The notes beneath the pieces are model-generated. The model saw only the letters and a list, made by a program, of their open reading frames with translations. It made no database searches and had not been told where the DNA came from. Positions 1 to 56,959 of a DNA stretch of 56,959 nt are shown here, one piece after another. Every line of letters begins with the position of its first letter. The first letter of the stretch is position 1. The position numbers were made by a program, and so were the translations under genes. Source of the DNA: Chitinophagaceae bacterium T5-Br10_B2g13 (lineage in GTDB: Bacteria > Bacteroidota > Rhodothermia > Balneolales > Balneolaceae); NCBI GenBank assembly GCA_001564065.1, contig LKNA01000011.1, positions 1-56,959 of the forward strand, in the 5' to 3' direction.

Positions 1-183
1 AAAGGCGGCAAAGGATTTTACATCGCGGCAGGCCTCTCCTTCAGTTTTATCTACCTGGCTACAATGAAAGTGATTGAACCATTTGGCGCGGCCGGTGTAC
101 TAACACCGGAATTCGCGGCATTTTTCCCCCACCTTTTATTCTTTGTTATAGGTTTACTGGCCCTTATTCTCGCTAAAAAGTAG
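1..183 (+). CDS. C-terminal end of LptF/LptG (YjgP/YjgQ) family permease, partial
   Basis: The window opens inside a reading frame that ends at the TAG at 181-183. The 60 visible residues form two hydrophobic helices separated by a short loop with the pattern PFGAAGVLTPEFAAFFPH, which is how LptF/LptG permeases of the lipopolysaccharide export machine usually end (G-x-GF, a helix, a PFG loop, a last helix, then a Lys-rich tail). The family extracts LPS from the inner membrane together with LptB. It converges on the DUF3467 gene with only 7 bases between the stops. The family call rests on the C-terminal segment alone, and I cannot tell LptF from LptG. Confidence 0.65.
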   Translation, partial: KGGKGFYIAAGLSFSFIYLATMKVIEPFGAAGVLTPEFAAFFPHLLFFVIGLLALILAKK

Positions 184-190
184 CTTTGAA

Positions 191-517
191 TTACGCTTCA
201 GGTTTTGGCCCCCTGTAATTAAACGGTACGTCAAACTTATCTTTAGAGGCCGTTGAAATCTGGCCGTTTTCCGCTTCATATTTTCGAATATTTTCATTCA
301 GTGCATTGGCCAGTCTTTTGGCGTGATCAGGAGTCATGATGATCCGCTTAACAACTTTAGCTTTGGGTACCGCCGGCATCATTGATATGAAATCGAAAAC
401 AAATTCTGACGGGGAGTGAGTGATCATTACAAGGTTGGAGTAGGTCCCCGGGGCCTCGTCCTCTTTAAGTTCAATTTCTATTGATTTACCTTTTTGCTGT
501 CTTTTCTTTTGGTCCAT
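191..517 (-). CDS. DUF3467 domain-containing protein
   Basis: This 108-residue soluble protein has a Lys/Arg/Gln-rich N-terminus and then the DUF3467 pattern: EAPGTYSNLVMITHSPSEF, a hydrophobic FDFISMMP segment, and a PDHAKRLANALNENI helix. The family is widespread in Bacteroidota and relatives and has no established function. No signal peptide or membrane segment is visible, so it is probably cytoplasmic. It lies 114 bases downstream of the bacilliredoxin-like gene on the same strand and may be transcribed with it, but the gap leaves this open. The family assignment is fairly secure; no role is proposed. Confidence 0.8.
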   Translation of the reverse strand: MDQKKRQQKGKSIEIELKEDEAPGTYSNLVMITHSPSEFVFDFISMMPAVPKAKVVKRIIMTPDHAKRLANALNENIRKYEAENGQISTASKDKFDVPFNYRGPKPEA

Positions 518-631
518 AGTGGAGATATTTCACTGATTCTTGGTTAACTCTAAATATTCATGATGAAGATGAACACATATTGTGAAAAAGTCCAAATATG
601 ATTTATATCAACTGGTATTGTTAAACAGCGA

Positions 632-1021
632 TCAATCCTGAATAGCTTTTTTTAACTGCTCCTTATCTATTGCTGAATGCGACGCGTGCCAGTATACTTT
701 TCCGTTTTTCATAACCAGTACCTGGGGAGATTCATGATCAACACCGGTTTTAGCTGCTATGCTTCCAGAAACTTGCCTGTTTTTGATCACATCAACAAAA
801 TGAAAGCCGATCTCTTCGCTGCACTCTTCCATCACCTCTTCCACTTTGATTTTGCTAAAAATACAAACTGCACAATTGTAACTGTGCTTATAGATAACCT
901 GAGTACCGGAATCCGGATTTAACAGTTCATCCAAATTTTCATCCGTTTCAGGCAGGTTCCATTTTTCCGAAAGCTGAGGACGACCGCCCATCATTCCGCG
1001 CAAACCACTCAAAAAACTCAT
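632..1021 (-). CDS. ytxJ: YtxJ-type monothiol bacilliredoxin (DUF2847)
   Basis: A 129-residue thioredoxin-fold protein. The core IYKHSYNCAVC has cysteines at residues 50 and 53, followed by FHFVDVIKNRQVSGSIAAKT and a cis-proline region SPQVLVMKNGKVYWHASH, which fits the YtxJ/BrxC family of low-molecular-weight-thiol redox proteins. Family members remove bacillithiol or similar adducts from protein cysteines in the cytoplasm. The usual active site is a single Cys followed by Pro-Ile-Ser; here a second Cys makes CAVC, so a dithiol mechanism is possible (inference). It starts 3 bases after the phosphofructokinase stop, so it is the third gene of the YciO-pfk-ytxJ operon. Confidence 0.8.
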   Translation of the reverse strand: MSFLSGLRGMMGGRPQLSEKWNLPETDENLDELLNPDSGTQVIYKHSYNCAVCIFSKIKVEEVMEECSEEIGFHFVDVIKNRQVSGSIAAKTGVDHESPQVLVMKNGKVYWHASHSAIDKEQLKKAIQD

Positions 1022-1024
1022 ATA

Positions 1025-2101
1025 TCAATCACCTAAACAGATTCCTATTTCTCGTGCCGTCTGTATAGTATCTCCATCCAGCGGTACAAGTTTTATTCTA
1101 TCAGCTACATCAGAGAGAGGAATTCTTCGAATCTCGTTCTGCTGCATTACAATCATTTTATTAAACTCTTTCTGCTCCAGCGCCCGGATGGCGGCGGCTC
1201 CAAACCGGAGCGACATCAGTCTGTCGCTTGTGGATGGTGAACCGCCTCTTTGAAGATGGCCCAGTACAAGAGATCTAGCCTCCTTACCCGTCTTTTCGGA
1301 TAGTACTTTCTCCAGATACTCCCCCACACCACCAAGCTGTTCGGACTGCCCAATAACCTTGCCTTTCACAAAGTGATCTCCACCCACTTCTTTTGATCCC
1401 TCTGCGACGACAACTATTGAGTAGGTTTCACCTTTCTCCTCTTTTTCCAGGATTTTATTAGCGATAGAGTCAATAGAAAACTCAATTTCAGGAATCAAAA
1501 TCACATCTGCGGATGCTGATAACCCTGAGTGAAGGGCTATCCATCCGGCATACCGCCCCATCACTTCAACAACCATTATTCTGCGATGAGATTCTGCCGT
1601 TGTGGTAATTTTATCAATTGCTTCAGTGGCTGTGCTCACCGCAGTATCGAATCCCAGGGTTATCTCACAGCCCCAGATATCATTATCTATCGTTTTTGGA
1701 ACACCGACTACCGGCACTCCCTTTTGGGAAAGTCTGTTTGCAATCCGCATGGAACCATCCCCGCCAATGGCAACGAGTGCATCGATATTGTGTGATTTGA
1801 ATACTTCAACTGCCTCATCCGAACGATCCTCAAGATCCCATGATCCATCCTCTTTTTGATAGGGCATTTCAAATGGATTTCCGCGATTGGCTGTACCCAA
1901 AATGGTACCTCCCTGCATGGTAATACCGCGTACCCTGTCTCTTGTGAGCGGGATGAATGGTTCAGACGTGTAGAGCGATCCATATCCGTTCCGGATCCCG
2001 AATACTTCCCAGCCGCGCCGTAGTGCAGAAAGCGTGGCGGCGCGGATGGCAGCATTCAGCCCGGGCGCATCACCACCTCCGGTGTTGATCGCAATCTTCA
2101 T
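1025..2101 (-). CDS. pfkA: 6-phosphofructokinase, ATP-type
   Basis: This 358-residue enzyme should phosphorylate fructose-6-phosphate to fructose-1,6-bisphosphate in glycolysis. The visible signatures are an N-terminal NTGGGDAPGLNAAIR nucleotide loop, GGDGS at residues 113-117, PKTIDND at 135-141 with the catalytic Asp139, and RIMVVEVMGR near 174-183 for the sugar phosphate. GGDGS rather than GGDD at the phosphate-donor site argues for ATP rather than pyrophosphate. The length is slightly above the 320-residue E. coli-type enzyme and fits the longer clade III relatives. Its ATG overlaps the stop of the upstream YciO-type gene by 4 bases, so the two are translationally coupled. Confidence 0.93.
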   Translation of the reverse strand: MKIAINTGGGDAPGLNAAIRAATLSALRRGWEVFGIRNGYGSLYTSEPFIPLTRDRVRGITMQGGTILGTANRGNPFEMPYQKEDGSWDLEDRSDEAVEVFKSHNIDALVAIGGDGSMRIANRLSQKGVPVVGVPKTIDNDIWGCEITLGFDTAVSTATEAIDKITTTAESHRRIMVVEVMGRYAGWIALHSGLSASADVILIPEIEFSIDSIANKILEKEEKGETYSIVVVAEGSKEVGGDHFVKGKVIGQSEQLGGVGEYLEKVLSEKTGKEARSLVLGHLQRGGSPSTSDRLMSLRFGAAAIRALEQKEFNKMIVMQQNEIRRIPLSDVADRIKLVPLDGDTIQTAREIGICLGD

Positions 2102-2778
2102 ACGCTTTCAGGGGTATCTAAGGTGAACCCTTCCAGCGCAATCGCTTCATTAAGTCGTTCCATCCCCAGTCCTTCTCTTAGCAGAACCGGCTGATCGCCC
2201 GTTAGATCGATAATACTGGTCTCCTCATCAGAAAGCTCATCAAGCTGGTCGTCCACCACTACATCAACCACCTTATCGAATCGGTTCAGATACATCTCTT
2301 TGTTCCCATCTTCAGGACTTCCAAATTCAACGTTAGGCAGCTTGGCTGTAATCGCCAGCACAGGGTGTCCCAGCTCATTAATCAGATCAAGACATACGGA
2401 ATGATCCGGCACGCGAATACCAACTGTTCGTTTCTTGGGATGAGTAAGCAGGCGCGGAACTTCGCGGGTTGCCGGTAAAATAAATGTATATGGGCCCGGA
2501 ATAAGGCGTTTGATCAGTTTAAAATTATCGTCATTTAAGTGTGCAAAAATGGAAACGTTCTCCAGGCTGTTGCACATAACGGTTAAATGATCGTTTTTGT
2601 CGAGCTGTCGAATTTTTCGGATTCGTTCAATGCCCTTCTTGTTCTTATAATCACAAATTAAAGCATACTGACTATCAGTCGGTAAAATCATCACCGAACC
2701 ATCAATAAGTTCATCGGTAAGTTCAAAAATTTTCTTTTTGTGGGGAGCGTCATGATGAAGCTTAACTCTTTGAGACAT
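2098..2778 (-). CDS. YciO-type Sua5/YrdC family protein
   Basis: A 226-residue member of the Sua5/YrdC/YciO fold. The segments IDGSVMILPTDSQYALICD, LTVMCNSLENVS, PGPYTFILPATREVPR and KKRTVGIRVPDHS are the family's nucleotide and threonine-binding stretches in order. The PGPYTFILPAT and KKRTVGIRVPDH versions match the YciO subgroup better than bona fide TsaC/Sua5. TsaC/Sua5 makes threonylcarbamoyl-AMP for the t6A37 modification of tRNA; the role of YciO proteins is less certain, with tRNA modification or RNA-related activity suggested. It is the first gene of the minus-strand operon and overlaps pfkA by 4 bases. The intergenic region to 3061 is shared with a divergent gene. Confidence 0.85.
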   Translation of the reverse strand: MSQRVKLHHDAPHKKKIFELTDELIDGSVMILPTDSQYALICDYKNKKGIERIRKIRQLDKNDHLTVMCNSLENVSIFAHLNDDNFKLIKRLIPGPYTFILPATREVPRLLTHPKKRTVGIRVPDHSVCLDLINELGHPVLAITAKLPNVEFGSPEDGNKEMYLNRFDKVVDVVVDDQLDELSDEETSIIDLTGDQPVLLREGLGMERLNEAIALEGFTLDTPESV

Positions 2779-3060
2779 ATTCAGCCCTTTTTTTTGATTT
2801 ATGTTGACAGATTTATTCGAATAGAATAGTCACGCTCGCTTACACGACGTAACACTGAGGTTGTACGGTATAAATAGATATGCGTTCCTGTTCCTCCTTT
2901 TCTTTGACCTAAATTATTGATCTTCTGTTTGTTTAAGTAACCAAATTGCTTTTTATATTAATACCATTCCGTTTAACGATTGTCAACGATAGATTTGTAA
3001 TTTTTGTTAAATCACTGCATAGGAACTAACTAATCAAATCACAATAAACTTTAGATATTT

Positions 3061-3768
3061 ATGGATACGAAAATAAAAGCATGGTGGCTGGGACATTCAG
3101 CATTTAGGCTGGAATCTCCATCCGGAAAAGTAATTTACATTGATCCGTTTTTATCTCAGAATCCAAAAACACCTGATGAACATAAGAATCCTGAGGATAT
3201 TGACTACATACTGTTAACTCATGGACATGAAGATCACGTGGGAGATACACTGGAACTCGCTGAAAAGACAGGGTGCACAGTAGTTGCCCAGGTTGAACTT
3301 TCCCACCTCTTAAAGAAGCACGGCCTTAAAGAAGAGCAGCGAGTTGAGTTTAATAAAGGCGGAACCGTACATTTCGATGACTTTTCAGTAACTCTGGTAA
3401 GTGCAAATCACAGCTCCTCTTTCCAGGGTGATTATGCAGGAGAAGCCGGCGGACTTGTGATTTCCTTTGAAGATGATATCTGCTTCTATCATCTGGGAGA
3501 TACAAATATATTTGGTGATCTGGAGCTCTACGGCGAAATGTATCAGCCCCATGTTATCGCTGTACCGATGGGCGACCACTATACAATGGGTCCGCAGGAA
3601 GCCGCAATCTGCTGCGATATGTTAAATGCCAAGATGGCCATTCCTATTCACTATGGTACCTTCCCCGTACTTACCGGCGACCCTGAAGATTTTAAGGAGT
3701 TCACCGCAGAGTACTGCGATACAACTGTTCAAATTCCAAAACCCGGAGAGCAGTTTTTGGGGAATTAA
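3061..3768 (+). CDS. UPF0173 family metal-dependent hydrolase (YtkL-like)
   Basis: A 235-residue metallo-beta-lactamase-fold protein. The N-terminal WWLGHSAFRLESPSGKVIYIDPF and the metal motif THGHEDHVGD (His54, His56, Asp58, His59) are typical of UPF0173. The later segments HLGDTNIFGDL and VPMGDHYTMGPQEAA, plus a C-terminal PIHYGTFPVLTGD, complete the metal site. The length matches the family (about 230). The physiological substrate of this family is not established. It has no signal peptide, stands alone between a divergent operon and the glucan locus, and ends in a strong terminator at 3807. Confidence 0.9.
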   Translation: MDTKIKAWWLGHSAFRLESPSGKVIYIDPFLSQNPKTPDEHKNPEDIDYILLTHGHEDHVGDTLELAEKTGCTVVAQVELSHLLKKHGLKEEQRVEFNKGGTVHFDDFSVTLVSANHSSSFQGDYAGEAGGLVISFEDDICFYHLGDTNIFGDLELYGEMYQPHVIAVPMGDHYTMGPQEAAICCDMLNAKMAIPIHYGTFPVLTGDPEDFKEFTAEYCDTTVQIPKPGEQFLGN

Positions 3769-3806
3769 CCGAAAATATTATAGCTCTATAAAACGAAATA
3801 TCTATT

Positions 3807-3837
3807 GGCTTGATGAGAAATCATCAAGCCTTTTTTT
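3807..3837 (+). terminator. Rho-independent terminator after the UPF0173 gene
   Basis: A perfect 10-bp stem (ggcttgatga at 3807-3816 pairing with tcatcaagcc at 3821-3830) closes a GAAA tetraloop and is followed directly by seven T. This is a textbook intrinsic terminator. It isolates the UPF0173 gene from the glucan locus. Confidence 0.95.
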
Positions 3838-4249
3838 ATTTACCTGAACCTCTGCCAATTCATTTAAGTTTTAAACTTATAAACTTCTCTCTTCATATCG
3901 AATAAGTTTTCTGCTACTAGTCAATCATCAAAATAATCCCACCTCTCAAATAATTTGTAAATCTGACGGCCAAATTCTCAAATCGGTATTTACACGATCT
4001 ATAAAAAGTATTTACAAGGCGATATTTTTTTATTGAATTTGGACCTTTTTATCCAAGTTGCATTTTGTCGGTTTAAACTATTTAAATGTACTTTTATTGG
4101 GTAGAAAAGCGCTTTTATTCCTCTATGTATATACGTTGTATATCTTGTTTGGCCAAAACAGCTTCATTAATGTAGAGACAGAAACTGTTTTACCAGTCAG
4201 TTTCAGCGCATTCTTTACAGAATGGAAATAGTTAATTAATAAGGACTCT
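3838..4249. promoter_or_regulatory. AT-rich leader and presumed control region of the glucan locus
   Basis: About 410 bases with no credible gene. The region is AT-rich. It contains two direct copies of GTATTTACA (3986-3994 and 4008-4016, 22 bases apart), a reverse-oriented TGTAAAT at 3956-3962, and the 12-bp palindrome AAAAGCGCTTTT at 4105-4116. A weak AGGA lies 8-11 bases before the ATG at 4250. Because it precedes the first gene of a 16-kb same-strand cluster, it is the best candidate for the main promoter and operators. I could not identify convincing -33/-7 elements. Confidence 0.5.
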
Positions 4250-7200
4250 ATGAAAGCAAAATTTACAGTAATCTGTCTCACAGTTTTAGGCTTCATATTC
4301 AGCTTTGCCACTCCCTTGATGGCACAGTCTGACCATGTAGTTGTCGAAGAGGGTGAAGATGGATGGAGACTACTTGTCAACGACGAACCTCTGATGGTTA
4401 ACGGTATGAACTGGGATTACTTTCCCATTGGAACCAATTATAACTACAGCATATGGAATGAATCCCCTGAATTTATAATGGAAGCTTTAGACAACGAGAT
4501 GGGTTTACTCCAAAATATGGGAGTTAACGCTATTCGTGTTTACACCGGAATACCGAAAGAGTGGATCGAATATATATACGACAACTATGGAATTTACACC
4601 ATGCTTAATCACGCATTTGGGCGTTACGGCGTCACAATAGACGGGGCATGGATGGGGAATACGGAGTATTCTGATGAAAAAGTGAGAGAGCTTTTGCTCA
4701 GTGAAGTAACAGAGCTGGCCGAAGAGTACCGGGATACGCGTGGCCTTTTACTTTATCTGCTTGGAAATGAGAATAACTATGGACTTTTCTGGGGCGGTGC
4801 TGAAACGGAAGACATCCCTGTAGAAGACCGAATTTCAACGGAAAGAGCCCGACACATGTACCGACTCTTCAATGAGGCTTCTGTAGCTATGAAAGAGATC
4901 GACAGTAATCGGCCTATTGCAATAGCTAATGGTGATTTACTCTTTTTAGATCTGATTGTAGAGTACGCACCTGATATCGACATCTTCGGCTCTAATGTTT
5001 ATCGTGGCTTAACATTCACTGATCTCTACGACAGAGTTAGGGATGAATATGGTAAACCTGTTCTGCTAACCGAATTTGGATCAGACGCTTTTAACGCGAG
5101 GACAAACCAGGAAGATCAGGTAGCTCAGGCACGCTACAAACTCAATAACTGGAAAGATATCTACGAAAATGCCGCCGGAATGGGCCGAGCCAACAACTCC
5201 ATTGGAGGCTTTACTTTTCAATTTAGTGATGGCTGGTGGAAACATGGTCAGACCGAAGATCTGGATGTACACAATACAGAAGCGTCATGGGCTAACGCCG
5301 GCTACCAGTTTGACTACGTTGAAGGTGAAAATAACATGAACGAAGAGTGGTTCGGAATTACAGCTAAAGGACCAACAAATAGTGAGGGTTTTTATGACCT
5401 ATACCCAAGAGCTGCTTACTACGTAATTAAAGATGCACACGAGTTCAACCCGTACGCAGAAGGAGTTACAATGGAAGACCTTCAGCGGCATTTTAATAAT
5501 ATCCGGCTTACAAATGCCAAGTTACAGGCACGAGGCGACAAAGGTGCACTTGAGGCTGAGCGGAATAGCAAAATCAGACTGAGCAGGTTTACTGCGGATT
5601 TTAGAACCTATAACACCGGAGGAAGTCTTCTAACCACTCCTGATGAAGCTGACCAGAATACACGTACATATCCAAACCAGCTGGGTTTCGACCATATGCA
5701 ATCTTTTTACGTAGGAGTTGAGGCTAATCCTGCCCCTAACGTAAGAGGTAACATAGAGTTTAACGTTCTGGGCAATGTTGCTGAAAATCCCATTGATGAA
5801 ATTTTCTATGAAAATCGTGGCCGCCCTGTTGATGTAGCAAACCGGGAGAATGAAGAAGTTACGTTACAATCGCTAAACAGAATTGAGGTTTATCAAGCCA
5901 GTTATAGCTGGAACCACAGTTTATTTGATCTTGACGGGTTTTATCGAACAGGTCACTACCACTGGGCATATGAAGGCGATTTCTTCAACCTTTATCCTGA
6001 AGCAAACTATGGCGATCAAATATTTATTTACAATGGATTAGCTCCTATTGGTTTTGAGCTGTCAGGAAAGAAAAATTTTGATGGATTTAAAATGGCGTTT
6101 GGACCTGAACTTTGGTGGGGAGCAAACCCGGCTGTATTGTTAAAGTATTCCACTACTTTCAGAAATTACGACATTACGGGAATCTACCACGAAGATATTG
6201 CCGAACAGGGTGATATTGAGAGCTCATTCGCTATTCCAAGACCTAAAACCAGACGTGTAACACTTCACGTAGACAGAGATTTTGGAAACTTTGGAGTGCA
6301 GGCAGGTGGTATTTGGGGTGGCCAGCCATTGAATGGCAGACTGTTCCAGATTGCACGCGAGGAAAGTGATGGCAGCATTTCCGTTTACCAGGATGAGATT
6401 AAACCTGAAGATAACTGGGGCGGTAAGCTTAAGCTCACCTACGAAGGTGGCAGGTTTAACTGGTATGCCCAGTCAGCCATAATGGGGCTGGTTGCAGATG
6501 GCGGAGCTGATCAGACTCTCACCTATACAGGCTGGAGACTGAAAGACAGTGGAAGCGGAAACCAGTACAATTTCCTGACCGGTCTTACTTACATGGTTGG
6601 AAACTTTCAAATTGCGCCCAACTTTTTGTGGCAGCAACCTATCGAAGGCCCAATACCATCGAGCGTTGAAGCTCCCGGCAGACCAAGAAATATACTTGAT
6701 GACCCCTTTGTTGTGAGAGGTAACAGAGAGCAGGTAGCCGGAGAGATCCTGATCACGTACGACCCTACCCCGGCAACTTTTATGTATGACTGGGACAGCG
6801 ACCGATCTGAAGATGCTGCATTTGCCATAAGCGCAGGTTTTGTATACCGCCACCTGCCAACTACACAGGATGCCGCTATCGGTATTTTACCTGACGGCCG
6901 GTCAACATTTGCATTCGACGGTGCCCCGGATCCAAAAGATCTCTGGGAAGTACATGCAAGAATTGTATCTAAACCAACCCGAGATTTTGGCATTATAGCG
7001 AATGTATATGGTGGTCCTGCACAGTCGAACGGCAGTGATGATCGCACAATACATCGGTACGGTGTGGATATACGTTCGATCTATAAAAGAGTTATGCTCA
7101 ATAGCTACGTAAAAATTGATGATTGGGGACCATATGACTATCACAGGGATTTCAATCTCACATTTCCACTGCAGCTAATGGGAGACCTCTCAACTACACT

Positions 7201-7399
7201 CTCAAACCCTGATTGGTTTGGTATGCCCGCAACCCGTATAGGTGTACGAGGTACCTGGCGATCCCTGGATCGATTCTCACCGCGCTATGCTCCGGCACAA
7301 CCGGTTAACGAGTTTGATGCGCCCGACCCGAATGCTGCCGCTGGTTTTGATAATGGCAGTGAATGGGAGTTTAGAACTTATATTCAAATAAATATTTAA
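4250..7399 (+). CDS. Secreted clan GH-A glycosidase fused to a C-terminal outer-membrane beta-barrel-like domain
   Basis: A 1049-residue protein with a signal peptide (cleavage likely after Ala25, in LMAQS). Residues ~30-405 form a glycosidase TIM barrel: GVNAIRVYTG, LLYLLGNENNYG (probable acid/base Glu174) and VLLTEFGSDAF (probable nucleophile Glu275), followed by a GGFTFQFSDGWWK segment. The closest relatives by eye are the GH2 catalytic domain and GH72/GH5-like beta-glucan enzymes; I cannot fix the family. Residues ~406-445 look helical. From ~480 to the end, about 570 residues consist of alternating polar/hydrophobic strands rich in Tyr, Trp and Phe with short turns and Asp/Asn/Gly-rich loops, ending in WEFRTYIQINI, as in outer-membrane porins. 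It heads the glucan cluster, 16 bases before the binding lipoprotein. A glycosidase with its own barrel could combine surface hydrolysis and import (inference). Confidence 0.75.
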   Translation: MKAKFTVICLTVLGFIFSFATPLMAQSDHVVVEEGEDGWRLLVNDEPLMVNGMNWDYFPIGTNYNYSIWNESPEFIMEALDNEMGLLQNMGVNAIRVYTGIPKEWIEYIYDNYGIYTMLNHAFGRYGVTIDGAWMGNTEYSDEKVRELLLSEVTELAEEYRDTRGLLLYLLGNENNYGLFWGGAETEDIPVEDRISTERARHMYRLFNEASVAMKEIDSNRPIAIANGDLLFLDLIVEYAPDIDIFGSNVYRGLTFTDLYDRVRDEYGKPVLLTEFGSDAFNARTNQEDQVAQARYKLNNWKDIYENAAGMGRANNSIGGFTFQFSDGWWKHGQTEDLDVHNTEASWANAGYQFDYVEGENNMNEEWFGITAKGPTNSEGFYDLYPRAAYYVIKDAHEFNPYAEGVTMEDLQRHFNNIRLTNAKLQARGDKGALEAERNSKIRLSRFTADFRTYNTGGSLLTTPDEADQNTRTYPNQLGFDHMQSFYVGVEANPAPNVRGNIEFNVLGNVAENPIDEIFYENRGRPVDVANRENEEVTLQSLNRIEVYQASYSWNHSLFDLDGFYRTGHYHWAYEGDFFNLYPEANYGDQIFIYNGLAPIGFELSGKKNFDGFKMAFGPELWWGANPAVLLKYSTTFRNYDITGIYHEDIAEQGDIESSFAIPRPKTRRVTLHVDRDFGNFGVQAGGIWGGQPLNGRLFQIAREESDGSISVYQDEIKPEDNWGGKLKLTYEGGRFNWYAQSAIMGLVADGGADQTLTYTGWRLKDSGSGNQYNFLTGLTYMVGNFQIAPNFLWQQPIEGPIPSSVEAPGRPRNILDDPFVVRGNREQVAGEILITYDPTPATFMYDWDSDRSEDAAFAISAGFVYRHLPTTQDAAIGILPDGRSTFAFDGAPDPKDLWEVHARIVSKPTRDFGIIANVYGGPAQSNGSDDRTIHRYGVDIRSIYKRVMLNSYVKIDDWGPYDYHRDFNLTFPLQLMGDLSTTLSNPDWFGMPATRIGVRGTWRSLDRFSPRYAPAQPVNEFDAPDPNAAAGFDNGSEWEFRTYIQINI

Positions 7400-7415
7400 C
7401 AATTAACCGATCATA

Positions 7416-8840
7416 ATGATGGATTTAAAAATAATTTATAAGTATAAGCTCACTATTGTGCCGGCGCTGTTCATCCTCCTGTTTTTGGGGTGCGAGCGAA
7501 CGGTTAGTGACTTAGAGACTCCCGATTTTACGGAGAACCCGGAAGTATTTATTGACGGATTTAGTGCAGGATTGGAATATTTTCCTTACGAAGGTTCAAA
7601 GGCAGATGCTTTCAGCGTTGATTCACGTAACACTATTGAAGGCAGTTCTCTTTCAATGCGCTTTGATGTGCCTAATGTAGGGGATCCGGATGGTGCTTTC
7701 GCCGGAGCTATCTTCAGAGACGAAAATGGCGGAAGAAACCTGACCTCCTACAATGCTCTTACATTTTATGCCAAAGGCACCAGAGCCGGTACTATTAATG
7801 ACATCGGTTTTGGGCAGGATTTCTTCGGAAATAGATTCGAAGTAGGATTGAGTGGCCTTAGATTAACCACCAACTGGAGAAAGTATGTGATCCCAATTCC
7901 GGACGCTTCACTGTTAACCCAAGAACGTGGGTTACTGTGGTATGCAGAGGGTCCTGAAAACGGTGACGGGTACTCCTTTTGGCTGGATGACGTTAAGTTT
8001 GAAAATCTTCCGGGTCTGGCTCAGCCACGACCTGCAATAATGAATGGTAACGAAGAGACGATAACCAGTTTTACCGGTTCTGCTACTTCAGTTAGCGGTC
8101 TTACGTTCACAATGAACCAAGCAAACGGAGTAGATGTAACCGTTGGCGCTGCACCGGCCTACTACTCATTCAACTCATCCAACACCAGCGTAGCCACTGT
8201 TAATGAAGCAGGACAGGTTACCGTTGTTGGCGAGGGTACTGCTGAAATTACAGCAACCATGAGGAGCTTAAATGCCCGTGGAGCACTAATTATAGAATCA
8301 ATAGGAGTTTTCACACCGGCCCCGACCCCAACAGAAGATCCTGAAAATGTAATTTCCATTTTCAGTGATGCCTACGAAAACGTTCCTGTTGATTTCTATA
8401 ATGGCTTTTATGCCCCATTTCAAACCACTACTTCAAATGACTTTGAAGTAAATGGTAATAACGTTCTGGGATATGAGAATTTCAATTTTGTGGGAATCGA
8501 GTTTAATCAAAACGTACCTACAATTGACGGAAGTGAGATGAATTTCTTAAGCATGGATGTTTTCTTCCCGGATGAGGTCCCGGCTAATTCACAACTGAAT
8601 GTAAATCTAAGAGACTTTGGTCCTGATGATTCGTTTGATGGAGGAGATGATACCGTTGTATCGACTTCTGTTAGCACACCTGCATTGGTCTCCGGTGAAT
8701 GGATCAGAATTGATCTGGATATCTCTGGAATGGCTAACAAGTCCAATCTTGGTCAGATCGTATTGGATGCTGACCCAGCACAAACAAATCCACTAGTTGG
8801 GTCAACGTTCTACGTCGACAATATTTACCTGCGCAAGTAG
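7416..8840 (+). CDS. Surface glycan-binding lipoprotein with two CBM-like domains and a BIG2-type Ig domain
   Basis: A 474-residue lipoprotein: hydrophobic leader and lipobox LFLGC (Cys26), followed by acidic residues as in surface-exported lipoproteins. Residues ~45-205 form a jelly-roll carbohydrate-binding-like domain (YNALTFYAKGTRAG, then a FWLDDVKFENL end). Residues ~205-300 contain a bacterial Ig-like BIG2 segment (VATVNEAGQVTVVGEGTAEI). Residues ~310-474 form a second jelly-roll ending in STFYVDNIYLRK. No catalytic motif is visible. It probably holds beta-glucan at the cell surface, the role SGBP/SusE-like proteins play elsewhere. ATGs at 7416 and 7419 are both possible. The stop codon lies inside a perfect 13-bp hairpin. 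Confidence 0.75.
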   Translation: MMDLKIIYKYKLTIVPALFILLFLGCERTVSDLETPDFTENPEVFIDGFSAGLEYFPYEGSKADAFSVDSRNTIEGSSLSMRFDVPNVGDPDGAFAGAIFRDENGGRNLTSYNALTFYAKGTRAGTINDIGFGQDFFGNRFEVGLSGLRLTTNWRKYVIPIPDASLLTQERGLLWYAEGPENGDGYSFWLDDVKFENLPGLAQPRPAIMNGNEETITSFTGSATSVSGLTFTMNQANGVDVTVGAAPAYYSFNSSNTSVATVNEAGQVTVVGEGTAEITATMRSLNARGALIIESIGVFTPAPTPTEDPENVISIFSDAYENVPVDFYNGFYAPFQTTTSNDFEVNGNNVLGYENFNFVGIEFNQNVPTIDGSEMNFLSMDVFFPDEVPANSQLNVNLRDFGPDDSFDGGDDTVVSTSVSTPALVSGEWIRIDLDISGMANKSNLGQIVLDADPAQTNPLVGSTFYVDNIYLRK

Positions 8841-8852
8841 CAGGTAAATATT
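8820..8852 (+). other. Long perfect hairpin overlapping the stop codon of the binding lipoprotein gene
   Basis: AATATTTACCTGC (8820-8832) pairs perfectly with GCAGGTAAATATT (8840-8852) around a 7-base loop, GCAAGTA. The TAG stop sits at 8838-8840, at the loop and the base of the 3' arm. No T-run follows, so it is not a classic terminator. It may act as an mRNA 3'-end stabiliser or a processing boundary between the binding-protein and GH16 cistrons. Confidence 0.7.
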
Positions 8853-8902
8853 ACCCGGCTAAAACCTTTAACTATCAAAAATAAATTATATCGAAGTAAA
8901 GC

Positions 8903-9739
8903 ATGAAAACATCACTAAAAATTCTCCTCTGCCTAAATTTCCTGGCCCTCACTCTATCAGGTTGTGGAACTGAAAACGAACCTGAGGAAGAAATCACCAG
9001 AGAAATAATCTGGCAGGATGAATTCGATGTAGATGGAAGCCTTGATCCCGATCGCTGGACCTTCGACATTGGAACCGGCGTGGAGATCTTCGGCCAGCCC
9101 GGATGGGGAAACAACGAGCGACAATACTACACAGACCGACCTGAAAATGTCCGTATTGAAGATGGTATGCTGCATATAACCGCAAGAGAAGAGTCTTTTG
9201 AAGGCTCTTCTTATACCTCGGCCAGAATACTGACAAGAGGTCTGTTTGAAACAACTTTTGGCCGGTTCGAAGCAAGTATCAAGCTACCCTTTGGCCAGGG
9301 AATTTGGCCGGCATTCTGGTTACTTGGAGACGATTCTGATGGTACGGTAATCTGGCCACAAATTGGTGAGATCGATATCATGGAGTATCGTGGACAGGAA
9401 CCATTAGTAATTCATGGAAGTATTCATGGACCGGGTTATTCTGCAGGAAATGCTGTTACCAGGCGATATCGGTTAACAGAAGGCAGATTCGATACTGACT
9501 TTTATCTGTTCGCTATAGAGTGGGAGCCTAACTCCATTAAATTTTTCGTCGACGATGTAATGTACAATGAAATTACACCGGACGATGTGGATGGAGAGTG
9601 GGTTTTCAACGATAACACATTTCACATTATACTCAATGTGGCAGTCGGCGGAACATTTGTTGGACCTCCTTCAAATTTAACGCCTTTCCCTCAAACCATG
9701 ATGGTGGATTACGTAAGGGTTTACAAACAAGGAAATTAG
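8903..9739 (+). CDS. GH16 endo-beta-1,3-glucanase (laminarinase) lipoprotein
   Basis: A 278-residue lipoprotein with lipobox LSGC (Cys21) and an acidic stretch, ENEPEEE, after it, which suggests export to the surface. The rest is one GH16 jelly-roll: WQDEFDVDGSLDPDRWTFDIG at the start, RFEASIKLPFGQGIWPAFWLLG, then the catalytic GEIDIME (nucleophile Glu156, Asp158, acid/base Glu161), the HGSIHGPGYS substrate strand and a C-terminal MMVDYVRVYKQ. These are the hallmarks of bacterial laminarinases, which cut internal beta-1,3 bonds of laminarin and mixed-linkage glucans. It lies between the binding lipoprotein and the phosphorylase and is followed by a hairpin with a T-rich tail at 9748. Confidence 0.93.
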   Translation: MKTSLKILLCLNFLALTLSGCGTENEPEEEITREIIWQDEFDVDGSLDPDRWTFDIGTGVEIFGQPGWGNNERQYYTDRPENVRIEDGMLHITAREESFEGSSYTSARILTRGLFETTFGRFEASIKLPFGQGIWPAFWLLGDDSDGTVIWPQIGEIDIMEYRGQEPLVIHGSIHGPGYSAGNAVTRRYRLTEGRFDTDFYLFAIEWEPNSIKFFVDDVMYNEITPDDVDGEWVFNDNTFHIILNVAVGGTFVGPPSNLTPFPQTMMVDYVRVYKQGN

Positions 9740-9747
9740 TCACCGTT

Positions 9748-9784
9748 CACGCCTGACGGAATACTCAGGTGTGTTCTTTTTAAT
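9748..9784 (+). terminator. Terminator-like hairpin inside the glucan cluster (possible attenuator)
   Basis: CACGCCTGA (9748-9756) pairs with TCAGGTGTG (9765-9773), nine pairs including one G-U, around an 8-base loop, followed by TTCTTTTTAATTTT. It lies between the GH16 stop and the ATG of the phosphorylase gene only 51 bases on, so it may terminate part of the transcripts and set a higher dose of the surface proteins than of the cytoplasmic ones. Confidence 0.7.
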
Positions 9785-9789
9785 TTTAA

Positions 9790-12700
9790 ATGAAAAAAAC
9801 GAATAATAGAACATTGGCAAAATCTATTTCTGTAGAAAATTTTGACGGAGAAAAGTGGTTTAAAATCAGTAACTATGATCAACTGCGACCATTTTTTATG
9901 AGTGTTGTAAGTGATTCAAACCACTGGATGTTTATATCCAGTAACGGCGGGCTCAGCGCCGGAAGAAAAAATGCTCAATACGCCCTCTTCCCCTATTATA
10001 CTGATGATAAAATTACCGACCTGGCTGATACAACAGGCAGCAAAACCATCATTCAGGTAAAGAAAAATGATGAAATTCTTCTCTGGGAGCCTTTTTCGGA
10101 TCGATTTACAGATAATTTCTCGCTCACCCGAAATCTGTATAAAAACAGGTTTGGCAATAAAATTCTTTTTGAAGAGATCAATAACGATCTGGGACTCACT
10201 TTCAGGTATGAATGGAATTCAAGCAATCAATATGGATTTGTCAGAACCTCTGAGTTGATCAACCATTCTGATCGTGATCACACTCTTTCATTCATAGACG
10301 GTATACAAAACGTACTTCCCTATGGCGTTGAAAGCGACCTACAGCAGGCCTCAAGTAATCTTGCAGACGCCTACAAAAGAACGGAGTTAGTCGCTGAATC
10401 CGGTTTAGCTGTTTTTGCACTGAGCGCCATCATTGTAGATAAAGCAGAACCCAGCGAAGCCCTGAAAGCTAACATTGCCTGGTCATTAGGTCTTGATAAA
10501 CCCAAGCATCTTTTATCATCGCTCCAGCTCAATACATTCCGTAACAAGGAAGAGATCGTTGAAGAGCAGGACGTTAAAGGAGAAAAAGGAGCCTATTTCC
10601 TTCATGAAGAGATTGTTTTACCGGCAAACGAAACCAAAAAGTGGAAAATCGTTGCGAATGTAAATCAGAATCAGTCGCAAATTGTAGAGCTGAATAAAGC
10701 TATTCAGAACGATAAATACTTAAAAGAAAATGTACTGCAAGATGTAGAAGCTGGAACCGAGAGGCTTTTGCTGTTAACCGGTAGCGCAGACGGCCTGCAG
10801 AAAACTTCAGATCATCTGAAAGATGCTCGCCACTACTCTAATGTGCTGTTTAACATTATGCGCGGTGGTATTTTTGACGATAATTACCAAATTGAAAAGG
10901 ACGATTTCCTCTCCTATCTGAAGGGTGCAAATTCAAATGTATACAGTAGAAACCAACAATTTGTTGATCAGTTGGACGAGGTATTTTCAAATACGGAGCT
11001 GTATGACCGTGTTGAGAAAATGGACGATCCGGATTTGCTGCGCCTTTCGAAAGAGTATTTGCCACTAAAATTCAGTCGCAGACACGGAGATCCAAGCCGG
11101 CCCTGGAATCAGTTTTCCATCAATACGCACAGCGAACTGGATGGATCAAAAATTCTGGATTACGAGGGCAACTGGCGTGATATTTTCCAGAACTGGGAAG
11201 CATTGGTTCACTCCTATCCCGGCTTTATTGAAGGCATGATTTTCAAGTTTCTGAACGCCACCACGTTTGACGGTTACAACCCATACAGGGTTACCAAAGG
11301 CGGGTTCGACTGGGAAACGATCGACCCTGATGATCCTTGGTCATACATCGGCTACTGGGGAGATCATCAGATTATCTACCTCCTGAAATTTTTAGAGTTT
11401 TACAGAAACCTTCAGCCGGATGCGCTCGAACAGCTTTTCAACAAAGAGTGCTTCGCTTATGCTAATGTACCCTACCGGATCAAATCTTACGAGCAGATTG
11501 CAAAAGATCCCAAAAACACCATCGATTTTGATGGTAAATCGGATCAGGAAATTCATAAAAAAGTAGAAGAGATCGGGGCCGATGGTGCACTTCTTCAAAG
11601 TGAGCAGAGTGATATCTACCGGGTTAACTTTATTGAGAAGATTCTGGCTACTGTTCTTGCCAAAATGTCCAATTTCATACCTGAAGGCGGTATCTGGATG
11701 AACACCCAGCGTCCGGAATGGAATGACGCCAACAACGCCCTGGTAGGAAACGGGGTCTCTATGGTGACACTCTATTACCTCCGGCGATTTTTGAAATTCT
11801 TTGAAAGCACCCTCTCTGAAACAGAGCTTAATGAGTTGGTTATTTCCGAAGAACTCGATCGCTTTTTTACCCAAATTTCAGACACTCTTCAGCAACATAA
11901 AGGATTACTAAATAACCGGTTTGATGACGCAGACAGAAAAGCTGTTACCGATGCTTTGGGAATGGCCGGCAGTGAGTATAGAAACCGGATTTATGAAAAT
12001 GGGTTTACCGGAAATAAGGAATCGCTGAAAATTGATCAGATTTCTGAATTCTTAAATACAGCCCTCTCCTATCTGGAGCACTCCATTGAAGCAAATCGAA
12101 GAGAAGACAATCTTTATCATGCATATAACCTAATGAGCATGAATCCTGATGGGGTTTCAATTTCCCGTCTTGATGAGATGCTGGAAGGTCAGGTTGCGGT
12201 TCTCAGCTCAGGTTACTTGAGCCCGCGGGAGTCTGCTGAGGTGATGGATGCCCTTCGCAACAGCGCCCTCTATCGGGAAGATCAGAACAGCTATATACTC
12301 TACCCAAACAAGGAGCTTCCCGGATTTTTAGAGAAGAATAACATCCCGAAAAATTTGGTTGAAAAATCGGAGCTGCTTAAGCAGATGGTTGCAGACAGTG
12401 ACCGTAGAATTATCAACAAAGACGTAAAAGGTAATTACCATTTCAACGGTAACTTCAGAAATGCAGGAGATTTGAGTAAAGCTCTCCATCAGATCAACTC
12501 TGACAAATATCAGTCACTGGTTGAAAAAGAGTTCGACCTACTCCTTCAAATTTTTGAAGAGGTATTTAATCACAAAGCGTTTACCGGGCGGTCCGGAACA
12601 TTCTTCGCCTTTGAGGGACTGGGTTCCATCTACTGGCATATGGTTTCCAAACTCTACCTGGCTGTGGAAGAGGTAACTCTTGAAGCTATTCATAAGGGCG

Positions 12701-13233
12701 CTGACACATCCGTACTCAATCGTCTGAAAAACCATTTTTATGAAGTTGGGGATGGAATCGGAATTCATAAATCACCTGAAGTTTACGGAGCATTTCCAAC
12801 CGACCCATACTCGCACACTCCATATCACAGAGGGGCACAGCAGCCCGGCATGACCGGTCAGGTGAAGGAGGATATACTTGTTCGAATGGGTGAACTGGGA
12901 GTATTTATTGAAGATGGAAAGCTGGTATTTAACCCTGTTCTGCTCAAAGAGAGCGAATTTCTCAAAGAGAAGTCTCAATTCAACTATGTCGATGTGAAGG
13001 ATATCGACCGAAAGCTTGACCTTCAGCCAAACTCAATGGCATTTACATTTTGCCAGGTACCGGTTGTCTATAAAAAATCCGGTAAAACCGGAATCAAAGT
13101 CACATTCAGCAGCGGTGATAACGAAAATATTAATGGCTTGAACCTGAACAGGAACGTCAGCCGGAAAATATTTAATCGTACCGGTGAAATTGAATTGATC
13201 ATAGTTGATTTGAAAAGCGATCAGCTTACATAG
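9790..13233 (+). CDS. Cytoplasmic GH149/GH161-like beta-1,3-glucan phosphorylase
   Basis: A 1147-residue protein without signal peptide or membrane segments. The N-terminal third is beta-rich (WFKISNYDQLRPFFMSVVSD, WMFISSNGGLSAGRKNAQYALFPYY), as in the beta-sandwich domain of GH94-related phosphorylases. The central part carries the (alpha/alpha)6 landmarks DYEGNWRDIFQNWEAL, GYWGDHQIIYLLKFLEFY and RPEWNDANNALVG, with Asp646 the likely general acid. Length and motifs fit the beta-1,3-oligoglucan phosphorylase families GH149 (about 1100 residues) and GH161 better than cellobiose or laminaribiose phosphorylases of GH94. The expected reaction is phosphorolysis of laminari-oligosaccharides to glucose-1-phosphate in the cytoplasm, saving ATP. 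Choosing between GH149 and GH161 needs a profile search. Confidence 0.72.
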   Translation: MKKTNNRTLAKSISVENFDGEKWFKISNYDQLRPFFMSVVSDSNHWMFISSNGGLSAGRKNAQYALFPYYTDDKITDLADTTGSKTIIQVKKNDEILLWEPFSDRFTDNFSLTRNLYKNRFGNKILFEEINNDLGLTFRYEWNSSNQYGFVRTSELINHSDRDHTLSFIDGIQNVLPYGVESDLQQASSNLADAYKRTELVAESGLAVFALSAIIVDKAEPSEALKANIAWSLGLDKPKHLLSSLQLNTFRNKEEIVEEQDVKGEKGAYFLHEEIVLPANETKKWKIVANVNQNQSQIVELNKAIQNDKYLKENVLQDVEAGTERLLLLTGSADGLQKTSDHLKDARHYSNVLFNIMRGGIFDDNYQIEKDDFLSYLKGANSNVYSRNQQFVDQLDEVFSNTELYDRVEKMDDPDLLRLSKEYLPLKFSRRHGDPSRPWNQFSINTHSELDGSKILDYEGNWRDIFQNWEALVHSYPGFIEGMIFKFLNATTFDGYNPYRVTKGGFDWETIDPDDPWSYIGYWGDHQIIYLLKFLEFYRNLQPDALEQLFNKECFAYANVPYRIKSYEQIAKDPKNTIDFDGKSDQEIHKKVEEIGADGALLQSEQSDIYRVNFIEKILATVLAKMSNFIPEGGIWMNTQRPEWNDANNALVGNGVSMVTLYYLRRFLKFFESTLSETELNELVISEELDRFFTQISDTLQQHKGLLNNRFDDADRKAVTDALGMAGSEYRNRIYENGFTGNKESLKIDQISEFLNTALSYLEHSIEANRREDNLYHAYNLMSMNPDGVSISRLDEMLEGQVAVLSSGYLSPRESAEVMDALRNSALYREDQNSYILYPNKELPGFLEKNNIPKNLVEKSELLKQMVADSDRRIINKDVKGNYHFNGNFRNAGDLSKALHQINSDKYQSLVEKEFDLLLQIFEEVFNHKAFTGRSGTFFAFEGLGSIYWHMVSKLYLAVEEVTLEAIHKGADTSVLNRLKNHFYEVGDGIGIHKSPEVYGAFPTDPYSHTPYHRGAQQPGMTGQVKEDILVRMGELGVFIEDGKLVFNPVLLKESEFLKEKSQFNYVDVKDIDRKLDLQPNSMAFTFCQVPVVYKKSGKTGIKVTFSSGDNENINGLNLNRNVSRKIFNRTGEIELIIVDLKSDQLT

Positions 13234-13257
13234 CCCGAAACAACTCAAATTGAAAAG

Positions 13258-14556
13258 ATGAAAAACATACTCTTACTTCTTATCGCAATCACAGTACCAC
13301 TGCTTATGAGTTCATGCAACGGTTCACCGGATCGACAGGCTGCCGGCAGTAGTGTTACTGCCGCCGAAATTTTAAGCGACCCCTACTACAGGGCGATCTC
13401 ATTTGGCGCGTACCGCGACACCACCAGGGACATACAGCCCACTATCCCGCAGCTTAAGGACGATATTAAGATACTGCATGCCATGGGAATCCGTCTGCTT
13501 AGAACCTACAACGTATATTACGATGAGGCAGAAAACCTGCTCAAAGCAATTCGTGAAGTTCAGCAAGAGGATCCGGAGTTCGACATGTATTTGATGATGG
13601 GTGCCTGGATCGACGCCAAATACGCATGGACAGATCATCCTGAAAGAATCAGGGATGTTGAGAGCGAGGAGAACGAAAGCGAAATTGAACGAGCTATAGC
13701 GCTTGCCAATGAATATCCCGATATCGTTAAAATTCTTGCCGTGGGCAATGAAGCGATGGTCCACTGGGCGTGGGAGTATTACGTTGAGCCGGAAATAATT
13801 CTCAACTGGGTAAACTACCTTCAGGATCTGAAACAGCAGGGAGATCTGCCCGAGACACTTTGGATTACCAGTTCAGACAACTTCGCGTCGTGGGGTGGCG
13901 GTGATCCGGTATACCACAAAGATGCATTAAACGAACTGATCCGCGCTGTGGATTACATCTCCTTGCACACCTACCCCATGCACGACACGCACTACAACCC
14001 CGAATTCTGGGGAGTACCTGAAGATGAACAGCACCTCTCTGACATGGAGAAAATTGATGCAGCCATGCACCGTGCACTCGACTATGCCAAAATGCAATAT
14101 CAAAGCGTGGTGGACTATATGAGAAGCCTGGGTGTGGAAAAACCGGTTCACATCGGAGAAACCGGCTGGGCAACTATATCCAACGAATTTTACGGACCCG
14201 AGGGAGCCCGTGCCATCGATGAATATAAAGCGGGGATGTATCACGACTTGGTGCGTGAATGGTCGGAAAGCGAAGGAATCAACCTTGTCTATTTTGCAGC
14301 CTTTGATGAGCCGTGGAAAGATTCAGAAAATCCTCTCGGTTCTGAAAATCACTTCGGTTTAATCAACCTGCAGGCGGAAGCAAAATATGCCATCTGGGAC
14401 CTCGTAGATGAGGGTGTATTTGAGGGACTGACCCGCGACGGACAGCCAATCACCAAAACCTACAATGGAGATTTCGAGGCGCTTTTAGAAGATGTACTGG
14501 TACCGCCAACTGAACAGGAAATACAGCAGAGACTGGAAACTGAAAACGCTAACTAA
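13258..14556 (+). CDS. GH17 beta-1,3-glucanase lipoprotein
   Basis: A 432-residue lipoprotein (lipobox MSSC, Cys20). The GH17 TIM barrel is recognisable from ISFGAYRD, LLRTYNVYYDEA, ILAVGNEAM (acid/base Glu165), YISLHTYP, and VHIGETGWAT (nucleophile Glu301), then YFAAFDEPWKD and a FGLINLQ end. GH17 enzymes hydrolyse, or in some bacteria transglycosylate, beta-1,3-glucans. It sits in the envelope, probably the periplasm or outer membrane. The gene overlaps nothing and is followed by one base and then the ATG of the GH30 gene. Its sequence is closer to the third GH17 protein (19330-20259) than to the MFS-fused one. Confidence 0.88.
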   Translation: MKNILLLLIAITVPLLMSSCNGSPDRQAAGSSVTAAEILSDPYYRAISFGAYRDTTRDIQPTIPQLKDDIKILHAMGIRLLRTYNVYYDEAENLLKAIREVQQEDPEFDMYLMMGAWIDAKYAWTDHPERIRDVESEENESEIERAIALANEYPDIVKILAVGNEAMVHWAWEYYVEPEIILNWVNYLQDLKQQGDLPETLWITSSDNFASWGGGDPVYHKDALNELIRAVDYISLHTYPMHDTHYNPEFWGVPEDEQHLSDMEKIDAAMHRALDYAKMQYQSVVDYMRSLGVEKPVHIGETGWATISNEFYGPEGARAIDEYKAGMYHDLVREWSESEGINLVYFAAFDEPWKDSENPLGSENHFGLINLQAEAKYAIWDLVDEGVFEGLTRDGQPITKTYNGDFEALLEDVLVPPTEQEIQQRLETENAN

Positions 14557-14557
14557 G

Positions 14558-16057
14558 ATGAAAAATAGTGTATTCACGATTTGCGCAACACTGCTTTTAT
14601 TCTTCCTTACAAGCTGTACAATGAGTGACCAGATAGACATCCAAATTTTTGAAACATCAAAGAGCGGGAATCAATTAACCGAACGAGTGGAATTTCCTGA
14701 TTCAGATATTCGGGTTGAAGTCACAATCAACCCTGATGAACGTTTTCAGGAAATCACGGGATTCGGCGGTTCATTCACCGAAGCTTCTGCTTACCTTTTA
14801 AATGAGCTGAGCAGAGATAACAGAATGAAAATTCTGGAGGCCTATTTCGGAGATGACGGAGCCCGTTACTCTCTAACCCGCAAGCACATGAACTCCAGTG
14901 ACTTCTCCCTCTCCAACTACTCCTACGCACCGGTTGAAGGAGACGTTGACCTGGAACACTTCTCCATCGACGAAGACCGGGATGACATCATACCTATGAT
15001 CAAAGACGCGATGGAAATTTCAAAGGATGGGTTTAAGATCATCGCATCGCCCTGGACGGCGCCGCCGTGGATGAAAGACAATAACGACTGGAAAGGCGGT
15101 AAACTACTCCCTGAGTACTACGACACATGGGCGCTCTTCTTTTCTAAATACGTTGACGCCTACCGCGAGGAAGGAATTGATATCTGGGCATTTACAGTAG
15201 AAAATGAACCTCTCGGAAATGATGAAAACTGGGAGAGCATGCATTTCACACCGGAAGAGCAGAATGAATTTGTAAAAAATCACTTGGGTCCGCAGCTTAG
15301 AAATGATGGGCAGGATGTGAAAATTTTCGGATACGACCAGAACCGGGATGCGGAGCTGATCGAATGGGTGGATGTCATGTATGATGACCCGGATGCCGCT
15401 CAGTACTACGATGGTACGGCCGTGCACTGGTATGGCAGTACCTACCACTACTTTCCCGAAGAGCTGCAGTATGCACACAGAAAAGCCCCGGATAGGCATT
15501 TAATTCAAACTGAGGCTACGGTTGATGCTGAAGTACCCGCATGGAAGGACGACGATTGGTACTGGTCGAAAGAGGCTACCGATTGGGGCTGGGATTGGGC
15601 TCCCGAAGAGCGAAAGCATCTGCATACCAAATATGTACCGGTTTACCGCTATGCACGTGATATGATTGGCACATTAAACAATTGGGTTGACGGCTGGATA
15701 GACTGGAACATGGTGCTGGACAGGCAAGGCGGACCAAATTGGGCCGAAAACTGGTGCGCAGCACCCGTGATTGTAGATCCCGATCTGGATGAGGTCTACT
15801 TCACTCCTCTTTACTACACCATGGCTCACTTCAGCAGATTCATCCGTCCCGGAGCATACAGAATCGGGCTCGATCATTCCGATGATGAGCTCATGGTTAC
15901 CGCCGTACAAAATCCGGATGGATCTGTAGTGGTTGTCCTGTTAAATCAAACCGAGGAAACTCACGGAATTGACCTCAATCTGAACGGGCAAGTACACAAG
16001 TTTTCAATTCAGGGTAGTGCACTACAGACTGTTGTGCTAACCGGACTCAAATCATAA
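14558..16057 (+). CDS. GH30 beta-1,6-glucosidase/glucanase lipoprotein
   Basis: The start is the ATG at 14558, directly after the GH17 stop; it gives a clean lipoprotein leader (FFLTSC, Cys20) and a 499-residue product, whereas an earlier in-frame TTG would add a hydrophilic extension inside the GH17 gene. The GH30 domain shows ITGFGGSFTEASAYLL, KIIASPWTAPPWMK, FTVENEP (acid/base Glu217), VHWYG and LIQTEATVDA (nucleophile Glu319), ending in the family's small beta-sandwich (VVVLLNQTEETHGIDL). Laminarin loci often carry GH30 enzymes that remove beta-1,6 branches, so that role is likely here. Subfamily 1 or 3 cannot be decided by eye. It acts in the envelope and is followed 11 bases later by the transporter-GH17 fusion. 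Confidence 0.87.
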   Translation: MKNSVFTICATLLLFFLTSCTMSDQIDIQIFETSKSGNQLTERVEFPDSDIRVEVTINPDERFQEITGFGGSFTEASAYLLNELSRDNRMKILEAYFGDDGARYSLTRKHMNSSDFSLSNYSYAPVEGDVDLEHFSIDEDRDDIIPMIKDAMEISKDGFKIIASPWTAPPWMKDNNDWKGGKLLPEYYDTWALFFSKYVDAYREEGIDIWAFTVENEPLGNDENWESMHFTPEEQNEFVKNHLGPQLRNDGQDVKIFGYDQNRDAELIEWVDVMYDDPDAAQYYDGTAVHWYGSTYHYFPEELQYAHRKAPDRHLIQTEATVDAEVPAWKDDDWYWSKEATDWGWDWAPEERKHLHTKYVPVYRYARDMIGTLNNWVDGWIDWNMVLDRQGGPNWAENWCAAPVIVDPDLDEVYFTPLYYTMAHFSRFIRPGAYRIGLDHSDDELMVTAVQNPDGSVVVVLLNQTEETHGIDLNLNGQVHKFSIQGSALQTVVLTGLKS

Positions 16058-16068
16058 ATAAATAATAG

Positions 16069-18420
16069 ATGTCACAACCTAGTGCTATAAAAAAGAAAGT
16101 CCCCTATCGGCATAAGATAGCATTCGGGATGGGTATGCTGGCCAACCAGATGTTTCCCGCAACGTTGGGAATATTCATGGTGGTACTTGTTCAGAATTTA
16201 GGATTCCCCGGTTGGATGTGGGGCATTGTCTATTTCCTGCCAAGGGTTCTCGATGCGGTTACCGATCCTATCGTGGGGTTTATATCTGATAATACACGCT
16301 CAAGGTTTGGCCGCAGAAGGCAGTATGTAATTACAGGAGCGGTTATCATGGGGATCGCATTTACTATCATGTGGCAGCTCTATGCAGAAAACACAGTCAA
16401 TTACAATTTTGGCTACTTCTTATTCTGGTCATTTGCCTTCTACATCGGCTTAACCATATTCAGTGTGCCATATGTGGCTATGGGTTATGAAATGAGTGAA
16501 GATTTTCATGAGAGAACCGAAATTATGGCCATTGCTCAATGGATTGGTCAATGGGCATGGGTAATCGCTCCCTGGTTCTGGGTCATCATGTACGATCCGG
16601 CATGGTTTCCATCCGCTGAAGCAGCCACCCGCGAACTTGCGATCTGGGTGGGTATTACCTTTGCAATCTGCGCTATGATTCCCGGGATCTTTATTCCCAG
16701 TAAATCTACGGTGAATGAAGATTATGAATCGCTGACACTGAACAACATTAAGCGGAGCCTCAAAGAAATCATCAGGGGGTTCAAGGAGGCATTGTCATTA
16801 ACTCCATTCAGAAAACTCTGTATTGCAACATTTTTCATTTTTAATGCCTTTAACACTGTTGCCGGGTTTACTTTCTTTATTGTTGTATGGTATCTGTTTG
16901 GCGGAGATGCGGGCGAAGCAGGCATTTGGATCCCTCTCTTTGGTAGCGCCGGCGCACTGGTGACCACCTTTTTGGTTATACCGATAGTGGCACGTATGTC
17001 AAGAATACTTGGCAAGAAAAGAGCATTCATGATCGCTCAAACGATAGCACTGTTTGGATATGCGAGTCTTTGGTTCCTATTTGTCCCCGGAAAACCGTGG
17101 ATGTTCTTGCTGGCATTGCCCTTTCACTCGTTCGGGATTGGTAGTTTATTTGTGTTGATGATGTCGATGACTGCCGATGTGATTGATATAGACGAACTCA
17201 ATTATGGAAAACGCAGAGAGGGAATATTCGGTGCGATTTACTGGTATATGGTGAAGTTTGGTTTTGCGATTGCCGGGGGTTTAAGCGGGGTCATTCTAAC
17301 CGTTGTCGGTTTTGATGGGAATCTCACGGTTCAGCCTGAAGGAGCGATCACAGGATTGAGATTATTCTTTTCAGCTCTGCCAATGTTTGGAACTTTGGTG
17401 GCACTTTGGGTAATGCGGGATTATGATGTAACCGAAGAAAAAGCGAATGAGGTACGGGAAATCTTAGATGCCCGAAAAGCAGTAAAAGATGCAGTTGCTG
17501 TCCCGTATTCTTACCAAAAAGACCGGTTGCTCTCTTTAGCCTCTGTCGATTCCGAAGTGGAAGTTATCGCTGCTGAAATCAATAAACTCAGCATAAGTAA
17601 GTTAAAGAAAAGCTTCAAAGAGTCACTGAACAGCGGTATTCATGGCTTCTGTTTCAGTCCTTACAAGGAAGGGCAAAATCTTGGAGATCAGCTATCAAGA
17701 GAGCAAATAGAGAAAAGAATGAAGATTGTGGCTCCCCACACCAAATGGGTGCGTTCATTCTCATGTACCGATGGTAATGAATTGATTCCCGAAGTTGCCA
17801 AAGAGATGGGTTTAAAAACCTTGGTTGGGGCCTGGATCGATAACAACCTGGAGGCCAACGAGACTGAGATAGAAAATTTAATCAATATTGCCAAGGCTGG
17901 TCATGCTGATATTGTCTCTGTTGGTAACGAATGCTTATTGAGAGAAGAACTGAGTGAGGATAAGATCATCGCGTACATCAATAAGGTTAAAGAGGCTTTA
18001 CCCGGAGTGCCGGTAAGTTATGTAGACACTTACTATCAACTCCACCAGAGTCCTGAAGTTATTGAGGCCTGTGATGTTGTGCTTGCCAACTGCTACCCGT
18101 TCTGGGAAGGCTATGATGCCAACCAATCATCGATCTACTTGGATAAGATGTACGAAGTAATTAAAGAGGTTTCAGGCGGTAAAAAAGTGATTATTGCAGA
18201 AACAGGCTGGCCTACATACGGGAAAAGCGTTGATCAGGCTGAGCCGTCAGTCGAAAATATGATGAAGTATTTTATCCGCTTAAAGAAATGGAGTGAACAG
18301 GAAGGAGTTGAAGTTTTCTACTTCTCATCATTTGATGAATCCTGGAAAGCCCGACACGAAGGTGATGTAGGTGCCAGATGGGGCCTTTGGAATAAAAATG
18401 AACAGTTAAAAGTAAACTAA
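16069..18420 (+). CDS. GPH-family MFS sugar symporter fused to a C-terminal GH17 glucanase domain
   Basis: A 783-residue fusion in one uninterrupted frame. Residues 1-450 form a 12-helix glycoside-pentoside-hexuronide:cation symporter, with the motifs FLPRVLDAVTDPIVGFISD, SRFGRRR and, later, DVIDIDELNYGKRREGIFGA. Residues ~451-520 are a charged, helical linker. Residues ~522-783 form a complete GH17 barrel: SGIHGFCFSPYKEGQ, WVRSFSCTDGNELIPEVAKE, SVGNE (acid/base Glu621), IIAETGWPT (nucleophile Glu711), YFSSFDESWK. Because MFS proteins end in the cytoplasm, the GH17 domain should sit at the cytoplasmic mouth and trim beta-1,3-gluco-oligosaccharides as they enter (inference). Both active-site glutamates are present. 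The next gene is a free copy of the same domain, 2 bases away. Confidence 0.9.
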   Translation: MSQPSAIKKKVPYRHKIAFGMGMLANQMFPATLGIFMVVLVQNLGFPGWMWGIVYFLPRVLDAVTDPIVGFISDNTRSRFGRRRQYVITGAVIMGIAFTIMWQLYAENTVNYNFGYFLFWSFAFYIGLTIFSVPYVAMGYEMSEDFHERTEIMAIAQWIGQWAWVIAPWFWVIMYDPAWFPSAEAATRELAIWVGITFAICAMIPGIFIPSKSTVNEDYESLTLNNIKRSLKEIIRGFKEALSLTPFRKLCIATFFIFNAFNTVAGFTFFIVVWYLFGGDAGEAGIWIPLFGSAGALVTTFLVIPIVARMSRILGKKRAFMIAQTIALFGYASLWFLFVPGKPWMFLLALPFHSFGIGSLFVLMMSMTADVIDIDELNYGKRREGIFGAIYWYMVKFGFAIAGGLSGVILTVVGFDGNLTVQPEGAITGLRLFFSALPMFGTLVALWVMRDYDVTEEKANEVREILDARKAVKDAVAVPYSYQKDRLLSLASVDSEVEVIAAEINKLSISKLKKSFKESLNSGIHGFCFSPYKEGQNLGDQLSREQIEKRMKIVAPHTKWVRSFSCTDGNELIPEVAKEMGLKTLVGAWIDNNLEANETEIENLINIAKAGHADIVSVGNECLLREELSEDKIIAYINKVKEALPGVPVSYVDTYYQLHQSPEVIEACDVVLANCYPFWEGYDANQSSIYLDKMYEVIKEVSGGKKVIIAETGWPTYGKSVDQAEPSVENMMKYFIRLKKWSEQEGVEVFYFSSFDESWKARHEGDVGARWGLWNKNEQLKVN

Positions 18421-18421
18421 A

Positions 18422-19327
18422 ATGTCTTTTAGAGAAGAAAAGTACCTGAGTTTTAAAAAATCGGATGTTATTCCAAAACTGGATTATCTGGAAGAGCTGT
18501 CCAAAGATGAACTGCACGATCTGTTCCTGGAGGTTTTATACAGTGGGATCCACGGTTTTTGTTTCAGCCTTTACGAAGAGGGACAAAAGCCCGGCGATAG
18601 CATAACTTTAGTACAAATTGAAAAAAGAATAAACATCCTGAAAAAGCACTCCGAATGGGTCCGCTCCTTCTCTTGTACAGAGGGGAATGAACTCATTCCC
18701 GAAGTTGCCAAAAAAGCCGGCTTAAAAACACTGGTTGGAGCCTGGCTTGGCAGCGATAAGGAGAAGAATAAAAAAGAGATCGAAAACCTGGTAGAGTTAG
18801 CCAATAAGGGCCTTGTTGATGTGGCAGCTGTTGGTAATGAAGTTCTCTACAGGGAAGATCTTTCGGAAGCTGAGCTGTTAGAGTATATCGAGGACGTTAA
18901 ACGTCAGCTTCCGGATATTCCTGTTGGGTATGTAGATGCCTACTATGAATTTGTTCAAAGACCAAATATCACCGACGCTTGCGACATCATTTTGTGCAAC
19001 TGTTACCCCTACTGGGAAGGCACCGACTTCAAGGATTCATTCCAGCATATGAGACAGATGTACCATCAAGTTGAGCATGCAGCAAAAGGTAAGAAAGTGA
19101 TGATTTCTGAAACCGGATGGCCAAATAAGGGAGAGGCACTGGGAAATGCTGTCCCCTCCCGGCAAAATGCAATGCTTTACTTTATCAATACCTACCTTTG
19201 GGCGAATGACGAAGATATAGATGTTTTTTACTTCTCCTCTTTTGATGAATCATGGAAAATCAGCTCAGAAGGTGAAGTAGGTGCCTACTGGGGCGTCTGG
19301 GACAAAAACGGTAAACTTAAATATTGA
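18422..19327 (+). CDS. Soluble cytoplasmic GH17 protein, paralogue of the fused domain
   Basis: A 301-residue protein without a signal peptide. From residue ~40 to the end it aligns without large gaps to the GH17 part of the preceding fusion, with roughly half the residues identical by eye: SGIHGFCFSLYEEGQ, WVRSFSCTEGNELIPEVAKK, AVGNE (acid/base Glu140), MISETGWPN (nucleophile Glu230), YFSSFDESWK. A tandem duplication of the domain, attached in one copy to the transporter, explains this. The ATG follows the fusion's stop by 1 base, so the two are probably translated together. It is predicted to act on imported beta-1,3-gluco-oligosaccharides as a hydrolase or a transglycosylase; which one cannot be told from the motifs. 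Confidence 0.85.
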   Translation: MSFREEKYLSFKKSDVIPKLDYLEELSKDELHDLFLEVLYSGIHGFCFSLYEEGQKPGDSITLVQIEKRINILKKHSEWVRSFSCTEGNELIPEVAKKAGLKTLVGAWLGSDKEKNKKEIENLVELANKGLVDVAAVGNEVLYREDLSEAELLEYIEDVKRQLPDIPVGYVDAYYEFVQRPNITDACDIILCNCYPYWEGTDFKDSFQHMRQMYHQVEHAAKGKKVMISETGWPNKGEALGNAVPSRQNAMLYFINTYLWANDEDIDVFYFSSFDESWKISSEGEVGAYWGVWDKNGKLKY

Positions 19328-19329
19328 GA

Positions 19330-20259
19330 ATGAACGCATATAATAAACTTGGTTTACTGCCCGGAAAAGCTATCTGCTATTCGGGTTTCAGAGATGGTCA
19401 GCGCCCGGGATTGAAGTATCCCAACTATGAAGAAGTGCGGGAGGATCTGCTGCTGCTTCACAAGCATTGGAAATATATCCGGTTATTTAACTGCGATCTG
19501 CATGCAGAAATTGTGTTGGATGTAATCAGAAACGAAGGCCTTCAATTTCAGGTCATGCTTGGTGCCTATATCGAAGCAGAAGTAAATAATTTCAATTGCC
19601 CCTGGGGCGGTGGAATACATCCGCGAAAAGTACTTGAACAGAACGCTGAAAAAAACATCAACAAGATGTTTAAGCTTGCGGAACTTGCAAACCGTTACTC
19701 AGATATCGTTTTTTTGCTATCTGTAGGAAATGAGGCGTGCGTAGACTGGACAGATCATCTCGTTCCCACAGAGCGTGTGATACAGTATGTTCGTGCTGTA
19801 AGAGAACGTGCAAATCAACCGATAACGTTTTGTGAAAACTATGTACCCTGGCTTTCAAAGCTGGAAGCATTAGCACATGAATTAGATTTCATCTCCATTC
19901 ACACCTACCCCGTATGGGAGTATAAAAATATTTATGAAGCCCTAGACTATACGAAAGAGAACTACTGGTCTGTAGCCAACAGATATCCGGATAAACCCGT
20001 GGTCATTACCGAAGCCGGTTGGGCTACCAAATCCAATGGCAAAGGCATACTCCGCGAAAATGTAAATGAAGAGTATCAAAAAATCTATTTTGAAAAATTG
20101 ATGGATTGGGCTGAAAAGGAGAATATTCTTACGTTTTTCTTTGAAGCTTTTGATGAAACCTGGAAAGGTTCACCCGAGCCTTCAGAGCCTGAAAAACATT
20201 GGGGAGTGTTCAAAATAGACAGATCTCCCAAGCTCGTAATGAAGAAAGTGTCATCATAA
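19330..20259 (+). CDS. Soluble cytoplasmic GH17 protein, second lineage
   Basis: The last gene of the glucan run encodes about 309 residues from the ATG at 19330; a TTG at 19324 overlapping the previous stop is an alternative start. There is no signal peptide. GH17 landmarks are AICYSGFRDGQRPG, YIRLFNCD, LLSVGNEAC (acid/base Glu135), FISIHTYPVWEY, VITEAGWATKS (nucleophile Glu228) and FFEAFDETWKG. It has EAGW where the other copies have ETGW. The HTYP and GWAT segments resemble the secreted GH17 lipoprotein at 13258 more than the immediate upstream neighbour, so two GH17 lineages coexist. Probably a cytoplasmic beta-1,3-oligosaccharide hydrolase or transglycosylase. Confidence 0.82.
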   Translation: MNAYNKLGLLPGKAICYSGFRDGQRPGLKYPNYEEVREDLLLLHKHWKYIRLFNCDLHAEIVLDVIRNEGLQFQVMLGAYIEAEVNNFNCPWGGGIHPRKVLEQNAEKNINKMFKLAELANRYSDIVFLLSVGNEACVDWTDHLVPTERVIQYVRAVRERANQPITFCENYVPWLSKLEALAHELDFISIHTYPVWEYKNIYEALDYTKENYWSVANRYPDKPVVITEAGWATKSNGKGILRENVNEEYQKIYFEKLMDWAEKENILTFFFEAFDETWKGSPEPSEPEKHWGVFKIDRSPKLVMKKVSS

Positions 20260-20507
20260 CTTAGAACTCTCGTCTTGTACAGATCTTTCAGGGACTCAAT
20301 TTCCGACTCATAAATTTTTGATTAATAGTCAATTATTTGTCTCCTATTACAATCAACAGCCAATTAATTTTACACATTCTCTAATGAGCAGGAATTGTTG
20401 AGACTACATTTTGGGTTAAATCTCGTAAAGTGTTAGGATATGTTTATTAAACACCATTACTTACGAAGGTCATTTTTTCTCATCAGTAAAATCTCTGCTA
20501 TTCATTC

Positions 20508-23201
20508 TTGAAAAGACAACTTACATACTTCTGTTTTCTTTTTGCGATCGTTCTCAATGTTCAGGCACAGCAAATCCCGGAAAAGGGAGTCCCTTTTTTA
20601 AAAAATTACACGCCTGTTCAATACAACAATCAGGGAAAAGTGTGGGGTATCGATTCGGCGCCCAACGGCATCGTTTATATGGCTACAGACAGAGGTTTAC
20701 TTGAGTTTGATGGAAATAACTGGAAGAACTTCAGCGGTAGCGATGGCATCACCCGGTCGATCCATGTAGTAAATGATTCATTAATTTACACCGGATCAGA
20801 TCTCGACTTTGGGGTTTGGGAAAGAAACCACTTCCTGGAGTTTGAATACAGGTCGCTTTACCCATTCCGGGATGAGCTGTTAGATTTAAATGAAGAGTTT
20901 TGGGATATCCATCAGTTAGGCGAAAACCTCCTATTTGTCTCAGACTTCAATATCTATCTCTACAGAGATGAGAATTTAACCAAGATAACAGCACCCAACC
21001 GGTTCAAAGACAGTTTTAATGTCAATGACACTCTTTATTTCTCAGATACGGAGGCCGGGCTCTTTCAGTTCAGAGATCTCTCCTTAATCCCTTTTTTAGA
21101 GATTCCGGAGGGATTAGATTTCGAAATTTCGGGTATTTACCATCACAACAATGATATTGTACTGGTAACGTACAATTCAGGCCTCTTTAAATATGTTGAT
21201 GGAGATATAACTCCCATCGACTCACCAATTTCTGATACAATTCGGAATACAAACGTATTCAGTTTTGAGCAGATTAACGACAACTACCTGGCTTTTGGCA
21301 CCGTGCAAAACGGACTTTATATCAGTGATATGGATGGAAATGTAATCCATTACGTTAACAGAAATAAGGGACTGACAAACAACACGGTTCTTAGTCTTCA
21401 CTATAGCCCGAATAATCAACTTTGGCTAGGTCTGGATTACGGAGTTTCCACCCTCGATTTAAAGAATGAACTAACCTATTTCTACGATTTCAGAGGTGAT
21501 TTTGGAACAGGTTATACAGCACAATTGAGTAATGACACTTTCTATCTGGGCACAAACAAAGGCTTGTTCAGGTCACCCTGGGAAGAACTGAACAACAGTG
21601 TAGAGTTTTACAGATTTGACTCAGTACCCGAAAGTGAAGGTCAGGTATGGATTCTTGAGCTAATCGACGGCGAACTTTTTGTAGGCCATGATCGGGGGCT
21701 TTTTATTTTAAGGGATAACATACTGGAGCGCTTAAGTGATCAACAGGGATACTGGACGCTGGTCCGATACAATGAGTATCTTTTAGGTGGCACCTACAAT
21801 GGAATTTCCATTTACCAAAAAGTGGGCGGTGAATGGACTTACCTCAAGCAAATGGAGCTGATACGCGGCTCCATCAATCAGATAATTGTTGAAAGCGAAA
21901 ATATTATTTGGGCCAATATTCCCAATTTTGGTTTAGTAAGAGCGGAACTCGATGAAAATCTCGTTCCTGTAAACAGAGACATTTTTCCAGCCGAACAGTT
22001 TGAAGGATCTGAGCCCACCATTAAAATGACAGATGATGGAATCAGTGTTGTTACAAGTGGTTTTGAATATACTTTTTCAGCAGAAGACGTTGATTTTAAT
22101 CTCAAAGCTGAAGTTGATGAACGTTCTGAACCTGAAGATATAATGACATGGATTTACCAAACTCTAACACTCAACGATAACATCAAATTCACCCCACTCT
22201 ATAATGGATTTGCTTTCAAATATTTGGATAATCACTTTTTTGATCAGACAGGTAATACCAACCTGATTTTCAGAGGTGTTGAGGCGTATAATAATGAAGA
22301 GAGGATCCGGGCTTCTGCCGGTGAATCAGTCCCACACATCTATAACAATCTCCGCATTGAGTTTTTAGTGCCCAATCAGCGAAATGTGCTTTATCAATAC
22401 CGCCTGAACCAAAATGATAATTGGAGCAGTTGGTCTGAAGAGAGTGGTATAGATTTAATCAATCTTTCCAGCGGAAGCTACGAGCTTGCGGCAAGAGCTA
22501 AAATAAATGGAAATGTATATGAGGCATCGTCCATATCATTTAAAATAGCCACTCCGTGGTATCTCTCCTGGTACGCGTATATGGTGTACATTTTACTACT
22601 TTCCGGACTTGTGTACCTGCTATACATGTGGCAAAATCACGTTTTTAGAAAACAGGAAAAACAGTATTTAGTCAGCAAACAGCAATCTTTGAGGGAGCAA
22701 GCGGAAAAACACCGGCAAAATATTCAGCAACTCGAACAGGAACGCCTGCAGGAAGATTTTAACCAGCTCAAAAAGCAACTGAAAGACAAAACTATTGAGC
22801 TGGCAAACAAAGCAAAGGAGAGCGAAGACAAAAACCGGCTGATCGAAAAACTGAAAAAGAAATTCAAAAAGATTGAAGAGAGCTCTGATCTGCCTAAAAC
22901 CAGATGGAAAGAGATTCACAGCTTATTAGACTCATACTCAACGGAAGAGGACAACACGTTTGAAATTCAGATGGATCAGCTGCACCAGGAATTTTTCCAA
23001 CGGCTGAAAAATGAATATCCACAACTATCAAGTAATGACCTTCGCCTCTGTGCTTATCTGAAACTAGGGTTTAATTCAAAAGAGATAGCCGATTTTATGA
23101 ATATTCAGCCCTCCAGTGTTTACATCAACCGATCCCGTCTTCGAAAAAAACTGGACCTGGACAGTGACCAGGACCTTCACGAGTTTCTGAGCTCCATCTA
23201 G
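20508..23201 (+). CDS. Membrane-anchored beta-propeller/Y_Y_Y sensor with C-terminal LuxR-type HTH
   Basis: An 897-residue one-component regulator. The best start is TTG at 20508, since it gives a proper signal peptide (FCFLFAIVLNVQAQQ). Residues ~25-560 are two-component-regulator propeller repeats (GIVYMATDRGLLEFDGNNWKN, LWLGLDYGVSTLD). A Y_Y_Y domain follows (NVLYQYRLNQNDNWSSW), then one membrane helix (~685-710), a long Gln/Lys/Glu-rich coiled coil (~712-810) and a C-terminal HTH (LSSNDLRLCAYLKLGFNSKEIADFM) close to LuxR/GerE. It resembles SusR-like and hybrid two-component sensors of Bacteroidota but lacks a kinase. It probably binds a glucan fragment in the periplasm and activates the adjacent locus (inference from position). 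It starts 248 bases after the last GH17 gene. Confidence 0.85.
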   Translation: MKRQLTYFCFLFAIVLNVQAQQIPEKGVPFLKNYTPVQYNNQGKVWGIDSAPNGIVYMATDRGLLEFDGNNWKNFSGSDGITRSIHVVNDSLIYTGSDLDFGVWERNHFLEFEYRSLYPFRDELLDLNEEFWDIHQLGENLLFVSDFNIYLYRDENLTKITAPNRFKDSFNVNDTLYFSDTEAGLFQFRDLSLIPFLEIPEGLDFEISGIYHHNNDIVLVTYNSGLFKYVDGDITPIDSPISDTIRNTNVFSFEQINDNYLAFGTVQNGLYISDMDGNVIHYVNRNKGLTNNTVLSLHYSPNNQLWLGLDYGVSTLDLKNELTYFYDFRGDFGTGYTAQLSNDTFYLGTNKGLFRSPWEELNNSVEFYRFDSVPESEGQVWILELIDGELFVGHDRGLFILRDNILERLSDQQGYWTLVRYNEYLLGGTYNGISIYQKVGGEWTYLKQMELIRGSINQIIVESENIIWANIPNFGLVRAELDENLVPVNRDIFPAEQFEGSEPTIKMTDDGISVVTSGFEYTFSAEDVDFNLKAEVDERSEPEDIMTWIYQTLTLNDNIKFTPLYNGFAFKYLDNHFFDQTGNTNLIFRGVEAYNNEERIRASAGESVPHIYNNLRIEFLVPNQRNVLYQYRLNQNDNWSSWSEESGIDLINLSSGSYELAARAKINGNVYEASSISFKIATPWYLSWYAYMVYILLLSGLVYLLYMWQNHVFRKQEKQYLVSKQQSLREQAEKHRQNIQQLEQERLQEDFNQLKKQLKDKTIELANKAKESEDKNRLIEKLKKKFKKIEESSDLPKTRWKEIHSLLDSYSTEEDNTFEIQMDQLHQEFFQRLKNEYPQLSSNDLRLCAYLKLGFNSKEIADFMNIQPSSVYINRSRLRKKLDLDSDQDLHEFLSSI

Positions 23202-23223
23202 TCAGTTTTAAACTGTATGTGCC

Positions 23224-23793
23224 TTATACATAAGCATTCAACACAAAAAAGATGACTACGCCGGTTACAGATACATATAGCCAGATTGGTAATGTCCACT
23301 TCGAAACTTTACGATGAGTTGAGAATTTACCGGCAAAGGCAAAATAATAACTGGTTAGTACCAGAGGGACTACAAATGCAGACAATATGATGTGGCTGAT
23401 CAGGATAAAAAAGTAGATCGGTCTGATAAGTCCTTCACCCGGAAATGGTGTATGACCTACAAAATTGTGGTAAACCAGGTAGCTAATCAAAAAGAGAGAA
23501 GACGTAACAAATGCTGTAAGCATAAACTTCATGTGGGTCACGTACTCTTTTTTCTTTATTGCCAGAAAACCCAGGATGATAAACACCGTACTCGCACTGT
23601 TGAGGAGAGCGTTGAGCGCCGGCAGATTTGCTACCCAGGCAGCTGTCTCCTCTGCTGTTTCCCTGAAATAGATCAGCCATATTAAAAACAGAAAAGCGGC
23701 CCCACTTATAAGGAGTATAACTCCAATCGCTTTGGTTACACTAATATTCTTTAAAAATTCTACGGTTAGCTCTTCGCTGTTCGGTCTGTTCAT
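23224..23793 (-). CDS. DUF420 family membrane protein, probable oxidase assembly factor
   Basis: About 190 residues with five or six hydrophobic helices. The DUF420 pattern is clear: LPALNALLNSASTVFIILGF, THMKFMLTAFVTSSLFLISY, a VYHNFVGHTPFPG loop and FFILISHIILS. I use the ATG at 23793; a TTG two codons upstream is possible. DUF420 proteins (CtaM in Bacillus/Staphylococcus) are needed for maturation of heme-copper oxidases, which matches its position next to the complex III-caa3 block, though it is transcribed away from it. It converges on the glucan regulator with 22 bases between the stops. Confidence 0.85.
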   Translation of the reverse strand: MNRPNSEELTVEFLKNISVTKAIGVILLISGAAFLFLIWLIYFRETAEETAAWVANLPALNALLNSASTVFIILGFLAIKKKEYVTHMKFMLTAFVTSSLFLISYLVYHNFVGHTPFPGEGLIRPIYFFILISHIILSAFVVPLVLTSYYFAFAGKFSTHRKVSKWTLPIWLYVSVTGVVIFFVLNAYV

Positions 23794-23799
23794 GATCAA

Positions 23800-24235
23800 T
23801 AGTTTGTATTACTTCTGTTCTGCGCTCAAAAATATATCTTTTAGGGATAAATTTTTAGATAAATCTAAAAAAATCTTTACACCAAAAATCAAATATATAG
23901 ACTCTTCACAACGAAAAAGTTTGTCGGGAAAATTCCTAAATCAAGTGCCTTCAGAGTTTTTTAAAGAATCCAACAATCACTATCCTCCGGCAAATCAATC
24001 GTTAAAAAAAGGAGTGGAAAAAAAACCTCAAATTTTAAGCAATTAACAGATCTGTCCACTATCTTTGGTTGCAATCGAAGTAGATGTTTACCGAGACCTG
24101 TTTATTTAGAACGAGTTTAAATACTCAAATTCTACCCAATTTTGGTATGCAGAATATATAAATTTCGCTACCTTCTTGGCTGATTTGTCTACGGTAAATT
24201 TCTCAATAAGGAATGGATAATATTCAATAATTCTT
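23800..24235. promoter_or_regulatory. Intergenic control region between the DUF420 gene and the act-cox operon
   Basis: About 436 bases, AT-rich, with no credible gene. It contains a palindromic hairpin TTTTTAGA-TAAA-TCTAAAAA at 23852-23871, close to the start of the DUF420 gene. The region must carry divergent promoters for the DUF420 gene and for the respiratory operon beginning at 24236. I found no confident -33/-7 pair and no obvious riboswitch. Confidence 0.4.
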
Positions 24236-24880
24236 ATGGCTCAGATTTTTCCTAAATGGGTTGATGAAGCACCCAAACGAATTCTTATAGGTTCTATCAT
24301 ACTTTTAAATGCCATCGTATTTGGTATATGGTATTTCTTCTCACCTGAATTTACCGATGTAGGCTACATGCCTGAACAGCCGGTTCCATTTTCACATCAG
24401 GTTCACGTGGCGCAACTGGGAATGGATTGTCAATATTGTCACACACAGGTGGAAGAGTCTCGTCATGCTAATATTCCAGCTACACAAACATGTATGAACT
24501 GCCACAGTCAGATTCGCACAGATGCGGAATCTCTTCAGTTGGTTCGCGACAGCTGGGAAACTGGCAAGCCGATTGAGTGGGTAAGAGTACACATGCTGCC
24601 GGATTACGCATATTTTAATCACGCAGCGCACGTCAATGTTGGTGTTGGGTGTGAATCTTGCCACGGCCGTGTGGATCGGATGGAAGTTGTCTACCAGGCT
24701 GAACCTCTTAGTATGGGATGGTGCCTCGATTGCCACCGGGAACCTGAAAAACATGTACGCCCTGTATCAGAAGTAACTACAATGGGCTATTCAGTAGAAA
24801 ATCAGCTGGAAATTGGGCGCGAATTGGTTGCTAAACACAACATCAATGCCCCTACTTACTGTCAAAGTTGCCACTATTAA
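24236..24880 (+). CDS. actA: Alternative complex III pentaheme cytochrome c subunit ActA
   Basis: A 214-residue protein with an N-terminal membrane anchor (~residues 16-33) and five CxxCH heme sites (CQYCH, CMNCH, CESCH, CLDCH, CQSCH). This is the normal heme count of ActA. ActA passes electrons from the iron-sulfur/quinol module of alternative complex III to cytochrome c on the periplasmic side. It opens the operon actA-actB-actC-actD-actE-actF. A 7-bp inverted repeat (GTTTGAT/ATCAAAC, 24883-24899) lies between its stop and actB. Confidence 0.95.
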   Translation: MAQIFPKWVDEAPKRILIGSIILLNAIVFGIWYFFSPEFTDVGYMPEQPVPFSHQVHVAQLGMDCQYCHTQVEESRHANIPATQTCMNCHSQIRTDAESLQLVRDSWETGKPIEWVRVHMLPDYAYFNHAAHVNVGVGCESCHGRVDRMEVVYQAEPLSMGWCLDCHREPEKHVRPVSEVTTMGYSVENQLEIGRELVAKHNINAPTYCQSCHY

Positions 24881-24929
24881 TTGTTTGATCAAATCAAACC
24901 CTGAGTTTCAATTTAATATTCTGTAAAGA

Positions 24930-27900
24930 ATGAGTGATCAGTCAAATCAAACTACTTTCTGGAAAAGTTTAAACGAACTTGCCAAAAACGAAGAGTACCA
25001 AAAGTACGCTGAAAGAGAATTCCCTGAGAATGCTACCGAAATGACCGATCAGGTTTCTCGACGAAGCTTCCTCCGTGTAATGGGAGCCTCAATCGCGTTA
25101 GCCGGCTTTGCATCTTGCCGTAAACCGGTTCAGAAAATTCTTCCTTATACAAAACAGCCTGAAGATCTTGTACTCGGCGAGCCCAATTTTTACGCAACCA
25201 GCATGCCGTTTCAGGATACGGTTACAGGTCTTCTGGTAGAGAATAATGAAGGGCGCCCTACCAAACTTGAGGGTAACGACCAACATCCGGCAAGTGGCGG
25301 AAGAACAAATATTTACAATCAGGCCGGTATATTAAACTTATACGACCCCGATCGATCCAGATCACCACGCAGAAATGGTGAATCTGTTTCTAAAGAAGAT
25401 TTTATTCAATTTGCATCAGAGCATTTTTCTGATCGCAACAGAAGAGTTCTGTTTATCAGCGAGGCAAACTCATCGCCTACATATAACAGAGTAAAAGAGA
25501 AAGCACTTCAAACATTTTCAAATGCAAACTGGGTTACTTTCGAGCCTTTCAATGACGATCATGCTATAGAAGGAACAAATATCGCATTTGGAAGAAGGCT
25601 TAGAACGGTTAACCATTTTGATAATGCTGATGTTGTCGTTTCTCTGAATGATGACTTTATGAGTCCATACGGACACAAAAACAGTGTTGAAAATGCTTAT
25701 AAGCTGACTTCACGACGAAAAGTGACCAACACTAACGACACCATGTCGCGCATCTACAGTGTTGAAAACTCTTTCACATCTACCGGGTCTTACGCTGATC
25801 ACAGACTTAGACTGAAGACTTCAGAGATTGAACCGTTTGCTTATGCGCTTGCTTCAAGACTTTCTGAGAGTATAAACGGACTGAATGCATTTGGTAATGT
25901 TTCAAACGAATTTACCAACCACGACTGGGTTAAAAAGCTTGCCAATGACCTGCTTTCCAACCGTGGGAACTCTATTGTTAGTCTTGGTTTCGACCACTCT
26001 CCTGCTGCGCATGCCGCTGTTGCTGCAATGAATACAGCACTGGATAATGCAGGAAATACAGTTACCTACCACGAAATTCCTTACTACGGAGATCAGAATC
26101 AGACCGAAGCCTTTTTAGAGGCGATGAATGAGATGAAAGCGGGTGTTTATGATACCGTTGTACTAATTGGTACAAATCCTGTTTACTCCGCTCCTTCTGA
26201 TTTAGACTTTGCACTTGCATTCGGTAACGTTGATACGAAGATTCATCTTTCTGACTACTATAATGAAACTTCAAAAGTAGCTGACTGGCATGTAAACAGA
26301 GCTCATTTCCTCGAAGCATGGGGAGACGGACTTTCTTACACAGGTCAGCGTTCTGTAATTCAACCGCAAATATTACCGCTTTTTGACGGGCTGAGTGAAG
26401 TTGAGTTTTTAAACACAATCATTACAGGCGAAGAGAGTGTAGGCTACGATCTGGTTCAGGAAACCTGGAGCAGTTACTTCACTAATGATTTTAACAAAAG
26501 ATGGGAAACAGTCCTGCATGATGGAGTTGATCCTGACTCCGGATTTGATGCTGTAAATGTATCCTTGAGACCAGGTTTTGCTTCTGATGTTCGACCTCAT
26601 TTAAACGCAGAGCCAATTTCCGGTATTGAAATTAACATTAAACCGGATGCCACTCTTTTTGATGGCCGCTTTGCAAATAACGGATGGCTGCAAGAGCTGC
26701 CCGAGCCGATGACGAAAATCACTTGGGACAACGTAGCACTGATGAGTCCAAGCACAGCTGAATCGCTTGGTTTGCCACCGGAACAAAGTTTTAAATCTAA
26801 TGATGTGCCTACGGTTCGTATATCTGCCGGAGGCAACACTATTGAGATTGCAGCCTGGGTACTGCCGGGACATGCCGACAACTCAATCACATTAACAACA
26901 GGTTACGGCCGAAATAACGTTGGTCGCGTCGCTGACGGAGTAGGTGTTGACACATATCCCCTGCGTACAAGTGATGCGATGTTCTTCAGACCAGCAGATG
27001 TTGAAAGAACAGGCAGTAAATACGAAATCGCCTGTGTTCAGGATCACAACAATATTGAAGGTCGTGACATGGTTCGCGAAGCAACTCTCGAAGAATATCG
27101 CGACAATCCTGAATTTGCAACCTTTAAGAGTGTACACGGATTTGAAGTGCCCGGTATGAAAGAAGCTCTTGCAAAAGGTGATGACAGAGGCCCAATATCG
27201 CTCTTTAATGAGCAGTACGGTCCCGACCACCAGCCCCAATGGGGAATGGCCATCGACCTGAACGCATGCTTTGGTTGTGGAGTATGTACCATCGCATGTC
27301 AGGCAGAAAATAATATTCCTGTAATCGGTAAACGTGAAGTTGGCCGAAGACGAATTATGCACTGGATCCGTACCGACCGCTATTTTGAAGGCGATCGTGA
27401 CAATCCAAAAGTCTATCACCAGCCTGTACCGTGTATGCACTGCGAATTGGCTCCTTGCGAGCAGGTTTGTCCGGTTGCAGCCACTACACACAGTGAAGAC
27501 GGGATGAACCAGATGACCTATAACCGATGTATCGGTACCAGGTACTGTGCCAACAACTGCCCTTTCAAGGTTCGTCGCTTCAACTTTTTCAACTATACAA
27601 AAGAGTACTTAACCACCGGAGATGATCCTGAGATCATCCAGATGGCAATGAACCCGGATGTAACGGTTCGTTTCAGAGGTGTGATTGAGAAGTGCTCTTA
27701 CTGCGTGCAGCGAGTTAATAAGGCGAAAATCAAATCGAAAATTGCTACCGGTTCCAAGAAGCCTGAAGATGGCGCTGTTAAAACAGCTTGCCAGCAAGCT
27801 TGCCCGGCCAATGCAATTACATTTGGCGATCTAACAGATCAAAACAGTGTTGTTTCTCAGCATAAGCAGAATGACCGAAACTACGTAATGCTCGAAGAGA

Positions 27901-27965
27901 TGAATGTGCGTCCAAGAACGTCATATCTCGCAAAGCTACGAAATACTAACTCAGAATTGGCTTAA
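24930..27965 (+). CDS. actB: Alternative complex III iron-sulfur subunit ActB (fused B1-B2)
   Basis: A 1011-residue protein. A twin-arginine signal is visible near residue 40 (SRRSFLRVMGASIALAGFASC), ending in a possible lipobox. The N-terminal ~750 residues resemble a molybdopterin oxidoreductase domain, which in ActB is structural and carries no molybdenum. The C-terminal part is a four-cluster ferredoxin-like domain: CFGCGVCTIACQAENN, CMHCELAPCEQVCPVAA, CIGTRYCANNCPFKVRRF and CSYCVQRVNKAK with CQQACPANAITFGD. Together these describe the fused ActB of Bacteroidota and Rhodothermus. It sits in the periplasm between ActA and the quinol-binding membrane subunits. Confidence 0.95.
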   Translation: MSDQSNQTTFWKSLNELAKNEEYQKYAEREFPENATEMTDQVSRRSFLRVMGASIALAGFASCRKPVQKILPYTKQPEDLVLGEPNFYATSMPFQDTVTGLLVENNEGRPTKLEGNDQHPASGGRTNIYNQAGILNLYDPDRSRSPRRNGESVSKEDFIQFASEHFSDRNRRVLFISEANSSPTYNRVKEKALQTFSNANWVTFEPFNDDHAIEGTNIAFGRRLRTVNHFDNADVVVSLNDDFMSPYGHKNSVENAYKLTSRRKVTNTNDTMSRIYSVENSFTSTGSYADHRLRLKTSEIEPFAYALASRLSESINGLNAFGNVSNEFTNHDWVKKLANDLLSNRGNSIVSLGFDHSPAAHAAVAAMNTALDNAGNTVTYHEIPYYGDQNQTEAFLEAMNEMKAGVYDTVVLIGTNPVYSAPSDLDFALAFGNVDTKIHLSDYYNETSKVADWHVNRAHFLEAWGDGLSYTGQRSVIQPQILPLFDGLSEVEFLNTIITGEESVGYDLVQETWSSYFTNDFNKRWETVLHDGVDPDSGFDAVNVSLRPGFASDVRPHLNAEPISGIEINIKPDATLFDGRFANNGWLQELPEPMTKITWDNVALMSPSTAESLGLPPEQSFKSNDVPTVRISAGGNTIEIAAWVLPGHADNSITLTTGYGRNNVGRVADGVGVDTYPLRTSDAMFFRPADVERTGSKYEIACVQDHNNIEGRDMVREATLEEYRDNPEFATFKSVHGFEVPGMKEALAKGDDRGPISLFNEQYGPDHQPQWGMAIDLNACFGCGVCTIACQAENNIPVIGKREVGRRRIMHWIRTDRYFEGDRDNPKVYHQPVPCMHCELAPCEQVCPVAATTHSEDGMNQMTYNRCIGTRYCANNCPFKVRRFNFFNYTKEYLTTGDDPEIIQMAMNPDVTVRFRGVIEKCSYCVQRVNKAKIKSKIATGSKKPEDGAVKTACQQACPANAITFGDLTDQNSVVSQHKQNDRNYVMLEEMNVRPRTSYLAKLRNTNSELA

Positions 27966-27997
27966 TAACCAGGATATTTAATCGCAACTGATTTAAC

Positions 27998-29434
27998 ATG
28001 AGTAAAACGTACGAATACGTTCCTGAACCCGCTCTTGTAAAGGGGAATCACGATTTTAAAAGCATAACAGCGCTGATTACTGATATCAACATGCGCCCCA
28101 CTCCCAAAGGGTGGTACATCGCATTTGGTATTTCAAATATTCTGCTGTTTGTTCTTCTTTTTGCAATCGGATACCTCATTTGGGAAGGAACCGGAATTTG
28201 GGGACTAAATCAGCCTGCCGGATGGGGATGGGCAATTATTAACTTTGTTTGGTGGGTAGGTATAGGCCACGCCGGAACTTTAATTTCCGCTATTCTTTTC
28301 CTGTTCCGTCAGGATTGGAGAACGGCCATTAACCGGTTTGCAGAGGCGATGACCATTTTCGCCGTTATGTGTGCTGGTATATTTCCGGCTATTCACGTAG
28401 GTCGTATCTGGGTGATCTACTGGGTATTCCCGCTGCCAAATCAGATGGCTATGTGGCCAAACTTCAACTCTCCCCTTTTATGGGACGTTTTTGCAGTATC
28501 CACCTATTTTACGGTATCTACTCTATTCTGGTATGTAGGGCTCGTTCCTGATCTCGCTACATTGAGAGATCGTGTTAAAAGTAAATTCGCTAAGCTGGCT
28601 TATGGTACATTTGCACTGGGCTGGCGTGGCAGTAACCGTCACTGGTGGAACTACGAAAAGTCTTACATGATTCTTGCCGGACTGGCCACACCGCTGGTAC
28701 TCTCTGTACACACGATTGTATCTTTCGACTTTGCTGTTTCACTTATTCCAGGATGGCACACAACAATCTTCCCGCCTTACTTCGTTGCCGGTGCCGTATT
28801 TTCCGGCTTTGCAATGGTACTAACACTGATGATTATCGTTCGCAAAATCTACGGGCTTGAAGAGATCATGACCGTTGATCACATTGAGAAAATGAATATC
28901 ATTGTGATGGTTACCGGTACAATGGTTGGTTTTGCCTACCTGATGGAGTTCTTTATTGCCTGGTATGGTGGTGTTGAATATGAGAAAGCAATTTTCATTC
29001 TCAGAGCTACAGGTCCATATGCATGGGCATACTGGATAATGATTACTTGTAACGTGATATCCCCACAGTTCTTCTGGTCTAAGAAGTTGAGGCGAAATGT
29101 GGCATTCACATTTGTAATCTCCATTGTAGTGAACATCGGTATGTGGTTCGAACGATTTGTAATTGCAATTACATCTCTTTCTCAGGATTTCTTACCGTCG
29201 TCATGGGGTTACTATTCACCAACTTTCTGGGACGTAATTACTTATATTGGAACATTCGGTCTGTTTTTCACATTCTTCCTGCTCTTCCTCCGCTTCCTGC
29301 CAATGGTAGCTGTAGCCGAGCTGAAAGGTGTAATGCCGCAAGCTGATCCACATAACTATGATGAAAACGGAGAGTTTATTCCTCCTAAAGTAGAAATTCC
29401 GGAACCTGTAAAAGATTCAGCACAAAAAGGATAA
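27998..29434 (+). CDS. actC: Alternative complex III quinol-binding membrane subunit ActC (NrfD family)
   Basis: A 478-residue NrfD/PsrC-type integral membrane protein with about ten helices. It starts with the conserved soluble leader [18 protein letters not shown], then [30 protein letters not shown] and [18 protein letters not shown], which are highly conserved in ActC. It oxidises menaquinol at the inner membrane and hands electrons to ActB. Only 1 base separates its stop from the GTG/ATG start region of actD. Confidence 0.95.
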
Positions 29435-29438
29435 AGTG

Positions 29439-29990
29439 ATGAAGAAATCTACTGAAGAAAATAAAATGTATGGCGTTCTCGCTGAGTTTAGAAATCCTAA
29501 AGAGCTCATCGATGCAGCTAAAAAAATCAACCAGAACGGCTTTAGAAAGTACGATACATTCAGCCCCTTCCCCATTCACGGGATTGATAAAGCGATGAAT
29601 CTGCCTAAGTCAAAGCTCGGCTGGATTGTGGGTATTCATGGTTTGATTGGTTTGGTTGGTGCGTTCGCTATGATCTATTACATGATGGTTGTCGATTACC
29701 CGCTTAATATCAGCGGTAAACCTTTAATGAATATACCGGCATGGATTCCGGTAATCTTTGAGCTAACCATTCTACTGTCAGCATTTGGTGCTGTATTCGG
29801 AATGTTTTTCTTAAACGGATTGCCGCGATTCAATCACCCGCTCTTTAACTCTGAAAACTTTAAAAAAGCAACAGATGACGGATTTTTTGTCTGTATTGAA
29901 GCTGAAGATCCACAGTTTGATGCTGATAAAGTGCAGACATTGTTAAAAGACGCAGGTGGTACAAATATTGAAGAGATCTACGACAACTAA
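29439..29990 (+). CDS. actD: Alternative complex III subunit ActD (DUF3341)
   Basis: About 183 residues, using the ATG at 29439 (a GTG directly upstream at 29436 is an alternative). The DUF3341 pattern is present: MYGVLAEFRNPKELIDAAKKI, the KYDTFSPFPIHGIDKAM segment, two membrane helices (~residues 60-85 and 105-125), and NGLPRFNHPLFNSENFKKA. In alternative complex III, ActD is a small membrane subunit that packs against ActC/ActF. It carries no cofactor motif, as expected. Confidence 0.93.
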   Translation: MKKSTEENKMYGVLAEFRNPKELIDAAKKINQNGFRKYDTFSPFPIHGIDKAMNLPKSKLGWIVGIHGLIGLVGAFAMIYYMMVVDYPLNISGKPLMNIPAWIPVIFELTILLSAFGAVFGMFFLNGLPRFNHPLFNSENFKKATDDGFFVCIEAEDPQFDADKVQTLLKDAGGTNIEEIYDN

Positions 29991-30099
29991 CACTTGTTGT
30001 ATTTCAAAACAGTTTTAAAAATAACTATTTACAGCAGGTAAGCTGGGAGAACTCAGCAGACCTGTTGCATCTGATTTAAATTTTAATTTGTTCAGACAG

Positions 30100-31086
30100 A
30101 TGAAATTAAACACAGCCAAAATTTGCGCCCTACTATTGATTTCGGTCATGTTGATGTCATGTCGGGGTCAAAAATCTGAGAAACCCCCTATTCATCCACA
30201 GTTGAATATGGATTTTCAGGAAAGATTTAACGCTCAGCAAGAGAATCGCTTCTTTGCTGACGGTCGGTCCATGCGCATGCCGGTTGAAGGAACCGTTGCA
30301 CGCGGACAGCTGCGTCACGATACCGCTCTCTATGAGGGAGTTGACGAAACTGGTGAGTATACAAACGAAATTCCATTCGATATTACGGAGTCATTCCTCT
30401 ACAGGGGCCAAGATATGTATCAAGTATACTGCCAGATGTGTCACGGCGGAACAGGTAACGGTCAGGGAATTATTATGACGGGCGGATATGGATATGTGCC
30501 GGCTCCAACCTTCCACAGAGAAGCCAGCTATGATATGCCGGACGGAGAAATTTACTCTGCGATTGCATACGGTATTCGAAACATGCCCGGATACGCATCT
30601 CAAATCAAAGTTGAAGACAGATGGGCAATTGTTGCTTATGTGAGAGCTCTTCAGCGCAGCCAGAATGTACCTGAATCTGAAATGGAACAGTATGATGTAG
30701 ATTTGGCACAACTGTTACAGGAAGATGAGGCTCGCAGAGCCAGAGAAGCTGAACTGGCAGAACAACGAGCTGCCGCCAGAGGTGAAGAAGAGATATCTGC
30801 TGAGCGTGGAGAACAGCTTGTGGTGAGAAACGCCTGTAATGCATGTCACTCTGATGACGGTACCCGATTGGTCGGCCCTACTTTCAAAGATCTATACGGC
30901 GCTGAAAGGAACTTTACAGACGGAACTTCTGCAATTGCCGATGAAGAGTATTTGATTGAGTCTATCGTAGAGCCCGGTGCTAAAATCGTTGAAGGTTATG
31001 ACAACGTAATGGCCCCTTACGATTACCTGTCTGACGGGGAACTTCAATCTATTGTAGAGTACATTAAAACACTTTCTGATAATTAA
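30100..31086 (+). CDS. actE: ActE cytochrome c lipoprotein with a second fused cytochrome c domain
   Basis: The ATG at 30100 gives a clean lipoprotein leader (LISVMLMSC, Cys21); an upstream TTG at 30088 is less likely. The 328-residue product has two class I cytochrome c domains. The first, with CQMCH at 111-115 and GNGQG, is the ActE domain. A highly charged Ala/Glu/Arg linker (~residues 205-235) follows. The second has CNACH at 246-250 and closely matches the cytochrome c domain at the end of CoxB, encoded 4 kb downstream. ActE is usually monoheme, so this protein appears to have gained an extra electron-transfer module toward the oxidase. Confidence 0.92.
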   Translation: MKLNTAKICALLLISVMLMSCRGQKSEKPPIHPQLNMDFQERFNAQQENRFFADGRSMRMPVEGTVARGQLRHDTALYEGVDETGEYTNEIPFDITESFLYRGQDMYQVYCQMCHGGTGNGQGIIMTGGYGYVPAPTFHREASYDMPDGEIYSAIAYGIRNMPGYASQIKVEDRWAIVAYVRALQRSQNVPESEMEQYDVDLAQLLQEDEARRAREAELAEQRAAARGEEEISAERGEQLVVRNACNACHSDDGTRLVGPTFKDLYGAERNFTDGTSAIADEEYLIESIVEPGAKIVEGYDNVMAPYDYLSDGELQSIVEYIKTLSDN

Positions 31087-31113
31087 CACAGAGCGATAAA
31101 AAGAAATAAATTC

Positions 31114-32313
31114 ATGGCTTCAAACAGTCCAAAATTAGCTGATTCCGTTCAATTTCCGGCTCATAAAGATGCCACAAAAGCATTTTATGGCGTAGGTATT
31201 GCAGGTTTAATTGCAAGTGCCGTTGGCTATTTTCTCAATGCGGATCAGTTTTTCTTCTCTTATCTGACTAGCTTCACCTTTTTCACAAGTTTTGCCCTGG
31301 CGGGTTTAATACTGGTGATGATACATCACATAACAAAATCTTCCTGGGGAGCTGTTATCAGAAGGATTCCCGAATCGCTCTTTTCAAAACTATGGATTTG
31401 GGCACTCTTCTTTATACCAGTGCTTTTAGGGCTGTCAAACCTTTACAGCTGGACAAATACAGAGTATGTAGCCGCCGATCCAATTATGTTAGGAAAAGTT
31501 CCCTATTTGAATGAACCGTTCTTCTTGATTCGACAGGTACTCTATTTTGCAATCTGGGGATTTTTCGGCTATAAACTGCACCAGGTTTCTATCAAAATGG
31601 ACAGAACCCGCGACTGGGGCCTTACCGCTCTGCTTAGAAAATTAAGCGCACCGGGAATACTTATCTTTTCTTTTACCGTTGCGTTTGCCAGTTTCGACTG
31701 GTTGATGTCTCTTGATGCGCATTGGTTCTCTACTATGTTTCCGGTTTACTTCTTTTCTATGAGTATCCAGGCTCTGTTTCCTTTTATCATTTTGTTCATC
31801 TTCTGGATGCACAAAAATGACATGCTGAAAAACACCATTGAAAAAGCTCACATTTACGATTTAGGAGCTTGGTTTTTCGGTTTTACAGTATTTTATGCAT
31901 ACATCGCATTTAGCCAGTTCCTGCTTCAGTATTACGCAAACATCCCTGAAGAGACTCTATGGTTCTACTTTAGAATGGAAGGCAGCTGGGCAGTAATCAC
32001 ATACATGCTGCTGTTTGGCCGTTTTGTGATTCCATTTTTCCTGTTATTGAACAGAGATACGAAACACAACAAGACATTACTTATCATCACATCGGTTCTG
32101 GTTCTGGTAATGCACTACATTGAATTTAACTGGATTGTAATGCCGGTTCTGCATGGAGAAGGCTTCACATTTAGCTGGCTGGACGTTACTACATTGGTAG
32201 GTTTAGGTGGTATTTTTATGGGAATGTTCTTTCAGACGTTTAAAAACAATAACATGGTGCCGGTGAACGATCCCAATCTCCCGGATTCATTACACAAAGA
32301 GTATCATCAATAA
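31114..32313 (+). CDS. actF: Alternative complex III membrane subunit ActF (NrfD-like)
   Basis: A 399-residue membrane protein with about ten helices, related to ActC but shorter. Characteristic stretches include FTFFTSFALAGLILVMIHHI, LSNLYSWTN, SFTVAFASFDWLMSLDAHWFSTMFP and AFSQFLLQYYANIPEETLWF, which are conserved in the ActF quinol:cytochrome c oxidoreductase subunit. It completes the six-subunit set ActA-F. The next gene, encoding the HTH-membrane protein, starts 23 bases after its stop. Confidence 0.94.
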   Translation: MASNSPKLADSVQFPAHKDATKAFYGVGIAGLIASAVGYFLNADQFFFSYLTSFTFFTSFALAGLILVMIHHITKSSWGAVIRRIPESLFSKLWIWALFFIPVLLGLSNLYSWTNTEYVAADPIMLGKVPYLNEPFFLIRQVLYFAIWGFFGYKLHQVSIKMDRTRDWGLTALLRKLSAPGILIFSFTVAFASFDWLMSLDAHWFSTMFPVYFFSMSIQALFPFIILFIFWMHKNDMLKNTIEKAHIYDLGAWFFGFTVFYAYIAFSQFLLQYYANIPEETLWFYFRMEGSWAVITYMLLFGRFVIPFFLLLNRDTKHNKTLLIITSVLVLVMHYIEFNWIVMPVLHGEGFTFSWLDVTTLVGLGGIFMGMFFQTFKNNNMVPVNDPNLPDSLHKEYHQ

Positions 32314-32336
32314 ATTTTCTTTAACTGTATTTAGCT

Positions 32337-32846
32337 ATGAGTAACAGCTCAAAAAATTTCACTAAAGAAGAAAAAGCAGCAATAGCTTTAAAAGCTGCAT
32401 CGGGCGAAGAAAGTACGCTCCATGAACTTGCGGAGAAACACAATGTTTCTGTTGAAGAAATACGTGAATGGATGCGCGAAACCGGAGTTACTGTCGTTAA
32501 CGAGGATGATGATAGCGTAACGATCAAAACGACCGAAAGCTATGCATCCTCGGTTGAATACGGCGTAGCATTTGACGCGCCAGACTACAAAAAAATTGTC
32601 TTTTGGAGCGCATTTGGTTCTGCTGTTGTGCTTCTTATCATTGTTTCTGTTTTCTATGTTCATAGTTATACAACTTCAACTGTAGCTGACAGGACCTCTG
32701 AAGAGAGTCAGTTTTATGATATACAACAATTACAACAGCAAGACAGTGAAACGCTGAACAGCTATGGAGTTGTTGATCCCGAGGAAGGCATTTATCGTAT
32801 CCCGATAGATCAGGCTATCTCAGAAATAGCGAATGAACGTAATTAA
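32337..32846 (+). CDS. Membrane-anchored HTH protein of the act-cox operon, function unknown
   Basis: A 169-residue protein. Residues ~8-50 form a helix-turn-helix of the transposase/Trp-repressor-like type (FTKEEKAAIALKAASG, then TLHELAEKHNVSVEEIREWM). Residues ~84-108 form one membrane helix (IVFWSAFGSAVVLLIIVSVFYV). The outer part ends in LNSYGVVDPEEGIYRIPIDQAI, a short motif that I recall from small proteins next to SCO/cytochrome oxidase genes. The predicted topology puts the HTH in the cytoplasm and the conserved tail in the periplasm. It lies between actF and the SCO gene in the same direction, so an assembly or sensing role for the oxidase is plausible but unproven. Confidence 0.7.
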   Translation: MSNSSKNFTKEEKAAIALKAASGEESTLHELAEKHNVSVEEIREWMRETGVTVVNEDDDSVTIKTTESYASSVEYGVAFDAPDYKKIVFWSAFGSAVVLLIIVSVFYVHSYTTSTVADRTSEESQFYDIQQLQQQDSETLNSYGVVDPEEGIYRIPIDQAISEIANERN

Positions 32847-32855
32847 TGTAACTTT

Positions 32856-33674
32856 ATGAAGTACGCACTGAGAATCGGAACATTGATTTCAGTGTTTTTC
32901 ATTTTTACTGCCGTTTCGGTATCTGCTCAGCTAAATCAGTCTAAACCGCAAATACTTGAAGATATTGGTGTTGATGAAAAACTTGGGGATACAATTCCCC
33001 TTGATCTGAAATTTGCAAATGCTGAAGGTGATTCAGTAAGGCTTGGAGATCTGTTCATCGACGGCAAACCTGTTCTTTTAAATCCATTATACTACGACTG
33101 CCCTACTCTATGCAGCCTGGTACTTGATGCGGTTTATAAAGTTGTTGAACAACTGGTTTGGTCTCCCGGTGAAGATTATACAATTATCTCTTTTAGTATC
33201 GATCCGGAAGAGGGCCCTGAGCTGGCCGCTCAAAATAAAAGATCTTATTTAGAGTCTCTCGACAGACCTAAAGCTGATGAAGGGTGGCACTTTTTAACCG
33301 GTAACGAGCAGGAAATTGAAGCACTGACAGAATCGATTGGATTCCGATATAAATATGATGAACGCACCGGCGAGTATGTACATCTGGCCAGCATAATGAT
33401 GCTGAGCCCGGAGGGTAAAATTACCCGTTATCTTTACGGTGCCACTTTTAGAGAACTTGATCTGCGAAATGCACTATTTGAAGCTGCTGATGGTAAAATT
33501 GGATCAGCGCTGGACCAAGTCATCCTATACTGTTTTACATACGATCCATCATCGCAAAGTTATGTACCGGTTGCGATGAATATTATGAAGCTCGGTGGCT
33601 TGGCTACCGTGATTATTCTAGGTATATTTCTTGGAATTTTTTGGAGGCGCGAGCGCCAATCTTCACAATCCTAA
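32856..33674 (+). CDS. SCO1/SenC family copper chaperone with C-terminal membrane anchor
   Basis: A 272-residue protein with an N-terminal signal peptide (VSVSAQ) and the SCO thioredoxin fold: NPLYYDCPTLCSLVLDAV with copper ligands Cys82 and Cys86, IISFSIDPEEGPELA, and a downstream EYVHLASIMMLSPEG with the third ligand His. Unlike most SCO proteins it also has a C-terminal membrane helix (LGGLATVIILGIFLGIFWRRER), as in other Bacteroidota and Rhodothermota. It probably delivers copper to the CuA site of the oxidase subunit II encoded 15 bases downstream. Confidence 0.92.
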   Translation: MKYALRIGTLISVFFIFTAVSVSAQLNQSKPQILEDIGVDEKLGDTIPLDLKFANAEGDSVRLGDLFIDGKPVLLNPLYYDCPTLCSLVLDAVYKVVEQLVWSPGEDYTIISFSIDPEEGPELAAQNKRSYLESLDRPKADEGWHFLTGNEQEIEALTESIGFRYKYDERTGEYVHLASIMMLSPEGKITRYLYGATFRELDLRNALFEAADGKIGSALDQVILYCFTYDPSSQSYVPVAMNIMKLGGLATVIILGIFLGIFWRRERQSSQS

Positions 33675-33689
33675 AAACTACTACTGAAC

Positions 33690-34631
33690 ATGAATAGACT
33701 TATTGAATATATGCTTCCACCGGCCAAAAGTACCATTGCCGGTGAGACAGATGCATTGTTCTACTTCATCAACGTAACCAGCTTTATTCTCCTCTTTGGA
33801 ATTACTGTTGCTATTATCTATTTCGCCTGGAAATACAAAAGAAAGTCGGAAGATGATGTAACACCGGTTATATCCCACAACAACAAACTTGAGATTACCT
33901 GGTCTGTGATTCCACTTATTTTGGTAATCATTGTTTTTGGATGGGGATATAATACATATATGAAAAAAATCACCCCTCCCTCCGATGCTTACGAAATTCG
34001 AGTAGTTGGTAAAAGCTGGCTTTGGGAATTTCACTATGCAAATGGAAATGTAAGCGTAAATGAACTTCATGTTCCCGTCAACAGACCGGTCAAATTGATC
34101 ATGAGTTCTGACGATGTGATACACTCACTCTACATCCCTGATTTCAGAGTTAAAATGGATGTTCTTCCAAATCGATATACACAACTGTGGTTTGAAGCAA
34201 CAGAAGTAGGTGAATCTATTATTTACTGTACTGAGTATTGCGGTACAGCTCACTCAAACATGCTGGCTACAACCTTTGTTCACACACAGGAAGATTTTGA
34301 AACATGGCTCGAAACATCCGCAGGAGACGGTGAAGATATGGAACCCGCCGAGCGCGGTGAAATGCTTGTTCAGCGCAATGCGTGTATGACATGCCACTCC
34401 GATGACGGCACAAGACTGGTGGGTCCTACTTTCCAGGGTGCCTGGGGATCTGACGTTCCTTTAGAGAGCGGTGAAACGGTTGTTTATGATGAAAACTACG
34501 TTCGTGAAAGTATCCTGGAGCCGGGCGCAAAAATTCATGAAGGATTCCAAAACGTAATGCCTTCCTACGCGGGAACACTCGACGACAGACAGATTGATGC
34601 AATCATTGAGTATATAAAAACCTTACAATAG
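33690..34631 (+). CDS. coxB: caa3-type cytochrome c oxidase subunit II with C-terminal cytochrome c
   Basis: A 313-residue protein. Two membrane helices (~residues 28-50 and 70-90) are followed by the CuA cupredoxin domain (VGKSWLWEFHYANG, DDVIHSLYIPDFRVKMDVLP, CTEYCGTAHSNM). Residues ~215-313 form a cytochrome c domain (ACMTCH, GTRLVGPTF, EPGAKIHEGFQNVMP). The fusion defines a caa3 oxidase, which accepts electrons through its own heme c. The same cytochrome c module is found at the end of ActE, which suggests a common origin and a direct route from complex III. coxA follows after 3 bases. Confidence 0.95.
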   Translation: MNRLIEYMLPPAKSTIAGETDALFYFINVTSFILLFGITVAIIYFAWKYKRKSEDDVTPVISHNNKLEITWSVIPLILVIIVFGWGYNTYMKKITPPSDAYEIRVVGKSWLWEFHYANGNVSVNELHVPVNRPVKLIMSSDDVIHSLYIPDFRVKMDVLPNRYTQLWFEATEVGESIIYCTEYCGTAHSNMLATTFVHTQEDFETWLETSAGDGEDMEPAERGEMLVQRNACMTCHSDDGTRLVGPTFQGAWGSDVPLESGETVVYDENYVRESILEPGAKIHEGFQNVMPSYAGTLDDRQIDAIIEYIKTLQ

Positions 34632-34634
34632 ACC

Positions 34635-36377
34635 ATGGCAACATCAGAAGCATCTAATACCACTTACAAAAAAGTTCAGGTTCGGCGCTACAAGCCCGAA
34701 GAGAATCCTGAGAAACACTATCTCAACGAAGAGAAAGGTCTTTGGGCCTGGTTAACAACCGTTGACCATAAGAAAATCGGCCTGATGTACCTTGGATCGA
34801 TCGCTCTTTTCTTCCTGGTTGGAGGAATTCTTGCGTTAGTTCTCAGAACAGAATTATGGACTCCGGCACGATCTTTCCTTGATGCAGACCTATACAACCA
34901 GGTATTTACTCTGCACGGGGCTATAATGATCTTCTTCTTTCTGGTTCCTTCTGTTCCAACCGTTTTGGGTAACTTTGTGCTGCCACTGCAGCTTGGAGCC
35001 AAAGATGTGGCGTTTCCACGCTTGAACCTCGCCAGTTATTATATCTATGTAATTGGTGCCCTGTTTACACTAACGGCCATATTAACCGGCGGTGTGGATA
35101 CCGGCTGGACATTCTACACTCCTTACAGTGCCACCACAGGAGGTAGTGTAATGATGATGACACTAGGTATCTTCATACTCGGGTTCTCATCCATATTAAC
35201 GGGTGTGAACTTCATTGTTACAATACATAAGATGCGTTCACCGGGATTAACCTGGTCAAAATTACCACTCAACTTGTGGGCACTTTACGCAACATCCATC
35301 ATCCAGATTTTGGCTACTCCTGTCCTGGCCATCACGGTTCTTCTTTTAACTATGGAGCGTGCATTGGGAATTGGAATTTTTGATCCCAACCTTGGCGGTG
35401 ATCCTGTCCTTTATCAACACTTTTTCTGGTTCTACTCCCACCCTGCTGTTTACATTATGATTGTTCCGGGTTTTGGAATTGTATCAGAAATCATCTCAAC
35501 GTTCTCTAAGAAAATTATATTTGGCTACTGGGCGATTGCACTCTCCTCTCTAGCGATTGCTTTTATCGGTTTCTTGGTTTGGGGACACCACATGTTTACT
35601 GCCGGACAATCATCGCTGGCAAACATGGTATTCTCCTTCCTCACCTTTATGGTAGGTATACCAACCGGTATTAAGATTTTTAACTGGCTGGCAACCATGT
35701 ATAAGGGATCAATTGATCTTAAAGCACCGATGCTATATATCATGATTTTCCTATTCCTCTTCACGATCGGTGGTTTTACCGGAATTATGCTGGGTGCCCT
35801 TTCTGTAGATATTCACCTTCACGACACATACTACGTAGTTGCACACTTCCACTACGTGATGGTGGGCGGTATGGTAATGGCTTTCCTTGGCGGTATTCAC
35901 TATTGGTGGCCAAAAATGTTCGGTAAGATGTACAGCGAACTCTGGGCAAGAATTGCAGCAGTATTTATCTTTATCGGATTCAACATGACCTTTTTACCGC
36001 AGTTCATCATGGGGTCTCAGGGAATGCCGAGAAGATACTTCAACTATATTGAGCAGTTTCAGGCATTCCATCAAACATCTACTGTTGGAGCTTACATAAT
36101 GGGAGTCGGCTTTCTGATTATTGCCTTCTATCTGATTCACTCTCTGATGAAGGGTAAACGTGCCGGTTCAAACCCATGGGGCAGCCGTGCACTCGAATGG
36201 CAAACAGCTTCTCCACCGCCGCTGCATAACTTTGAACATGTACCGGTAATCATTAACGGGCCGTACGACTATCATAAACCAATGTCTGAATTCCAGTTGG
36301 GAATTGCGTCCAAGCATAACGGTCACCATGCAGAAGAGACGGTGAACGTACCCGAATCAGCACAAGAAAAAGCATAA
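34635..36377 (+). CDS. coxA: caa3-type cytochrome c oxidase subunit I, A2-type
   Basis: A 580-residue, 12-helix heme-copper oxidase core. Visible features are [16 protein letters not shown] (heme a ligand helix), [20 protein letters not shown] (CuB His269 and cross-linked Tyr273) and [17 protein letters not shown] (remaining heme ligands). The proton-channel Glu of A1-type enzymes (HPEVY) is absent; instead Tyr267-Ser268 precede His269, the signature of A2-type oxidases such as that of Rhodothermus marinus. It reduces O2 to water and pumps protons. The ATG at 34635 follows coxB closely, and the product ends in a His-rich tail. Confidence 0.97.
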
Positions 36378-36396
36378 ATCAAACAGAATAGAAATC

Positions 36397-37056
36397 ATGT
36401 CATCAACTTCTGCTACTGAAGAAAAACGGCTGGATCACGTTCAACACCATTTTGTTGACGGTGAACAGCAATTCGAATCTGCCAAAATGGGTATGTGGGT
36501 CTTTATCGTGACTGAGGTACTTATGTTTGGCGGCCTTTTCCTTGCTTACATCGCTTACCGTTCGTGGTATCCTGAACTCTTTTTAGAAGCCTCTACTGAG
36601 TTAGATGCTTTTTGGGGCATGGTTAACACATTTGTTCTGATCGGTAGTTCACTTACTGTTGCCATGGCGATCCGTTCGGCTCAGTTAAATCAGATCAAAG
36701 GATTGATCATCAATTTGTATATCACAATTGGTCTGGCTATCACCTTTATGGTGATTAAGTATTTTGAATACTCTGAAAAGATAGCAAAAGGAATCGCGCC
36801 CGGTAATTACTATACGTACGACGGTCTGGAGCATGAAAAAGCGAACATTTTCTTCAGCATCTATTATATGATGACCGGCCTTCACGGTATTCACGTTATT
36901 ATCGGTATCGGATTGATGATATGGCTTGTTGTAAAAGCGAAGAAAAAAGTATTTCACAGCGGATACTATACTCCGGTTGAAATCACCGGACTCTACTGGC
37001 ACCTTGTGGATGTTATCTGGATTTTCCTTTTCCCACTACTCTACCTGATCGACTAA
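36397..37056 (+). CDS. coxC: Cytochrome c oxidase subunit III
   Basis: A 219-residue protein with about five helices. The family motifs are KMGMWVFIVTEVLMFGGLFLA, the Glu-containing helix 3 region and FFSIYYMMTGLHGIHVIIGIG, then YWHLVDVIWIFLFPLLYL at the end. This is the five-helix bacterial form of subunit III, which stabilises subunit I and its proton uptake. It sits 19 bases after coxA and 25 bases before the subunit IV gene in the same operon. Confidence 0.95.
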   Translation: MSSTSATEEKRLDHVQHHFVDGEQQFESAKMGMWVFIVTEVLMFGGLFLAYIAYRSWYPELFLEASTELDAFWGMVNTFVLIGSSLTVAMAIRSAQLNQIKGLIINLYITIGLAITFMVIKYFEYSEKIAKGIAPGNYYTYDGLEHEKANIFFSIYYMMTGLHGIHVIIGIGLMIWLVVKAKKKVFHSGYYTPVEITGLYWHLVDVIWIFLFPLLYLID

Positions 37057-37081
37057 CTGAAAAAAATTATTACACACTATT

Positions 37082-37384
37082 ATGAGTGGACATCATATTT
37101 CATCAGCCAAATTTCTATGGGGAATCGCAATCACCCTGTTTTTCCTAACTTTTGTAACAGTAGCCGTTACATGGATTCAAATTCCTGAGCCATGGAATGT
37201 TGTGGTAGCTATTGGAATCGCTGTTGTAAAGGCTTTACTGGTAATACTCTTCTTCATGAACCTTTACTGGGACAGTAAATTTAACTCACTGTTATTTATT
37301 TTTTCAATCATATTCTTCCTTCTGCTGGTTGGAATAACGCTCCTGGATACACTATTCAGAGTTGATCCAACTCCATCGTTCTAA
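37082..37384 (+). CDS. coxD: Cytochrome c oxidase subunit IV (prokaryotic type)
   Basis: A 100-residue protein with three membrane helices: ISSAKFLWGIAITLFFLTFVTVAVTWIQIP (quoted in part), VVVAIGIAVVKALLVILFFM and LLFIFSIIFFLLLVGITLLD in their usual order. The VAxGIAxVKALLVxLFFM pattern is typical of the prokaryotic subunit IV (COX4_pro/CtaF). It is the last gene of the act-cox operon, and a strong terminator follows 20 bases later. Confidence 0.9.
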   Translation: MSGHHISSAKFLWGIAITLFFLTFVTVAVTWIQIPEPWNVVVAIGIAVVKALLVILFFMNLYWDSKFNSLLFIFSIIFFLLLVGITLLDTLFRVDPTPSF

Positions 37385-37404
37385 AGCAGATTTAACTCTT
37401 TTGC

Positions 37405-37439
37405 AAAGGCCGATTTCTTACGAGATCGGCCTTTTTTTA
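37405..37439 (+). terminator. Rho-independent terminator of the act-cox operon
   Basis: AAAGGCCGAT (37405-37414) pairs perfectly with ATCGGCCTTT (37425-37434) around a 10-base loop, and the 3' arm runs into a T-tract. It closes the 13-kb complex III-caa3 transcription unit. Confidence 0.95.
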
Positions 37440-37483
37440 TTTACATTTCAGACAGCTGAAACTCAAAATACAATTTGCAGAAA

Positions 37484-38356
37484 ATGAACCGTTTAGAGCT
37501 AGGAAATTTAGAACTCTATCCCATCGAAACCGGCAGATTCAGGCTGGATGGTGGCGCAATGTTTGGTGTAGTACCCAAAACACTCTGGAGCAGAATGATT
37601 CCTACTGACGATAAAAACCGTATTCCAATGGCAATGCGATGTATGGTCGTAAAGTCTAAATCAACGAACAGAGTTTATCTTATCGATAATGGGTGCGGTA
37701 ATAAGTTTGACGAAAAGATGGAGAAGATCTATTCGCTGGATTACGATCACAGCAATCTTATTGATTCTCTGAAAGATATTAATATCAAGCCTGAAGAGAT
37801 CACCGACATGGTGTTCACTCATCTGCACTTTGACCACTCGGGCGGTACTACAGACTACGACGGTGATGGAAATCTCTATGAAGTTTTCCCTAACGCAACC
37901 TACCATGTAAACAAAAGGCATTGGGAAACAGCTACAAATCCCAATGATCGAGAAAAGGCGAGTTTTTTTCCTGAAAATATTGATCCAATTAGAAATAGCG
38001 GGAGATTAAATCTTACGGAAGATGGAGTATCATTTGAAGAAGGATTTAAAACGGTGGTGATGAATGGCCATACTGAAGGCCAGCAGCTTCCACTCTTTTC
38101 TGACGGAGAGAAAACAATTATTTATGCGGCAGATCTTTTCCCAACCTATGCTCATATCCCTCTTCCATGGATTATGGGTTATGATATGAAACCGCTGCAA
38201 ACTCTGGATGAGAAGAAAGAGTTTTTAAAAAAGGCAGTAGACAATTCATGGTACCTGTTCATGGAACATGATGCCGATCATGAAATGATTACACTTAAAA
38301 AAGATAACGGTAAATATTCTATGGATCAGTCTATGAAGATATCTGACATCGAATAA
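37484..38356 (+). CDS. MBL-fold metallo-hydrolase
   Basis: Using the ATG at 37484 (a TTG three codons upstream is also in frame), the product has 290 residues. The metallo-beta-lactamase motif is THLHFDHSGG (His113, His115, Asp117, His118), with a second metal His in VMNGHTEGQQLPLF and an Asp in IIYAADLFPTYAHIPLP. The C-terminal MEHDAD supplies a last His. The overall pattern matches quorum-quenching-lactonase-like and general MBL hydrolases of Bacteroidota; the substrate cannot be inferred. It has no signal peptide and lies alone behind the oxidase terminator. Confidence 0.88.
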   Translation: MNRLELGNLELYPIETGRFRLDGGAMFGVVPKTLWSRMIPTDDKNRIPMAMRCMVVKSKSTNRVYLIDNGCGNKFDEKMEKIYSLDYDHSNLIDSLKDINIKPEEITDMVFTHLHFDHSGGTTDYDGDGNLYEVFPNATYHVNKRHWETATNPNDREKASFFPENIDPIRNSGRLNLTEDGVSFEEGFKTVVMNGHTEGQQLPLFSDGEKTIIYAADLFPTYAHIPLPWIMGYDMKPLQTLDEKKEFLKKAVDNSWYLFMEHDADHEMITLKKDNGKYSMDQSMKISDIE

Positions 38357-38417
38357 TTGCCTGTTCATTTCGTTGGTTTATGTATCAACTTACCCAACTT
38401 TAATATTCAATCTCTGA

Positions 38418-41400
38418 ATGCCTCACAACCCCAATAATATACCAGACACCAAACTGGAGGAGCTCCTCAAACTTTTGAGGGATCAACATGCTCGTTTGGG
38501 GCGATTCAGAAGAAGAACAATCCTCTTCTCGATTGCAGCCGTACTCTTAAGCGGATTATCTCTTTTCTTCCTATTTGAAAATATTTTATATAGTGAACCT
38601 TCAGTAAAAATAAGTTTTCTGCTGGCGTTGGTAATTGCAGCTACCATTACTGCGTGGAAGGTTAGAGAAAAATTTTATCATCCTGCATTTCAAGAGTTCT
38701 ATACAGCTTTTTTCTCAGATACGGGGAAAGAAAAACTCCTGAGTGCCGTCGATCTCCATCTCTATCCGGATCAGAAGAGCTCTGTTTTTTACGAAGCTGC
38801 TGTTTCCGAAAACCTGTCTAACATCCATTTCACAGAGGTCCTAACAAGGCTCGGCAACTATATTCGCCAAAAGAGTGAATATAAAATATACAAGCAGTCA
38901 GCAATATCTTTCATAACCTCAGTGGTACTTTTTGGCTTTCTTTCTGTTTCTCTGTCGGAGCCGGCGTCCCGAACATTTCAGTTCTGGGAAACTTTTACCA
39001 AACCCAATCCCTATCAATACACTATTTCTCCGGGGGACGCAATTGTAGAGCACGGAACTTCTTTTCTCCCAATAATTGAGTTCACTGATGGAAATCACCC
39101 CGATCAGATACTTCTCTCATTCAAGACAGACGTTGAGGAGACCTACAGGACAAGACCGGTACAAAGTGTTGGTGAGAATAGTTACAGCCCCGCTGAGATA
39201 GAGCTTACAAATACGATATCCTACAGGTTTAAAATGGATGAATTTGTAAGTGAAGAATTCCTGGCAGAAATCCGTCTGCAGCCCAGATTCGATGAGCTTC
39301 TTGCTGAAGTTACTCCACCTGATTACACTCAGCTTTCAAAAACAGAGTCCTCCTACCCTTTTACTGAAATCTCCTTCTATCCCGGTTCTGAAATTTCATT
39401 TTACGGAACGACCAACAAAGAGCTCACCTCAATCTCAGTAAATCAATCAGAAGGGAGCGGAACGCCTGCCACTGAAACCTATAATGGAAAAACAGAAATT
39501 TCTTACACCCTCTCCCCAGAAAAAAGTGATACGTTATTCTTTTTGATGAAAGACGAGGACAATTTAGAGAATAGTATTCGATACAGAACCATTTTGAAAA
39601 TGGCTGAAGATCGCCCCCCTGTTGTAACCATCCTTGAACCTACAGGGACTATTCAGAGTTCTAATCCAGAATTTTTGAACATAAGGTATAGGGCAACGGA
39701 TGACTTCGGGCTGGTTAGGGCACAGCTTATTTGGGAACTGCGTCGTGCATTTGTGGATAATCCCATAGAAGGGAGTGAATCACTTTCCAGGCCGGGTAAC
39801 GGTTATACTGAAAACTATCAATGGAAATTAACCAATCTGGATTTAAGACCGCGTGACGAGCTGCAATTCAGAGTTCGTGTTTGGGATAACGACGAAATAT
39901 CAGGACCTAAATTCAGTGATTCCAATATCGTTACTCTTATTATTCCATCCCTGGCCGAAAGTTTTGAAGAACTTGACCGCCGCGAGCGGGATGTGCAGGG
40001 AGAACTGGATGAAATTTCTGATAATTTCAGAAATATGGAACGTGAATACCAAGAGTTTCTGGAGAGACTTCGCCAAAATCCTGAGGGTGGATTTGAGGAA
40101 GAACAGATTCTGGAGGAGATCAGGGAACAACAATCGGATATTGATGATGCCATTAGGCAGATGAATGAGCAGTTTGAGCAGCTTCAGTCCGAAATCATGC
40201 AAAACGAGAACGTATCTGAAGAGACTCAAAGAGCATACAGAGAACTTCAGCAGCTGATGCGTGAACTTGACGATCCTGCACTCCGTGAGGCCATGGAAGA
40301 GCTACAGCGAGCACTGCAGAACATGTCGCCCGACGAAATCGAACGTGCACTCGAAAACGTTAATTTTAACGAAAACCTCTACAGAGAGAGGCTTGAGCGC
40401 ACTGTTGAGCTTTTTAAGCAGCTGAAAATGAATAGCGACCTCGACAAGCTGGCCCGGCAATATGAGGATCTGGCTGAAAGAGTCAGGCCACAAGAAGATC
40501 AGTCTCTGCAGGAATTACAGAACGAGCTGGAAAATAGCGGAGATGATATTGAATCGATTTCTGAACAGCTCGAAAATCTGGATCAAAATCCTCCGCGAAG
40601 GTCTGAACAGCAGATCCGGCAACTGAAGGAAGAATCACAATCCCAGCTGAATGAAATTACAGAACAGTTAGATGATCTGAACAGACAAACTGAGGAGGAA
40701 AGAAGCAGTGGAAATGATCAGGCTGATGAAAACATCCAAAATGAACAACAAAATATCAGCAACCGGCTTGAACAGCAGGCAGAGAAAATAAGGTCGGAAA
40801 GAAGCGAAATGAGCGGACAACAAATTCAGGTGAACATTCTCGCTCTTCAGCAATCTCTCTACACACTGCTCGAACTTTCAGATCTGCAAGAGTATATCAC
40901 CAAAACAGCCGCCGAAACCCGAAGCAGAAGCCAGGGATATGTTGATCTTGCCCGAAATCAAAAGAGTGTTGCTGATCAGTTTTCAATAACTGCCGATACC
41001 CTTTTTCAAGTCTCAGCCGAATTGCCGGGTGTGCCAAATCAGATCAATAGAAAAAAGGCAGAAGTAGAACGCAGTTTATCACAGTCTCTCGATGAAATGG
41101 TTGAAAGAAATCAACGTAATGCATCTGTAACATCACGCGAGGCTTTCGCCGGTATTAATGATCTGGCTTCTATGCTGGCATCCCTAATTGATCAGCTTAT
41201 GGATCAGCAAAACGGCAGCGGTGGCGGAATGAGTATGCAACAGATGATTGAACAGATGCAGCAGATGTCAGGCGACCAGCAGCAGCTCAATCAACAACTC
41301 CAGGAGCTGATCAACGACATGCAGGGTGATCGACTCAGCCAGGAACAATCAGAAAGACTGGATCAGCTGGCCCGGCAGCAAAACGAGATCAGAAGGCAGC

Positions 41401-41798
41401 TTCGTGATCTGCAGCAGCGAGGTGCATTTGAATCCGGCGATCGGGTTTTAAGTGAACTTCAACGCATGATGGATGAAATGGAGGATTCCATAAACGACAT
41501 GCGCGGAGGCTTAACGGATCCGATCATGACGGAAAGGCAACAAAATATCTTATCCAGAATGCTAGATGCAGAGCAGGCTCTGCAGCAAAGAGGGGAAATG
41601 GATGAACGTGAAGGGACGGCATCTTCCGAATATGACCAAACTCTACCTCCCGATATGACTCTTCAGGAACTTGAACAGGAGATTCGCAGCCGACTGCAGG
41701 ATCCCAGCTACACCCGTTTTTCTGAAGCTTTTCAGCAGCTGATAGAGAGATATTTTGAGCAACTTCGAAGATTCGAAGAACAGCCTGGAAGACAATAA
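38418..41798 (+). CDS. DUF4175 family membrane protein with long coiled coils
   Basis: A 1126-residue protein. Two membrane helices lie near the N-terminus (~residues 36-58 and 65-83) and another at ~155-175. Residues ~180-515 are beta-rich, with an extracytoplasmic look (PNPYQYTISPGDAIVEHGTSF). From ~515 to the end the chain is almost entirely charged, Gln/Glu-rich coiled coil (for example FEELDRRERDVQGELDEIS), with a short Gly/Met/Gln-rich break near residue ~935. This layout is that of DUF4175, a large-protein family without an assigned function. It has no obvious operon partner; the metallo-hydrolase gene upstream ends 61 bases before. Confidence 0.82.
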   Translation: MPHNPNNIPDTKLEELLKLLRDQHARLGRFRRRTILFSIAAVLLSGLSLFFLFENILYSEPSVKISFLLALVIAATITAWKVREKFYHPAFQEFYTAFFSDTGKEKLLSAVDLHLYPDQKSSVFYEAAVSENLSNIHFTEVLTRLGNYIRQKSEYKIYKQSAISFITSVVLFGFLSVSLSEPASRTFQFWETFTKPNPYQYTISPGDAIVEHGTSFLPIIEFTDGNHPDQILLSFKTDVEETYRTRPVQSVGENSYSPAEIELTNTISYRFKMDEFVSEEFLAEIRLQPRFDELLAEVTPPDYTQLSKTESSYPFTEISFYPGSEISFYGTTNKELTSISVNQSEGSGTPATETYNGKTEISYTLSPEKSDTLFFLMKDEDNLENSIRYRTILKMAEDRPPVVTILEPTGTIQSSNPEFLNIRYRATDDFGLVRAQLIWELRRAFVDNPIEGSESLSRPGNGYTENYQWKLTNLDLRPRDELQFRVRVWDNDEISGPKFSDSNIVTLIIPSLAESFEELDRRERDVQGELDEISDNFRNMEREYQEFLERLRQNPEGGFEEEQILEEIREQQSDIDDAIRQMNEQFEQLQSEIMQNENVSEETQRAYRELQQLMRELDDPALREAMEELQRALQNMSPDEIERALENVNFNENLYRERLERTVELFKQLKMNSDLDKLARQYEDLAERVRPQEDQSLQELQNELENSGDDIESISEQLENLDQNPPRRSEQQIRQLKEESQSQLNEITEQLDDLNRQTEEERSSGNDQADENIQNEQQNISNRLEQQAEKIRSERSEMSGQQIQVNILALQQSLYTLLELSDLQEYITKTAAETRSRSQGYVDLARNQKSVADQFSITADTLFQVSAELPGVPNQINRKKAEVERSLSQSLDEMVERNQRNASVTSREAFAGINDLASMLASLIDQLMDQQNGSGGGMSMQQMIEQMQQMSGDQQQLNQQLQELINDMQGDRLSQEQSERLDQLARQQNEIRRQLRDLQQRGAFESGDRVLSELQRMMDEMEDSINDMRGGLTDPIMTERQQNILSRMLDAEQALQQRGEMDEREGTASSEYDQTLPPDMTLQELEQEIRSRLQDPSYTRFSEAFQQLIERYFEQLRRFEEQPGRQ

Positions 41799-41910
41799 GT
41801 TGTAATAACATCTTTTTACACCAATCGTCTCAATACATTTAGCCCCTCTTTATTTTTTTAATAAAAAGTTGGCATATTGGTCTCATAACACTAAAAAAAA
41901 CCAAAATTCT

Positions 41911-43518
41911 ATGAAAAAGTATCTGATACTTACCTTTCTATTTATTTTTACTGTTCCTCAACTGCTATCCTCCCAATCGATCTCTTCACCTTCGGTTGAT
42001 ATAGAGATTGTAGATAAAATTATTGAGGAAGGAATAGAGCGATCTCAGGTAATGGAAATTGCAAGCTGGCTCACCGATGTCTACGGACCGCGTCTCACCA
42101 ATTCCCCGCAAATGAGAAACGCTAATGAATACACCAAACGGGCACTTGAAGAGATGGGTCTCGAAAATGCTCACCTGCACCAGTGGGGTCCATTCGGAAA
42201 AGGATGGGAATTAAATCGATTTGCCATGCACGCAAATACTCCATACACATATTTCCCAATTACCGCCTATCCTAAAGCGTGGTCACCCGGACATGAAGGG
42301 CCGGTACAAGGGGAAGTTATCTTTTTGAGTATTGAAAGCGTTGATGAGCTGGAGCAGTATCGGGGGCAGCTTGGCAATAAATTTGTTATGCTCGATTTAC
42401 CGCAGGAACCGGAGCCCAGCTGGGATCCTATTGCAAGCAGAGTCAGTGACTCCAGGCTACTGGACCTTGCAAACGCCTCAGAAGAGGTACGCCCTCGCGA
42501 ACAAAATCAGCGAAGCCCCAACCCGGGTGCCGCGGAGCGAGCTCAGCTTCAGTATGAACTGATGAAATTTATCTGGGAAGAGAAACCGCTGGCCATACTG
42601 GATTATGGCTACAGAGGATGGTATGGACAAATTGCAGTTGGTGCTGCATCTGTACCTTCAGAGCCGGGTACACCGTGGGGAGAACGACCACGAGTTTGGG
42701 ATGTTGACGTAGATGATGTTGTTCCTCAAATCTCACTTAAACGTGAGCACTATGGACGAATCTTCAGACTTCTTGAAAAAGATCTTTCTGTTGAGATCGA
42801 ACTCGACATGCAGGTTACCTTTCACGAAGATGATCTCTACGGTTACAACACAATTGCTGAAATTCCCGGTACAGATCCTGAATTAAAAGACGAAGTGGTG
42901 ATGCTGGGTGCTCATCTCGATTCATGGCATGCGGCAACCGGCGGATCTGATAATGCATCCGGGTCGGCTGTAATGATGGAAGCTGTTCGTATCCTTAAAG
43001 AACTTGGAGTAGAACCTCGAAGAACTATTCGCATCGCACTGTGGGATGGCGAAGAACAAGGGCTTCACGGATCACGAGAATATGTGGCCGATCATTTTGC
43101 ATCTGCAGCAGGTGGCTGGAATCAGAGTGGTGAAATGGAGAAAAAAGAAAATTATGACAACTTCTCCGCATACTACAATTTCGATAACGGAACAGGCCAA
43201 ATACGCGGAATCTACCTTCAGCAAAACGAAGATTTAAGACTGCTCTTCAGAACCTGGCTGAAACCATTCGAAGATTGGAGTGCCAACACTGTTTCTTACA
43301 ATAATACAGGGTCAACAGATCATATAGCATTCGACAGAGTTGGATTGCCCGGTTTCCAGTTCATTCAGGATCCGATCGAATATTTTACAATGACTCACCA
43401 CTCCAACATGGACTACTACGAACGTCTTGTAGAACAGGACCTGCAGCGATCTGCAGTGATCATTGCTACAATGGTTTATCATACAGCTATGCTGGATGAA
43501 AAACTACCTCGCAAATAA
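41911..43518 (+). CDS. Secreted M28-family zinc metallopeptidase
   Basis: The start is the ATG at 41911, which gives a normal signal peptide (FTVPQLLSSQS); earlier in-frame starts add a hydrophilic stretch. The 535-residue product has a PA-like insert (~residues 130-280) and the M28 zinc site: MLGAHLDSWHAATGGSDNASGS (His and bridging Asp), WDGEEQGLHGS (catalytic and metal Glu), a later Asp in YYNFDNGTGQ, and a His in STDHIAF/THHSNMD. These enzymes are aminopeptidases or carboxypeptidases acting in the periplasm or outside. It is followed by a strong terminator and has no clear operon partner. Confidence 0.9.
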   Translation: MKKYLILTFLFIFTVPQLLSSQSISSPSVDIEIVDKIIEEGIERSQVMEIASWLTDVYGPRLTNSPQMRNANEYTKRALEEMGLENAHLHQWGPFGKGWELNRFAMHANTPYTYFPITAYPKAWSPGHEGPVQGEVIFLSIESVDELEQYRGQLGNKFVMLDLPQEPEPSWDPIASRVSDSRLLDLANASEEVRPREQNQRSPNPGAAERAQLQYELMKFIWEEKPLAILDYGYRGWYGQIAVGAASVPSEPGTPWGERPRVWDVDVDDVVPQISLKREHYGRIFRLLEKDLSVEIELDMQVTFHEDDLYGYNTIAEIPGTDPELKDEVVMLGAHLDSWHAATGGSDNASGSAVMMEAVRILKELGVEPRRTIRIALWDGEEQGLHGSREYVADHFASAAGGWNQSGEMEKKENYDNFSAYYNFDNGTGQIRGIYLQQNEDLRLLFRTWLKPFEDWSANTVSYNNTGSTDHIAFDRVGLPGFQFIQDPIEYFTMTHHSNMDYYERLVEQDLQRSAVIIATMVYHTAMLDEKLPRK

Positions 43519-43541
43519 TTCACTTTTCTTATCAGTTTCTA

Positions 43542-43572
43542 AATCCCCTGTTTAACCGCAGGGGATTTTTTT
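43542..43572 (+). terminator. Rho-independent terminator after the M28 peptidase gene
   Basis: AATCCCCTG (43542-43550) pairs perfectly with CAGGGGATT (43559-43567) around an 8-base loop, and the arm continues into a run of T. Confidence 0.95.
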
Positions 43573-43647
43573 ATCCGAAAAACTTTGCCCATCTCCCGTC
43601 ACTTTTGCATTTTCACTTCATCAAACCGCGAACAATACAACTACTCT

Positions 43648-45207
43648 ATGATCCGACTAAAAGTATTTATTACAGCAATCATACTTACCACATTCATTTC
43701 CCTTCCTGTACATGCACAGCAGGTTATACCTGATCAATTTGACGATTGGGTTCAGGCGGGTATGGAACAGTGGGAAATACCCGGAATGGCTATAGCTATT
43801 GTAAAAGATGGAGAAGTTGTACTGGCAAAAGGTTACGGTATACAAAAGCTTGGAGAAGCTGAGACGGTTAACGAGCACACACAATTTGGCATTGCTTCTG
43901 TAAGTAAACATATGACGGCTTCATCTCTGGCTGTTTTGGTTGATGAAGGCGTTATTGCATGGGACGACCCGGTTACTAAACATATTCCGTGGTTTAAACT
44001 CAGCGATCCCTGGGCAACCGAGAACGTAACGATTCGAGATCTCCTTACGCATCAGGTTGGAGTAGGCCGCATGCTGGGTAATCGTCTGCAGTTTATGACA
44101 AACCGATCCAGAGAGGAGCTACTATACAGAATGCGGTATCACGATTTTGAACAGCCATTTCGATCCTCTTATGTGTACAGCAATGTAATGTACACACTGG
44201 CCGGTGAGATCGTAAATGCGGTCACAGATTCTACCTGGGATGAATTTATGCATGAACGGTTTTTTACTCCACTGGGTATGGATCGAACCAATACCAGTAT
44301 CACCCGGCTCCATTCTGATGGCAACGCTGCCTGGCCACACCAATACATCAGAGGTGAAGTTGTTACGATTCCCCGAAGGAACTGGGATAATGCAGCCCCT
44401 GCCGGTGGAGTCAACTCTACCGCAACTGACATGGCGGAGTGGATGAAATTACAGCTTGATACCGCCGGAACTCATGATGATACAGAGTACATCACTTCAC
44501 AAACCATGCGGGCTTTACAAACACCACAGGTATCTCTCGGTTCAAACTCTGTCGAAGCTCCTCAAAGAAGCTATGGATTTGGATTCACCATCACAGATTA
44601 CAACGGAACTCGCACACTTTCACACGGCGGTGCCACGGATGGAATGAATACATCGTTTTTACTCGCCCCCGAACACAATTTTGGTATCATCGTTATGACC
44701 AATGTGTTCAACTCATTCCGGGAAGCTGTAGTATATACCGTTTTAGACCAAATGCTTGGTATTGAAGGAAACGACTGGAATCGTATTTACTATGATGGCT
44801 ATCAAAATCGATTTGAGGCTGTTTCATTGATCCGGGAAGAGTTTGAATCGACCAGAATTTCCGGAACATCACCCACACACTCACTTGATGCTTACACAGG
44901 TTCTTACCGGCATCACCTCTATGATAATGCTGACCTCATCCAAAAAGACGGGAAACTGTATATTACCCTCTGGGATGATGAAGAGTTAAGCGGTGAGCTT
45001 GAGCATTGGCACCATAACACCTTCAGAATTCACTGGAAAAATCCGGGCCAACGGGAGGATTTCGTAAAGTTTGATATGAATCTGGAGGGCGAAATTGATG
45101 AGATGACGCTAAGGTTTACTCTGCGCCCAATGGTTCTTCAGGTTGGCTCATACCCGACCAACTACTACAGAGATGTGGTATACTCAAAAATGATGGAAGA
45201 GAACTAA
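43648..45207 (+). CDS. Secreted serine hydrolase, class C beta-lactamase/PBP4-like family
   Basis: The ATG at 43648 gives a signal peptide (ISLPVHAQQ) and 519 residues. The catalytic motifs of the family are present: SVSK (Ser84, Lys87), YSN at 177-179 and LSHGGATDG in place of KTG. The C-terminal ~130 residues form a DUF3471-like beta domain (LDAYTGSYRHHLYDNADLI). Such proteins are esterases or D-peptidases in the periplasm; true beta-lactamase activity cannot be inferred. Its stop codon TAATG overlaps the start of the uracil-DNA glycosylase gene by one base, so the two are probably co-transcribed despite unrelated functions. Confidence 0.9.
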   Translation: MIRLKVFITAIILTTFISLPVHAQQVIPDQFDDWVQAGMEQWEIPGMAIAIVKDGEVVLAKGYGIQKLGEAETVNEHTQFGIASVSKHMTASSLAVLVDEGVIAWDDPVTKHIPWFKLSDPWATENVTIRDLLTHQVGVGRMLGNRLQFMTNRSREELLYRMRYHDFEQPFRSSYVYSNVMYTLAGEIVNAVTDSTWDEFMHERFFTPLGMDRTNTSITRLHSDGNAAWPHQYIRGEVVTIPRRNWDNAAPAGGVNSTATDMAEWMKLQLDTAGTHDDTEYITSQTMRALQTPQVSLGSNSVEAPQRSYGFGFTITDYNGTRTLSHGGATDGMNTSFLLAPEHNFGIIVMTNVFNSFREAVVYTVLDQMLGIEGNDWNRIYYDGYQNRFEAVSLIREEFESTRISGTSPTHSLDAYTGSYRHHLYDNADLIQKDGKLYITLWDDEELSGELEHWHHNTFRIHWKNPGQREDFVKFDMNLEGEIDEMTLRFTLRPMVLQVGSYPTNYYRDVVYSKMMEEN

Positions 45208-45980
45208 TGCAAAAAAGCGATGATAATATTGTTGAGGAAATTATACGCTTCTTAAAAACGGAAGAAGAAGTATTCGGACCATTTTCGGTTACCCCTTCTG
45301 AAAATCGGAGTTCAGAACCGGACATGGAAGAACCGGTTGCACCCTCAATGGATTCGGAGAAAATTTCCGATACCACCAAAGAAAAGAGTCCTTCCACTGC
45401 TGAGAAACTTGCTGCTTGCTCTACATTAGACGAGTTAAAAACTCTCTGTTTGGAAGCGGATGAACTTCACACGGATCTTGAGGGTACAAATCTTGTATTT
45501 AGTGTGGGTAATCCGGAAGCCGACCTCATGCTGATTGGCGAAGCGCCGGGCGAACAGGAAGATCAACTGGGGGAGCCATTTGTTGGAGCCGCCGGTCAGC
45601 TTTTGAATAAAATTTTAGCTGCAATTGATTTTAAACGCGAAGACGTCTATATCGCAAATATCTTAAAACATCGACCTCCCGGTAACCGGAATCCAAAACC
45701 GGAAGAAGCTGTCCGGAGTCTGCCCTATCTGAAAAAGCAGATAGAGCTGATTAATCCAAAAATCATACTCTGTCTGGGTAAAGTTTCAGGTCAAACCATG
45801 TTAAACAGTGATGATACACTTGGCAATATGAGAGGTTCATTCCATTCATTCGGCAATCGTGAGCTCTATGTTACCTATCACCCCGCTGCCCTTCTTAGAA
45901 ATGCACAGTGGAAACGGCCTACATGGGAGGATGTGCAAAAGGTGCGGAACCGGTATGATGAATTAAACGGAAAACCGTAA
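45207..45980 (+). CDS. Family 4-like uracil-DNA glycosylase lacking the iron-sulfur cysteines
   Basis: A 257-residue protein. The first ~65 residues are acidic and look disordered. The catalytic domain has motif A GEAPGEQEDQLGEPFVGAAG (Glu112 in it) and motif C TYHPAALLRN, the DNA-uracil excision motifs of UDG family 4. However, the iron-sulfur ligands are missing: where the family has KCRPPGNR and a Cys before the Pro-Phe-Leu helix, this protein has KHRPPGNR (His155) and RSLPYL (Ser171), and the usual N-terminal Cys-x2-Cys is not there (Cys71 and Cys81 only). It should still remove uracil from DNA in the cytoplasm. Confidence 0.88.
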   Translation: MQKSDDNIVEEIIRFLKTEEEVFGPFSVTPSENRSSEPDMEEPVAPSMDSEKISDTTKEKSPSTAEKLAACSTLDELKTLCLEADELHTDLEGTNLVFSVGNPEADLMLIGEAPGEQEDQLGEPFVGAAGQLLNKILAAIDFKREDVYIANILKHRPPGNRNPKPEEAVRSLPYLKKQIELINPKIILCLGKVSGQTMLNSDDTLGNMRGSFHSFGNRELYVTYHPAALLRNAQWKRPTWEDVQKVRNRYDELNGKP

Positions 45981-46117
45981 AAAATACTGTAATGAAAGGC
46001 GATTTTAATCTGCATACTTGGTGCACTTTTTTGTAGCTTACAAGGCCGGCCAAAGAGTGAAAATATCCCCTCTAAGGGCCGCTGTTTAATTATTTAAAAT
46101 TATTGGTTTAGCAATCT

Positions 46118-47650
46118 ATGCCCAGTCAAAACGGCTCAAATTATCAGGACAATAAAAAGAATTCATCGGCCCCGCACGACGGCGGAAGAGTTCCTCCTCA
46201 GGCTGTAGAAATTGAAGAAGCTGTACTGGGTGCCATGCTGATTGAACATGAAGCAGCAACAATCGCCCTTCAGCTGCTGAGTCCCAATGATTTTTACAAA
46301 CCTGCTCACAAGCATATTTTTGAAACACTTTTTGAACTCTATGAGCGAGACAATCCCCTCGATCTGATCACCGTCGAAAATGAGCTTCGAGATAAATCCC
46401 TTCTGGATAGCGTAGGCGGAGCCGGATACCTGGCTGACCTGACCCGTTCAGTAAGTTCTGCCGCCAGTGTTGATTACCACGCTCAGATTATTTCAGAGAA
46501 AGCGGTTAAGCGAAATCTGATCCTCAACTGCAACGAGATCATCAAAGCCGCTTACGACTCCACTACAGACGCTTATGATGTACTGGACCATGCAGAACAG
46601 AGTATATTTGACATCGCCAATACAAAGAGCCGTGCAAACGCTACTAAGATTGGTGATGTATTGAAGGATACCCTGGCTCATCTTGAGGATTTGAGAGGCA
46701 AACCTGCAGGAGTTACCGGCGTGCCAACAGGACTTGATGTTGACAACTACACATCGGGCTGGCAAAAAGGCGATCTCGTAATTATTGCTGCCCGGCCTTC
46801 TATGGGTAAAACAGCGTTTACTCTTACTTGTGCCAGAAATGCGGCACTCCATCCTGATGAGAACCTGCAGGCCAATGTTGCGCTCTTCAGTCTTGAGATG
46901 TCGGCACAGCAGCTCGTACAGCGTTTTCTCACAATGGAGGCCCGAATTGACGCACAGGCAGCCCGTACCGGCCGTTTGAAAGATGAGGACTTTAAACGTC
47001 TCATTGATGCAGCCAGCCGGCTTTTTACAGCAAATATTTTTATTGATGATACACCCAGTTTAAGTGTGATGGAGATGCGTACCAAGTGCCGTCGACTGAA
47101 AAGCGAGCACGATATTGGGATGATTGTAGTTGACTACCTCCAGCTTATGACTGCCACATCAAAAGATGTTGGAAACCGTGAACAGGAGATCGCAACAATT
47201 TCCCGAGGGTTAAAGGCATTGGCGAAAGAACTGGATGTACCTGTTATTGCACTTTCCCAGTTGAGCCGTCAGGTTGAGCAGCGCGGCGGTGATAAGCGTC
47301 CGCAATTGAGTGACCTTCGTGAATCGGGATCGATTGAGCAGGATGCCGATGTTGTCTGCTTTCTCTACCGCCCCGAATATTATGGAATTACCACAACTCC
47401 TGAGGGTGAATCTACAAACGGATTGGCCGAACTGATTATTGGGAAACAGCGTAATGGTCCGGTAGGATCTACCCGCATGGCATTTGTTAAAGAGTATGCC
47501 CGTTTCGAAAAACTGGCCCGTGCAGAAAATAATCCTTTCCAGGACGCTAATGATCAAAGTTCACTCCCTCCCCCATCAGAAGGTGGTGGAGATACAGGCG
47601 GAGCTCCTCCGCCATTTAGCCCCGGCGGTGATGATGAGGCTCCGTTTTAA
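46118..47650 (+). CDS. dnaB: Replicative DNA helicase DnaB
   Basis: A 510-residue hexameric helicase. The N-terminal domain is recognisable from PPQAVEIEEAVLGAMLIE. The RecA-like domain carries Walker A ARPSMGKTAFTL, Walker B-like GMIVVDYLQLMT, VIALSQLSRQVEQR and the SGSIEQDADVVCFLYRPEYY segment with the arginine-finger region beyond. The C-terminal tail is Pro/Gly/Ser-rich and ends in acidic-aromatic DDEAPF, similar to single-stranded DNA-binding-protein tails. It unwinds DNA at the replication fork and loads with DnaC/primase partners. No partner gene is next to it; the gap of 137 bases upstream holds its promoter. Confidence 0.95.
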   Translation: MPSQNGSNYQDNKKNSSAPHDGGRVPPQAVEIEEAVLGAMLIEHEAATIALQLLSPNDFYKPAHKHIFETLFELYERDNPLDLITVENELRDKSLLDSVGGAGYLADLTRSVSSAASVDYHAQIISEKAVKRNLILNCNEIIKAAYDSTTDAYDVLDHAEQSIFDIANTKSRANATKIGDVLKDTLAHLEDLRGKPAGVTGVPTGLDVDNYTSGWQKGDLVIIAARPSMGKTAFTLTCARNAALHPDENLQANVALFSLEMSAQQLVQRFLTMEARIDAQAARTGRLKDEDFKRLIDAASRLFTANIFIDDTPSLSVMEMRTKCRRLKSEHDIGMIVVDYLQLMTATSKDVGNREQEIATISRGLKALAKELDVPVIALSQLSRQVEQRGGDKRPQLSDLRESGSIEQDADVVCFLYRPEYYGITTTPEGESTNGLAELIIGKQRNGPVGSTRMAFVKEYARFEKLARAENNPFQDANDQSSLPPPSEGGGDTGGAPPPFSPGGDDEAPF

Positions 47651-47730
47651 CAAACTACGTTTTTTCGTCTCTCCACTGACCTAAATCTACACTTAATGAG
47701 AAGTGAGAAAAGTGGATCTCTAAAAAAGAG

Positions 47731-48861
47731 TTAAAATGAAGCTACACTCTCGGTTCGGGCCAATTCATCAAACAGATCATCATATTTTCCGATCATCCGG
47801 CTCCAGTCCAGATGGCTGTTTATATTTTGAAGCGATGACTTTGGCAGTGGCTGAGTCTCTCCGGTAAGAAGATCCTTAAGATACCTGAAAAGTTCATCTT
47901 CAGACTCATAGAGAACAGAAGAGTGTAAAAGCGGCTTGTGCAGACTTTCAGGTATCAATTCAGGATAGTGAAGTTGATTCGGTACAAGCGGGTGGCAGCC
48001 GCAATAGACGGCTTCCATGATGGCCACGCAGAAAAACTCATAGGTTGCGGTAGAAACTACAATATCCCCGGAGTGCAGCAACTGGCTGTAGCGTTCCGGA
48101 TCATCCACATAGCCGAAGTGGGTAATTTGATCTCCAAATCGTTTCCACGCACGCTCAAACTCTTCCGGTTTTTTATGTCTGGTATCTCCCGCCAAAATCA
48201 GGTCGAACTCAAGATCAATATCGTTCAGACGATTCAGTACTTTAAAAAACATGGCTGGATTTCGATCAAACTGCCACCTTTGATTCCATACAATAACCGG
48301 ACGCTTATTTTCGCTCCGGGTATCAGGGTGCTGATCAAAAAATTTCAGATCCAGCCCGGGATACATCACCATACTTTTATCCCTGATCTGCTGAATCGTG
48401 TTGTATGTTTTATCATCAGGAAAATTATTCAAAAACTCAGGCAGTGCCTCGAAAAGATCCTTCATGTGGAATTCCGATGAGAAGAGAAGCTTATCTGCCG
48501 AAAGCATGCTCAGATAGTTAATGTGGCAGTAGGTCAAATCCCGCTCCTCTCCTTCCGGCATCGGCTGGGTAAGCTGATTCTCGTGCATCACCATAATTTT
48601 TGGAGTATGCGCAAAACGGGGATTTGTAAGTGCCAGGAAAGCCGGCAAATTGGTCATGCTGCTTACAAGCAGCAGATCGATATCCTCTTTAATATGACTC
48701 GCCATTTCAGCCAGCTTCACCGAATCTCCGTGCATTCTCCATTTCCATCCTTTATAGTTCAGCTTGATCGAATTGATATGGTGACGGGAGTTTTCCTGCA
48801 ATCCCTTCAAAAATGCTTTATGCGATCCGCTGTAAAATGGTTCTACGGCTAAAATATTCAA
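47731..48861 (-). CDS. DUF3524 glycosyltransferase, tRNA-queuosine alpha-mannosyltransferase-like
   Basis: A 376-residue two-domain GT-B protein. The N-terminal DUF3524 signature is strong: EPFYSGSHKAFLKGL, LNYKGWKWRMHGDSVKLA, LLVSSMTNLPAFLAL and HENQLTQPMPEGE. The C-terminal glycosyltransferase domain shows IVWNQRWQFDRNPAMFF and EFFCVAIMEAVYCGCHPLVP. Animal homologues (GTDC1/QTMAN) attach mannose to queuosine in tRNA-Asp; bacterial members share the same architecture, so a tRNA-queuosine role is likely but unproven. It is cytoplasmic and converges on dnaB. Confidence 0.85.
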   Translation of the reverse strand: MNILAVEPFYSGSHKAFLKGLQENSRHHINSIKLNYKGWKWRMHGDSVKLAEMASHIKEDIDLLLVSSMTNLPAFLALTNPRFAHTPKIMVMHENQLTQPMPEGEERDLTYCHINYLSMLSADKLLFSSEFHMKDLFEALPEFLNNFPDDKTYNTIQQIRDKSMVMYPGLDLKFFDQHPDTRSENKRPVIVWNQRWQFDRNPAMFFKVLNRLNDIDLEFDLILAGDTRHKKPEEFERAWKRFGDQITHFGYVDDPERYSQLLHSGDIVVSTATYEFFCVAIMEAVYCGCHPLVPNQLHYPELIPESLHKPLLHSSVLYESEDELFRYLKDLLTGETQPLPKSSLQNINSHLDWSRMIGKYDDLFDELARTESVASF

Positions 48862-48940
48862 TATCCCTGTGGTTTAGATTTAACCTGTTCCTTTAAGCTG
48901 AGAATATAAAATAAAAAGATGGGATTATTGAGAAGGGTAT

Positions 48941-48986
48941 AAAAAAGGAAACCTGTCCGGATCTTTTATTAGAACCGAACAGGTTT
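48941..48986 (-). terminator. Rho-independent terminator of the GSIII gene
   Basis: Read on the minus strand, AAACCTGTTCGG (48986-48975) pairs with CCGGACAGGTTT (48960-48949) with one internal mismatch, and the arm is followed by CC and six T (48946-48941). It lies 41 bases after the GSIII stop. Confidence 0.85.
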
Positions 48987-49026
48987 AATCGTTTTGTGAT
49001 TGGATAAATGGCGGATTCAGAAATTG

Positions 49027-51204
49027 CTACTTCACAAACAGCATTTCCCGGTAGATTGGAAGCGGCCAGTAGTCATCTGCTGTGTATCGCTCCAGGTAAT
49101 CTACAGAATCACGAATCTTGCCCATTGCCGGAATAATCTTTGCCCGATACTCCTTGCAAAGCTCAATGATTTCTTCACTTTCCAGATCTTTCTGAACTTT
49201 TTTGAGCTCAATCATCGCTTTTCCAAGATCGTTTAAAGCACCGTTTACGGTTTCCAGCATCTCTTTTGAACCATAGTTATCCAAACCAAGTTCTGCTGTA
49301 TCTTTTACCGTTGCAGTCAATTCGTTGATATATCGAATTGCTGCCGGATAAACCATCGTTCTGGCGATCGCTTCCGTGGTATCCACTTCAATGTTCAGAT
49401 TCGTCACATACTGCTCGGCCCAAATTTCAAGTCGAGAATGAATTTCCCGCGACGTCATCACCTCATATTTTTCGAACAGATTTATGTTCTTCTCATTGGT
49501 TAAATACGGCAATGCATCGGCAGTAGACTTGAGATTTAGCAGTCCGCGCTTTTCAGCCTCTTTCTGCCAGTCGTCAGAGTATCCGTCACCATTAAAAATA
49601 ATGCTTCGGGCTTCACTCATTGTTTCTACCAAAACTTCTTTCAGAGAACTTTCAAGATCTTTTTCTTCCATCTTTTTCTCCAGGCTGGTACACATCGTAT
49701 CAATCGATTCAGCTACTGCTGTATTCAGTACAACAATAGGGAATGAAACAGACTGACTTGAACCAACCGCTCTGAATTCAAACTTATTTCCGGTAAATGC
49801 AAATGGTGATGTTCGGTTTCTGTCTCCTGCGTGCTTTGGAATAGTAGGCAGTACCGGAGAACCCAATCCCATCAATCCGGATTTCATCGACTTCTTCAAC
49901 CCGCCGTTCAACAGCTGCTTGATAATATCTTCCAGCTGTTCACCGATGTAAGCAGATATAATTGCAGGCGGCGCTTCATTTGCTCCAAGCCTGTGATCGT
50001 TGCTTGCACTGGCAATAGAGATTCTCAACAGATCCTGATGCTTATAGACTGCACTTAGCACAGCTGAGAAGAAAAACAGGAACTGCATGTTTTCATGCGG
50101 ACTTTCACCCGGTTCAAGCAGATTCATCCCTTCTGCTGTACTTAACGACCAGTTTAGATGTTTACCGCTGCCATTTAGTCCGTCAAATGGTTTTTCATGC
50201 AGCAGACACTCAAACCCATATTTTTTGGCAATCTTTTTCAGAACAATCATCATTAACTGCTGATGATCTGCCGCAATATTACAGTTTTCAAAAATCGGAG
50301 CTACCTCGAACTGCCCTGGAGCAACTTCGTTGTGACGGGTTTTTACCGGAATTCCAAGCTTATAGAGTTCGCGTTCAGCTTCGAGCATAAACGAAAGTAC
50401 CCTGTCCGGAATTGACCCAAAATAGTGATCATCCAGCTCCTGTCCGCGAGGTGGCTTAGCACCGACCAGCGTTCGGCCGGATGTCATTAAATCCGGTCTG
50501 CGATAGAAGAACTCCTGATCAATCAGGAAATACTCCTGCTCGCAACCTACTGTAGAGGTAACTCTTTTTGATTCAACCCCAAACAGCGCAAGAGCGCGCT
50601 TGGTCTGTTCATCCAGAGTTTCTACAGAACGCAGAAGCGGTGTTTTATGATCAAGCGCTTCACCTGTCCATGATGCAAATGCCGTTGGAATACAAAGGTA
50701 CTTCCCATTTTGATTTTCAATTAAAAAAACCGGGGATGTTGGGTCCCAGGCTGTATAACCTCTTGCTTCGAATGTAGCCCTCAGGCCGCCACTTGGAAAA
50801 CTGGATGCATCAGGTTCACCCTGTATCAAATCCTTTCCGGAAAACTCTGATACAGCTCCGCCTCCCTGGTTCGGTGTAATAAAACTATCGTGTTTTTCTG
50901 CCGTTGCTCCGGTTAACGGTTGGAACCAGTGAGTAAAATGAGTAGCTCCCATTTCTGTGGCCCACTCCTTCATAGCTAAAGCCACCGCATCTGCTACTGA
51001 TAAATTCAGCTGTTGACCTTCTTCAATCGTCATTTTCAATTCCTGCCAGGCTAGTTTGGGCAGCCTCTCCCTGAGATCTTCAAGTGTGAGAGTGTACTCA
51101 CCAAAAACCTCTGTGATGTGCATCTGTTTAAAATCACCGTTAGCTTGCGGGTTCCAGTTTCTGGCTGCGGCTAAGGTATCGTAGCGACGTATTGTCTGTG
51201 TCAT
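49027..51204 (-). CDS. glnN: Glutamine synthetase type III
   Basis: A 725-residue GSIII, the length typical of the type (versus ~470 for GSI). Characteristic segments are THFTHWFQPLTGATAEKHDSF, CEQEYFLID, TRHNEVAPGQFEVAPIFE and NGSGKHLNWSLST (ATP/glutamate site), GANEAPPAIIS, and NRTSPFAFTGNKFEFRAVGSS. The enzyme makes glutamine from glutamate, ammonia and ATP in the cytoplasm. It stands alone. The upstream region, shared with menA, contains the inverted repeat AAATAATT-AA-AATTATTT at 51261-51278 and the palindrome AAAGCGCTTT at 51345-51354, which could be operator sites. Confidence 0.95.
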   Translation of the reverse strand: MTQTIRRYDTLAAARNWNPQANGDFKQMHITEVFGEYTLTLEDLRERLPKLAWQELKMTIEEGQQLNLSVADAVALAMKEWATEMGATHFTHWFQPLTGATAEKHDSFITPNQGGGAVSEFSGKDLIQGEPDASSFPSGGLRATFEARGYTAWDPTSPVFLIENQNGKYLCIPTAFASWTGEALDHKTPLLRSVETLDEQTKRALALFGVESKRVTSTVGCEQEYFLIDQEFFYRRPDLMTSGRTLVGAKPPRGQELDDHYFGSIPDRVLSFMLEAERELYKLGIPVKTRHNEVAPGQFEVAPIFENCNIAADHQQLMMIVLKKIAKKYGFECLLHEKPFDGLNGSGKHLNWSLSTAEGMNLLEPGESPHENMQFLFFFSAVLSAVYKHQDLLRISIASASNDHRLGANEAPPAIISAYIGEQLEDIIKQLLNGGLKKSMKSGLMGLGSPVLPTIPKHAGDRNRTSPFAFTGNKFEFRAVGSSQSVSFPIVVLNTAVAESIDTMCTSLEKKMEEKDLESSLKEVLVETMSEARSIIFNGDGYSDDWQKEAEKRGLLNLKSTADALPYLTNEKNINLFEKYEVMTSREIHSRLEIWAEQYVTNLNIEVDTTEAIARTMVYPAAIRYINELTATVKDTAELGLDNYGSKEMLETVNGALNDLGKAMIELKKVQKDLESEEIIELCKEYRAKIIPAMGKIRDSVDYLERYTADDYWPLPIYREMLFVK

Positions 51205-51474
51205 TATTTTTTTAAAGTTTGGTTCGGGGTTTTGAACAGCGGAAATATATCAGTGTTTGAAAATAATTAAAATTATTTCTTAGTAATTTTAAAAATCATT
51301 ACTTATTTAAGTTTCAGTATCTATTTTAGTTAAATTTTTAATTAAAAGCGCTTTCAGTTTTCCCGTTAACAAAATTTATTTATCCATACCCTGCTTCTGT
51401 CGAATTTTTTAAGGGAGTTGTTCATTCTGTATCTTTACACATTCATTTTTAAACCTTGTAACAGAGAACTTCCT

Positions 51475-52359
51475 TTGAAATCATCTACATTTAAGGTTTG
51501 GCTGTCAGCCGCAAGACCTCAAACACTGGCAGCTGCATTCATCCCTGTACTGATTGGTGCATCCATCGCATTCTGGCAGGACTCATTAATGTGGGACGCT
51601 ACACTTGTTGCCTTGTTTTGTGCTTTTGCCATTCAGATCGGCACTAATTTCGCTAACGACTATTTTGATTTTGTAAAAGGTGCCGACACCGATCAGAGAA
51701 TTGGTTTTGAACGCGCTACTGCTTCCGGGGCCGTTGCTCCAAAAACGATGCTAAGAGCAACTACCGTTACAATGTTTATCGCCTTTCTGGCCGGTTTGTA
51801 TCTCGTCTGGATCGGTGGATGGGTTATATTATGGATCGGCTTGCTATCCCTCCTCTTTGGAATACTTTATACAGGCGGCCCTTTTCCGCTCGGCTACAAT
51901 GGGCTTGGCGACCTATTTGTTTTTATCTTTTTTGGATTTGTTGCCGTGATGGGCACAACGTATGTAAACACTCTGGAGTGGAGCATGTACGCCTTCTGGG
52001 CATCGATTCCCGTGGGCGCACTCTGCGTAAATATCTTGGTGGTCAACAACCTGAGAGATGTTGAACAGGATAAAGTTTCAGGTAAACGGACTTTGGGAGT
52101 CCTGTTTGGAGAAAATGCTCTTAAAATTGAATATGTAGTGATGATAGCACTGGCTTATCTGACACCCGTCTTTTTCTATCATATTTTAGACTATTCGATT
52201 TTTATCATGCTTCCCTATCTGTCTCTTTTCTTTGCATGGAATTTAAACAAAGAGGTATGGTATCATGAGGACAAAAGAACACTTAACAACACACTCGAAA
52301 GAACGGCTAAATTAATGGTTGTTTACGGCTTTTTATTTGCAGCCGGCCTTATCCTTTAA
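51475..52359 (+). CDS. menA: 1,4-dihydroxy-2-naphthoate polyprenyltransferase MenA
   Basis: The likely start is TTG at 51475, just before the family's N-terminus FKVWLSAARPQTLAAAFIPV; an in-frame TTG at 51418 would add an atypical 19-residue extension. About 294 residues with eight or nine membrane helices. UbiA-family Asp-rich motifs are NFANDYFDFVKGAD and NNLRDVEQDKVSGKRTLGV. The enzyme attaches a polyprenyl chain to 1,4-dihydroxy-2-naphthoate at the inner membrane, forming demethylmenaquinone, which supplies the quinol used by the complex III encoded upstream. menC follows after 4 bases. Confidence 0.93.
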   Translation: MKSSTFKVWLSAARPQTLAAAFIPVLIGASIAFWQDSLMWDATLVALFCAFAIQIGTNFANDYFDFVKGADTDQRIGFERATASGAVAPKTMLRATTVTMFIAFLAGLYLVWIGGWVILWIGLLSLLFGILYTGGPFPLGYNGLGDLFVFIFFGFVAVMGTTYVNTLEWSMYAFWASIPVGALCVNILVVNNLRDVEQDKVSGKRTLGVLFGENALKIEYVVMIALAYLTPVFFYHILDYSIFIMLPYLSLFFAWNLNKEVWYHEDKRTLNNTLERTAKLMVVYGFLFAAGLIL

Positions 52360-52363
52360 AATA

Positions 52364-53449
52364 TTGATTGAGCTAATTACATATCGGCTTCCATTTTCAA
52401 AACCCTTTGTAACCGGATCTGCTTCGTTTAGGCACAGAGAAGGCTTACTTATTCGATATTCTGATGACGCAACCGAGGTTCTTACCGAAGCATCACCGCT
52501 TCCGGGATTCTCTTCCGAAACACTTGATCAGGTAATATCTGCAGCCGGAAATAAAAAAGATGCGATCGACTTATTCTTTACAAAATCGTACTCGCTCCGG
52601 GAGTTAAAGGAATTTTTAAAAGAGCTCCCAAATCTTCCATCCCTTCAATTTGCTCTTAGCTTTATGGGGATTCAGATTTTGTCGGGAAGAAACCGGCAAT
52701 CGCTTTATGACCTTTTTGATGTTGATAAACCTTCTGACGTCCGGGTAAATGATGTGCTGCCCATTCAGAGTCTGGATGAAACAATCCGTCATTTTAAAAA
52801 AAGTTATCAGAATGGATTCAGAACCTTCAAAGTAAAGTCTTCTTTTCCAACAGACCAACTAATCAGAAGTTTAAATGCACTTAACCAAATTTCAGGTAAA
52901 GACTCAGTATTCCGAATCGATGCAAATCGATCGTGGCCGGCTGATAAATCCTCCGGGATCATAAAAGAGCTGGAAAGATTCAGCATTGAGTATATTGAAG
53001 AGCCATTTACCGGCACTGATCTTTACTCTTTCACTGAATTCTGTAAAAGATCCAAAATCCCGATTGCACTCGATGAATCCATTCAAAATGTTTCTCATCT
53101 AAAAGAGTTGTTAAATAATTTGCCTGAAGCAGTATTTATTATCAAACCGACGGTTCTTGGAAATCTATTCGATTTATTTGAAACATTATCTCAGTTGAGA
53201 ACTCATTTTAACAGAGTTATTGTTACAACAGCACTGGAATCGTCCATCGGCAGAAAATCTGTTTGCTCCATAGCGTCACTTATTGGAGATCGAACCATGG
53301 CTCACGGACTGAATACAGGCCGGTTTTTCAAATCTGATTTAATGGTCGATAAGCAGATTTCAGATGGCAGATTAGAACTTCCAACATCCGGCTTTTACTC
53401 TGCCGGAATTGCTGATTTAAATAACAACTACATTCAATCCGTTGAATGA
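52364..53449 (+). CDS. menC: o-Succinylbenzoate synthase MenC
   Basis: A protein of about 361 residues in the enolase superfamily. I place the start at TTG 52364, 4 bases after the menA stop; a TTG inside menA is also in frame. Motifs in order are FRTFKVKSS (catalytic Lys), FRIDANRSWP and YIEEPFTG (metal ligands), IALDESI (metal ligand) and VFIIKPTVLGN (second catalytic Lys). The enzyme dehydrates SHCHC to o-succinylbenzoate in menaquinone synthesis. Sequence divergence within this family is high, but the neighbours menA and menE settle the function. Confidence 0.9.
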   Translation: MIELITYRLPFSKPFVTGSASFRHREGLLIRYSDDATEVLTEASPLPGFSSETLDQVISAAGNKKDAIDLFFTKSYSLRELKEFLKELPNLPSLQFALSFMGIQILSGRNRQSLYDLFDVDKPSDVRVNDVLPIQSLDETIRHFKKSYQNGFRTFKVKSSFPTDQLIRSLNALNQISGKDSVFRIDANRSWPADKSSGIIKELERFSIEYIEEPFTGTDLYSFTEFCKRSKIPIALDESIQNVSHLKELLNNLPEAVFIIKPTVLGNLFDLFETLSQLRTHFNRVIVTTALESSIGRKSVCSIASLIGDRTMAHGLNTGRFFKSDLMVDKQISDGRLELPTSGFYSAGIADLNNNYIQSVE

Positions 53450-53480
53450 TTTAACCCGTAATATTTAGTTCAACTGAATC

Positions 53481-54953
53481 ATGAGTTCGGGTCAATTCAA
53501 AATACCAACCTTCAGTACACCTGAAAAAGAGCTGACTTTTTTGACTTCGGAGAAAGGAAGTTATACCTACGAAAATCTGTTTGGGTTTACAGGCTGGCTG
53601 GCAAAGGAGACAAAAGATATTTCCGTCTCCGTCGAAAAACCACTTCTAATCTGCAGTTCTTCATCAGATGAAATCATTTTTCTGATATCAGCCTGCTACC
53701 TTCTAAAAATTCCTTTTCTATCTCTTCATGAGGATTTTTCAGCAGCAGACGCTAAGACCCTGAAATCGCAAATTGATCCCTCACTCATTTTCACAGATGA
53801 TCCCGAAAAGTTTAAAGCGATATTTAACGCCCGATTAATCAACATAGGCACAGAACAGTTGAGGCTATCCGGCGGTTTTGATGAATCTGCATTTTCAATA
53901 TCTGATCCCGAACTTGTTGCTGGTCTTTTTTTAACATCCGGTTCCACAGGAACTCCCAAAATTGTACCGATTAAAAGAAGACAGGTTCTGTTTGCGGCTG
54001 AAGCCTCCGCTAATAACTTCAAACCGGGGGAAAATAGATATTGGCTGCTTTGCCTGCCTTTAAATCACGTTGGCGGGATATCCATCATCCTGCGCTCTAT
54101 TCTTTACAATTCAGCTATTTACAGATTGGATTCATTCGATACCGAAATAATCCATCAACTCTTGTCAGAGAACCGGGAGTTTGAAGTTGCCTCCATGGTT
54201 CCAACAATGCTGATCAATCTGATGGATGATACCGGTTTTCAAACTCATCCTAAATTCAAGGCAATTTTGCTGGGCGGAGGCCCGATCACACCGGAGCTGA
54301 TCGAGTGGTCTGTAACCAGAGGGATTCCTATTGTTACCAGTTACGGGATGACGGAAACATTTGCGCAGATTGCAGCCAACCCTATTCTGAATCCAAGTGG
54401 AATGTACACCCCAAAGAACAGTGTCGGCCACCTGTTTCCACCTAATTCGATTGAAATCCGGGACGATAACCACAAGCCTCTTCCAAACAGAGAGTCCGGG
54501 CAAATCTGGCTGAAAGGGCCACAAATTTGTGATGGCTATCTCGCCGAGGAACTTAACCGGGACGTTTTTGATGATAATGGCTGGTTCAATACCGGAGACT
54601 TTGGCTATCTGAATTATCGTAAACAGCTTTATATAGAAAGCAGACGAACAGATCTTATCATCACCGGTGGCGAAAATGTCAATCCGGCCGATGTAGAGCA
54701 GGCCATTGAAACATATCCCGGCATCAGCCGTTCTGCTGTAGTGGGCGTTCATGATAAAAAGTGGGGACAGCGTATTGTCGCTTTTTATACTACAGAGTCG
54801 GAACAAATTGATGAAGCGAAGTTAAAAAATTATCTCAAGGATAAGCTTCGTGCGTTCCAGGTTCCCAAAGAGTTTATTTTCAAAAAAGAACTTCCTGTTA
54901 CATCTCTCGGGAAAATCAAAAAAAATGAATTATTACGCTTTTACAGAGATTAA
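53481..54953 (+). CDS. menE: o-Succinylbenzoate-CoA ligase MenE
   Basis: A 490-residue ANL-superfamily adenylate-forming enzyme. It shows the P-loop LFLTSGSTGTPKIVPIK, CLPLNHVGGI, TSYGMTETFAQIA, WFNTGDFGYLN and RTDLIITGGENVNPADVE, and the C-terminal catalytic Lys in TSLGKIKKNELLRF. It activates o-succinylbenzoate to its CoA ester. It is the third gene of menA-menC-menE, 31 bases after menC. The remaining men genes are not in this window. Confidence 0.93.
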   Translation: MSSGQFKIPTFSTPEKELTFLTSEKGSYTYENLFGFTGWLAKETKDISVSVEKPLLICSSSSDEIIFLISACYLLKIPFLSLHEDFSAADAKTLKSQIDPSLIFTDDPEKFKAIFNARLINIGTEQLRLSGGFDESAFSISDPELVAGLFLTSGSTGTPKIVPIKRRQVLFAAEASANNFKPGENRYWLLCLPLNHVGGISIILRSILYNSAIYRLDSFDTEIIHQLLSENREFEVASMVPTMLINLMDDTGFQTHPKFKAILLGGGPITPELIEWSVTRGIPIVTSYGMTETFAQIAANPILNPSGMYTPKNSVGHLFPPNSIEIRDDNHKPLPNRESGQIWLKGPQICDGYLAEELNRDVFDDNGWFNTGDFGYLNYRKQLYIESRRTDLIITGGENVNPADVEQAIETYPGISRSAVVGVHDKKWGQRIVAFYTTESEQIDEAKLKNYLKDKLRAFQVPKEFIFKKELPVTSLGKIKKNELLRFYRD

Positions 54954-55042
54954 AAAGCCGTTTTTAGATTCCCTTAATTAAAAAAGACTAACTCGCTAAA
55001 CCGTACTTAAGTTGGGATCTTTGAAGTAGAAAATAATTTATC

Positions 55043-55540
55043 ATGATTTATAAAAAACTTTCAGGACTGTTCATTGCAGCACTACTTCCGATGCTTGCTC
55101 TTGCTCAATCTCAACAAAACGTAAGCATCACAGTTTCGGCTACTGTTGCAGGTACCGTTGAGATGATCACAATAAATACCGTTGATTTCGAAAATATTGA
55201 ACAGGAAGGTTCAGTCATTCGGGTCGATCCGGTTTTTGGTGAACGTTCAGGCAAGATGGTTGCCCGTGGCACACCGCAGGCTGAGTTCAGGGTTGACTAC
55301 ATCCGTGAGCGGGAACTTGCCAATCTGGACGGAGACGGGTTCATCTTTTTTAGCTATGAAGTGGCCGGCAATTCAATTGATGATCAGCAGACAGCTGAAT
55401 TGCTGGATCAGGACATCCGCGATCTTCAGTTTAACGATGAAGGAGAATTTTATTTTTGGATTGGCGGCACGGTTGACCTGAGTGACGTTGATCCCGGAAG
55501 CTATCAAGGTGAATTTACGATAGAAATTGAATATATCTGA
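55043..55540 (+). CDS. Secreted beta-sandwich protein, DUF4402-like, copy 1
   Basis: A 165-residue protein with a signal peptide (MLALAQS). The mature part is all beta: NVSITVSATVAGTVEMITIN at the start and a conserved end GTVDLSDVDPGSYQGEFTIEIEYI (quoted positions 142-165, motif G-x-x-D-x-x-x-V-x-x-G-x-Y-x-G, final Tyr). The same end motif recurs in the next two genes, so this is a tandem paralogue family. The pattern is similar to DUF4402 and to spore-coat-U/fimbria-type domains, which suggests a surface or fimbrial component; the function is unknown. Confidence 0.75.
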   Translation: MIYKKLSGLFIAALLPMLALAQSQQNVSITVSATVAGTVEMITINTVDFENIEQEGSVIRVDPVFGERSGKMVARGTPQAEFRVDYIRERELANLDGDGFIFFSYEVAGNSIDDQQTAELLDQDIRDLQFNDEGEFYFWIGGTVDLSDVDPGSYQGEFTIEIEYI

Positions 55541-55545
55541 TTGAG

Positions 55546-56163
55546 TTGAAATTATTTTTCAAACATATCAAAACCACTTTCTTTGCACTCCTTGTGTCCG
55601 GAATGTCTGTGAATATTGCTTATTCCCAGGATATTGAGTTTGGTCAGTACGGTACTTATACGATTGAGCTGGATAATATCGGTCTTGAGGATTTGGTTTT
55701 CGACGGCCCCATTAACAGCAACAGCGGCATCCATCAGGTTGAACTGATCGATTCGAAAGTTCTTGCCATAATTGGTGTAAAGTACCTTGATGTGGATGTG
55801 GATATTTCTGCCGAAGGTAAGCTTCTACTCGATGGAAACACAGCTTATATGAATGACAATGAGCGATCAATTCCATTTACTTTACAAGCAGCTTATGCTA
55901 ACAACGGAGAAAATAATATCTCTTCTGCGAAGCCTATTGGTATAGCAAACACTCCAACTCTTAGCAGTGGCAGTGCCAGATTTCCAATTTTATCTCGAAG
56001 ACAGCGTCCACCGGGACCTCCGCCCACACCACCGACCGGGGATTTTGACCAGTCTTTAGTGAATGAAACGGCCTACCTCTATTTTTACGGGCAGATTGAT
56101 GTCGGTAATGTTGTAGCCGGTCAGTATAGAGGTACAATTACGGTTACAGTTGAATACAGGTGA
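55546..56163 (+). CDS. Secreted beta-sandwich protein, DUF4402-like, copy 2
   Basis: A 205-residue protein starting with TTG at 55546, 5 bases after the previous stop, with a signal peptide (NIAYSQ). It shares the C-terminal motif (GQIDVGNVVAGQYRGTITV, final Tyr-Arg) with its neighbours. It differs by a Pro-rich insert RQRPPGPPPTPPTGDF near residues 148-163, absent in the other copies, between two beta strands. This insert could be a surface loop. Probably an envelope or fimbrial protein; no function is assigned. Confidence 0.72.
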   Translation: MKLFFKHIKTTFFALLVSGMSVNIAYSQDIEFGQYGTYTIELDNIGLEDLVFDGPINSNSGIHQVELIDSKVLAIIGVKYLDVDVDISAEGKLLLDGNTAYMNDNERSIPFTLQAAYANNGENNISSAKPIGIANTPTLSSGSARFPILSRRQRPPGPPPTPPTGDFDQSLVNETAYLYFYGQIDVGNVVAGQYRGTITVTVEYR

Positions 56164-56167
56164 TGTA

Positions 56168-56719
56168 ATGAAACCAAATCATTTAGAACGCCTGAAAAAA
56201 TTCTCTGCTATCTTTCTACCGTTGACCTTGATTGGTTTTTTGCTATTGCCATTGTCCGGGTTCAGCCAATCTCTCAATATCCAGATTGATGTAGACCCTG
56301 AAGTTCAGACTTCCGTGGAGCGAGATTTAGATTTTGGGCAGGTAATCGTCGGGATGGGACTCCAATCCATTCCGCCCGGCTCGAACAGTATGGGGATTTT
56401 CAGAGTTCGGGCTCTCCGCACACAGAGAGTGATCCTGCAAATGGACGCTGATGAAGAGTTACTGCATGAGAATCCGGATATCCTGGACACCATTCCTATC
56501 GAATTACAGGCTGCATACACCAATTTTGGAATGGAGGACTTTGAATTGAGCTCCCCACTGAATAGTATTGGGGAAAGCATTGTCATGGAGACCTCTTTAA
56601 ATAATCCATCATCGGCATGGAGCTCGCTTTATATCTATGTATTTGGAAATGTGGATATTGGCAACGTTCGGGAAGGTGTTTACACCGGAGAAGTTGTACT
56701 TACTGTTATCTATGAATAG
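56168..56719 (+). CDS. Secreted beta-sandwich protein, DUF4402-like, copy 3
   Basis: The ATG at 56168 lies 4 bases after the previous stop and gives about 183 residues with a signal peptide (LPLSGFSQS); an in-frame TTG at 56150 inside the previous gene is less likely. The mature part begins LNIQIDVDPEVQTSVERDLDFGQVIVG, a stretch also seen in fimbria-like DUF4402 proteins (quoted in part, residues ~35-60), and ends with the shared motif GNVDIGNVREGVYTGEVVL and a terminal Tyr-Glu. Co-transcribed with copies 1 and 2. Confidence 0.73.
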   Translation: MKPNHLERLKKFSAIFLPLTLIGFLLLPLSGFSQSLNIQIDVDPEVQTSVERDLDFGQVIVGMGLQSIPPGSNSMGIFRVRALRTQRVILQMDADEELLHENPDILDTIPIELQAAYTNFGMEDFELSSPLNSIGESIVMETSLNNPSSAWSSLYIYVFGNVDIGNVREGVYTGEVVLTVIYE

Positions 56720-56891
56720 TTCCTTAAATGGCTCAATTAGCCCGTTCTAACACTGTAGAGCCGGGGGTTAAAGCCCTTTAATTAAAGCTCTCTAACTTGG
56801 GGTGTGAAGTGCAACCTCTTATCTTGGTTGTAGAAACAAAAAGGAAATCACTCTAACGACTATTACAATTAACAACAAATCAAATAATACA

Positions 56892-56959
56892 ATGAAAAAA
56901 TTAAGCTCACTCATTATTGCTCTGTTTGTTCTCTCAGCGGGTACAGTTTTTGCTCAATC
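56892..56959 (+). CDS. Start of a secreted protein gene, truncated by the window
   Basis: The ATG at 56892 opens a frame that runs to the window end. The 22 visible residues form a classic signal peptide: a Lys pair, a hydrophobic core, and VFAQS as a cleavage site. It follows the DUF4402-like tandem by 172 bases in the same direction and may be a further member or partner of that group. Nothing else can be said. Confidence 0.7.
   Translation, partial: MKKLSSLIIALFVLSAGTVFAQ

Follow-up and report, generated by a model that had tools for sequence, protein, structure and literature searches.

A protein of 1049 residues encoded within the window (the whole 56,959-nucleotide stretch of DNA analysed here) almost certainly combines, in this order, a signal peptide, a clan GH-A hydrolase and an outer-membrane barrel, as judged from its sequence, from conservation and from two structure predictions. 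The fusion is not a single odd protein and defines a widespread family kept across Bacteroidota. We think it reasonably probable that the predicted outer-membrane pore and its tethered GH158-like beta-1,3-glucanase, with a neighbouring lipoprotein and a GH16 enzyme, would form a SusC/SusD-free entry gate for beta-1,3-glucan of the laminarin type.

Domain Architecture of the Fused Protein

A single open frame at 4250-7399 on the forward strand encodes the protein without an internal stop (Table 1). The original prediction had described one frame joining a signal peptide, a GH-A domain with Glu174 and Glu275, and a strand-rich C-terminal part; we find the frame intact and both glutamates conserved. 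An assembly or frameshift artefact is ruled out by the occurrence of the same fusion in 73 loci elsewhere. The protein has one match within its own genome, an NCBIfam search with it gave no result, and the RefSeq name of one homologue reads only "GH2 TIM barrel-domain".

Table 1. Features of the fused gene and of the genes downstream of it (positions in the window).
Feature	Position	Strand	Evidence
Signal peptide, residues 1-26 (...PLMAQ|SD), without lipobox	4250..4327	+	Sequence; cleavage site by eye
GH158-like clan GH-A TIM-barrel domain, residues ~30-400	4337..5449	+	AF2, Foldseek, profile match to 6PAL
E174, predicted acid/base, N173 directly before	4769..4771	+	Aligned to BuGH158 N136-E137; invariant in 67 fused proteins
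E275, predicted nucleophile	5072..5074	+	Aligned to BuGH158 E220; invariant in 67 fused proteins
Linker, two helices, residues 408-437, poorly conserved	5471..5560	+	AF2; entropy
Predicted outer-membrane beta-barrel, residues 442-1048, ~22 strands	5573..7393	+	AF2, amphipathicity, Foldseek, conservation
Partner lipoprotein, putative surface glycan-binding protein; Big_2 here	7416..8840	+	Cys26 invariant in 66
GH16, lipobox by eye	8903..9739	+	Pfam PF00722, E 4e-23
GH149 beta-1,3-oligoglucan phosphorylase homologue, no signal peptide seen	9790..13233	+	6HQ6, 1568.6 bits over 9-1142
GH17, lipobox by eye	13258..14556	+	PF00332, E 2.8e-5, below cut-off
GH30, true start probably downstream of 14492	14492..16057	+	PF02055, E 1.5e-78
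MFS sugar transporter fused to GH17	16069..18420	+	PF13347 + PF00332
GH17	18422..19327	+	PF00332
GH17-like	19324..20259	+	PF00332, E 4.7e-6, just below cut-off
Y_Y_Y / LuxR-type (GerE) regulator	20508..23201	+	Weak Pfam matches below cut-off

The N-terminal domain was modelled by AF2 as a TIM barrel. For the full-length model, the best fold match in the PDB was BuGH158 (6PAL, Foldseek E 1.8e-14), followed closely by structures of GH157 and GH2; because this alignment spans both domains, only its GH part was used. A profile built from 18 GH sequences also matched 6PAL (E 2.3e-5), and the profile alignment pairs N173-E174 and E275 with N136-E137 and E220 of BuGH158, in the numbering given in passages of PMC7157763, from which the chain numbering differs by 22 in our own count. 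When the fused protein alone (P0001) was run by phmmer against PDB sequences, no chain matched up to E 1. The Pfam GH2-TIM family matched 12 of the 18 GH family members and is absent from the window's own protein; GH53 was rejected, its Pfam score lying below the cut-off. BuGH158 is described in the same passages of PMC7157763 as an endo-beta-1,3-glucanase. Our best reading of the domain, from sequence and models, is a GH158-like enzyme with predicted beta-1,3-glucanase activity, and beta-1,3-glucan is its likely substrate.

The C-Terminal Half Resembles an Outer-Membrane Barrel

The amphipathic alternating strands originally claimed for the C-terminal region extend over about 600 residues, and their alternation lies far above that of shuffled strands. 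Over 26 predicted strand segments the mean hydrophobicity alternation was 2.76, versus 1.50 ± 0.21 for within-strand shuffles (0 of 2000 reached the observed mean) and 1.73 for the strands of the protein's own TIM barrel. With the signal peptide and an asymmetry between loops and turns, these strands make up the features present of an outer-membrane barrel. A barrel-only AF2 model was of moderate confidence (pTM 0.73, pLDDT 76), and all 50 of the 50 Foldseek matches listed for it were outer-membrane barrels, on which ground we reject a beta-propeller or beta-sandwich, the folds named in the original prediction as speaking against it. Of the 16-18-strand barrel anticipated there, the predicted fold class agrees and the strand number does not: about 22 principal strands are predicted, and two hairpins counted here as parts of loops could add more. 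TM-scores among the matches listed were low (at most 0.35 by query length and 0.42 by target length), so that, with the moderate pTM, the geometry, closure and open pore of the barrel remain predictions only.

Pfam gave no TonB, plug or autotransporter match at E 0.1 for the fused protein or for 28 barrel halves; matches to these 28 halves were at chance level only, as were those of a barrel profile against PDB sequences. With the two strand sides assigned by hydrophobicity, mean entropy was 0.81 for polar-side residues, 0.90 for the long loops and 1.21 for the hydrophobic side (long loops versus hydrophobic side, P 3e-5), while linker residues 408-441 averaged 1.76, the rest of the barrel half lying at 0.8-1.2. 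On the modelling evidence, the barrel half is very probably an outer-membrane pore. An outer-membrane barrel can also serve merely as an anchor.

The Fusion Recurs across Bacteroidota

At least 80 related loci were retained from a scan whose units were 564 pattern stretches rather than genes, and the fused loci were read up to 9 kb on each side, many contigs ending sooner. The barrel is fused to the GH domain in 73 of the 73 listed loci in which the 5' end of the gene lies on the contig, a recurrence beyond chance, and no barrel without a GH domain was found among these. A barrel search of 395 genomes returned 33 strong matches plus a broken copy and a remnant; apart from these it gave no distant relatives at E 0.001. 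The original statement that no described family with this order was known to its author agrees with the open-access literature searched (titles, abstract beginnings and passages), where we found no GH fused to an outer-membrane barrel.

Conserved Neighbours and the Contrast with SusC/SusD

A lipoprotein gene of CBM11/Big_2 type directly follows the barrel gene in 80/80 listed loci; among 66 of these lipoproteins scanned, Big_2 was present in 52, CBM11 in 25 and a SusD domain in none. GH16 is the third gene in 73 of the 76 listed loci that have a third gene, and at least one of GH149, GH17, GH30 and MFS lies downstream in 64/80 listed loci. The GH149 neighbour in the window is similar over its full length to the solved GH149 phosphorylase 6HQ6.

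The original prediction set the fusion against systems in which the hydrolase and the SusC channel are separate proteins, and this contrast proved sharper than claimed: fused loci rarely hold SusC/SusD-like genes (3 of 80 listed loci, by BLAST), and some barrel-less GHs lie in true SusC-SusD loci. No SusD was detected on the contig of the fused gene (C241) or by Pfam among the 13 window proteins scanned; the same genome has 10 SusD genes, all on other contigs. Barrel-less GHs occur in 20 loci, of which 3 place the gene directly behind SusD and 3 retain a remnant of the barrel start, 33-60 residues long. In loci L184 and L185 the standalone GH stands in the order SusC-SusD-GH16-GH, and a lipobox was seen by eye in about 7 of 17 standalone GHs. 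We also considered that standalone genomes might carry the barrel as a split gene at another site and rejected this, as no separate barrel match was found except in G002, which also carries a fused copy; another standalone-GH genome (G018) has a broken copy of the barrel gene.

SusD orthologues (at least 68% identity) were present in 8 of 19 standalone and 4 of 33 fused genomes, an enrichment (Fisher P 0.019; 0.037 without the query's source genome) that is confounded by ancestry, since all 12 orthologues fall in order-level relatives and 11 of the 19 standalone genomes have none. In one fused genome (G099), a single contig carries both the SusD orthologue and the fused gene.

A Model for Glucan Entry and Its Alternatives

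In the reading that we favor, the lipoprotein would bind glucan at the surface and GH16 would cut it there; the pieces would pass through the barrel, with its conserved inner face and long loops, and be shortened at the point of emergence by the tethered GH domain. GH17, MFS, GH30 and GH149 would complete processing afterwards. In the model, long loops (outside) alternate with short turns, and the GH domain comes before strand 1, on the side where the short turns lie; we therefore regard a periplasmic position of this domain as somewhat more probable than a surface one. Periplasmic cutting would trap the sugar and could give one-way uptake without TonB energy. More tentatively, we raise the possibility of a SusCD-independent polysaccharide import in Bacteroidota by a pore-enzyme fusion and a lipoprotein, in which hydrolysis at the pore exit, and not TonB, may drive one-way uptake.

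The order of N-terminal passenger and C-terminal barrel is also that of autotransporters, and the barrel might only carry and anchor the GH domain outside while another transporter imports the pieces, an arrangement that we consider rather unlikely. Autotransporter barrels have 12-16 strands, fewer than the ~22 predicted here over ~600 residues; no autotransporter family matched at E 0.1; and conservation is lowest in the linker helices and among the highest in the polar face and long loops, unlike what a mere anchor would show. On the other side, some standalone GHs are lipoprotein-like, and the barrel may replace their lipid anchor. A surface GH domain would fit their lipoboxes as well as the location of BuGH158, described in passages of PMC7157763 as a predicted cell-surface enzyme.

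An ordinary porin and a periplasmic enzyme might instead be joined for co-delivery only, the fusion having no mechanistic role. The barrel-less loci, including those with a remnant of the barrel start, speak for this, but the barrel never occurs without the GH domain where this is visible (73/73 listed loci) and the fusion has been retained across Bacteroidota; we judge co-delivery unlikely. A derivative of a TonB-dependent transporter with the GH domain in place of the plug is very unlikely: such transporters have 22 strands, in line with the prediction here, are frequent among the Foldseek matches listed and have the highest TM-scores by query length, but all barrel types score low here, neither TonB nor plug families matched at E 0.1, the GH domain is joined through a poorly conserved linker, and it presumably exceeds the barrel lumen in size.

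Beta-1,3-glucan (laminarin) ranks with the largest carbon pools of algae, and SusC/D markers are the usual basis for inferring that Bacteroidota take it up. If the entry-gate reading is true, "CAZyme clusters lacking susCD" would contain an overlooked transporter, named in RefSeq as a GH2-type enzyme only, where a name is visible, and the fused protein would offer a compact test case of hydrolysis coupled to membrane passage.

Comparison with Known Systems

Two other fusions invite comparison. The Cyc2 cytochrome-porin likewise joins an N-terminal catalytic domain, placed in the periplasm by its authors, to a C-terminal porin; as described in passages of PMC8406198, it differs in its small haem domain, 16 predicted strands and a role in electron transfer rather than glycan uptake. 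The MFS-GH17 protein of Formosa, according to passages of PMC6246565, is a transporter-CAZyme fusion in laminarin loci and has a counterpart in the window (Table 1), but it pairs an inner-membrane MFS carrier with a C-terminal enzyme.

GH149 CAZyme clusters lacking susCD have GH16, GH149, GH17, GH30 and MFS in common with the window; those of Muricauda and the North Sea are termed PULs by their authors. Passages on them in PMC5827456, PMC10108472 and PMC13188888 mention no such barrel or fusion; they give an upstream GH2 gene for the Muricauda clusters and GH0 in the North Sea cluster formulae, and our guess is that these GH2 and GH0 genes belong to the fused family.

With GH158 enzymes (BuGH158, 6PAL; GH158(Pro), 9ORO) the fused protein has in common the clan GH-A fold, the aligned catalytic glutamate pair and the preceding asparagine, and, from the passages on BuGH158, a beta-1,3-glucan locus with GH16; the sequence match is weak here (the profile E-value given above), and BuGH158 lacks a membrane barrel but includes an Ig-like domain. 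SusC/SusD systems and 1,3-glucan PULs are alike in an outer-membrane barrel (predicted here), a lipoprotein and GH16 in a beta-glucan locus, and a barrel-less version of the GH itself occurs beside SusC-SusD. The fused system differs from them in having no plug or TonB match, in a barrel that carries the enzyme, and in a lipoprotein of Big_2/CBM11 type.

Architecture of the fused protein

The reading frame of the fused gene is intact, and a genome search found no second match in its own genome. Its product begins with a signal peptide that has no lipobox, followed by a TIM barrel predicted at residues ~30-400. The sole Pfam match was to GH53, below threshold, and an NCBIfam scan of the protein returned no match. 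Among GH-family members, 12 of 18 match the Pfam GH2 TIM-barrel model, which accounts for the RefSeq name "glycoside hydrolase family 2 TIM barrel-domain containing protein" of a Bacteroides finegoldii homologue (WP_022275059.1, 59% identity). By Foldseek, the nearest fold to the GH half is the endo-beta-1,3-glucanase BuGH158 (PDB 6PAL), with GH157 and GH2 structures next. A profile of the GH half pairs N173-E174 and E275 with BuGH158 N136-E137 and E220, residues whose mutation abolished activity in BuGH158 (PMC7157763).

Structure prediction places about 22 long strands in residues ~442-1048. Across 26 segments taken from that prediction, the mean hydrophobicity contrast of the strands was 2.76 versus 1.50 ± 0.21 in within-strand shuffles, none of 2000 reaching it; for comparison, strands of the protein's own TIM barrel gave 1.73. 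The barrel-only model had a pTM of 0.73 and a mean pLDDT of 76 (full-length model, pTM 0.54). All 50 Foldseek matches listed for the barrel-only model were outer-membrane barrels (TonB-dependent transporters, porins, AlgE and ushers), but their TM-scores were low, at most 0.35 when normalised to the query and 0.42 when normalised to the target; the strand count is therefore approximate and closure of the barrel putative.

Long loops alternate with turns that are mostly very short, two of the ten having 12 and 21 residues. The short-turn side of outer-membrane proteins is usually periplasmic, and strand 1 starts from that side. Conservation is high for polar-side strand residues (mean entropy 0.81) and for long loops (0.90), lower for hydrophobic-side strand residues and short turns (1.21 and 1.22), and lowest for the GH-barrel linker (1.76). 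General porins are not known to conserve their long loops in this way; the pattern fits specific passage or a partner interface.

Coordinates of features in the window and in related loci
Feature	Location	Strand	Basis
Fused GH-barrel gene	window 4250-7399	+	Window translation
Partner lipoprotein gene (Big_2/CBM11-type)	window 7416-8840	+	
MFS sugar transporter and GH17 domain, one frame	window 16069-18420	+	Pfam
Bacteroides finegoldii fused-gene region, NZ_OY725931.1	L188:9937-22903		
Standalone GH relative	L052:5148-6203		
Standalone GH relative	L053:5053-6045		

A family with a fixed gene neighbourhood

The fused protein is a family, not a single oddity. Some part of it was matched in 60 of 146 relatives' genomes (the window's genome counted), and the barrel in 35 of 395 phylum genomes (relatives counted): 33 strong matches, one broken copy (G018) and one remnant (G020). 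A barrel-profile scan of genome contigs confirmed at least 564 pattern stretches, where one gene may count twice since two patterns came from the same protein. From the matches listed we retained 80 distinct loci, labelled Balneolaceae, Flavobacterium, Chryseobacterium, Cloacibacterium, Lewinella, Saprospiraceae, Bacteroidales and others. The barrel is fused to the GH in all 73 loci that have the gene's 5' end on the contig, the other seven being cut by contig ends. Directly after the barrel gene, all 80 encode a lipoprotein of one family, with an invariant Cys at the end of its signal peptide. Among 66 of these lipoproteins scanned for domains, Big_2 occurs in 52 and CBM11 in 25. The third gene, where present, is GH16 in 73 of 76 loci (exceptions L060, L116 and L119), and 64 of the 80 also have at least one of GH149, GH17, GH30 and MFS downstream; the window itself encodes a 1147-aa GH149 nearby. 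Because of this gene company, GH149 included, the substrate is very probably beta-1,3-glucan.

Lipoprotein length ranges from ~430 to 1345 aa (1340-1345 aa in L123, L127 and L138), as if glycan-binding modules had been gained to match substrate. On one contig labelled Verrucomicrobia (L117), the fused gene is accompanied by the lipoprotein, GH16 and the beginning of GH149, and its sequence falls among Bacteroidota in the tree; this may reflect horizontal transfer or mis-binning. The region from the gut bacterium B. finegoldii reads DUF6377 gene, fused gene, lipoprotein ("hypothetical protein"), GH16, fimbrillin-family gene and BglX, with no SusCD among the 18 features of a possibly incomplete gene table. 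A plasmid origin of this contig is doubtful, since its valine tRNA ligase and ribosomal protein S1 genes look chromosomal.

Standalone GHs and SusCD

In 20 entries of the 146-genome search the GH stands alone (~430 aa). Their loci contain GH149 in 19 cases and the partner lipoprotein in none, a longer stretch of L184 (G092) showing a lipoprotein-like ORF ~8 kb upstream on the opposite strand. About 7 of 17 standalone GHs in one alignment (A3) have a lipobox by eye (a script pattern gave 9, some wrong). Within an otherwise fused clade, the window's genus contributes five standalone copies (L031-L035); L031-L033 retain 33-60 residues of the barrel start, all five lack the lipoprotein, and GH16 occurs in L035 alone, on the opposite strand. 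These copies seem to have lost the barrel and the lipoprotein while keeping the GH. The unrooted tree requires six state changes, three forced by well-supported branches. Two distant standalone relatives, ~26% identical (L052 and L053) and adjoining GH149 and GH17 genes, are possibly an outgroup for the family.

SusC, SusD and GH16 precede the standalone GH in L184 and L185 (GH149 next in L185), a Pfam-confirmed SusD precedes it in L036, L046 and L047, and SusC/D orthologues lie ~10-15 kb from the GH in G088 and G097. SusD orthologues of at least 68% identity occur in 8 of 19 standalone versus 4 of 33 fused genomes (Fisher P 0.019; 0.037 without G092, the query source), a contrast confounded by ancestry in that all 12 genomes are order-level relatives. 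BLAST found SusC/D-like ORFs in 3 of 80 fused loci (L063, L124 and L133), and SusD made up 2 of the 52 unlabelled neighbour ORFs scanned, from 120 of at least 380 aa in fused loci. Since SusCD lies beside some standalone GHs and is rare in fused loci, SusCD and the fused barrel look like alternative partners of one GH in many, not all, genomes.

Proposed mechanism and known systems

At the surface, lipoprotein and GH16 would capture and cut glucan, and the pieces would cross the outer membrane through the barrel. The GH, tethered by its poorly conserved linker, would cut pieces as they emerge and so maintain a steep inward gradient; GH17, MFS (or MFS-GH17), GH30 and GH149 would finish the pathway. 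We infer this order of events, and likewise the GH's periplasmic side because strand 1 starts on the short-turn side. As MFS-GH17 adds to the GH-barrel fusion, the operon would hold two transporter-enzyme fusions, one predicted per membrane; an MFS-GH17 fusion of the same kind is reported in Formosa (PMC6246565).

GH149 clusters without susCD are on record (PMC5827456), a Muricauda laminarin locus has a "GH2" gene upstream with GH16 and GH149 (PMC13188888), and "GH149-GH0-..." loci are expressed in North Sea blooms (PMC10108472); these GH2 and GH0 genes may belong to the present family. The accessible portions of these three papers make no mention of a barrel on the enzyme, and we found no description of a GH fused to an outer-membrane barrel in the open-access literature, as far as its text was available. 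Of the architectures already described, the nearest that we found is Cyc2, which joins a cytochrome to a porin; its authors put the N-terminal domain at the periplasmic mouth (PMC8406198), as proposed here for the GH.
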